DNA of 38,222 nucleotides from an uncultured Erysipelotrichaceae bacterium. Its GTDB lineage: Bacteria > Bacillota_I > Bacilli_A > RFN20 > CAG-826. This document shows positions 1 to 38,222 of the stretch, in pieces. The position numbers and the translations under genes are program-made. Every line of letters starts with the position of its first letter. Within the stretch, counting starts at the first letter, position 1. Location of the stretch: contig CADBNT010000023.1 in NCBI GenBank assembly GCA_902796125.1, positions 1 through 38,222 on the forward strand. Direction: 5' to 3'. Under the pieces are notes generated by a model, which was not told where the DNA came from, did no database searches, and saw nothing but the letters and a program-made list of their open reading frames with translations.

Positions 1-786
1 AACGATGTTTTAGACAAGATTAAATCAAATACACTCGTCATTGTTTGTGACGTTCATAGACCATCGCTTACCCTTTGTCCAAAAGTCCTAGAGAAAGCTA
101 CAAAGGTTATGGTCATTGACCATCATAGACGTAGTGAAGAATTTATTGAATCACCAGTTTTCCAATACATCGAGCCAAGTGCTTCTTCAGCATCTGAAAT
201 GATCGTTGAACTTATTCGTTATTCAAGCGCGAACCCACGTATCGAAATCCCAAGTACATACGCGACCATTATGCTCTCAGGCATATTTATGGACTCCAAT
301 TACTTCAAGGCTAAAACTTGTGGTATTCGTACCTTTGAAGCATCAATGGTTCTCAAAGAATTTGGTGCAGATAACTCTGTCGCTGATGATTATCTTAAGG
401 ATGAATTTGAAGAATACACTCTTATTACAAAGATTATTTCTACACTTAAAACACCATTCTATGGTGTCGTATATTGTGTCGCTGATGAAGATGACATTAT
501 TGAAGCTGCTACACTCGCCAAAGTTGGCAACCAATGCATGCAAATGCGTGGCGTAAACGCCTGCTTTGTCATTGGTAAAACTGCTGTTAACGAAGTTAGA
601 ATCTCTTGTCGTAGTGACGGAACAATCAACGTTCAATTACTTGCTGAAAAACTTAATGGTGGTGGTCACTTCACTCAAGCTGCTGGATCATTTAAAAATA
701 CTACAATCGATAGGGTTGAATCTCGTCTTTTAGATGTTCTTAATGAATATCTACCAGATGCTCGTAACAACCAAGAAAGGAAATAA
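1..786 (+). CDS. gdpP: Cyclic-di-AMP phosphodiesterase GdpP, C-terminal part (5' truncated by window edge)
   Basis: The reading frame is open from base 1, so this is the 3' part of a gene that begins outside the window; the ATG at 109 is internal. Visible are the DHH-domain end (VCDVHRPS, then VIDHHRR) and a DHHA1 domain ending in the substrate-binding LNGGGHF motif. GdpP proteins are membrane-anchored phosphodiesterases that hydrolyse c-di-AMP to pApA and so control potassium and osmotic homeostasis. The usual N-terminal membrane helices, PAS-like and degenerate GGDEF domains would lie upstream. The gene stops one base before rplI, and the rplI ribosome-binding site (AGAAAGGA) sits inside its last codons. 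The gdpP-rplI-dnaB order is conserved in Bacillus and relatives, which supports the call. Confidence 0.93.
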   Translation, partial: NDVLDKIKSNTLVIVCDVHRPSLTLCPKVLEKATKVMVIDHHRRSEEFIESPVFQYIEPSASSASEMIVELIRYSSANPRIEIPSTYATIMLSGIFMDSNYFKAKTCGIRTFEASMVLKEFGADNSVADDYLKDEFEEYTLITKIISTLKTPFYGVVYCVADEDDIIEAATLAKVGNQCMQMRGVNACFVIGKTAVNEVRISCRSDGTINVQLLAEKLNGGGHFTQAAGSFKNTTIDRVESRLLDVLNEYLPDARNNQERK

Positions 787-787
787 G

Positions 788-1237
788 ATGAAAGTCATTT
801 TGTTAAAAGACGTTAAAGGCGTCGGCAAAAAGTCTGAAATTGTAAACGTCAAAGATGGTTATGGCGCTAATTTCCTTATTCCTAGAGGTCTTGCAGTTGC
901 TTATTCTGAGAAGGCCCTTGAGATTCTCAATCAACAAAAAGCTGATGAAAAGGAACAAATTAGAATTGCTACCGAGAACGCTAAAGCATTAGCAGAAAAG
1001 CTTAAAAACATCACCGTTGAATTCACTGCTAATTGTGGAAGCGATGGAAGAATGTTCGGAACCATCTCCACCAAGCAAATAGAACAAGAGCTAAAAGCTA
1101 AGTTTAATATTGATATTGATAAAAGAAAAATAATCAGCAAAACTGCTGTAGATAGACTTGGATATACCAAATTACAAATCGAACTTTATAAAGGCGTAAT
1201 TGGGGAAATTAATGTTCATGTAAGTGAAAAGAAATAG
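788..1237 (+). CDS. rplI: 50S ribosomal protein L9
   Basis: 149 residues, the usual size for L9. The N-terminal domain that binds 23S rRNA is clear (MKVILLKDVKGVGKKSEIV, then DGYGANFLIPRGLA), followed by the long connecting helix and a C-terminal domain. I chose the ATG at 788 because the L9 consensus starts exactly there and AGAAAGGA lies at correct spacing; an upstream in-frame ATG at 734 would add 18 residues encoded by the overlapping gdpP tail. It is translated from the same block as gdpP and dnaB, with 11 bases to dnaB containing a strong GGAGGG site. Confidence 0.97.
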   Translation: MKVILLKDVKGVGKKSEIVNVKDGYGANFLIPRGLAVAYSEKALEILNQQKADEKEQIRIATENAKALAEKLKNITVEFTANCGSDGRMFGTISTKQIEQELKAKFNIDIDKRKIISKTAVDRLGYTKLQIELYKGVIGEINVHVSEKK

Positions 1238-1248
1238 GAGGGACGAAA

Positions 1249-2739
1249 ATGGCTAGTAAAAATAAAGTATTACCACATAACACAGAAGCTGAAAAAGCCG
1301 TTTTAGGCGCCATGATTCGTTCAACCTCTATTCTTTACGATGTCATGGCTCAACTTACTGAAAATGACTTCTACGAAGAAAATGAAAATCATCGTGCTAT
1401 CTTTGGTGCGATTGAAAGACTATATAGAAAAAGTGTTCCTGTCGATGTTCAAACAATCACTGATGAATTAATTAATTCAAAGGAAATTGAAATCGCTGGA
1501 GGACTTGAATACTTAGTTGAATTATCTGATTCAATTATTACCTTCGCGAATATTGACCAATACATTCGTATTGTTAAAGAACAATCTAACTTAAGAGCGT
1601 TCCTTAAAACAATCGAAGGCTATGTCTCTAAATGCTATACATCAGACATTGAAAGCGTTGATTCTTTCTTTGCTCAAGCCCAAAAGGATATTACCAATAT
1701 TACTGAAAAACGTAGAGTTGGTGATTTCCAAACCGCTGAAGAAGTTTCATCTCACTTAGCAGAAGAACTAAAACACTTAAAACCTGCTACAACCGATGAT
1801 TCAATCACCCAAGGTGCAACTCCAACAGGATATTCTGAACTTAATAAGAAAACCCATGGTTTTAAACCAGGTGAACTTATCGTTGTTGCTGCTCGTCCGG
1901 GTATTGGTAAAACAACTCTTAGCCTTAACCTTGCTTTTAATGCGGCTAAGCACGGACATACAGTTGCCTATTTTTCACTGGAAATGCCTGCGCAGCAATT
2001 ATTTAAGAGACTTGTTTCCGCTGACTCTAATGTTAAATTAGATTCTCTTATTTCTGGTTTCGGTTTAAATCAAAATGTTCAGCTTAAACTTCAACAATCT
2101 TGTAATGCTTTATCTAAGATGAGCATCTATATTGACGATACTGCCGGTATTCAAATTCTCGATATCGTTGCTAAATGTCGTAAATTAAAAGAAAAGACAG
2201 GCAATTTAGGCCTTGTAGTTGTTGACTATATTGGTCTTGCCCGTACCAATACTCATTACGATTCAAGACAACTTGAAGTTCAATACATTTCTCAAACGCT
2301 TAAGAAATTAGCGCTAGATTTAAATGTTCCAGTTATCGCTGTTGCACAGCTTAACCGTAACGTTGAAAGTAGATCTAATGGTGAACCAATGCTTAGCGAC
2401 CTTCGTGAATCCGGTTCTATTGAACAAGACGCTGATATTGTTCTTCTTTTACATGAAACATCTCTTGATAAATCAAGCGATTGTAGTAAAGGAAGTATCT
2501 TTGATAAGCAAGATAGAGCGGTTAACGAAGCTCAACAAAATGTTGCCAAGCAAGAAGCTGGAAATAACGAAGCCAAACTCGTTAACATCATCATTGCGAA
2601 AAATAGATCTGGTCAACAAGGCAAAGTTGCCCTCTTATTTAGAAGACCATACTGCAAATTTGACGCTCTTTCCAAAGAAGGAAATGCTCAAATTCAATCA
2701 TTAGAAGCAGAAAGATTAACATACGGAAATCGTGATTAA
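1249..2739 (+). CDS. dnaB: Replicative DNA helicase DnaB (DnaC in Bacillus)
   Basis: Hexameric 5'-3' helicase of the replication fork. The N-terminal DnaB domain begins LPHNTEAEKAVLGAMI; the RecA-like C-terminal domain has a Walker A motif (ARPGIGKTT), a Walker B strand (LGLVVVDYIGL), the AVAQLNR sensor strand and the signature LSDLRESGSIEQDADIV. At 496 residues it is some 30-50 longer than usual. The excess is a hydrophilic Asn/Gln/Lys-rich stretch after the LLLHE strand (about residues 405-435), where relatives run directly into the IIIAK.R.G motif. The Q of the common DYLQL motif is G here. It shares a TAATG one-base overlap with walJ, so the two are translationally coupled. Confidence 0.96.
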   Translation: MASKNKVLPHNTEAEKAVLGAMIRSTSILYDVMAQLTENDFYEENENHRAIFGAIERLYRKSVPVDVQTITDELINSKEIEIAGGLEYLVELSDSIITFANIDQYIRIVKEQSNLRAFLKTIEGYVSKCYTSDIESVDSFFAQAQKDITNITEKRRVGDFQTAEEVSSHLAEELKHLKPATTDDSITQGATPTGYSELNKKTHGFKPGELIVVAARPGIGKTTLSLNLAFNAAKHGHTVAYFSLEMPAQQLFKRLVSADSNVKLDSLISGFGLNQNVQLKLQQSCNALSKMSIYIDDTAGIQILDIVAKCRKLKEKTGNLGLVVVDYIGLARTNTHYDSRQLEVQYISQTLKKLALDLNVPVIAVAQLNRNVESRSNGEPMLSDLRESGSIEQDADIVLLLHETSLDKSSDCSKGSIFDKQDRAVNEAQQNVAKQEAGNNEAKLVNIIIAKNRSGQQGKVALLFRRPYCKFDALSKEGNAQIQSLEAERLTYGNRD

Positions 2740-3494
2740 TGAAATTCATAATCATTGAATCTGGATCTAAAGGAAATGCGACACTCATCATAGATGAAGG
2801 TCGTATTCTTTTAATTGATATGGGTGTTACCTTAACTGCTCTAAGAAACGCTTTAAAATCTCTAGATAAAAACTTAATGAATATTGATGCACTTTTATTA
2901 ACACATTCACATAGTGATCACACTAAAGGCGTTAGATATTTAGACCCACTTCCTATTTATTGCACTGAAGGAACTTATGATTCAGAAGAAGTTAATATAA
3001 TTAAGCCTTATAAATCATTTAAGATAAACCATATAAAAATTACTCCAATTGAAGCATCGCACGATGCTATTAATACAGTTGGTTTTATCTTTGATAACGA
3101 AAAAGAAAAACTAGTTTATATGACCGATACTGGAATGATTCCTGAAAAGTCACTTTCTTTAATGAAAAATGCTGATTATTACATCATTGAATCAAATCAT
3201 AATGTTAAAAAGCTCCATCAATCAAATCGTCCAGTTGATCTTAAACTAAGGATTTTGTCTGATAATGGTCACTTATCAAATGAAGATTCCGCTATTTATA
3301 TGACTGAATTAGTGGGCAAGAATACTAAACAAATTGTTTTAGCACATTTGTCAGAAGAATGTAACGCTCCTGAATTAGCGTTATCTGCCTATAAAAAAGT
3401 ATTTTCAAAAGCGCATATTTCTTTAACAAATATCGATTTAAAATGTGCCAGTCAACATGAGGCTTTAGTGGGAGGAAAAGTAGATGAATTATGA
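2739..3494 (+). CDS. walJ: Metallo-beta-lactamase-fold hydrolase, WalJ (YycJ) family
   Basis: 251 residues with the metal-binding motif LTHSHSDHTKGV near residue 55, a downstream MTDTG strand with the bridging Asp, and the C-terminal AHLSEE.N.PELAL signature typical of WalJ/YycJ. In Bacillus and streptococci WalJ is a cytoplasmic MBL-fold nuclease-like protein encoded with the WalKR two-component system and tied to coordination of replication and cell-wall metabolism. No walK or walR is visible here; instead the gene is coupled to dnaB by a TAATG overlap. Its last 11 bases overlap the next gene and carry that gene's GGAGG site. It stops at TGA, evidence that TGA is a true stop codon. Confidence 0.88.
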   Translation: MKFIIIESGSKGNATLIIDEGRILLIDMGVTLTALRNALKSLDKNLMNIDALLLTHSHSDHTKGVRYLDPLPIYCTEGTYDSEEVNIIKPYKSFKINHIKITPIEASHDAINTVGFIFDNEKEKLVYMTDTGMIPEKSLSLMKNADYYIIESNHNVKKLHQSNRPVDLKLRILSDNGHLSNEDSAIYMTELVGKNTKQIVLAHLSEECNAPELALSAYKKVFSKAHISLTNIDLKCASQHEALVGGKVDEL

Positions 3495-3822
3495 AGAATT
3501 TTCTGATTTAAAGAGCATCAAACTAAAAGAAACTAGTTTAGTAAAATGCTTCGAACTTGAAAGTGGTTCTCGCTTCTTTATTGAACCTCCATTTTACACT
3601 CAACTCATGTCATTAAAAGAGATATATCCAGATGAATTTCCGCGAGTCATTGCACAGATGAAAAAGCTTGCAAATGAAAGAAAATATGTGGGTTTTGTAT
3701 ATGATTTTGAAAATCCATTCGTGCAACTAGATGGTTATATTTATCTCGAAATCACCGATGTTACAGATCCAATTAAAGTCTTTTATGAAGACAAATCGAG
3801 AGGCTCAGATTACGGAGATTAA
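3484..3822 (+). CDS. Small conserved-looking protein of unknown function
   Basis: 112 residues; I do not recognise a family. The composition is soluble, mixed alpha/beta and slightly acidic, with aromatic-rich strands (SRFFIEPPFY, KYVGFVYDF, GYIYLEITDV) and no signal or membrane segment. A strong GGAGG site lies at 3471-3475, inside the walJ tail, and the start overlaps walJ by 11 bases, so translation is probably coupled to walJ and dnaB. It is the last gene of the leading core operon. About 50 bases of AT-rich DNA separate it from the next gene. Confidence 0.75.
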   Translation: MNYEEFSDLKSIKLKETSLVKCFELESGSRFFIEPPFYTQLMSLKEIYPDEFPRVIAQMKKLANERKYVGFVYDFENPFVQLDGYIYLEITDVTDPIKVFYEDKSRGSDYGD

Positions 3823-3873
3823 AAAACTTTCAAACTTTAATTTTGCAATTATAAGTGCAAAAATAAAAATACC

Positions 3874-5181
3874 ATGAACGTTACAATTATTGGGCTTGGT
3901 TATGTCGGACTTGTAAACGCTGTCGTGTTCGCATCGTATAATCACGATGTCATTGGCTTTGATGTTGACAAAGAGAAGGTTTCACTTTTAAAACAAGGCA
4001 TTTCACCTATTGATGAAGATGGTGTCCAAATCCTTCTTTCTGAAGCAAAACATAAAATCAGATTTACTACGAATGCTAAAGATGCCATTCGTCCAAATAG
4101 TTTAATTTCAATTGCTGTTGATACTCCTCCTGATGAAGAAGGCAATATCGACATGAAGAATTTTAATAATGCTGTTGAGCTTATTGCTGAAAATGCTGCA
4201 CAAGATTCCATTGTTTGCATTCATTCAACTGTTCCACTTGGCACAAATCGAAAAGTAAAACAATATCTTGAGTCTCATAGTAAATACAAATTCGAAGTTG
4301 TCTCTATGCCAATGTTTGTGAGGGAAGGAACTGCTCTTAGAGATTTTGTTTCACCTTCTAGAATAATTATTGGTACTGATTCTCCAAAGGTAGAAAAAGA
4401 AATACGTTCAGTTGTCGAATCATTCTTAGTAAAAAAAGTTCCTATCATGGTAACAACTCCAGAAAACGCTGAAGTTATCAAATGTGCTTCTAACACATAT
4501 CTTGCCATGAGAGTTTCATTTATTAATGAAATAGCTCGTATTTGTGAATACATTGGAGCGGATATTGATAAAGTAAGTCTAGGCGTCTCTCTTGATCCAA
4601 GAATTGGTCTTTCTTATTTCAAACCAAGTGTTGGTTATGGTGGAACATTTTATCCGAAAGATAATCTTCAACCTAAAAACGAACTATCTGTTTTAGGAGA
4701 ACAGTTTGTTTTGTCTAGAGCAATCATTGAATCTAATAAGAAACAGATTCAGTTCTTTATCGATAAGATCTTTAAACGCTTTAAATCAATCACCAACTTC
4801 AAGGTTGCTGTGCTTGGCCTATCTTATAAAGGTGACACTGAAGACGTTAGAAATTCTCCAGCAATTAAAGTGGTGAGAGCTCTTCTAGATAAATACGCTG
4901 AAATCTATGCTTATGATCCTCTTGGAGAAGATAATTTTAAGAAACTATTTATTAGACATACCCATATCCACTACATGGATTACGCAAAAGACGCTTTAGC
5001 AAAAGCTGACTTTGCAGTTATCCTCAATGATTCAAATGAATTTAAGAATCTAACGATAGATGATTTCAAAGTGATGAAACATATGGTCATATTCGATGGT
5101 AAAAACCTATATAAGCTAGAGAATATGAAAGGTGCTGAATACCATTCAGTAGGACGTCCAACAATTGGACTTACGAAATAA
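3874..5181 (+). CDS. UDP-glucose/GDP-mannose dehydrogenase family protein lacking the catalytic Cys
   Basis: 435 residues with full family architecture: N-terminal Rossmann dinucleotide site (GLGYVGLVNA), STVPLGT motif, central dimerisation helix (K203 and N207 in IKCASNTYLA) and C-terminal UDP-binding domain (LGLSYKGDTEDVRNSP). Family members oxidise a sugar nucleotide C6 alcohol twice to a uronic acid through a thioester on the Cys of GGSCFPKD. Here that segment is GGTFYPKD, so the nucleophile is Phe259, and the Glu of NPEFLREG is Met147. Asp263 is kept. Substrate-binding and first-step residues therefore remain while thioester chemistry should be lost. No Shine-Dalgarno is evident; a weak TTTGCA/TAAAAA pair sits just upstream. 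A perfect hairpin terminator follows. Confidence 0.85.
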   Translation: MNVTIIGLGYVGLVNAVVFASYNHDVIGFDVDKEKVSLLKQGISPIDEDGVQILLSEAKHKIRFTTNAKDAIRPNSLISIAVDTPPDEEGNIDMKNFNNAVELIAENAAQDSIVCIHSTVPLGTNRKVKQYLESHSKYKFEVVSMPMFVREGTALRDFVSPSRIIIGTDSPKVEKEIRSVVESFLVKKVPIMVTTPENAEVIKCASNTYLAMRVSFINEIARICEYIGADIDKVSLGVSLDPRIGLSYFKPSVGYGGTFYPKDNLQPKNELSVLGEQFVLSRAIIESNKKQIQFFIDKIFKRFKSITNFKVAVLGLSYKGDTEDVRNSPAIKVVRALLDKYAEIYAYDPLGEDNFKKLFIRHTHIHYMDYAKDALAKADFAVILNDSNEFKNLTIDDFKVMKHMVIFDGKNLYKLENMKGAEYHSVGRPTIGLTK

Positions 5182-5182
5182 A

Positions 5183-5210
5183 AAAAGCGATTCGTGATTG
5201 AATCGCTTTT
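5183..5210. terminator. Bidirectional intrinsic terminator
   Basis: Perfect 11-bp stem (AAAAGCGATTC with GAATCGCTTTT) and 6-nt loop, ending in T-rich sequence on the plus strand and in an A-run that reads as U on the minus strand. It sits between the dehydrogenase gene and the convergent gene at 5225-6358, so it can serve both. Confidence 0.9.
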
Positions 5211-5224
5211 AATTAATAAATTAA

Positions 5225-6358
5225 TTACTTAACTGGCTTTGTATCAACAGTCTTAACTGGTTTGCTGTATTTATTTTGTGATGGCGCTGCACTTTCTGGA
5301 CGAAGTGTTTTCATAGAAAGCCACATGACTCTTACGCCAAGGAATAAGGCGAAGAACACTTGAGTAAATGAACTTAATAAGAATGATAAGCCACATGTTA
5401 AGACAGCTGGAGTAAATGATGCCCAAGCGGAAATCTTTTGGCATTCCCAAATGGTGAAGATACGATATGGGTTATTTTTACCTCTAGTAAGAACCCAGAT
5501 CATAAGACCCATAAAGATGGTTAAACCAGCATTAATACCAAACATCATTAATGTTGTTTGCCAGGTTAATGTAAAACGAGTGTTGAGATAGAAGGTCTTG
5601 TAGAATACTTTCCAGTTAGACCAAGTATCATTTGTGTATGTAAGATAGTTTTCACTAGCTTTAGCTTGTTCGTGATTCTTGCCACCATTAATGTTGTTTA
5701 ATAAGTAGTTATCTTCAAAATAATTATAGTTACCATAAATGCTAGCAACTGTTGCTTTATTCTTTTCGACATTTTGGATGTACATAACAACATTCTTTTC
5801 GCTTAAGACAAGGTAAGAGCCACCACGAGTAACTCTTGTTTCTTTTCCTTCAGCGTCGGTTGTAGTGACATAAGCGATAGAATTGATCTTGTCGTTATTT
5901 TCAAATTCTTCTTGGGAAAGAATGTAAACTTGCAAGTCAACTAAGCCATTGGAGTTAATATGACTCCAGCAGTTGTTGCCACTTTCATCGGTGCCCCAAT
6001 ATGAATAGGCGGTTTCACCAATGACAGTACCTTTTTCTTTGTTATCGCAATATTCTTTCCATTTGTTAGCATCTGCTTCAAGTCTCTTATCGGAATCACC
6101 TTCTTTGATGAAGATGGAATATTCTTTATCGTTAATATCTTCAACGAAACGTTGCATAGCAACTTCCATTCCGTATGAATAATTAGCGATGCTTGAATCT
6201 CCTTCACGGATGTAGGATTGAACAAAGACTGGAATAACGGCGATTAATAATGAAAGGATGAAGAATGGAACGGCGAAGTACCAAGGACGATGTCTTCCTC
6301 CTTCAACACAGGCTGGATTTGATATAAGTGAACGTAAAATAAGTTTTAAATGTTTCAT
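5225..6358 (-). CDS. Membrane protein with large extracytoplasmic loop, unknown function
   Basis: 377 residues. A short N-terminal cytoplasmic part is followed by one membrane helix (about residues 27-48), then a hydrophilic loop of roughly 200 residues, then three further hydrophobic helices (about 260-345) and a short Lys/Pro tail with a near-repeat KPVKTVDTKPVK. The layout recalls DUF1189-type membrane proteins of Firmicutes, but I cannot identify it with confidence. It has no Shine-Dalgarno; a TTGATT/TAATAT promoter (16-bp spacer) ends 10 nt before the ATG, predicting a nearly leaderless mRNA. It is convergent with the dehydrogenase gene and divergent from tmRNA. Confidence 0.8.
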   Translation of the reverse strand: MKHLKLILRSLISNPACVEGGRHRPWYFAVPFFILSLLIAVIPVFVQSYIREGDSSIANYSYGMEVAMQRFVEDINDKEYSIFIKEGDSDKRLEADANKWKEYCDNKEKGTVIGETAYSYWGTDESGNNCWSHINSNGLVDLQVYILSQEEFENNDKINSIAYVTTTDAEGKETRVTRGGSYLVLSEKNVVMYIQNVEKNKATVASIYGNYNYFEDNYLLNNINGGKNHEQAKASENYLTYTNDTWSNWKVFYKTFYLNTRFTLTWQTTLMMFGINAGLTIFMGLMIWVLTRGKNNPYRIFTIWECQKISAWASFTPAVLTCGLSFLLSSFTQVFFALFLGVRVMWLSMKTLRPESAAPSQNKYSKPVKTVDTKPVK

Positions 6359-6396
6359 AGTGCTAACTATATTAGCAAACTAAAAGGCTAAATCAA
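6359..6396 (-). promoter_or_regulatory. Predicted leaderless promoter for the 6358 gene
   Basis: On the minus strand TTGATT (6396-6391), a 16-bp spacer, then TAATAT (6374-6369), with only 10 nt to the ATG. An overlapping alternative -10, TATAGT (6371-6366), lies 7 nt from it. Neither leaves room for a Shine-Dalgarno site. Confidence 0.5.
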
Positions 6397-6416
6397 ATAA
6401 ATATTTGAAGGAAATA

Positions 6417-6445
6417 TTGCTATTAAACGAATATATATGTATCAT
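6417..6445 (+). promoter_or_regulatory. Possible promoter of ssrA
   Basis: TTGCTA (6417-6422), 17-bp spacer, TATCAT (6440-6445). Transcription would begin near 6452, and the mature tmRNA 5' end at 6463 would then be made by RNase P. The hexamers are weak matches, so this is tentative. Confidence 0.35.
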
Positions 6446-6462
6446 TATTTTGCTTTTAGCAC

Positions 6463-6853
6463 GGGGTCGATATAGTTTCGACAGGGATGATTGCCTGGCT
6501 CTAACTGCAGCCGAGTGATGACGTTATCATCAAACAAAAATAACTGACAACAGTTACATGAGAGCTCCTAGAGCTCAATCCCTCTGCTTAGCTTAAGCTA
6601 CTCGACATAGAGTTCCGACGCAATGCGCCGGGCAGAGCGCTCCTCAGGGTTTTAGCCTTTCACGCCTGAGATAAGTGTCATACCAAAAGGATAGATCAAA
6701 AGAGTTGACTCGCTAGCTTTGATCGAAATGCAATGAGTCTCGCGAAGATAGTCACGATATACGATGCTTCGTTAAAAACAAATATCGTCTAAGCTGTAGA
6801 CGTTATTGTGGGGCCTTCCTTGGACACGAGTGCAATTCTCGCCGACTCCACCA
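6463..6853 (+). ncRNA. ssrA: Transfer-messenger RNA (tmRNA)
   Basis: One-piece tmRNA of about 391 nt. The 5' end GGGGTCG pairs with CGACTCC just before the encoded ACCA end, forming a 7-bp acceptor stem with one G-U pair. The conserved 5' GTTTCGACAGGG block and a T-arm (CGAG-TGCAATT-CTCG) are present; the T-loop reads TGC where most have TTC. tmRNA rescues stalled ribosomes by adding a degradation tag. The only open tag frame that fits runs from GAC at 6546 to TAA at 6594-6596 and gives DNSYMRAPRAQSLCLA, with resume codon GAC by analogy with the preceding AATAACT. This end differs from the common ALAA. A terminator follows the 3' end. Confidence 0.93.
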
Positions 6854-6865
6854 AGTAAACACAAT

Positions 6866-6891
6866 TCTCAAGTATATGCTTGAGATTTTTT
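6866..6891 (+). terminator. Terminator of ssrA
   Basis: 7-bp stem TCTCAAG / CTTGAGA with a 6-nt loop (6873-6878) followed by six T residues, 12 bases after the tmRNA CCA end. It overlaps an in-frame ATG at 6876, which is therefore not the start of the next gene. Confidence 0.85.
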
Positions 6892-6904
6892 ATTACTTTG
6901 TATG

Positions 6905-6917
6905 TAATAATTTAAAT
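6905..6917 (+). promoter_or_regulatory. Possible leaderless -10 for the CotH-like gene
   Basis: TAATAA (6905-6910) preceded by TATG, 7 nt before the ATG at 6918, without Shine-Dalgarno. The -35 region falls in the ssrA terminator T-run and is weak, so confidence is low. Confidence 0.3.
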
Positions 6918-8609
6918 ATGAAAAGAAAAACAACAATCGTGTTTTTCCTAACAACTACTTTGTTAGTGGTTTCATGTGCAAATAACGATACTCCAACATC
7001 ATCTTCCACTTCTCAAGATGTTCCTATTTCATTAGAAATTAAAGCATCTCATAATTCTGGATTTTATGATGATGAATTTAATTTATCGTTAGAAGGGAAC
7101 GCTCCAGAAATCTATTACACTACTGATGGAAGTGAACCTACCAAAGAATCTACTCGTTATTATGGACCTATTCACATCTACGATCGTAGTAGAGAAGAGA
7201 ATCTTCTTGCTAACAGAAACGATTTGTCTCCTCTAGAGAATTACTACAAACCAAACTTTAAAATTGATAAGGCTTTTGTACTTTCTTACACAGCGTTTAA
7301 CGGAGAAGAACAAGGACCTATTTATCACCAAACTTATTTTATAAATAAATCAAATAACTCACTAAAGACAGTTTCTTTAACACTAAACAACAATGATTTA
7401 TTTAACGAAGAAACTGGCATTTATTGTTTAGGCAATATTTATAAAAACGCTTCAGAAATAGAAAAGGAAAATCCTTATACCGCTCCTGCTAACTATAGTC
7501 AAAAAGGAAAAGAATGGGAGCGAAAAGCAAATATCTCCATTTTTAATAGCGATAAAGAACAAATTATTGGTCAAGACATTGGAATTAGAATCCAAGGCGG
7601 ATGGACAAGAGCTTATAACCAAAAGAGTATCTCTTTATACGCCAGAAAAGAATATGACAAGACAGGAACATTTGATATTCCACTTGTGAATAATATAAAA
7701 CACGACAGATATATCTTAAGAAGTGGTGGTTATCGCGATTGGGCTATTACAAAAATGAGAGATATGCTTAGTCAAAGTCTATCTAGCGGTCTTGGATTTG
7801 AAACGATGAGCGGAGAACCAGTAGAAGCATATTTAAACGGTGAGTATTGGGGTGTCTATGAACTTGTCGAAAAATATAGCGATTCATATATCCAAGATAT
7901 CTATGGAATTCCTAAAAAGAACGTCGAGATTATCAAAACAGGAGAAGTGGATGAAGGAGATGAATCAACTTTAGAAAGATACGAAGAGATGGTTAATTTC
8001 TTTAAAGATACAGATTTATCTATTGAAAGTAATTATGATATTGCAGAGCAATATATTGATATAGATGCATTTATCAATTACGTTGTTTGTGAAACTTATA
8101 TTGGCAATGTAGATTGGCCAAAGAACAATATCCGTTTTTGGAGAAGTAAAACTGCTGGTGAAAATAGATATGAAGATTGTAAGTGGAGACCGATGATGTA
8201 TGACACGGATGACTCTTCTGCAGTTCCACCTATCGAACATAAAAGCGGTGTTAGTGTTGATCCGTTTTTAGAAAGTGCTCATTGGGCCGGTGGTCCACTC
8301 TCAGATAAATGTGACTTAGGAAATATAATGTTGTCCTTATTAAATAACAATGAATTCAAACAAAGATTTTATGAACGAGCGGAAGATATCGTTGAGAACG
8401 TTTTTAATTACTCTAATGTTCATTCAAAAATCGAAGCATTAAAAGCGAAAATCCAAAACGTGATTGTTAAACAATATCGTCGTTTCGTAAGTGAAGAGTT
8501 AGATTTGAATTATTTTAATGAGCAAGTTAATGTAATTGATAGTTTCTTTTCTAATAGAAAAAGCTATTATAATACATATCTCCATAATCATCTTGGGGAG
8601 GTAGTCTAA
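6918..8609 (+). CDS. Lipoprotein with CotH-type kinase domain and chitobiase-like N-terminal domain
   Basis: 563 residues from the ATG at 6918, chosen because it gives a clean lipoprotein signal (lipobox VVSC, Cys20) and because an upstream in-frame ATG at 6876 lies inside the ssrA terminator. Residues about 45-115 resemble the CHB_HEX_C beta-sandwich (IYYTTDGSEPT). The rest is a CotH domain: LRSGGYRDW, then EAYLNGEYWGVYELVEKY, DWPKNNIRFW (Asp399) and MYDTDDS (Asp429/431), matching the catalytic and metal-binding Asp motifs of the atypical kinases first seen in Bacillus spore-coat CotH. Such kinases are also common in non-sporulating bacteria, with unknown targets. No Shine-Dalgarno; TAATAA lies 7 nt before the ATG. 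It overlaps the esterase gene by one base (TAATG). Confidence 0.85.
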   Translation: MKRKTTIVFFLTTTLLVVSCANNDTPTSSSTSQDVPISLEIKASHNSGFYDDEFNLSLEGNAPEIYYTTDGSEPTKESTRYYGPIHIYDRSREENLLANRNDLSPLENYYKPNFKIDKAFVLSYTAFNGEEQGPIYHQTYFINKSNNSLKTVSLTLNNNDLFNEETGIYCLGNIYKNASEIEKENPYTAPANYSQKGKEWERKANISIFNSDKEQIIGQDIGIRIQGGWTRAYNQKSISLYARKEYDKTGTFDIPLVNNIKHDRYILRSGGYRDWAITKMRDMLSQSLSSGLGFETMSGEPVEAYLNGEYWGVYELVEKYSDSYIQDIYGIPKKNVEIIKTGEVDEGDESTLERYEEMVNFFKDTDLSIESNYDIAEQYIDIDAFINYVVCETYIGNVDWPKNNIRFWRSKTAGENRYEDCKWRPMMYDTDDSSAVPPIEHKSGVSVDPFLESAHWAGGPLSDKCDLGNIMLSLLNNNEFKQRFYERAEDIVENVFNYSNVHSKIEALKAKIQNVIVKQYRRFVSEELDLNYFNEQVNVIDSFFSNRKSYYNTYLHNHLGEVV

Positions 8610-10438
8610 TGTTTAAAAAGCATCTTGCATTCTTCATAGCATTTCCGATTAGCTGTTTACTTTTACTAGCTTTAATTATTTTCTATTTTGATTTAGCAAA
8701 CGGACCTATTCTTTGCTTTATTTTTGCTTTGATGAATTTAGTAGCTTTGGTAGTTGTCTCCATCATATTTATAAATAAAAGAATGTGGATGAGACTTACT
8801 CCATGGGCAGGTTTTGTATTTACTCTTGTCCTACTTATTTCACTTGCAAAGCCAACTGTAGAAATTAAATCTGCAGCCTATTATTCAAATCCTGTCGAGA
8901 TTTCTAATCCGCTTACTTTAAATAATGGAAAAGTGAAAGGCATCTATAATAAGGATCAAGATGTTGAGATATACGCTGGCATTCCTTTTGCAGAAGCTCC
9001 GGTTGGTGATCTCCGTTGGAAAGAACCTGTTCCAGTTCATGATTGGGAAGGTGTTAAAGATTGCACGAAGTTTGCAGCTCGCGCAATGCAAGTTGATACA
9101 AGTTCAGTCATGAATAGTCTTGTCGACATTTATGCCGAAAAAGGATGGCATCCAGATTACACAATGCATCCTTTACAAAATATGTCTGAGGATTGTCTAT
9201 ATCTAAACATCTGGAGACCAAAAAATGTTAGTAATGCTCCAATTCTTGTTTTCATTCATGGTGGATCACTTACAACAGGCTCAGGAGCATATGAAAATTA
9301 CAATGGTGAAGCCCTTGCTAAAAAGGGAATTATCATGATTACAATTCAATATCGATTAGGTGTTTTTGGATACTTTGCTCATCCATCATTAATTGAGGAG
9401 TCAGTTAACAAAACAACAGGTAATTACGGGCTTTTAGACCAAATTAAAGCGGTAAAATGGGTTTATGAAAATGCTGAAAAATTTGGTGGAGACAAAGCTA
9501 AAATTACTATTGCTGGTGAATCCGCTGGTTCATCATCTGTATCAGCATTATGCACGACTCCATTATTAAGAGGTACAGACATCATTAATAACGCGATTGG
9601 CGAGTCATCTTCTATTGTTGGAAGATATCCTCCACACACTTTTAGAAAGCTTGAAAGTGCTTATGAAGCAGGAGAAAAGATTCTCAAAGAATTTAAATGT
9701 AAATCAATTGATGAGTTAAGAAAAATTCCTGCTGATAAATTAGTGAAAACATCAGTGGCAAATCCTTCGATGACACTTGATGGATATGCATTAGATCAAA
9801 TGCCTAATGAGATTTATAAATTAGGTTTAAATAATGAAAAAGCATTGCTTAATGGTTATAACGTCAAAGAGGCTGATGCTTTTGTAATTCCAAATTTCTT
9901 ACTTAGTCCAACTAATAAAGATAATATTAAGCCTCGCTTAGCCGAATATATGGATGAAGAAACCGCAACGAAGATTGTTGATATCTATAAAGATAAGATT
10001 GAGAAAGATGCGACTGCAGCGCTTAACGAAATCATGTCCGCGTATTGGTTTATGTATCCACATTATGAATGGTCTAATTTAGCAGCCAATAATGGAGAAC
10101 CTGTTTATAGATATGAATTTACAAAAGAAAACGGTTATAACGGAACTTACCACTCTGGTGAAATGATTTATTGTTATAACAACATTGAAAAGAGCGGTCA
10201 TTCCTTTGCTTATAACGAAAGTGATTATAAACTCGCGGATATCATGTCTAATTATTGGGTTAACTTCGTTAAAACAGGCGATCCAAACGGAGGAGATCTT
10301 GAGCCATGGTATGAATACGTTCCTGGTAACGAAAGAGTAATGGAACTTGGTGAAAACCTTGGAATGAAAGATGAATCTTATCAAGAGATGTATCAAATAT
10401 TGAAGGATTTCGTTCCTAAAGAATATAAAGAAAATTAA
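8609..10438 (+). CDS. Membrane-anchored type-B carboxylesterase
   Basis: 609 residues. Three hydrophobic helices fill about residues 5-90 and anchor an extracytoplasmic alpha/beta hydrolase of the carboxylesterase type-B family. Family landmarks are EIYAGIPFAEAPVGDLRWKEP, SEDCLYLNIWRP, the oxyanion loop FIHGGSLTTGS, the nucleophile elbow GESAGS (Ser305) and the His segment YHSGEMIYCY. Members hydrolyse carboxylic esters; the substrate cannot be read from sequence. An SD-like GGGGAGG lies at 8595-8601, and the TAATG overlap couples it to the CotH-like kinase gene, so the two surface enzymes are made together. A membrane-helix N-terminus is unusual for this family. Confidence 0.9.
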   Translation: MFKKHLAFFIAFPISCLLLLALIIFYFDLANGPILCFIFALMNLVALVVVSIIFINKRMWMRLTPWAGFVFTLVLLISLAKPTVEIKSAAYYSNPVEISNPLTLNNGKVKGIYNKDQDVEIYAGIPFAEAPVGDLRWKEPVPVHDWEGVKDCTKFAARAMQVDTSSVMNSLVDIYAEKGWHPDYTMHPLQNMSEDCLYLNIWRPKNVSNAPILVFIHGGSLTTGSGAYENYNGEALAKKGIIMITIQYRLGVFGYFAHPSLIEESVNKTTGNYGLLDQIKAVKWVYENAEKFGGDKAKITIAGESAGSSSVSALCTTPLLRGTDIINNAIGESSSIVGRYPPHTFRKLESAYEAGEKILKEFKCKSIDELRKIPADKLVKTSVANPSMTLDGYALDQMPNEIYKLGLNNEKALLNGYNVKEADAFVIPNFLLSPTNKDNIKPRLAEYMDEETATKIVDIYKDKIEKDATAALNEIMSAYWFMYPHYEWSNLAANNGEPVYRYEFTKENGYNGTYHSGEMIYCYNNIEKSGHSFAYNESDYKLADIMSNYWVNFVKTGDPNGGDLEPWYEYVPGNERVMELGENLGMKDESYQEMYQILKDFVPKEYKEN

Positions 10439-10472
10439 AAAAAGAGCCTAGCTAATCAATGCTAGGCTTTTT
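10437..10472. terminator. Bidirectional terminator, overlapping the 3' end of the minus-strand gene
   Basis: 8-bp stem AGCCTAGC (10445-10452) / GCTAGGCT (10461-10468) with 8-nt loop. T-run on the plus strand at 10468-10472; on the minus strand the hairpin is followed by C and seven T. The hairpin also encodes the last residues and stop of the ECF S-component gene. Confidence 0.88.
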
Positions 10473-11012
10473 AGTCGCTTCAATGCGATATATGTAATAT
10501 GTTGTTGGAGCAAGTAGAACTATAACGACAAATTCAATTATGAAGTTGATACCGATTAGTCCAACTATAATTCCACCTAAGTTCACAATACCAAGAGATT
10601 CACTTAGTAGTGGCATAAAGAAAACTAAACAACCGACGATAAATAATCCGGTATTTAAAATAGGCACAACAATAGATGCGACTAATGTTGAAATCTTTTC
10701 GTTTTTGATAAGTTTTGAAATAAAACCTGCTGTTAAACCAGCAATGCCTGTTTTAAGTAAACAAAGAAGAACTGTCGCCCAGGCGTTATAACTTAAAAAG
10801 AAAGCAGTACTTGGAGCGGATAAGATTAACGCTCCATCAACTAAACCAAGGAACAATCCACCTAATGGTCCAAACATAATTGCACCAATAACAATTGGAA
10901 TAATTGCTAAGTTGATGCTTACTGCACCAGGAGTGATGTAGTTAGATATTATTTGTAGGACTACCACAAGGGCTGTCATAAGACCTAAACCGGTGATTGT
11001 TTTAACTTTCAT
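10452..11012 (-). CDS. ECF transporter S component (substrate unassigned)
   Basis: 186 residues, about six hydrophobic helices, with the family pattern of ECF S components: an N-terminal basic start, then INLAIIPIVIGAIMFGPLGGLFLGLVDG and later LLKTGIAGLTAGFISK. These proteins capture a vitamin or other micronutrient at the membrane and share the EcfA/A'/T energising module, which is not in this window. No riboswitch lies upstream, so the substrate (for example a vitamin such as pantothenate or folate) cannot be assigned. TATAAT ends 8 nt before the ATG and there is no Shine-Dalgarno, predicting a leaderless mRNA. It is divergent from rlmH with only 68 bases between the two starts. Confidence 0.85.
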   Translation of the reverse strand: MKVKTITGLGLMTALVVVLQIISNYITPGAVSINLAIIPIVIGAIMFGPLGGLFLGLVDGALILSAPSTAFFLSYNAWATVLLCLLKTGIAGLTAGFISKLIKNEKISTLVASIVVPILNTGLFIVGCLVFFMPLLSESLGIVNLGGIIVGLIGINFIIEFVVIVLLAPTTYYIYRIEATKKPSID

Positions 11013-11080
11013 AGGGCGAAATTATATATCAAAAATTTTAATTTTTACATTAAAAGCGTTTTCAGTTATATAATGTTGAT
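11013..11080. promoter_or_regulatory. Divergent leaderless promoter pair (ECF S component / rlmH)
   Basis: Minus strand: TATAAT at 11026-11021, 8 nt from the ATG at 11012. Plus strand: TATAAT at 11069-11074, 6 nt from the ATG at 11081. The hexamer 11044-11049 reads TTTACA on the plus strand and TGTAAA on the minus strand and may be the -35 of both (17-bp spacer to the minus -10; 19 bp, or 17 bp to an overlapping TATATA, on the plus). Neither gene has a Shine-Dalgarno site. Confidence 0.6.
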
Positions 11081-11560
11081 ATGAATATTCGAATTATTGC
11101 CATAGGCAAAATAAAAGAAGACTATCTTAAAAATGGTATAAATGAGTACCTAAAGAGACTCCAAAAATATGCGAAAGTTGAGATAGTTGAACTTGTTGAT
11201 TCATCTCTTCCTGATAATCCAAATCAAAGTGATATTGAGAAAGCTAAGAATCAAGAAGGCGATAGAGTTTTAAAAATTCTCAAGCCTAACGATTTTGTTA
11301 TTAACCTTGATATGAATAAAAAAGAAATGGAAAGTCCAGATTTCGCGAATTACTTATCAAAGAAATTCGTGGAAGGCGGCTCACGACTTACATTTGTAAT
11401 AGGCGGATCATACGGTCTATCAGATAAGTTAAAAGAAAGAGCTAATGATGCAATTTCTCTTTCAAAAATGACATTCCTTCATCAAATGACAAGGCTTATC
11501 CTTTTAGAACAGATTTATCGCGCCTATAAAATAATGAATAACGAAATCTATCATAAGTGA
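11081..11560 (+). CDS. rlmH: 23S rRNA (pseudouridine1915-N3)-methyltransferase RlmH
   Basis: 159 residues, normal length. SPOUT-fold hallmarks are clear: MNIRIIAIGKIKEDYLKNGINEY at the start, the knot region FVIGGSYGL, and the C-terminal LLEQIYRAYKIMNNEIYHK. RlmH methylates pseudouridine 1915 in helix 69 of 23S rRNA on assembled ribosomes using S-adenosylmethionine. In Bacillus rlmH lies close to walJ; here about 7.5 kb of other genes separate them. The mRNA is predicted leaderless (TATAAT 6 nt upstream). The stop codon is TGA. Confidence 0.96.
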   Translation: MNIRIIAIGKIKEDYLKNGINEYLKRLQKYAKVEIVELVDSSLPDNPNQSDIEKAKNQEGDRVLKILKPNDFVINLDMNKKEMESPDFANYLSKKFVEGGSRLTFVIGGSYGLSDKLKERANDAISLSKMTFLHQMTRLILLEQIYRAYKIMNNEIYHK

Positions 11561-11561
11561 G

Positions 11562-11573
11562 TATAATTTAGTC
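11562..11573 (+). promoter_or_regulatory. Leaderless -10 for the 11574 gene
   Basis: TATAAT at 11562-11567 lies just past the rlmH stop, 6 nt before the next ATG. No Shine-Dalgarno is present and the -35 region (inside rlmH) is weak. Confidence 0.45.
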
Positions 11574-13058
11574 ATGGCAAAAAAGTTTGCAATCAAAGAT
11601 TACGAGTCTATTGGTGTATTTCTTATTATGGAATTAGTTGCCCTAGTTTCGTTTTGCTTAGGTGGCACAGTTATCGTCTTTCATTACGTTGGCTTTGTCG
11701 TTTCTCTTTTAGCCTTCTTTTTTGCTTATCAAAGTTATGATAAAAAAGAGCTAAAATCGCTCATTTTGATTGGGGCTCCAATTATTGTTTTAGCAATATG
11801 TTTAGCATTCGGAAATTTGTATGGTGGATTTAGCAATTTCCTTGCAAATTTCGGAGTTTTCCTTGCAATTCCTTCATTTTTCTTAGTTGGAATGTCTGCA
11901 AGAAGAACTAAAAATTTGAGTATTGAAAATGTATTATTATGCCTTGGATTTGGTGCGGCTTTATTAGTGCTTATTTCACTTGTAATTACTTACGCTCAAT
12001 ACGGCATGTTTTATACCTTAATTTATAAAAATACACCTGCGTATTATTACGAAGGAAATCTCTACAATGTCACCAAGGAAATGAGCTGGCTAAATGGCTT
12101 CAAAGTTAATGAGGTCTCGCTTAAATATGCTGGCTTATTTGGCGTACTTCTTTGTTCAGCACTTCCAGCTTTAATGTTTATTGACCCAAAAGCGAATACC
12201 AAAAAGTTTGTTATGGTTGCATCTATCGGTGTTGTTGGGCTTCTTTCTATTGTTACAATCGTTAATTTAACAGCATTGATCTTCTTGATTCCGGTTTTAG
12301 TTATCGCTCTTGTTTATAGATTCCTTAGAGATAATAAGAAGTTCTGGAAAGTTGCTACTTGGATATTTGAAGTTATTTTTGGTTTTGCGATTGCTGCATT
12401 AATCTTTGCTTTCTTAAATGCTCTTGTTCCAGGAGTTCATAACTTCACATCAGGCAATGCCGTTTTAAATCGTTTGTTTAATACGAATAGAATCATGGCT
12501 CCATTTAACAATGTTGTTGGAGCTATGTTTAAATCGTTTAACTTATTTGGTTTCCCTGTTCATAGCGCAGCGGATATTGAAGGAAAAAATTCAGACATCA
12601 TCTTCGCTGATAGTGGGATCTTTGAACTTGAAATTATTAAAGAAGGCGGATTCTTTGCATTACTTGCCTTCCTTATGATTCTTGTCGTGATGTTTATTTC
12701 AATCTCGAAATATTATTTGGAAAGAAGCAAAGACTCTCACGCTGTTAAAGTCTCATTATTATGCTTTGTTGTCTCCTTCTTTTTATATTCAAGCTTTGCA
12801 TGGGAGAACGCGCCATTTACACATAGCGACATTTTCCTTACTGTTGGAAGAAGTTTCCCATTCCTAATTCTTTTATTTGTATTAGGCCTTATGTATTTCC
12901 CACTTATGAAGGAAGAGCCAATCTTTAATACCTTTGAAAGAAAATCAAATTCAAATGCAGATAAAAAAGAAGTTGAATATCTTGATAAAGACTATGTCTT
13001 TACTGACGCTAATAAAGAAGAAGTCGTTGATGATGGAAAGGATAATATTGTTGTATGA
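11574..13058 (+). CDS. Polytopic membrane protein, possibly O-antigen ligase/polymerase-like
   Basis: 494 residues with about ten to twelve hydrophobic helices and one larger external loop (about residues 290-360) containing PFNNVVGAMF, FADSGIFELEIIKEGGFFALLAF. The order of a long loop, then E-hydrophobic-KEGG, then a hydrophobic pair resembles the Wzy_C/O-antigen ligase family, whose members join or polymerise lipid-linked glycans. I cannot confirm this. The C-terminal tail is cytoplasmic and acidic. Nearby TupA-like and flippase genes would fit a role in surface polysaccharide. Its TGA stop overlaps the start of the next gene (ATGA), so they are coupled. Confidence 0.75.
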   Translation: MAKKFAIKDYESIGVFLIMELVALVSFCLGGTVIVFHYVGFVVSLLAFFFAYQSYDKKELKSLILIGAPIIVLAICLAFGNLYGGFSNFLANFGVFLAIPSFFLVGMSARRTKNLSIENVLLCLGFGAALLVLISLVITYAQYGMFYTLIYKNTPAYYYEGNLYNVTKEMSWLNGFKVNEVSLKYAGLFGVLLCSALPALMFIDPKANTKKFVMVASIGVVGLLSIVTIVNLTALIFLIPVLVIALVYRFLRDNKKFWKVATWIFEVIFGFAIAALIFAFLNALVPGVHNFTSGNAVLNRLFNTNRIMAPFNNVVGAMFKSFNLFGFPVHSAADIEGKNSDIIFADSGIFELEIIKEGGFFALLAFLMILVVMFISISKYYLERSKDSHAVKVSLLCFVVSFFLYSSFAWENAPFTHSDIFLTVGRSFPFLILLFVLGLMYFPLMKEEPIFNTFERKSNSNADKKEVEYLDKDYVFTDANKEEVVDDGKDNIVV

Positions 13059-13798
13059 AAAAGTCTCTAGTATTACTTCCATTATTTGCTTTAGCACTTT
13101 GCTCATGCGTAAAGACTGCTGAACTTTATCCTGATGACGCATATTGCCACACTGAGTTTGATCTTAACTATTACACTGAGTGGAATAATGTTGATACTTT
13201 AAAGATAAATACAACGAAAACCGTAAGTGCAATCGTTGCACCACCTCAAGAAGGCTTGTCGCCGAGCGCAGTGGAATTTGGTAATAAAAACAAACTAACT
13301 TCAATCGATACTTCATTTGCGTATGGATATTTATCCAAACTTTATGATGGAAGAATCTCTTGCGGTGGTTTATATCAAAAATCACGTGTCCAATTAGATA
13401 AAACAGGATATGCGACATTCTTCCCAAAACAACTTAAGAGTGCGTCAACTTTCTATATGGCTCTTAGAGGTGGAACAACTTGTGAAAAACCACTTAGAGC
13501 AAATTTGATTGTTGATTACGAGGTAACATTCTATATCCATATCACTAATAGTGATGCATACGATAAAGTTGTTTATAAACTCAATGATGTTCAAACAATT
13601 ACTGATTTCGGTGGAGATACAAGACTTTATAGCTTCTCTTTAACTGAAAGCATCAAAGATGCTGTTGCAATGTCTATAACTTATAACTTAAAAGATACAT
13701 CTCATCCAGAAATCGCTGATGATTATAAAGATGAAGAAAAAGAGCATTTTGCGATAATGCTCTATGAAATTCTTCTTCCAAATTCAACTTGGTTTTAA
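13055..13798 (+). CDS. Lipoprotein of unknown function
   Basis: 247 residues with a lipoprotein signal (MKKSLVLLPLFALALCSC, lipid-accepting Cys18). The mature part is a soluble, mostly beta protein without a family I recognise. It overlaps the upstream membrane-protein gene by four bases (ATGA), so the pair probably works together at the cell surface. Its stop codon interlocks with that of the convergent TupA-like gene (shared TTAA at 13795-13798), leaving no space for a terminator between them. Confidence 0.8.
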   Translation: MKKSLVLLPLFALALCSCVKTAELYPDDAYCHTEFDLNYYTEWNNVDTLKINTTKTVSAIVAPPQEGLSPSAVEFGNKNKLTSIDTSFAYGYLSKLYDGRISCGGLYQKSRVQLDKTGYATFFPKQLKSASTFYMALRGGTTCEKPLRANLIVDYEVTFYIHITNSDAYDKVVYKLNDVQTITDFGGDTRLYSFSLTESIKDAVAMSITYNLKDTSHPEIADDYKDEEKEHFAIMLYEILLPNSTWF

Positions 13799-14706
13799 TT
13801 TTTAAGATACTTAGATATATCTAACCATTCACCCATTTCAAAGTCGCACTTATCATTATCGAGGATGAGTGTTCCTTTTGCTGGAGTAAAGGTTAATTCG
13901 GAAAAATAAATTTTTCCATCAATGTTATATAAGTCTACCCTCACAAATGGGAAATCTTTCGCTAAATCTTCAGCAATTTTGACCATTTCATCCCAGTTTT
14001 TTGGAATAGGAAGTTTTTCTTCTCTTTTCTTCCAACCGTTAAACTGTGAACCATCGAATTCTTTCCAATCGATGTAGTAATTGTTGTAACGGATATCTTT
14101 TCCTCTACCGGTTACAACATACATTGATTTTGCTACACCATTGAAGACATGAATTTTATATTCAGTTGGTAAAGAATCAATTTCACCGAGATATTTTTCA
14201 ATAATGATTCTTGGCTTGATAGGGGAGTAGTGTTTTTCGACTGTTTTATTTCCATAGTTGGTCTTTAACCATTTATTGAATTTCTTTTTTGAAGATTCTT
14301 TATCAAATTTAGATTTATCGCGAACTATTTCATTAAAAGCACATGCGTGAGTGCACTTCATAACAAATTGAGCAGGAAGTTTATCAAAATCGATATCTTC
14401 AAATTTGTCATATATACCATAGATTGGAATAAGGATCTTTTCGTATCCTTTTTCTTTTAGAAACTCTCTTGCTCCATCTCTAGATGCAGCCTTAATTACA
14501 AGAGGTTCTTTTGGATAAACAAAAAGTCTCAAATATTGGAGTTTTTCTGTGTATCTAGTTGGATTTTTTAAATTAAGTTTATGGTGAGTTATATATTTAT
14601 ATTGATGTTTTACATATGAAACAGGCGAAAGAACCTTAATGACATTTCTAAAAGGAAGGGCAAAAGCTCTTTTAACTTTGTTTTCTTTAAGATTTGGGTT
14701 TGCCAT
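13795..14706 (-). CDS. TupA-like ATP-grasp protein
   Basis: 303 residues. The pattern NPTRYTEKLQYLRLF, ARDGAREFLKEKGYEKILIPIYGIYD, FVMKCTHACAFNEIV, NKTVEKHYSPIKPRIIIEKYLGE and FPFVRVDLYNIDGKIYFSELTFTPAKG matches the TupA-like ATP-grasp family, named for a teichuronopeptide biosynthesis gene of an alkaliphilic Bacillus. Members occur in capsule and surface-polymer loci and probably form amide links to glycans. ATP-binding Lys and the C-terminal metal-binding E-x-T are visible. Predicted leaderless: TTGAAT, 17-bp spacer, TACAAT, then 8 nt to ATG. The stop overlaps that of the convergent lipoprotein gene. Confidence 0.85.
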   Translation of the reverse strand: MANPNLKENKVKRAFALPFRNVIKVLSPVSYVKHQYKYITHHKLNLKNPTRYTEKLQYLRLFVYPKEPLVIKAASRDGAREFLKEKGYEKILIPIYGIYDKFEDIDFDKLPAQFVMKCTHACAFNEIVRDKSKFDKESSKKKFNKWLKTNYGNKTVEKHYSPIKPRIIIEKYLGEIDSLPTEYKIHVFNGVAKSMYVVTGRGKDIRYNNYYIDWKEFDGSQFNGWKKREEKLPIPKNWDEMVKIAEDLAKDFPFVRVDLYNIDGKIYFSELTFTPAKGTLILDNDKCDFEMGEWLDISKYLKN

Positions 14707-14743
14707 ACGGAATAATTGTAGAGCAGTAAACTATTTTATTCAA
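14707..14743 (-). promoter_or_regulatory. Leaderless promoter of the TupA-like gene
   Basis: Minus strand TTGAAT (14743-14738), 17-bp spacer, TACAAT (14720-14715), 8 nt to the ATG. This is the best-formed of the leaderless promoters here, with both hexamers close to consensus at ideal spacing. Confidence 0.65.
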
Positions 14744-14749
14744 ACGCGT

Positions 14750-14755
14750 TATAGT
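14750..14755 (+). promoter_or_regulatory. Probable -10 of the small membrane-protein operon
   Basis: TATAGT at 14750-14755, 16 nt before the ATG at 14772. The -35 region (TAAACT at 14727-14732) is weak. The leader would be about 9 nt with no Shine-Dalgarno. Confidence 0.35.
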
Positions 14756-14771
14756 TTATGATTGTTTAGCG

Positions 14772-15119
14772 ATGAAAAAAGCATTTTTAAAATGGTACAA
14801 CTATCTCTTTGCTTTACTTGGTGATGGCTTAGTCACTGGTGTAGCTCTTTTGATTTATTTTTTAATCAATGATGAAAGCAAATTTCCAAAGCAATATATT
14901 TCATATACATTTTTATTTTCAGGTGTAGTTTTAATTGGTGTTGGTTTTATTATTCAAGATCTTTATAGAGGTTTTATTCGTCATAAACTCAATCAATGGG
15001 ATGGACCATTAGATGAGGAATATATTAACAAAGCTTGGTCAATATTTTGCCCAATGCTAGTCGCAGGTGTTTTGTCCATCATTGCTGGTGGAGTTTTAGT
15101 CATCGTTTTTAAGGCATAA
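14772..15119 (+). CDS. Small membrane protein, DUF3899-like
   Basis: 115 residues with three hydrophobic helices (about 13-32, 45-63 and 90-112). The helix/loop order matches the downstream protein, including a central SGVVLIGVGFIIQDLYRGF that parallels AGVSLVGLGALIILARLGTF there, so the two are probably paralogues. Function is unknown. There is no Shine-Dalgarno. One base separates its stop from the next start. Confidence 0.7.
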   Translation: MKKAFLKWYNYLFALLGDGLVTGVALLIYFLINDESKFPKQYISYTFLFSGVVLIGVGFIIQDLYRGFIRHKLNQWDGPLDEEYINKAWSIFCPMLVAGVLSIIAGGVLVIVFKA

Positions 15120-15120
15120 T

Positions 15121-15537
15121 ATGGAAGAAAATAAGAAGAAAAGTATCGATTGGAAAATCTATATTATTGCTGGAATTATTGCTTTAGCAATAGGCACAGG
15201 AATATTTTGCTTATATTTCTTTTTGAATAATATGACGATTGTTGCAGCGTGTAATGCTTCAATTGTCGCAGGTGTTTCTCTAGTTGGATTAGGAGCGTTA
15301 ATTATCCTTGCGAGACTAGGAACTTTTGATACTTTTGTGTATGGCTTTATGCAACTTGGTTCATCGATGTTTGGTCGTCAGCCAAAAAAATACAACGACA
15401 TGGTTGAATATAAGCAAGCTAAATATGACGAAAGAAAAGAGAAATCGAAATATTATTTCGCGATTATGATTGTTGGGGCATTGTTTTTCATTGCTACCCT
15501 TGTTTTAGAGATTATCTATCATAGCCAATTAGGCTAA
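15121..15537 (+). CDS. DUF3899 family membrane protein
   Basis: 138 residues, three hydrophobic helices (about 12-34, 42-62 and 110-132). The segment LARLGTFDTFVYGF followed by a basic YNDMVEYKQAKYDERK stretch is characteristic of DUF3899 membrane proteins of Firmicutes, whose role is unknown. It is co-transcribed with the smaller paralogue upstream and followed by a weak hairpin. Confidence 0.75.
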   Translation: MEENKKKSIDWKIYIIAGIIALAIGTGIFCLYFFLNNMTIVAACNASIVAGVSLVGLGALIILARLGTFDTFVYGFMQLGSSMFGRQPKKYNDMVEYKQAKYDERKEKSKYYFAIMIVGALFFIATLVLEIIYHSQLG

Positions 15538-15566
15538 ATCACATATCTTTTTTGTTATGAAATATT

Positions 15567-15595
15567 CCAATTAAATAAATAATTGGTTTGCTTTT
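15567..15595 (+). terminator. Possible weak terminator
   Basis: 7-bp AT-rich stem CCAATTA / TAATTGG with 6-nt loop, then TTTGCTTTT. It is the only candidate between the DUF3899 pair and the protease promoter. Confidence 0.4.
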
Positions 15596-15671
15596 GAGTT
15601 TTTACTTCTCTAATATATACATACCTATTATGTGTACATTCGCATAAGGGATGAAAACGAGGTGAATCTAT
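15594..15671 (+). promoter_or_regulatory. Promoter and leader of the protease-oppA operon
   Basis: TTGAGT (15594-15599), 16-bp spacer, TATACA (15616-15621). A short inverted repeat ACATA-N5-TATGT (15619-15633) covers the predicted start region and could be an operator. The leader ends in a strong GAGGTGA site at 15660-15666, in contrast to the leaderless genes upstream. Confidence 0.5.
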
Positions 15672-18600
15672 ATGATTAAAACCCATTTGTTAATTGGACT
15701 TGCCGCTTTAATGTCCGCGGGTCTAATTACTAGCCACGCTCAACCTCAAACAAATCTAAAAGAGAAAGATACAAGAATCATTGTAGAACTCTCTAAAGGA
15801 TTGGACGGTTTATCTGAGCAACAAATTTCAAATTCCCAAAGCGCTTTGCTTTCCCGCATTCGTAATACAGTTACAAATAATTTAGATGTCGTTGAACACT
15901 ATAACGTTTTAGCGAACGCTGTTTGTATTTCTGTGAATAATGAAGATGTCGAGGCAATTAAAAATGTTCCAGGTGTAAAAAGTGTCACTGTTGATAAACT
16001 TCACGCGAAGAAAACCACAGGTGAAACTTATTCTGCTCGTATCACAAGAGCAGATCCAATTCCTGATGAAAACATTTCTGCTACCACCATGCAAAAACCT
16101 AATGGTACAAGCGATGGTGAAGGTACTGCTATCGCCATTCTTGATAACGAATTTTATCTACGTGGCAAACACGAAGTCACTGATACTCACGCTAAAGACT
16201 GCGCTTTTGCTAAGCAAGAAGATGATGGAAGAGCTATTCATCATGAAGTATTCTCTCCACTTTCTGAAGGTGTCAAAGTTAGATATACATTTGATAATCT
16301 AACCTCTCTTGTTTCCAAAACAAAAGCAAAAAGAAAATCATCTAAAATTGAAGCAGGAGAAGAAGGCTCTTTATATTTCAATAACAAAGTTCCTTTCTAC
16401 TATGACTACGGCGGAACTTCCACAAGTTATGGTAAAGAAGGCAAGATGGACTACGATGTTTCTAGCTCTGTCGACTACCATGGTAGTCACGTTTCTTCCA
16501 TTACTGCTGCTAATGCTGCTACCTATAAAGGTATTGCTCCTAAAGCTCAACTTGTTTTGATGAAAGTTTTCACCGATTACAAAGCAAGTAAAACAGCCGA
16601 AAACCTTGGTTTTGGTACTTCAACCGGCGCATACGATTCATGTATTCTTGCTGCCTTAGAAGACTGCATTGCTTTAGGTGTTGATGGAATCAATATGTCT
16701 CTTGGTAGTGATCTTGATGACTTTGATCAAGATTCAATTACCTTAAAAACACTTACCAAACTTGCAAATTCTGGAATCATGACTTCCATTTCTGCTGGTA
16801 ACTCAGGTAAGAGTTCTTATTCTTCCATTGGTGGCTATGCCAACTGGACAAAAGATATGGTTGAAACAGGCATTATGTCTTCATACGCGAATAACGCGTC
16901 CGTTATGACAATTGCTTCTGGTCAACCAGATCAAATCTTCTATGAAACCGCTATTCGTATTGGTGATAGCAACATCGCCTACGATGATCAAATCGTCAAT
17001 AGAGAAGGTCTTGATGATGAATACCTTGTTGAACACAAGATGTATGATGATTTAGGCCCAGGCACTCACGGCTATCAATACATTCCTGGATTTGGTGCCT
17101 CTACTGACTACGAAGGTCTTGATGTTGAAGGCAAAGTCGCTGTTGTTAATCGTGGTAGCACATCATTCGCTGATAAATATAAAGTAGCAGTGGATAAAGG
17201 TGCTTCTGCTCTTATTGTTATTAATAACGACCCAACCTCATCCGACTTCAACTTCCGTATGAGCTTTGGTGATGGCTTTAGCCCATCTATTCCATGTGCT
17301 CTTGTCTTATTTAAAGACAAAACATTCTTTGAAGCCAATAAATCAGGAACATTCACATTCCTTTCTAAAGAAGTTTCTGATAACGCTGATAAGAGAACTA
17401 TCTCAAGTTATTCCACCGATGGTGCAACCTATGATTATGATTTAAAACCAGAAATTACCGCACCTGGTGAAAATATTCGTGGTGCAGTTCCTCCACAAAA
17501 TAAAGATGATAGAACTGCCACACCACTTTCTACCTATCAATACCTTTCAGGTACATCTATGTCTGCTCCTAACTATGCAGGCGCACAAGCTCTTGTTTTA
17601 GGTGAATCAAGCGCTATGCAAGATGCTATTAGTGATGGAGAAATCTCCTCTGAAGAAAGAGCGAAGATCAATGCATACCGTAAGACAGTTGATATGAGAC
17701 TTATGTCTACAGCTGTTCCAATGGTTGATAGAAATGAAAATCCTGAAACACACGTGAAGACCCTTACTTCTCCACGTATGCAAGGCGCTGGTATGGTCAA
17801 CCTTACAGGTGCTATTAATTCAGATGTCTACCTTGAAGGATTAAATGATTCCAACAATGGAATCGGTAAGACAAAAATTGTCTTAAGAAATAACGCTGAT
17901 ATTGCAAGTGGCAAGATTAATCTCAAATTCCTTGCTCACAATGAATCTGAATCATCAAGAAGTTATGATGTCGTCTTATCAGTTATGAGACCAGCGGTCA
18001 AAAACGCTAATGACATCATCACTAAAGACTATAACTTCCGTGGTGAAATCGAATCCATTAAGCTTCTTCCAGGAATTACCTACTATGATGGTAGTTCAGT
18101 CGTGAAGAGCCAAGGCACAGCATCTTATAAAGATGTCTTCAAGCTTACTAAACAACTTGAATATTGGCCAAATGAAGCTGCTTATAATCTTGATCATCCA
18201 CTTGGTCAACCAGTTAAATATGATAATGCTGTCGTATTTGCTCAAGGAGCATACTATGTATCAAGTAACGTTAAGAATGCTTCTACTGGAATCGTCTACG
18301 ACGTTCTTCCAGGAAAAGATTATCAATCAGTTCAAGATGTCCTTATTACTAAGGTAGAAGGTCAAGTAGTTAGCATTCCTTCTGGTGAATCAACTGTCAC
18401 CATCAATGAATATAACTTAACCGAAGAACAAAAGACCGCTATCTTAAATGCTTATCCATACGGATGTGCTATTGAAGGATACGTTGAACTTAAGAGCAAA
18501 GATTCTCTTCCAGACTTAGTAATCCCATATCTTGGTTTCTATTCTGGAACAGATAAAGATTCTTCTAAATCATATGCTTCTGCTCCAGTTGCAGAACCAT

Positions 18601-19796
18601 TCTCATTTGAAAAAGATATTTCCGAAGTCTATCCATCTGACTTAGTTAATGACATTACTAAATCACTTCTTGGTAAAGACAATGTCGACTTCGGTTCAAT
18701 GATGCTTGTTGGTCACGCTAATAAGCCAGGTGATATTAACACCAATAGCGTCTTATCAAATGATCAAAACTTCAAGCAATTAGCAGGATTCTACGAAGTA
18801 GGATTAGATCCAAATAATGGCAAATTCCTCGATGATGCCAAAAACAATATTTATGTTGGTAATCCAGATGAATCTAATACTCTCATCATTCAACAATTCA
18901 TGCTTAGAAGCGTTGATGATAACTACTTCACAATTAAGAATTCAAAAGGCGAAATTGTTTATAAATCAGTCCTCGAAGATATGCTATTTGGTGATCAATA
19001 TGGAAGATATCCACTTTATAAATCCCATGTTGATGGCGATTATCTAGGCACAGGCTATGTTGCTCATAGAGCATATGCAGCTGTTCCACTATATAATCCA
19101 GACACTAACGAAAGCTTCGAAGATGGTGTCTATACACTTACATTCAACTATAAATTAGCAGCGACAAACGATTGGGTTAGTAATAGTTACTCACTCAACG
19201 TTGATAGAACAAATCCAGTCGTCTCTAATGTTAAACAATATACTGGCGAAGATGGCGAAGCTCGCGTTCGTATCGATATTAATGATATGAGAGCCAGCTA
19301 TGCTGTCGTTGGCTATAGTAAACATGATGTTGAATATGATGAACAGAATAAATCGTATTACATCGATATGTCCAAAGAAGAAATTGATGCTTCAATGGAA
19401 GAAGTCGGTGCAACCCTTAAGGGTCAAAAACGATTATTCGTCAAAGTATATGACATGGCGAGAGGTTATACTGGTGCAATTATCCACTTCACAAGTAAAG
19501 ATAATTACAGCGAATATCAAATCGTCCAAGGTCGTAATCTCAATGTTTATAACGACTTCATCTATAAAGATGGGGCTATCAGTTATATTGAAATCGATAT
19601 CGACGGAAATGAAACAGCCGTTGAAATCGCTGGAAATGTTTCCACCAATCTCGCTTTAGCGGGTGAAGGCTTATCCACAGGCGCATTAGTTGGTATTATC
19701 TGTGGATCAGTTGGTGGCGCACTTCTTCTTGGTGGAGGAGCAGTAGTGCTCGTTCTCTACCTCAAAAAGAGAAAAGCTACTAAAGTAGCGGAATAA
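15672..19796 (+). CDS. Giant membrane-anchored S8 subtilisin-like protease (lactocepin/C5a-peptidase type)
   Basis: 1374 residues. A signal peptide (about 1-23) is followed by an inhibitor-I9-type propeptide (RIIVELSKGL... to about 112). The S8 domain has Asp158 (AIAILDNEF), His270 (DYHGSHVSS), oxyanion Asn377 (SAGNSG) and Ser629 (LSGTSMSAP). The long His-Ser spacing holds a protease-associated domain (VEGKVAVVNRGSTSFADK...), as in lactocepins and C5a peptidases. Large beta-rich repeats follow. The end is a single membrane helix and a basic KKRK tail, with no LPXTG, so it is held in the membrane facing out. The usual D-T/S-G is D-N-E here. It heads an operon with an OppA-like lipoprotein, which implies extracellular digestion of proteins for import. 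Confidence 0.93.
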   Translation: MIKTHLLIGLAALMSAGLITSHAQPQTNLKEKDTRIIVELSKGLDGLSEQQISNSQSALLSRIRNTVTNNLDVVEHYNVLANAVCISVNNEDVEAIKNVPGVKSVTVDKLHAKKTTGETYSARITRADPIPDENISATTMQKPNGTSDGEGTAIAILDNEFYLRGKHEVTDTHAKDCAFAKQEDDGRAIHHEVFSPLSEGVKVRYTFDNLTSLVSKTKAKRKSSKIEAGEEGSLYFNNKVPFYYDYGGTSTSYGKEGKMDYDVSSSVDYHGSHVSSITAANAATYKGIAPKAQLVLMKVFTDYKASKTAENLGFGTSTGAYDSCILAALEDCIALGVDGINMSLGSDLDDFDQDSITLKTLTKLANSGIMTSISAGNSGKSSYSSIGGYANWTKDMVETGIMSSYANNASVMTIASGQPDQIFYETAIRIGDSNIAYDDQIVNREGLDDEYLVEHKMYDDLGPGTHGYQYIPGFGASTDYEGLDVEGKVAVVNRGSTSFADKYKVAVDKGASALIVINNDPTSSDFNFRMSFGDGFSPSIPCALVLFKDKTFFEANKSGTFTFLSKEVSDNADKRTISSYSTDGATYDYDLKPEITAPGENIRGAVPPQNKDDRTATPLSTYQYLSGTSMSAPNYAGAQALVLGESSAMQDAISDGEISSEERAKINAYRKTVDMRLMSTAVPMVDRNENPETHVKTLTSPRMQGAGMVNLTGAINSDVYLEGLNDSNNGIGKTKIVLRNNADIASGKINLKFLAHNESESSRSYDVVLSVMRPAVKNANDIITKDYNFRGEIESIKLLPGITYYDGSSVVKSQGTASYKDVFKLTKQLEYWPNEAAYNLDHPLGQPVKYDNAVVFAQGAYYVSSNVKNASTGIVYDVLPGKDYQSVQDVLITKVEGQVVSIPSGESTVTINEYNLTEEQKTAILNAYPYGCAIEGYVELKSKDSLPDLVIPYLGFYSGTDKDSSKSYASAPVAEPFSFEKDISEVYPSDLVNDITKSLLGKDNVDFGSMMLVGHANKPGDINTNSVLSNDQNFKQLAGFYEVGLDPNNGKFLDDAKNNIYVGNPDESNTLIIQQFMLRSVDDNYFTIKNSKGEIVYKSVLEDMLFGDQYGRYPLYKSHVDGDYLGTGYVAHRAYAAVPLYNPDTNESFEDGVYTLTFNYKLAATNDWVSNSYSLNVDRTNPVVSNVKQYTGEDGEARVRIDINDMRASYAVVGYSKHDVEYDEQNKSYYIDMSKEEIDASMEEVGATLKGQKRLFVKVYDMARGYTGAIIHFTSKDNYSEYQIVQGRNLNVYNDFIYKDGAISYIEIDIDGNETAVEIAGNVSTNLALAGEGLSTGALVGIICGSVGGALLLGGGAVVLVLYLKKRKATKVAE

Positions 19797-19813
19797 ATTA
19801 GGAGGAAATTCTT

Positions 19814-22708
19814 ATGTTAAAGAAATCTCTATTAGTCTCAATGATGGCGGCTTGCTTATGCGTAGGCGGCTTAGCTGGATGTAGTTCTAATAACTCTGAA
19901 GATGAAAACATCTATTCCTTCACCCTTTCACTAGAAAGCGGCAAGAAAGAATTATCTGTTGGTGATACTGATAAGCTCATTATCACTGATAATGGTGTTG
20001 AACCAGATGTTGCACGTAGTTTCAAATATGCAACATCTTCTACATCAATTGCTGAAATTTCAGAACTCGGTGTTATTACCACCTCTGGTGTTGGCACAGT
20101 TACATTCACTGTCACTGAGGAAGTTTCAAATCAACGTGCAAAGTTAGCTGTCAAAGTTAACGTTAACGCCGATCCTGCTAGCGGTGGTTATAACTATGCT
20201 GCTGCAGCTGGTGCTGAAGCCGTTCAAAAGAGAACCGAAATCTTAGGTAAACTTGAGAAATACTCAATGGATACCCACCTTACCGGTATTACTCTTTTCG
20301 AAAACGGTGGTTATGTTAAGTATCATAGCCGTATTGACCTTCCAACAACCAACTACATTACTGGTTATGGATTTGGTATTCTTTCCGAAGGAAAAATTAC
20401 CGGACCATTAGAGGGTGATACAACTGCGAGAACCTTGTATTACCATTCAGCTTCTGCAGAAGATCCACATAAAATCAACGCCCTTAACGATACTGGATCA
20501 CAAGTTTCTGATTTATCTGGTTACATCACCCAATCTTATTGGGGTACAAAGATGAATGAAGAACATGATGGTTATGTTTGGTATCCAGTTTTAGCTAAAG
20601 ACACCGTTGGTGGAAAGGCTAATAACCGTCCAATTCCAGTTTATGATGTTGTTAACCCACTTGGTTTATACAAAACTTGGAAAATTTATGTAAAAACAGG
20701 CGCATCTGATGGCCTTAAATATCGCACCATTTCTTCTACACGTGCCTCATTTAACGATAGGCTTGTTGAGCTTGAAGACTATGAATTCATTTATAAGCTC
20801 CTTCTCACTGGTTCTTCATTACTCGTCCGTGGTACTGAAATGGCTGGTGATAAGACATATGGTATTAAAGGTGCCTTACAGTTCAATGAAAGAACTAAAA
20901 ACGCTACTCCAGCTGAAGCTGATGCCGTTTGGAACGATATGAAAACCAAAGGACAACTTGGCGTTAGCACTGGTAGTGATGCAAATGGTGAATACCTTCA
21001 ACTTGAAATCATTAACCCAATTGATGAATTCACAGCAATGTATACATTATCTAGTTCATTAGCTTCCCCACTTCCAAGAGCCTTCTTAGAAGAAATTGGT
21101 GGTGGCAGTTACGTTGAAGGTGCTCAAAAATATGGCTACTTCAACAATGGCGATATTAGAGACTATGTCCTTTGTTTAGGCGCTTTCTATCTTGAAGATT
21201 GGGTTAGAGATCAACAAATCGTTTTCAAAAGAAATGACGATTGGTACGAAGTAAGCGATAAACGTTACCTCATCGAAGGTGTTGTTAATCGTATCTTTAC
21301 AGGTGCTTCACAACGTGAAGATTATCTCTACGACCAATTCAATGCTAAATTAATCGACTCTGTTGGTATTCCAACTAAATATCTTGAACAAGAAATGAAT
21401 CAACCTAATGTTTATCAAACAAAAGGTGACGCTACATTTAAACTTAACGTTAACTCTTGTACACAAGAAAGGTGGAATGAACTTAACGATAAAGTTTGGA
21501 AAAAGTCCGGTACTTACGAATGTAAGCCATGGATGTCAAACGATGATTTCTTAAATGGTTTATTCTACTCAATTAACCGTGAAGAATTCGCTAAGAAACG
21601 TGGTGTTCAACCATCAATCAACTATTTTTCCGACGCTTATTTAAGCGATCCAGAAAATGGTGTTTCTTATAACTCTACACAAGCTCATAAAGATGCCATT
21701 GCTTCTTTCCATACAGTTCGTGATGGCAAAGATAACTATGGTTATAACGTTGATAAAGCTGTTGAATGCTTCAAGAGTGCTGTTAATACCCTTGTTTCAC
21801 AAGGAAAGATTGTCAAAGGAACAAAATCTGATCCTGAAGAAATTTCAATCACCATCATGTGGATGTATCAATCAGATCCAACTGAATATGGTGAAGATAT
21901 TAAGTCCTACTTTGAATCAGCCTTCAATAATGAAGCTGTTTCTGGTGGAACTGTTAAATTAAACGTCATTAACGACTGTGTTACTCAATGGGATCACGTC
22001 TATTCTCAACATTTGCAAATTGGTAGATTCGATCTTGGCTTCGGTGCTATTTCTGGTAACACTTATAACCCACTTAACTTCTTAGAAGTTCTTAAATCCG
22101 ATAACTCATCAGGATTTACACTTAACTGGGGTCCAGATACTTCTAAGATTGATGAAAGACACCCACTTATTTATGGTGAAGACGAAGATAGTCTCCGTAA
22201 CTGGTCATTTGATGCCCTTTGGGAAGTCGCTGACCACGGTGGTGTTGTCGATAATGGCTCAATCGTTAAATCAGTTAAAGAATGCTACATCGATATTCCA
22301 TCACTCAAGAATTTAGATGATGTTGCAACTGATAACTTAACTAACGGTGCTAAAGTCACTATTCCACTTGAATTTGTTAATGTTCCTAACGTCGAATTTG
22401 ATGTAACATCCGTTCAACTTTATGTTGTTGGTTCAAACAACATCGAATTAGAAGGTGTTACTTATGAAAACGGCAAGATCACATTCACAATCTCTGCTGC
22501 CTTAGCAGCTCAAATTGACGCAAATATTCGTGCTGCTCAAAAGATGGAAGATAAAGAAAAATATCCAGATGATGTCTTTATCCTCAGCAACTATGGAAAT
22601 GAAAAATTCTGGTCATTTGAAGTCTATTATTCACTTTCCATTAAAGGTGGCACACCATCACAATCTTACGTTACTGTCAGCAAGAACAGAGATGCTGGTT
22701 CTAACTAA
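19814..22708 (+). CDS. oppA: OppA-like peptide-binding lipoprotein with N-terminal Ig-like domain
   Basis: 964 residues, far longer than the usual 540-600. Lipoprotein signal with LAGC lipobox (Cys23), a Big_2-type bacterial Ig domain (about 33-115, ending in GVITTSGVGTVTFTV), then a family-5 solute-binding fold in which THLTGITLFENGGYVKY and YLEDWVRDQQIVFKRNDDWY are recognisable. Such proteins capture oligopeptides outside the membrane and deliver them to OppBC. It follows the protease by 17 bases with a strong AGGAGG site, and the permease and ATPase genes follow 2-8 kb later, so it is most likely the receptor of this transporter. Substrate preference cannot be read from sequence. Confidence 0.85.
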   Translation: MLKKSLLVSMMAACLCVGGLAGCSSNNSEDENIYSFTLSLESGKKELSVGDTDKLIITDNGVEPDVARSFKYATSSTSIAEISELGVITTSGVGTVTFTVTEEVSNQRAKLAVKVNVNADPASGGYNYAAAAGAEAVQKRTEILGKLEKYSMDTHLTGITLFENGGYVKYHSRIDLPTTNYITGYGFGILSEGKITGPLEGDTTARTLYYHSASAEDPHKINALNDTGSQVSDLSGYITQSYWGTKMNEEHDGYVWYPVLAKDTVGGKANNRPIPVYDVVNPLGLYKTWKIYVKTGASDGLKYRTISSTRASFNDRLVELEDYEFIYKLLLTGSSLLVRGTEMAGDKTYGIKGALQFNERTKNATPAEADAVWNDMKTKGQLGVSTGSDANGEYLQLEIINPIDEFTAMYTLSSSLASPLPRAFLEEIGGGSYVEGAQKYGYFNNGDIRDYVLCLGAFYLEDWVRDQQIVFKRNDDWYEVSDKRYLIEGVVNRIFTGASQREDYLYDQFNAKLIDSVGIPTKYLEQEMNQPNVYQTKGDATFKLNVNSCTQERWNELNDKVWKKSGTYECKPWMSNDDFLNGLFYSINREEFAKKRGVQPSINYFSDAYLSDPENGVSYNSTQAHKDAIASFHTVRDGKDNYGYNVDKAVECFKSAVNTLVSQGKIVKGTKSDPEEISITIMWMYQSDPTEYGEDIKSYFESAFNNEAVSGGTVKLNVINDCVTQWDHVYSQHLQIGRFDLGFGAISGNTYNPLNFLEVLKSDNSSGFTLNWGPDTSKIDERHPLIYGEDEDSLRNWSFDALWEVADHGGVVDNGSIVKSVKECYIDIPSLKNLDDVATDNLTNGAKVTIPLEFVNVPNVEFDVTSVQLYVVGSNNIELEGVTYENGKITFTISAALAAQIDANIRAAQKMEDKEKYPDDVFILSNYGNEKFWSFEVYYSLSIKGGTPSQSYVTVSKNRDAGSN

Positions 22709-22731
22709 GTTAGAATTTAGGAGGAAACCCT

Positions 22732-23874
22732 ATGCATAAAAGTGTTAAAAAATTAATGCCTTTAACGCTTAGCTTACTAGCTATGGTACTTTCTAGCTGC
22801 GGTAATACAAAGTATTCAGTCGCTGATAGTGTTACTCTCTCATACAAATTCATCTCCTTATTTGAAGGCGAAACAAAAGCGATTAAAGCAAGAACTACTC
22901 CAAGAAGTGTAGATCCTGCTGAACTCGTCTATGAGAGTAGTGATACTAGTGTTGCTACTATTAACGATAAAGGCGAATTAACCGCTAAAGGAAAAGGTAA
23001 TGCTACTATCACCGTTAAGGACAAAACCTCTGGTGCATCTGACACACTCTTTGTAAGCGTTGATAAAGATGATTTAGCTGGTAGCGATGCAAAAACAGTT
23101 GCTAAAGCAATCACTAACTATCAAGCCGAACACAAGATGAAATGCACAAAGGTATATGAAAGAGAAAATTTCTCTTATGTCCGTAATAAGAATAACGATT
23201 TACAACAATCAACTTATTACACTCAAGACATGATTGTCTCGGTTGATGATGCTTATTTCTACATCGGTAGCGATGATGAAAGAATCAAAGTTGAAGGCGG
23301 TTCAAAAGAATACACCTCTTCTGCTTGGTATATTTATACCAACGAATCATATGATACATATTTATTCCACGTTGATGGAATTACAAAAAATTATATGGTT
23401 TGTGACTCTACATCATTCATCTCTCAAGGTGGTAGCCGCTATGACGCATTACTTGAAGTTCTTTCTAACTTATTTACGTCTGGTGCAGGTATTATTACAA
23501 AAACATTAGGTGACGTTATTGGTAAAGATAACCTTGATAGTGCTAAATCAGCTACAAAAGCTGGTAGTAGAGGTGATGGCTATTTAACTTACGAAATGAC
23601 TCAAACTGGATCAGGAAAAGCTGATAAAGATGACGAAGACGATAATGCAATTCCTTATGGAACTCCATATGAAATTGAAATTAACGTTCGCTTCGCTTGG
23701 GAAAAATATCAATGCGTCTCTCAAGATTTAGTGCAAAAACAAACATTTACAATCGGTGAAGATGCTTATGAAGATATCTATGATATCAACTACTATTATC
23801 AAACCGAAGATGTCGAATTAGTTTATCCTGATCGTGATTCATTTACCAAAGTTGATAACATCTTCGACTTATAA
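22732..23874 (+). CDS. Lipoprotein with bacterial Ig-like (Big_2) domain
   Basis: 380 residues; lipoprotein signal with LSSC lipobox (Cys23), a Big_2 domain at about 33-115 (LVYESSDTSVATINDKGELTAKGKGNATITV), then about 265 residues of unrecognised, acidic, tyrosine-rich sequence. A strong AGGAGG site lies upstream, 23 bases after oppA. As last gene of the protease-oppA transcript, with the same kind of Ig domain as OppA, it is probably an accessory surface protein of the peptide-uptake system. That role is inferred from context only. Confidence 0.8.
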   Translation: MHKSVKKLMPLTLSLLAMVLSSCGNTKYSVADSVTLSYKFISLFEGETKAIKARTTPRSVDPAELVYESSDTSVATINDKGELTAKGKGNATITVKDKTSGASDTLFVSVDKDDLAGSDAKTVAKAITNYQAEHKMKCTKVYERENFSYVRNKNNDLQQSTYYTQDMIVSVDDAYFYIGSDDERIKVEGGSKEYTSSAWYIYTNESYDTYLFHVDGITKNYMVCDSTSFISQGGSRYDALLEVLSNLFTSGAGIITKTLGDVIGKDNLDSAKSATKAGSRGDGYLTYEMTQTGSGKADKDDEDDNAIPYGTPYEIEINVRFAWEKYQCVSQDLVQKQTFTIGEDAYEDIYDINYYYQTEDVELVYPDRDSFTKVDNIFDL

Positions 23875-23891
23875 TTAAAAATTATTTATTT

Positions 23892-23914
23892 AGGAGGGCT
23901 CGTCCCTCCTTTTT
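23892..23914 (+). terminator. Terminator of the protease-oppA operon
   Basis: Perfect 7-bp stem AGGAGGG / CCCTCCT with a 5-nt loop, followed by TTTTT. Confidence 0.92.
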
Positions 23915-23928
23915 ATTTCTATAAATAG

Positions 23929-23957
23929 TTTACTTTTATAGATAATGAGGGTATTAT
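23929..23957 (+). promoter_or_regulatory. Promoter of the second (lipoprotein-oppBCDF) operon
   Basis: TTTACT (23929-23934), 17-bp spacer, TATTAT (23952-23957). About 30 nt of leader precede an AAAGGA site before the ATG at 23995. Confidence 0.65.
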
Positions 23958-23994
23958 TAAAAAACAATTTTACTTTTGCGAAAGGAAAACGATT

Positions 23995-24933
23995 ATGAAA
24001 GTATTATCTAAATTATTTGTAGCCGCATTCGCAGTCACTCTTCTCGCAGGATGCAAAGGCGGCAAATCTGCTTGGACAGAAGAAGAAAAGAAAGTTTTTG
24101 AAGACAATCTTTTTTTCGAACTTCCAATTTTTGCTAAAAAGAATTTAAAGGCTTCTTTTGATGAAGCTAAAGGCCTCGTCCTTATTACAGGTGATGCTGC
24201 AACCGAAGATGATGTTAAGGAATATGTTGGCGTCTTAACAAGCAAAGACAATGGCTATGTTAAAGACGACGCAGTCTCTGAAGACCTCTCTGAATTAGTC
24301 AGCCTCTCAAAAGGTTATCAACTTCGTAAAAACAAAGGCAATTACGTCGCTGAAGACGTCGTTGCAGTTGGCTTAGACAAAGATGGTAAGTTTACCATTG
24401 CTGCCACAATCACATTTGACTATTTTGCTGGCGATTCACTCGAAACCGGTAACTTCTATGGCTTCACTGACCAATTCTCATACTCAAATCTATGCGAAGC
24501 AAGTGATGAATTATTCGAAATGGGCAATGCTTATGTCGATGATAACGATCAAGATGTCTTAACCTATGAAGCTGGCGATTTCGTTTATATCGAAGAAAAC
24601 CCAGCATGGGAAGCATTTGGTATTACCGAATATAACTATGTTTATCCATGGACCTTTGGTAATGTTCATAGCGAATACTTCCTCCCAATGGTTGAATATA
24701 CATTCGTTGGTGGAACCGCTGAAGAAAAAGCAGCATTTATTGGTGACCTTGAAAATGAAGGTTATATTCTTGCCCAAGCTGCTACAGATGAAGATCCGTA
24801 TGATCAATACAAAAAAGAATTTGATGATGGTGATGCTCTAATTGATGTCGTTCAAGAAGATCAATTCTTTGAAGATGGTACATCCGCTATCTCAATTTGC
24901 TACAGATATGTAGCTGCATTTCCACAAGCTTAA
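23995..24933 (+). CDS. Acidic lipoprotein of unknown function, first gene of the opp operon
   Basis: 312 residues. Lipoprotein signal with LLAGC lipobox (Cys20), then a strongly acidic mature part rich in Asp, Glu and aromatic residues. No family recognised. It has its own promoter and ribosome-binding site and ends 24 bases before oppB, so it is co-transcribed with the permease and ATPases. A surface accessory to the importer (second receptor, or chaperone for the large external domains) is possible but unproven. Confidence 0.8.
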   Translation: MKVLSKLFVAAFAVTLLAGCKGGKSAWTEEEKKVFEDNLFFELPIFAKKNLKASFDEAKGLVLITGDAATEDDVKEYVGVLTSKDNGYVKDDAVSEDLSELVSLSKGYQLRKNKGNYVAEDVVAVGLDKDGKFTIAATITFDYFAGDSLETGNFYGFTDQFSYSNLCEASDELFEMGNAYVDDNDQDVLTYEAGDFVYIEENPAWEAFGITEYNYVYPWTFGNVHSEYFLPMVEYTFVGGTAEEKAAFIGDLENEGYILAQAATDEDPYDQYKKEFDDGDALIDVVQEDQFFEDGTSAISICYRYVAAFPQA

Positions 24934-24957
24934 TCTAAAATTAGGAAAAAGGTTTAG

Positions 24958-26007
24958 ATGTTAAAATATTCTATTAAAAGAATAATTTTGGCGTTGATTA
25001 CAGCGTTTATTATTTTGACGCTGACCTTTTTTCTTGTGAAGTCACTTCCTCCTAGAGGAGTTGTTACTTCTGATGACAACGTTCGTTATGCTTTCTATGT
25101 TGACCAAGTCAATCTTGGCTATGTTCTTGATATGCCAAGTGAAGCAAAATGGTTAGCAGATGAACCTCTTGCCTTAGTTAAATTCGATAATGGTGTAGAA
25201 CACTGGTTTTATCAAAAACCAGTTTTAGACCAATATTTTGCTTGGCTTGGTAATATCGTAACCAAATGGGACTGGGGAAGATCAACGGTTCTTGAACCGA
25301 ACTCTTCAGCGATTAATATTATTTTCTCGCGTTTACCAGTTTCTGTTTCCGTTAACGTCATTGCTGTTTTTGTTTCTGTTCCTTTAGGAATTGCCTTAGG
25401 CATTTTAGCAGGCTTAAAGAAAAACACTTGGATTGACCATACCATTTCTACTTTGGTAATGATCTTCATTTCCATTCCATCATTCGTTGTTATTACCTTT
25501 ATGGTTTATATCCTCGCTTTTAAAGGAGGATTATTACCAACAATTTGGCCTACTCCAGACCAATCAACTCAAACTAAAGTTTTAGCCTATATTATTCCTG
25601 TCTTATCTCTTTCGTTTGGTTCTGTATGTGGATATACAAGATTTGTCCGTGCGGAACTTTGCGAAGTTATGTCCAGCGAATATCTATTACTCGCTAGAAC
25701 CAAAGGTTTAACTAAAACTCAAGCGATCACTAGACACGCTTTAAGAAATGCGTTCGTCCCAATTTTGCCATCCATTCTTGCAGAATTCATTGGAGTTTTC
25801 TCTGGATCCATGATTCTAGAAAATATTTATGGCATTCCTGGTATTGGTGATCTTTACATTAAAGCCTTGAACCAAAACAATCCGGACTACAACGTCCTTA
25901 TGGTTGATATGGCTATCTTTATTACTGTAGGACTTCTCGCTGGAATCATCCTCGATTTATCCTATGGCTTTATTGATCCTCGTATTCGTATGGGAGAAAA
26001 GAAATAA
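24958..26007 (+). CDS. oppB: Oligopeptide ABC transporter permease OppB
   Basis: 349 residues, normal length. N-terminal helix (MLKYSIKRIILALITAFIILTLTFFLVKSLPPRG), an external loop with YFAWLGNIVTKWDWGRS, then five helices with the EAA loop SSEYLLLARTKGLTKTQAITRHALRNAF that docks on the ATPase, and the ending DPRIRMGEKK. It forms the transmembrane pathway with OppC. A TAATG overlap couples it to oppC. Confidence 0.95.
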   Translation: MLKYSIKRIILALITAFIILTLTFFLVKSLPPRGVVTSDDNVRYAFYVDQVNLGYVLDMPSEAKWLADEPLALVKFDNGVEHWFYQKPVLDQYFAWLGNIVTKWDWGRSTVLEPNSSAINIIFSRLPVSVSVNVIAVFVSVPLGIALGILAGLKKNTWIDHTISTLVMIFISIPSFVVITFMVYILAFKGGLLPTIWPTPDQSTQTKVLAYIIPVLSLSFGSVCGYTRFVRAELCEVMSSEYLLLARTKGLTKTQAITRHALRNAFVPILPSILAEFIGVFSGSMILENIYGIPGIGDLYIKALNQNNPDYNVLMVDMAIFITVGLLAGIILDLSYGFIDPRIRMGEKK

Positions 26008-28103
26008 TGGCAAAGAAAAAAGAAGACTTTGATATTACTAAGCTCCCTATTGAGGCTCAAGATCCAGAGATTAAAGCTGAAGACTTTGTTATTTCTGATG
26101 AAAACAAAGTTGTTCATGAACAAAAGCTTCAAACTAAACCAACAACATTCTTAAGAGACTCTTTAAAGAGATTCTCTAAAAACAAATCGTCTGTTGTTGC
26201 TTCTATTATTTTAGGTTTATTACTTCTTTTATCTGTTGTTGTACCTCTTGCAGATCAAAGTGATGTTTCTGTTTCTCATCCTGAAGCAGTTTATCTTGAA
26301 CCAAAATTATTTAATTCTGGAACTGGATTCTGGGATGGCACGAAGAACTTTGAAAACATCGCGGTTGATATTTCTCCAGATCCTGAAGGAATTGATAAAG
26401 AGGCTAACTGGTGGCCAAACCCAGAAAGATTTGAAAGAAACGCGATTACTAAAAAAGTATTCACTCCTGAAACATACACAAATCAACTTTCTGGTTATGG
26501 AAAACAAGGTTATTTACAAACCGGTTACTATAACAACATTGATGATTCTAAAGAATTTGTAGAGTTCAAGACTCAACAAATGTCTGTCGATTTCAACGTT
26601 AACGTTAATCACTATGTAACTGAATTTGATACATATAACGAAGAAAAACTTGAAGTTATTGAAGGAAAAGATAACGCAAAGCTTCCTGAAAACTATGTTT
26701 TAGGTGAAGCAGCTTTGTATTTTAACTATATCGATGGTGAAGAAGAAAAACACTCCATCGAAATTATTGGCTATTCAAGTGAACACAATATTGGAAGTGA
26801 TGTCACTAGTAGAGCTACATCTAAAGTCAATATCTCAAGCGTTATCAAATCACAAAGTGAACAAACCGTCTTTGAAAAATGTAGTTTCTCCATTCGTATT
26901 AAAAACGAATTAAAACACGAGAATACTTGTATTCTTCTTAAGAAGTTCTCTTTTGCTACTGATTCCACTGATAAAGCTTTTAAAGAACAATTCTTAGCTC
27001 CTAACTTCTCAGATGCGACTGAATGTATGAGAAGAGAATCTAAGATTGAGAGTGCTATTAACTATAAATATTGGTCTTCAACAGGTACCAAACAAATCTA
27101 TGAATCAAAAGTAGTGTATTGTTCATTCACTTACGACTCATATGAAGCAAAGCTTGGCACCAAAGAATGGACTTCATTCCCATTAACCAAACTTGAAGAA
27201 TACCGTGTAAAGGGTTGGCTTGATTGGAACGTTGATGTTGATTTTGAGCATGGCGAATTCGTTTTGAACTTAGATACATTCGCTGGTGAAGTCAAAAATC
27301 CAAAGAAATGTCCTGTTGCTAAAGACATTGCTCCTGAAGATGTTTACGTTGATCCAACAAACGGCGATGTATTTGTTGACTGTATGATTACTTTTTATAA
27401 GTATTATGGTTATGATTCAATGCCAGTGTACCTATTTGGTACAGATAAAAGTGGCAGAGACATGCTTAAATACGTCTTTGAAGGTTTAAGAACATCACTT
27501 TTACTTGGCATTGCTACAACTCTTGTTTGTTGCATTATCGGTCTTATCTATGGTGCTGTTTCCGGCTATTATGGCGGAACTGTTGACCTTGTCATGGAAA
27601 GAATTACCGATATCTTATCTGGACTTCCATGGATTGTTGTTATGACTTTAGTCATCATCCATATGGGTTCTAACTTCTTTACCTTCGCTCTCGCGTTATG
27701 TCTGACCGGATGGATAGGCACTGCCGCGACAACCAGAACTCAGTTCTATAGGTTTAGAGGACGAGAATACGTTCTTGCTTCACGTACATTAGGCGCTTCT
27801 GACGCAAGACTTATTAGAAAGCACATTTTACCTAATGCGATGGGTACAATTATCACCGCGGAAGTTTTAATGGTGCCTTCTGTCATCTTCTCTGAAGCTA
27901 CCATTTCCTATTTAGGATTAGGTCTAAAGAATTTATCATCATTAGGTGTTATTCTTTCGAATAACCAATCAGAGTTAACATCTAACTCATATTTACTTAT
28001 CTTCCCATCAGTAATCATTGCTTTACTTATGATTTCATTTAACTTGTTCGGTAATGGTTTACGTGATGCGGTTAACCCAAGTCTGAAAGGAGAAGAAGAA
28101 TAA
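26007..28103 (+). CDS. oppC: OppC permease with about 390-residue extracytoplasmic insertion
   Basis: 698 residues against about 300-350 normally. An N-terminal cytoplasmic segment and first helix (about 61-83) are ordinary. The C-terminal permease (about 475-698) has the family LFGTDKSGRDMLKYVF motif, helices and the EAA loop GREYVLASRTLGASDARLIRKHILPNA. Between helix 1 and that motif, where relatives have some tens of residues, lie about 390 residues of soluble, aromatic-rich, beta-predicted sequence with no recognised family, on the outer face by topology. The frame is continuous, so this is an insertion within one protein and not two fused reading frames. It overlaps oppB and oppD by one base each (TAATG). 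Confidence 0.93.
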   Translation: MAKKKEDFDITKLPIEAQDPEIKAEDFVISDENKVVHEQKLQTKPTTFLRDSLKRFSKNKSSVVASIILGLLLLLSVVVPLADQSDVSVSHPEAVYLEPKLFNSGTGFWDGTKNFENIAVDISPDPEGIDKEANWWPNPERFERNAITKKVFTPETYTNQLSGYGKQGYLQTGYYNNIDDSKEFVEFKTQQMSVDFNVNVNHYVTEFDTYNEEKLEVIEGKDNAKLPENYVLGEAALYFNYIDGEEEKHSIEIIGYSSEHNIGSDVTSRATSKVNISSVIKSQSEQTVFEKCSFSIRIKNELKHENTCILLKKFSFATDSTDKAFKEQFLAPNFSDATECMRRESKIESAINYKYWSSTGTKQIYESKVVYCSFTYDSYEAKLGTKEWTSFPLTKLEEYRVKGWLDWNVDVDFEHGEFVLNLDTFAGEVKNPKKCPVAKDIAPEDVYVDPTNGDVFVDCMITFYKYYGYDSMPVYLFGTDKSGRDMLKYVFEGLRTSLLLGIATTLVCCIIGLIYGAVSGYYGGTVDLVMERITDILSGLPWIVVMTLVIIHMGSNFFTFALALCLTGWIGTAATTRTQFYRFRGREYVLASRTLGASDARLIRKHILPNAMGTIITAEVLMVPSVIFSEATISYLGLGLKNLSSLGVILSNNQSELTSNSYLLIFPSVIIALLMISFNLFGNGLRDAVNPSLKGEEE

Positions 28104-29881
28104 TGGCTGAAAAAGAAAAAGTCTTACAAGTCAAAGATTTAAGAATTAACTTCTCCACAGATAATGGATATGTCCAAGCGGTTAGAGGTGTATCTTTCGA
28201 TTTATATAAAGGTGAAACCTTATGTATCGTTGGTGAATCAGGCTCCGGTAAATCCGTTACCTCTAAAGCCATCATGGGTATTTTAGCTGCGAACGGAAGA
28301 ATCATTTCCGGTTCCATCATGTATGAAGGTGAAGATTTAACCAAAGTTAGTGAAGATGAATTCCATAGAATTCGTGGCCATAAGATTGGCATGATCTTCC
28401 AAGATCCACTTTCTTCACTTAACCCAATTATGAGAATTGGTAAGCAAATCACTGAAGCTATGCTTATCAACTCTTCTCACTTAAAACGTAAATTTAGCGA
28501 GCTTACATCCGATGAACTCGTCGCTTATAAAAACGCTGAAACAGAATATAGAAGTTCAGTTAATTCCTTAAAGGAAAATATTAAATTCTTAAAATCTGAA
28601 AAGCGTAAAGAACTCGCGAAAGCCCACAATATGGCGTCTAACGAGATTACAAACCGTAAATATTCACTTAAACAAGACTACGGCAGTGAAGTTTACCGCA
28701 TTAATAGTGAACTTGACGAAGCAATCGCATCCGCGAAACTTTCTTTAGAAACTTCTTCTATTTCTGAGTCTCAATATCAAACTAGAGTAGAAGCAGCAAA
28801 ACATAAAGCTGAAATTGCTTTGACAAGCGCGAAATCTAAATACGAAAAACAAAAACAAGAAGTATTAGATGAAACTGCCTCTATTAAAGAAAACGCGAAG
28901 AGAAAAGTTGAAGAAGTAAAACTTAGCTATGATGAAAAGATTAATGAGGCAAAACGCGCTGCGAAAGAATCTTATGAACCTTTAAAGGCTAAATATAAAC
29001 CAATCATCAAAGAGACTAAAATAGCTTATAAAGCTAAATGCAAAGTCGCTAGAGTTGAAGTTAAAGAATATAAAGCTGAACTTAAGAATAATTATCTTGA
29101 GAAAGTTAATGAAATTAAAGCTCAAAATCTTTCTAAGGAAGAAGAATCCGAGGCTTTAAGAAAAGCTAAAGACGAATATATCTCCTCAATTAGAATCACT
29201 AAGGCCGAAGCTAAAGCTAGAGCGCTTAAGATTATGAAAGAGGTCGGTATTCCTCAACCAGAAAGAAGATTTAGACAATATCCATTTGAATTCTCTGGTG
29301 GTATGAGACAACGTATCGTTATTGCGATTGCCTTAACTGCGAATCCAGATGTTTTAATCTGTGATGAACCTACAACCGCTCTTGACGTTACAATTCAAGC
29401 TCAAATCCTTGAACTTATTAATAGACTTAAAGCAGAAAGAAATCTTTCTTGCATCTTTATTACTCACGACTTAGGTGTCGTTGCCAATATGGCGGATAGA
29501 GTTGCAGTTATGTATGCTGGTAAGATTGTTGAATATGGTCTTGAAGATGAAATCTTCTATGATCCACGTCATCCATATACTTGGGCCCTTCTTTCATCTA
29601 TTCCAGATATTGACTCTAACGAAAAACTTGAAGCTATTCCAGGCACTCCACCAAATATGATTTATCCACCAGTTGGAGATGCTTTCGCCTTACGTAGCAA
29701 ATACGCTATGCCAATTGACTTTAAGAAAGAGCCACCTCTATTTAAAGTTAGTGAAACTCACTATGCCGCGACATGGCTTCTTGATCCACGCGCTCCAAAA
29801 GTAGAAATGCCAAAGATTGTTAAGACTCGTATTGAGAATTCTTTAAAAGCCAATAAAAAAGGAGGAAAGAAGAATGCCTAA
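28103..29881 (+). CDS. oppD: OppD ATPase with long charged helical insertion
   Basis: 592 residues against about 330-360 normally. All ABC motifs are intact: Walker A GESGSGKS (44-51), Q-loop at Gln100 (IFQDPLSSLNP), signature FSGGMRQR (about 397-404), Walker B VLICDEPTTALD, H-loop TH, and the OppD-type C-terminal peptide-transporter extension. Between Q-loop and signature, about residues 128-368, is an inserted Lys/Glu/Ala-rich stretch with almost no Pro or Gly, predicted to be long helices forming a coiled coil. This is the helical subdomain that contacts the permease. The insert should project into the cytoplasm. It overlaps oppF by 8 bases. Confidence 0.94.
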   Translation: MAEKEKVLQVKDLRINFSTDNGYVQAVRGVSFDLYKGETLCIVGESGSGKSVTSKAIMGILAANGRIISGSIMYEGEDLTKVSEDEFHRIRGHKIGMIFQDPLSSLNPIMRIGKQITEAMLINSSHLKRKFSELTSDELVAYKNAETEYRSSVNSLKENIKFLKSEKRKELAKAHNMASNEITNRKYSLKQDYGSEVYRINSELDEAIASAKLSLETSSISESQYQTRVEAAKHKAEIALTSAKSKYEKQKQEVLDETASIKENAKRKVEEVKLSYDEKINEAKRAAKESYEPLKAKYKPIIKETKIAYKAKCKVARVEVKEYKAELKNNYLEKVNEIKAQNLSKEEESEALRKAKDEYISSIRITKAEAKARALKIMKEVGIPQPERRFRQYPFEFSGGMRQRIVIAIALTANPDVLICDEPTTALDVTIQAQILELINRLKAERNLSCIFITHDLGVVANMADRVAVMYAGKIVEYGLEDEIFYDPRHPYTWALLSSIPDIDSNEKLEAIPGTPPNMIYPPVGDAFALRSKYAMPIDFKKEPPLFKVSETHYAATWLLDPRAPKVEMPKIVKTRIENSLKANKKGGKKNA

Positions 29882-31085
29882 AGTAAGCTATCGACGTGAA
29901 CTCCTTGATAATGGTATTGAACTTTCAGTACGTCATTTAAAACAATATTTTAAGTTTGGCCATGGTAAGAACGCCTTCATCACTAAAGCTGTTGATGATG
30001 TTAGCTTTGACATCATGAAAGGTGAATGTTTTGGTCTAGTTGGTGAATCAGGCTGTGGTAAAACCACGACTGGTCGTTCTTTAATTCGTCTATATAACAT
30101 CACTTCTGGTTCAGTTTATTTTGAAGGACATAGAACAAGCGCTGGAAAAGGCTGGAACGAAGAAGAAATCAAACGTCTAAGAAAAGAACTTAGAGATGGT
30201 CTAAAACAAATTAACGAGAACGAAAAGAAAGAACTCTCTAATGCTAGTGATCAAAACGAGATTTCTTCTATCAAAGAACGTCGTAATAAAGAACGCGAAG
30301 AACTTAATAGTAGGATATCTGTAGCGATTTCAGAACAAAAAGCCGCTATCGCGCAAATTAAATATGACAATAAGCACGTCGATAAAAAGCTCATGTCAAA
30401 GATGCAGATGATCTTTCAAGATCCTGTTGATTCTTTGGACCCACGTATGACTGTTGAAGACATCATTCAAGAAGGTTTACATATTCAAGGACAACATAAT
30501 AAGTTCGCGAACTCTCGTAAAGTCGCGGAGGCTCTTGAAAAGGTTGGACTTATTCCAGAATATGCATCTCGTTATCCACATGAATTCAGTGGTGGTCAAC
30601 GTCAAAGAATTGGTATCGCTCGCGCACTTATCATGAATCCAGACTTCTTAATTTGTGATGAACCTATTTCAGCGTTAGATGTTTCTATCCGTGCTCAAAT
30701 CATCAACTTATTAAGAGATTTAAAAGATGAGATGGGATTAACCATCTTGTTCATCGCTCACGACTTATCAGTTGTTAAATATTTCTGTGATCGAATTGCG
30801 GTTATGTATTTTGGCCACATTGTCGAACTTGCGACAAGCGATGAATTATTTAAACACCCACTTCATCCATATACGAATGCATTATTATCCGCGATTCCAA
30901 AACCAGATCCATTAACGGAAAAAGTTAGACAAAGAATCATCTATCATCCAGAAGAAGAACATGATTATTCAAAAGAACAACCAGTTCTCACTGAGATTGT
31001 TAAAGGACACTGGGTTCTCGCTAATAGTGAAGAACTAAAGAAATATAAAGCTAAGATTGCTAAACTTGATGCTACTAAGAAATAA
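29874..31085 (+). CDS. oppF: OppF ATPase with charged helical-hairpin insertion
   Basis: 403 residues, about 70-80 more than usual. Walker A is GESGCGKT (57-64), Q-loop Gln182 ([13 protein letters not shown]), signature FSGGQRQR, Walker [13 protein letters not shown] and H-loop AHD, all intact. The extra sequence (about residues 92-172) is Lys/Glu/Arg-rich and helical, and lies between the strand after Walker A ([12 protein letters not shown]) and the Q-loop, a different place from the OppD insert. It would partner OppD to power import. The GGAGG ribosome-binding site lies in the oppD tail. A terminator follows the gene. Confidence 0.94.
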
Positions 31086-31088
31086 AGT

Positions 31089-31116
31089 AAGCCCACCGTT
31101 GGTGGGTTTTCTTTTT
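31089..31116 (+). terminator. Terminator of the opp operon
   Basis: CCCACC / GGTGGG stem extended by A-T and G-U pairs, 3-nt loop, followed by TTTTCTTTTT. Confidence 0.88.
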
Positions 31117-31133
31117 GAATTAATCTTGATTAT

Positions 31134-31505
31134 TTACTTGTCTTTTGTTTTAATGTTTGTACCGGATGTTATTGTTGCACGTCCATCATTATGATGGTTC
31201 TGTGTCCTTCCGGCTTTTTTAATACTCGGATAACTTACATCAACGCCATTCTTGAGTTTTATTTCAAACATACTAAAGCGGCCTTTTAAATCGCGTTTTT
31301 CTTGTTTAACGATATACATTATTTCTTTGTGCCCTGAAAAAGGATTTTCATATATCGCCCAATTCTTTTTCCCTCCTGAGGTTTTTGAATGTGTAACTCG
31401 ATGAAAAACATACATATTATTTTCTTCATCTACTATGTAGGCTGGATGGTTGTTTTTAAAATAAATTCTAAAATGCCTTCTAAATGGTTTTTGTTTTTTG
31501 CTCAT
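31134..31505 (-). CDS. Small basic protein of unknown function
   Basis: 123 residues, rich in Lys, Arg and His, no signal or membrane helix. It starts MSKKQKPFRRHFRIYF and has a compact beta-rich middle (PAYIVDEENNMYVFHRVTHSK, KEIMYIVKQE), with a polar basic tail. I do not recognise the family. A GAGGT site lies at correct distance upstream on the minus strand, so the start is well supported. It stands alone, convergent with the opp operon, in very AT-rich surroundings, which suggests an acquired gene; that is inference. Confidence 0.65.
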   Translation of the reverse strand: MSKKQKPFRRHFRIYFKNNHPAYIVDEENNMYVFHRVTHSKTSGGKKNWAIYENPFSGHKEIMYIVKQEKRDLKGRFSMFEIKLKNGVDVSYPSIKKAGRTQNHHNDGRATITSGTNIKTKDK

Positions 31506-31628
31506 ATTTTACCTCGTCTTGAAAAGAGTATTCCTACCTCTTAATAGGACGCAAAAATTTAAACTGAACCAAAAAAATGAGTATTTTGCAATTTTTTATT
31601 TTTTAAACTTAAGTACAACTTAAAATTG

Positions 31629-31657
31629 TTGTAAAAATGCGTTTGATATTTTATAGT
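31629..31657 (+). promoter_or_regulatory. Promoter of the leader transcript
   Basis: TTGTAA (31629-31634), 17-bp spacer, TATAGT (31652-31657). A 6-bp inverted repeat TACAAC-N8-GTTGTA (31614-31633) overlaps the -35 and could be an operator. It is the only convincing promoter upstream of the lipoprotein gene at 31870. Confidence 0.55.
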
Positions 31658-31679
31658 TATTTTGCAAGAAGATACATTT

Positions 31680-31760
31680 ATGTATAACTTAAAAGTGGTT
31701 AAAGTAACTTATCAATTAACAACTACAGTCACTACATCACTTTTAAATATACTTGAATGA
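31680..31760 (+). CDS. Possible 26-residue leader peptide or small protein
   Basis: ATG at 31680, TGA at 31758-31760. AAGAAG lies 8 nt upstream as a weak Shine-Dalgarno, and the predicted transcription start is near 31664. The peptide begins MYNLKVVKV and has six Thr in eleven residues (TYQLTTTVTTS). The stop is two bases before a terminator. An alternative is that the transcript is a small noncoding RNA: TTAAAAGTG (31689-31697) pairs perfectly with CACTTTTAA (31738-31746). Confidence 0.35.
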   Translation: MYNLKVVKVTYQLTTTVTTSLLNILE

Positions 31761-31762
31761 AT

Positions 31763-31793
31763 AGACCCTGTTTAGTTAGGGTCTTTCTTTTTT
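31763..31793 (+). terminator. Terminator, possibly an attenuator
   Basis: Perfect 7-bp stem AGACCCT / AGGGTCT with 8-nt loop and TTCTTTTTT tail. No annotated plus-strand gene other than the 26-codon ORF lies between it and the opp terminator, so it either ends a short RNA or attenuates the gene at 31870. Confidence 0.8.
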
Positions 31794-31798
31794 GTACA

Positions 31799-31834
31799 GG
31801 CTGAAGTGAAAAACGATCGATTTCACTTCTAGCC
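31799..31834 (+). promoter_or_regulatory. Long hairpin in the leader of the 31870 gene
   Basis: GGCT-GAAGTGAAA pairs with TTTCACTTC-T-AGCC: 13 bp with one bulged T and a 9-nt loop containing CGATCG. It is followed by A-rich sequence, so it is not a plus-strand terminator. It lies 13 bases before the AAAGGAG site. Confidence 0.6.
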
Positions 31835-31869
31835 AAAAAATAGAAGAAAGGAGAAAAATTAGGAAAATT

Positions 31870-33474
31870 ATGAAGAAAAAACTTCTATTTTTACTTCCAG
31901 CTGCTGCTATGGTCTTAGCTGGCTGTGGTAATGGTGGTGGCGGAACAACTGATACTCCAACATCAGGCGATGCCCCAACAAGCACACCAGCTCCAACAAG
32001 CACACCAGCTCCAACGAGTAGTACTCCATACACTCCAACACATGCTGGTACCGAGGCAGATCCGCTTAACGCAGTTGATGCATTTAATATTGCATCTGAA
32101 CTTGCCGAATCTGGTTCACAAGAAAAGTTCCCAACTGCCACAAAGTATTATGTTAAAGATGTTGTAACTAGCGTTACTGATTGTAGCGTTGAATACGGCA
32201 ATGCAACATTCTCATTTGGTGAACCTGCTACTCCATTCACTGGTTATCGTTTAAAAATCGGTGAATCAAAACAAGCTATTACAAGTGCTGATCAAATTGA
32301 AGTTGATGATATCGTCACTATTTATTCAGATCTTATTAACTTCCACGGCACAATGGAAACAAATGATGGCTATATCGCTAATATTGAAAAAGGTCATCCA
32401 AAAATTCTCGACCATATCGCCGTTAGTGGTCAAAAAACCGAATACATCGTCGGTGATTCATTAGTTAAACCAACAGTCACTGCCTATTACACAGATGAAA
32501 CAAGTGAAACTGTTGATGATGCTGAATTTACTGGTTTCGATTCATCGGCTGCTGCGACAGGACAAGTTATTACTGTTACATACGGCGGACAAACAACAAC
32601 ATACACAATTAACATTATCGCTGACACACTTGTCAGTATTGCAGTTAGTGGTGATATGACAAAGAAAAACTATGCCGTTGGTTCTCAATGGGATCCAGCT
32701 GGTTTAGTTGCTACTGGTACATATTCTATTAGTGGTGAAGTAGATGTTACAGCACAAGTGTCTTGGGGTTATACTCCAGCTGCGCCTGCTATTGGCATTA
32801 CTTCTGTCGATGTTGTCGCTACATTAAGTGCCGTTGATAGTTCTGCCAAGTCTGTTTCTGGCATCACTGTTATTTCATCAATGCAATATGCATATGAAGC
32901 TGTTGCTGCTTTAAATAAAGGTGCATCAACAAGTGAACAATATACATTTGAAGGCGTTGTTACTGGTTTCTATGGCAATTCATTTAATGTACAAGATGGT
33001 GCATATGGAATGTATGTTTATACAAGCAAAGCAATCTCTGGCGTTGCAGTTGGCAAGAATGTTCGTGTTACAGCGACACTAAAAAATTATTCAAACATGT
33101 TTGAAACAACCGGTACTCCTACAGTTACAGTTTTAGGTGATGGTGTTCTTCCAACACCTGTTGCCATCAATTCAGCAGCTACTTTAAGTGCAACAAATCA
33201 AAACGTTCTCGCGAATCTCACAGGAGCAACATTCAAAGCAGTCACAACTGCATGGTCAGGTTCTGCAAACGGTTTATACACATTTAAACTAGGCGGCGTT
33301 GATGAAGTTACTATCAAGTTTGATAAATACAGTTATGATGCTGCAAAATTAGCTATTTTTAGTGGCGCCTCTGAAGGTGACGCGTTTGACTTTTCAAATG
33401 TTGCGGTCACTAAATATAACGACAATCTCCAAATTCAATTTGGCAAGACATCTACAATTGCTGTCCACGCCTAA
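31870..33474 (+). CDS. Modular surface lipoprotein with OB-like and Ig-like domains
   Basis: 534 residues. Lipobox LAGC (Cys19), then a Gly run and a Pro/Thr/Ser linker with hexapeptide repeat PTSTPA (18-bp DNA repeat, 31975-32010). Next come an OB-like domain (YYVKDVVTSV..., about 75-175), an Ig-like Big_3-type domain (EYIVGDSLVKPTVTAYY...), a second Ig-like domain (KKNYAVGSQWDPAGLVATGTY...) and a C-terminal OB-like module (YTFEGVVTGFYGNSFNVQDGAYGMYVY...). The last module occurs twice in the next gene. No catalytic motif is visible; adhesion or ligand binding is likely but unproven. AAAGGAG and AGGA sites precede the ATG; no nearby promoter is evident apart from that of the leader. Confidence 0.85.
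   Translation: MKKKLLFLLPAAAMVLAGCGNGGGGTTDTPTSGDAPTSTPAPTSTPAPTSSTPYTPTHAGTEADPLNAVDAFNIASELAESGSQEKFPTATKYYVKDVVTSVTDCSVEYGNATFSFGEPATPFTGYRLKIGESKQAITSADQIEVDDIVTIYSDLINFHGTMETNDGYIANIEKGHPKILDHIAVSGQKTEYIVGDSLVKPTVTAYYTDETSETVDDAEFTGFDSSAAATGQVITVTYGGQTTTYTINIIADTLVSIAVSGDMTKKNYAVGSQWDPAGLVATGTYSISGEVDVTAQVSWGYTPAAPAIGITSVDVVATLSAVDSSAKSVSGITVISSMQYAYEAVAALNKGASTSEQYTFEGVVTGFYGNSFNVQDGAYGMYVYTSKAISGVAVGKNVRVTATLKNYSNMFETTGTPTVTVLGDGVLPTPVAINSAATLSATNQNVLANLTGATFKAVTTAWSGSANGLYTFKLGGVDEVTIKFDKYSYDAAKLAIFSGASEGDAFDFSNVAVTKYNDNLQIQFGKTSTIAVHA
31975..32010 (+). repeat. Two tandem 18-bp units in the linker
   Basis: Two exact copies of CCAACAAGCACACCAGCT followed by a degenerate third. It encodes PTSTPA repeats; copy-number change would stay in frame and alter linker length only. 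Confidence 0.8.
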
Positions 33475-33490
33475 TTAAAATCTTCTACAT

Positions 33491-33525
33491 AGACCCGCAT
33501 CTCGAAAGACTTGTGGGTCTTTCTT
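33491..33525 (+). terminator. Terminator of the 31870 gene
   Basis: 9-bp stem AGACCCGCA / TGTGGGTCT (one G-U) with 12-nt loop, then TTCTTTT. Base and tail resemble the terminator at 31763. Confidence 0.85.
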
Positions 33526-33535
33526 TTGCAATTAT

Positions 33536-33565
33536 TTGGTATATAAAAGAATTATAGGATATAAT
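33536..33565 (+). promoter_or_regulatory. Promoter of the 33604 lipoprotein gene
   Basis: TTGGTA (33536-33541), 18-bp spacer, TATAAT (33560-33565). A leader of about 30 nt carries AAAGGAAG at 33586-33593. Confidence 0.6.
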
Positions 33566-33603
33566 ACTTTTTGCTATATAAAGCGAAAGGAAGACAATAA
33601 AAC

Positions 33604-36555
33604 ATGAATAAAAAATTCTTATTGTTATTAATTCCAATTACTACATTAGTGCTTTCTGGCTGTGGTAAACGCAGTCCAGGTGGTTCTACAAGTGGTGATG
33701 ATCCAACTACAGCGCAACCAACTTCTGGCGCTACTACTGGATCACCTACAAGTGGTACTACAGGTGGTTCTTCCGGAACTACAGGAACAACTGGTGGATC
33801 TTCCACAACTGGTTCATCATCAAGCTCCTCTTCAGGAAGTTCTTCTTCAAGCAGTTCTTCATCTGTTATACCTGTTCCAACTGAAGGACTTGCTGCTGCT
33901 TATGAAGCTGCTGCTGCATTAGCAGAAGGTGCTGAATCTACTGAAAAGTATTCATTCAGTGGCACTATTGTTGCAATTGCAAAGAACTCATTATACGTTC
34001 AAGACGGTTCTTATGGATTATATGTTTTCTCCTCTTCAGCAATTGAAAATGCTGCAGTTGGCAAAACAATTAACGTGACTGCAACCGTTAAAAACTATTA
34101 CCAAGTTCTTGAAACTGGCACAGTTGATAGTGCTGTTGTTGGTGCGGATGCTTCTTTACCAAGCGCCCTAATTATTTCTTCCCAATCTGTAATTGATAAT
34201 GCAAAACAAAATATTCTTGCTCAATTACATGATTCTGAACTTGTTACAAAGGGAACATGGAGCGGTTCTTCTAATGGTATTTGCACATTTAGAGCAGGCA
34301 GCGATACTGTCACAGTTAAATTTGATAAAAACAGTTTTGCGACTGCATCTGCTGATAGCAAGACTGCTTATACAAGCATGAATGTTGGTGATCATATGGA
34401 TTTATCCAACGTTGTCACAACCGTATATTCAAGTAGTGGTACTGTAAGCCATCAATTGTTATTTGTTTCTTCATCAACACTTGCTGCTCATCAATCTTCA
34501 GTTACTCTTGAAAGTATTTCAATCAGTAATGCAAAAACTTCTTATTTACAAGGCGATACATTTGTTAAGCCTGTAGTTACTGCTCATTATTCTAATGAAA
34601 CAGAAAACGAAGTTACTGCAAGTGCAACATTCACTGGCTATGATTTATCTAGCACTGGCAATCAAACAGTCACAGTTAGTTACACTGAAGGTGGACAAAC
34701 AAGGACAACAACATACTCAATTAACGTTGCTGCCGATGAACTTCAATCTATCGCCATTGATGGTAGTATGACCGATACAAGTTACGCTATTGGTGATTCA
34801 TGGAATCCAGCTGGCTTAACCGTCACTGGTACATATTCAAGTGGAAATAAAGATGTTACTTCTTTAGTTGAATGGTCTTATAGCCCACTTACTCCAGAAG
34901 CTGCTGGTGTTGGTGAATCAACATTAGAAGTTACTGCTTCATTAAGTGGAAAGTCTGATTCAAAACAAGTTATCGTTGAAGTAACTGCTGCTGAATCAAG
35001 CTTAAAACAAGCATATGATGCTGCTGCAGCACTTGCTACAGGCGCTTCTACTTCAAGTGCTTACACATTCTCTGGCACCGTTGTCGCTATTGTTGGAAAC
35101 ACATTCGTAGTTCAAGATGGTAGCTATGGTATGTATGTTTATAACAAAGCAGTCACTGGCAACGCTGTCGGTAAAGAAGTAAGCGTTACAGCAACTCTTA
35201 AAAATTATCGAACAATGTTTGAAACCGACTCCATTTCTGCCGCTACCTTAGTTGGTGATGGCACTCCTCAAACATCAGCAAACCTTACATCATTAGCAAG
35301 TCTTACTGCTCTTAACCAAAACTTACTTGCTCATACTACTGCACAATTTGTGAGTACAGAAACTGCATGGACTAGTAGTGTAAATGGTTTCTCAACATTT
35401 AAGATTGGTGATGATAATGTTAAAGTCAAATTTGATAAATACGGTTATGATGCCGATAAAGCTGCTGTCTTATCTGCAGCAACTGCTGGAGATACATTTA
35501 ATTTAACTGGTCTTATTACTAGCAAGTTTGATGATGTTGCTCAATTATTGTTTATGGGCACATCCGCAATTGCTAAAGTAGAAAAAGAAATTGATTCAAT
35601 TTCAATCTCAACACATCCAACTATGTTGAGTTATGTTGTTGGTGATCATTTCGATCCAACAGGACTCGTTATTGATGTTCTTTATGAAGATGATTCACAC
35701 GATTCAGTTCCATATGCTGGAAACGAAGCTAAATTCTCATTCTCACCATCATTAACTACAGCTCTTGCTACAAGCGATACATCAGTCGCTATTACATATG
35801 GTGGTAAGACTGCTAACGAAACCATTAGTGTTGTCGAAGACACTTTACAAGAAATTGTTATTTCTGGTGATATGACTAAGAAATCATATTCAGCTGGTGA
35901 TGCTTGGGATCCATCAGGATTAGTTGCCACTGGTAACTACAATATTAGTGGTGCCAAAGTCCTTACCGATGTTGATTGGGCATATAGCCCAGAAACTGCA
36001 TTAGCAGGAACAACATCTGTTAATGTCACTGCATCAAAAGCAGGTGTTACAAGTGCTGCATTTACTGTTAATGGAATTACTGTAAGTGCTGCTGAAGAGC
36101 ATACTGTTTCTTGGACTGCTTCAAGTGGTGCCCTTGGTTCTTCAATTTCTACAGTTGGTGGAACCGCTACTGGTCACATCAGTACCGGAAGTCTCCAATG
36201 GGATTACACAAGAACACTTAAGAGTGGCACAGATACTGTTGGTTGGCAAGGTGGCCAAGGTGCTATTCAGCTTGGTAAGAACGGCGGTGTTGAAAACGCT
36301 GTATTCTCAACAAGCAATATCCCAGGCACTGTTAAATCAGTCGCGATTGAATGCGCTTCATATCAAGCGAAGCACACAATCTCTATTACCGTTGGAGGAA
36401 TTAGTTATTTCAGCGGTGATACACCTGCATGGGGTTCTGGTGCTGTTAGCACAATTTCAGGTACAGGAACATCCTCTGGTGAAATCGTAATCTCATTTGG
36501 CAGTGGTACAAGAGCCCTCTACGTCAAATCAATTACCGTTGTCTACGAAGCCTAA
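33604..36555 (+). CDS. Large modular surface lipoprotein with repeated OB-like and Ig-like domains
   Basis: 983 residues. Lipobox LSGC (Cys20), a Gly/Thr/Ser linker to about residue 95, an OB-like module (YSFSGTIVAIAKNSLYVQDGSYGLYVF..., about 97-298), an Ig-like pair (about 300-460), a second copy of the module (YTFSGTVVAIVGNTFVVQDGSYGMYVY..., about 463-660), another Ig-like pair and a C-terminal beta domain (WTASSGALGSSISTVGGTATG... to the end) rich in Gly and Ser. It is a paralogue of the upstream lipoprotein. No enzyme motif is visible; a surface adhesin, or binder of host or community polymers, is the likeliest guess. It has its own TATAAT promoter and AAAGGAAG site. Confidence 0.87.
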   Translation: MNKKFLLLLIPITTLVLSGCGKRSPGGSTSGDDPTTAQPTSGATTGSPTSGTTGGSSGTTGTTGGSSTTGSSSSSSSGSSSSSSSSSVIPVPTEGLAAAYEAAAALAEGAESTEKYSFSGTIVAIAKNSLYVQDGSYGLYVFSSSAIENAAVGKTINVTATVKNYYQVLETGTVDSAVVGADASLPSALIISSQSVIDNAKQNILAQLHDSELVTKGTWSGSSNGICTFRAGSDTVTVKFDKNSFATASADSKTAYTSMNVGDHMDLSNVVTTVYSSSGTVSHQLLFVSSSTLAAHQSSVTLESISISNAKTSYLQGDTFVKPVVTAHYSNETENEVTASATFTGYDLSSTGNQTVTVSYTEGGQTRTTTYSINVAADELQSIAIDGSMTDTSYAIGDSWNPAGLTVTGTYSSGNKDVTSLVEWSYSPLTPEAAGVGESTLEVTASLSGKSDSKQVIVEVTAAESSLKQAYDAAAALATGASTSSAYTFSGTVVAIVGNTFVVQDGSYGMYVYNKAVTGNAVGKEVSVTATLKNYRTMFETDSISAATLVGDGTPQTSANLTSLASLTALNQNLLAHTTAQFVSTETAWTSSVNGFSTFKIGDDNVKVKFDKYGYDADKAAVLSAATAGDTFNLTGLITSKFDDVAQLLFMGTSAIAKVEKEIDSISISTHPTMLSYVVGDHFDPTGLVIDVLYEDDSHDSVPYAGNEAKFSFSPSLTTALATSDTSVAITYGGKTANETISVVEDTLQEIVISGDMTKKSYSAGDAWDPSGLVATGNYNISGAKVLTDVDWAYSPETALAGTTSVNVTASKAGVTSAAFTVNGITVSAAEEHTVSWTASSGALGSSISTVGGTATGHISTGSLQWDYTRTLKSGTDTVGWQGGQGAIQLGKNGGVENAVFSTSNIPGTVKSVAIECASYQAKHTISITVGGISYFSGDTPAWGSGAVSTISGTGTSSGEIVISFGSGTRALYVKSITVVYEA

Positions 36556-36569
36556 TAGATAACTAAAAC

Positions 36570-36598
36570 AAAAGAGCACGTTCGTCGTGCTCTTTTCG
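36570..36598. terminator. Bidirectional terminator
   Basis: 11-bp stem AAAAGAGCACG / CGTGCTCTTTT, 5-nt loop, between the convergent lipoprotein and flippase genes. The A- and T-rich ends serve both strands. Confidence 0.9.
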
Positions 36599-36603
36599 TT
36601 TGG

Positions 36604-38085
36604 CTATTTATGTCTAATTGAATTAAGTAATTTCTCTTTAATAAGGAATAATCCTGCGACGTATACAATCGCGCATGCAAGGAACGAGATAAATATTTCT
36701 AGTAGATACGCCATCTCAATTCCTAAATCATAGATAAATACGTCTCTAAGAAGTGGTGATAAGAAATAAGAGGCCACTCCGATAGCGATACCAAATAAGA
36801 GAATCTTTAAGTTATTGATATTAAATATGATAGATTTTGAATCTTTCCAAGTAAGAGCAGTTAAAGCACTTATAATCCCTAGATCAGTGATAGATGTAGC
36901 AATAGCGACACCCATAGCTGGTTGATCTTTGAAAAACACTAAAGCAAATAATAAAGATAACCCTAAGTTAATAGCAGCACCTGAGAATATAACAATTAAA
37001 TATGTTTTCTCTCTTTTTTGAGGAATGAGTATCTGAGTATAGATAATACTTGATGCAGAGAAGGTAATTGTTAAGCTCGCTAATGAAATTAAAACATAAT
37101 TAACGTCCGCATATCCTCCACTTGCGTAGTTACCGGAAATAAGTCCAGTAATAGGAGTGGACAAACCTATCATTAAAGCTGCTGCAGGCACAGTGATAAA
37201 AAGACATAAGTTCATCGCATATTTGTTTAAGTTACGATATTGTCTTTCATCGTTATTTGCATAGTAATAAGTAGCTCTAGGAATAAAGACAGTTGAAAGT
37301 GATGTAATTAGACCAATCACAATTTCAACACCTTTCATTCCAACAGAATATGTACCAACTGAAGCTTTGCTTGGATCAATGAAACCTAAGATAAAGGAGT
37401 CGGTTTTATCATATAATGCTACCGCTAAAGAGATGAGGAACAACGTTCCTAAAAGCGGAATGTATTGTTTAAAGTTATATGGGCCAGTTTTCTTATATTT
37501 AAGAAGGCTTGGAAGATAGATTAAGTTACTCGCGACAGTTAATAACGTCGTACTTATACATAAGAAAGCATATAAATAGACATGCTCTGGTTGTCTAATA
37601 AACGCAAAGATAAGAATATCGATGACTGTGGCAATAACGATACTTCTAATCGCTAAATAGGTATGTTTTTCTAAAGCGGTGAAGATCCATTCAAACGAAA
37701 GGACACCTGCTAAGAAATTAAGTGAAACGATAAAGATTAAGGTAGAGTTTTCTTTAAGTGATGGAACTAAAAAGATAATTCCACACATAAGAGTGAAAGA
37801 AAGTAGAGTGGTGATAGCTTGAAGAATAAAGAATTCTTGAGCCTTCATAGAAAGCTTTTCAGGATCGTCTTTAACTTTCGTACATTCTCTAACAGCAATA
37901 TTAGGGATAGAGATTCTTGCGAGAATTAAGAAATAGTATACGAAGGCTGTTGCCCATGAATACATTCCAAGCGCGGAATCGCCTAATATACGACAGACAA
38001 ACGGAAAGGTAACAAACGACAAAATTGTCATTGTTATTGTTCTGATTAGATTAACTACGACGTTAGTCTGAACTCTTGTTTTCAT
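36604..38085 (-). CDS. Polysaccharide flippase, Wzx/MOP-superfamily
   Basis: 493 residues and about 13-14 hydrophobic helices. The start (NVVVNLIRTITMTILSFVTFPFVCRILGDSALGMYSWATAFVYYF) is typical of the polysaccharide biosynthesis (RfbX/Wzx) branch of the MOP exporter superfamily, which flips undecaprenyl-linked oligosaccharides across the membrane. No glycosyltransferases lie next to it. The TupA-like and ligase-like genes at 11-15 kb are possible pathway partners. Leaderless promoter: TATAAT ends 8 nt before the ATG. Confidence 0.88.
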   Translation of the reverse strand: MKTRVQTNVVVNLIRTITMTILSFVTFPFVCRILGDSALGMYSWATAFVYYFLILARISIPNIAVRECTKVKDDPEKLSMKAQEFFILQAITTLLSFTLMCGIIFLVPSLKENSTLIFIVSLNFLAGVLSFEWIFTALEKHTYLAIRSIVIATVIDILIFAFIRQPEHVYLYAFLCISTTLLTVASNLIYLPSLLKYKKTGPYNFKQYIPLLGTLFLISLAVALYDKTDSFILGFIDPSKASVGTYSVGMKGVEIVIGLITSLSTVFIPRATYYYANNDERQYRNLNKYAMNLCLFITVPAAALMIGLSTPITGLISGNYASGGYADVNYVLISLASLTITFSASSIIYTQILIPQKREKTYLIVIFSGAAINLGLSLLFALVFFKDQPAMGVAIATSITDLGIISALTALTWKDSKSIIFNINNLKILLFGIAIGVASYFLSPLLRDVFIYDLGIEMAYLLEIFISFLACAIVYVAGLFLIKEKLLNSIRHK

Positions 38086-38122
38086 TGCTAATTATTATAG
38101 ATTCTTGCGTGTGGAAAATTAA
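38086..38122 (-). promoter_or_regulatory. Leaderless promoter of the flippase gene
   Basis: Minus strand TTAATT (38122-38117), 17-bp spacer, TATAAT (38099-38094), 8 nt to the ATG, without Shine-Dalgarno. Confidence 0.55.
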
Positions 38123-38173
38123 AGACGAAATAAAATTGAACTGAACCCCATTTAGTTCACAAGAAATAAAAAG

Positions 38174-38209
38174 ACCTCTTAGCGTACAATAAACGTTAGG
38201 AGGTTTTTT
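38174..38209 (+). terminator. Terminator-like hairpin that also hides the ribosome-binding site of the next ORF
   Basis: 11-bp stem ACCTCTTAGCG (38174-38184) / CGTTAGGAGGT (38194-38204) with two G-U pairs, followed by TTTTTT and then ATG. The TTAGGAGG site is the right arm of the stem. Transcripts entering from outside would be terminated or left untranslated. Confidence 0.7.
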
Positions 38210-38222
38210 ATGGCAAGCAAAG
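38210..38222 (+). CDS. Start of an ORF cut by the window edge (possible transposase subunit)
   Basis: Only MASK is visible. An AGGAGG site lies 6 nt upstream but inside the hairpin stem. The transposase guess comes from the neighbouring putative terminal repeat only. Confidence 0.35.

Follow-up and report, generated by a model that had tools for sequence, protein, structure and literature searches.

The window (the whole stretch of 38,222 nucleotides analysed here) encodes a nucleotide-sugar dehydrogenase homologue in which the catalytic Cys and an invariant Glu are both replaced, and our assessment is that this protein stands about an even chance of belonging to a retained lineage of UDP-sugar-binding pseudoenzymes that would make no uronic acid by the thioester route. 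The Cys, reported as invariant in 229 nucleotide-sugar dehydrogenases, is absent from 23 of the homologues that we analysed (27 keep it), yet the protein is conserved. Repeated loss of the Cys from a gene that is retained under selection suggests that the protein was repurposed, not broken.

Residues lost and kept in the window protein

The reading frame is 435 codons long without an internal stop (Table 1). Its product scores 373.8 bits against the nucleotide sugar dehydrogenase model TIGR03026 (cut-off 189.8), and all three UDPG_MGDP_dh domains (PF03721, PF00984 and PF03720) are above their cut-offs; against the TuaD equivalog NF047673 it reaches 345 bits, below the 700-bit cut-off. The nearest solved structures are UgdG, BceC and human UGDH, of which the latter two are also matched by the predicted fold (TM about 0.8). 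The prediction used an input alignment of 8 diverse rows, and the model has the right fold but an unreliable catalytic loop, with pLDDT below 50 at residues 245-261 and 266-277. In fold, length, the three domains and the NAD and UDP-sugar residues, the protein resembles UDP-glucose 6-dehydrogenase (Ugd/TuaD/UGDH; TIGR03026, NF047673); it differs in lacking the catalytic Cys and Glu141, and would hence have no thioester route.

Table 1. Positions in the window of the dehydrogenase homologue, its diagnostic codons and its neighbours
Feature	Position	Strand	Basis
Cys-less nucleotide-sugar dehydrogenase homologue, 435 aa	3874..5181	+	profile and domain matches; fold match to BceC and human UGDH
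Tyr10, kept in the window copy, lost in both larger Cys-less clades	3901..3903	+	
Codon ATG, Met147 at the invariant Glu position, motif PMFVREG	4312..4314	+	
Lys203 and Asn207, first-step residues, kept	4480..4494	+	
Codon TTT, Phe259 at the catalytic Cys position, motif GGTFYPKD	4648..4650	+	
Asp263, general base, kept	4660..4662	+	
Upstream housekeeping block rplI, dnaB, metallo-beta-lactamase-fold protein (YycJ-like); locus anchor in the window's family	734..3494	+	genes named from the sequence
Upstream neighbour conserved at the locus, ORF of 112 aa without a Pfam match (cluster 2)	3484..3822	+	
Terminator-like hairpin between the convergent dehydrogenase and membrane-protein genes	5183..5210	-	
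Convergent downstream neighbour conserved at the locus, membrane protein of 377 aa without a Pfam match (cluster 3)	5225..6358	-	

Residue roles were taken from PMC4794789 and PMC3184952. The former lists 18 residues invariant across the 229 enzymes, Cys260 and Glu141 among them, and 16 of the 18 are present in the window copy, with only E141 (to M) and C260 (to F) lost; this pair is one of 153 possible pairs among the 18 residues, a figure calculated post hoc. All of the first-step residues (Lys204, Asn208, Asp264 and Thr118) and of the NAD site (GxGxxG, Asp29, Thr83 and Arg327; family numbering) are present, and in the protein's own numbering the GxGYVG motif, Asp30, Thr84 and Lys319 are retained besides Lys203, Asn207 and Asp263. 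An active four-electron UDP-glucose 6-dehydrogenase is expected to carry the catalytic Cys (Cys260 Sp, Cys276 human) and Glu141/Glu161, where the window copy has Phe259 and Met147. Codon reading and residue comparison agree with the first-pass annotation, which had described both substitutions and the retention of Lys203, Asn207, Asp263 and the nucleotide-binding regions. A sequencing or frame error is ruled out, as at least two base changes separate a Glu codon from the Met codon and both residues are also missing from three other species.

That annotation also called the Glu thioester-hydrolysing, which is one of two published views. Thioester hydrolysis is assigned by PMC4794789 to Tyr10, which the window copy keeps, and the Glu is given a structural, loop-holding role; the Glu161Gln mutant of human UGDH, on the other hand, traps the thiohemiacetal (PDB 3KHU; PMC3184952), which supports the hydrolytic role. 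The closest engineered parallels are the Cys276 mutants of human UGDH (Sommer et al. 2004, cited in PMC4794789), which, as summarised in PMC3184952, miss the same nucleophile but retain Glu161, whereas both residues are naturally lost in the window copy, whose Phe is bulkier than the Ala or Ser of the mutants. Loss of a catalytic motif with retention of the fold is also the pattern outlined for pseudoenzymes in general in the review PMC10211241. In the literature searched, we found no description of a pseudoenzyme within the nucleotide-sugar dehydrogenase family or of a natural Cys-less UGDH.

Repeated loss of the catalytic Cys

Homologues of the window type were gathered from the genus, the family and the order, with identities to the window protein that range from about 57% to 32%. 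The 23 without the Cys are the window copy, three congeners sharing a 7-residue insertion (motifs GGSMLPIS, GGPVLPFS and GGPMLPFS), one further congener with a deletion at the motif (G013, GG-VMEET) and a second family of the order (f3, motif GGP[ASW][LI][PT][QLM]D), in which the Cys is missing from 18/18 of the genomes among the matches listed; around the insertion and the G013 deletion, the alignment of active-site columns is approximate. A class-wide sample queried with an f3 protein yielded no f3-type protein outside f3, and the class members read at about 40% identity or less have the Cys, except for the window copy and one already known congener. A search for viral relatives found none.

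In the maximum-likelihood tree the three insertion species and the window protein form a group (support 97/99), which persists when the tree is rebuilt without both motif regions (97/98). The motif-free tree gives three Cys-loss events (the window and the three species; the further congener; f3) and one loss of the Glu; a single Cys loss is found in none of the bootstrap trees, and the starred branches alone force two. The Cys therefore appears to have been lost at least twice and probably three times. Because the window copy groups with three species that also lack both residues, the double loss is a property of a clade. The exact Phe/Met pair, for which the first-pass annotation had proposed to look in a phylogeny, occurs in the window copy only. 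One homologue with the Cys (L045, from G146) has lost the invariant Lys204 (K to N; EMTNSATND) and is possibly another inactive form.

The Cys-less clades differ in what else they have lost. Tyr10, present in 27/27 intact copies, is Phe or Leu in 18/18 of the f3 genomes among the matches listed, where Cys260 is also lost, Thr83 is lost in 12/18 and Gly9 is partly lost, while Glu/Asp141, Lys204, Asn208, Asp264, Lys320, Gly257/258 and Arg244 are retained. The three insertion species lack Cys260, Glu141, Tyr10 (His in 3/3), Thr118, Asp264 and Gly9, and retain Lys204, Asn208, Lys320, Arg244 and Gly257/258. Conservation in both of these clades is highest in the C-terminal UDP-binding domain and lowest in the NAD domain (0.776/0.647 in f3 and 0.846/0.706 in the insertion species), whereas the two are about equally conserved among intact copies (0.607/0.585). 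The divergence of the window copy from intact ones lies mainly in the central catalytic domain (0.473 vs 0.64 among intact copies).

A conserved locus and a second, canonical dehydrogenase

In most of the neighbourhoods read, the dehydrogenase has the same two genes nearby, that for the 112-aa ORF upstream and the convergent one for the membrane protein downstream. These two neighbours come after rplI, dnaB and the YycJ-like gene in the window's family; in f3 the upstream block differs and both neighbours recur, so that two families of the order share their placement beside the dehydrogenase. A few distant members (e.g., L076, L078 and L080) and the canonical L101 are located elsewhere. Neither neighbour matched Pfam, so the synteny comes without a functional clue. 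In nine other species of the genus 27-41 bp separate the flanking neighbours, and the dehydrogenase is missing from the gap. This absence is read as secondary loss because the same place is held in other genera and in f3, and it indicates that the gene is dispensable. The tally for the genus is 5 intact, 5 Cys-less, 9 absent and 5 undetermined.

The window genome (1.0 Mb, 107 contigs, 91.5% complete) carries on another contig a second, canonical UGD with intact GGYCLPKD and SPEFLREG motifs, to which the window protein is about 30-33% identical. Size, base composition and class suggest that the organism may be an uncultured, RF39-like member of the small-genome Bacilli. All 18 invariant residues are present in each of the four canonical copies of the tree set. 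Another UGD is found in 4/5 Cys-less compared to 1/5 intact genomes of the genus, a difference that is not significant (Fisher p = 0.21), while 16/18 of the listed f3 genomes have no other UGD match. Two canonical-type homologues from congeners (L027 and L028) read FFYSGYCLPKD where others read FGYGGYCLPKD, with the Cys kept and a motif Gly altered, and their Lys320 region is altered as well (DTESNGEKYH and ETENNGEKSH, where others have TMKSGSDNFR).

Selection on the Cys-less copies

Both larger Cys-less clades are under purifying selection, with dN/dS of 0.01-0.12 for f3 pairs and 0.055-0.073 for the three insertion species; these are simple Nei-Gojobori estimates, and values with dS above about 1 are rough. 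For the window copy, synonymous sites are saturated against the sister clade and selection is judged from its tree neighbours, so its own selection history can be stated with less confidence than that of f3 or the insertion species. When dN is divided by that of the YycJ-like gene, the window copy gives 0.84-1.34 in comparisons with three intact relatives and four intact pairs give 0.72-0.82; the window copy is thus somewhat faster-evolving than intact copies. Simulated neutral drift of the window ORF at 0.1 substitutions per site introduced about 6 stops and left 0/500 frames open. Parsimony would place the Cys loss in the common ancestor with the insertion species, in which case the window copy has long been maintained without it; a later parallel loss is the alternative.

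The first-pass annotation had argued for selection more than random decay, and had held that close homologues with both residues intact, together with relaxed selection in this copy, would speak against it. Its argument seems likely to be right given the clade-wide double loss and the purifying selection on Cys-less copies elsewhere in the order. At the same time, intact homologues up to 57% identical exist, the window copy is faster and nine congeners have cleanly lost the gene, so some of what is seen reflects relaxed selection on uronate formation.

Interpretation and rival explanations

The starting point would be the UDP-glucose-dehydrogenase orthologue that an order of small-genome Bacilli keeps at a conserved locus (the "positional" copy), from which the second, thioester half of the reaction was presumably lost in the window's lineage while the protein was kept. 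Most likely the protein has kept its binding of a UDP-sugar (with NAD as a second ligand of the window copy) and forms a UGDH-type oligomer. It would not form UDP-glucuronate and could act as a UDP-sugar-binding pseudoenzyme, e.g., a metabolite sensor or scaffold, with uronate, where needed, probably supplied by a separate canonical dehydrogenase. The conservation of the UDP-binding domain in the Cys-less clades, unlike in intact copies, appears to favour this reading. Several observations count against it: the window copy retains every NAD and first-step residue, which a pure sugar binder would not need; it has no close relative, and the gene is absent from nine congeners; and Asp264, Lys204 and Asn208 are kept in the listed f3 genomes, which also fits a two-electron enzyme.

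These retained residues bring in a changed reaction of the kind that the first-pass annotation favoured, in which only the first, reversible two-electron oxidation is carried out (with the 6-aldehyde as product, or as a keto step with a different UDP-sugar) and Phe259 reshapes the pocket. A single step of this kind is possible in the window copy because its NAD residues, Thr119, Lys203, Asn207 and Asp263 are all intact, and human C276A UGDH provides a precedent, since it stalls without completing the reaction from UDP-glucose and is yet able to act on the aldehyde (PMC3184952). The divergence of the central catalytic domain is likewise as expected with a new substrate. But the sister clade has lost Asp264, Thr118, Gly9 and Tyr10, and f3 has lost Thr83 in most listed genomes and Gly9 in part, so redox chemistry is not the common trait of the Cys-less forms, and the sister species argue for lost redox chemistry over a shortened reaction; a free 6-aldehyde is moreover reactive, and no partner enzyme was identified. 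We therefore regard altered catalysis as quite unlikely. Binding of a UDP-sugar fits better than a common new reaction because what the Cys-less forms share is the loss of the thioester half with the UDP-sugar side retained.

The main other rival is decay, in which a second UGD made the positional copy superfluous, and the latter lost its thioester residues and is heading for the loss seen in nine congeners. The closed-up loci of those species, the faster evolution of the window copy and the weak association with another UGD all fit such a course. Yet the ORF is intact and 16 of its 18 invariant residues persist despite synonymous saturation against the sister clade, and simulated neutral drift left no open frame; that sister clade, itself Cys-less, is under strong purifying selection, and the divergence of the window copy is concentrated in the central domain instead of being spread. 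Decay is thus unlikely. A prozyme-like role, in which the Cys-less copy would form a complex with the cell's canonical UGD and regulate that enzyme, is very improbable: the two coexist in four of the five Cys-less genomes of the genus, but nearly all listed f3 genomes have no second UGD to pair with, and the two proteins of the window genome are distant in sequence and encoded on different contigs.

For the order as a whole, we more tentatively suggest that a locus-conserved UGDH was repeatedly converted into a non-oxidising UDP-sugar binder (sensor or scaffold) in these gut-type Bacilli, which could give the nucleotide-sugar dehydrogenase family its first conserved pseudoenzyme lineage, the window copy being an early stage with only the thioester residues lost. 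The homologues form a natural series from intact copies through loss of the thioester residues and then also of first-step residues to loss of the gene, which lets one test what UGDH contributes to the cell apart from uronic acid. If such proteins are automatically annotated as UDP-glucose dehydrogenase, their organisms would wrongly be predicted to synthesise uronic acid.

Other features of the window

A TupA-like ATP-grasp protein (13795-14706, minus strand; PF14305, 147 bits), of a family named for teichuronopeptide synthesis, is encoded 8.6 kb from the Cys-less dehydrogenase. The gene at 6876-8609 codes for a lipoprotein with a CotH kinase domain and a chitobiase C-terminal-type domain. 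A 1374-aa subtilisin-like surface protease with a C-terminal membrane anchor (15672-19796) is followed by lipoproteins and a transporter, which together look like a peptide-scavenging locus. The transporter is a peptide-type ABC transporter (28103-31085 and 26007-28103); in both of its ATPases, the stretch from the Walker A region to the signature motif appears to hold long, charged, coiled-coil-like inserts, and its second permease has a large insert in the first half.
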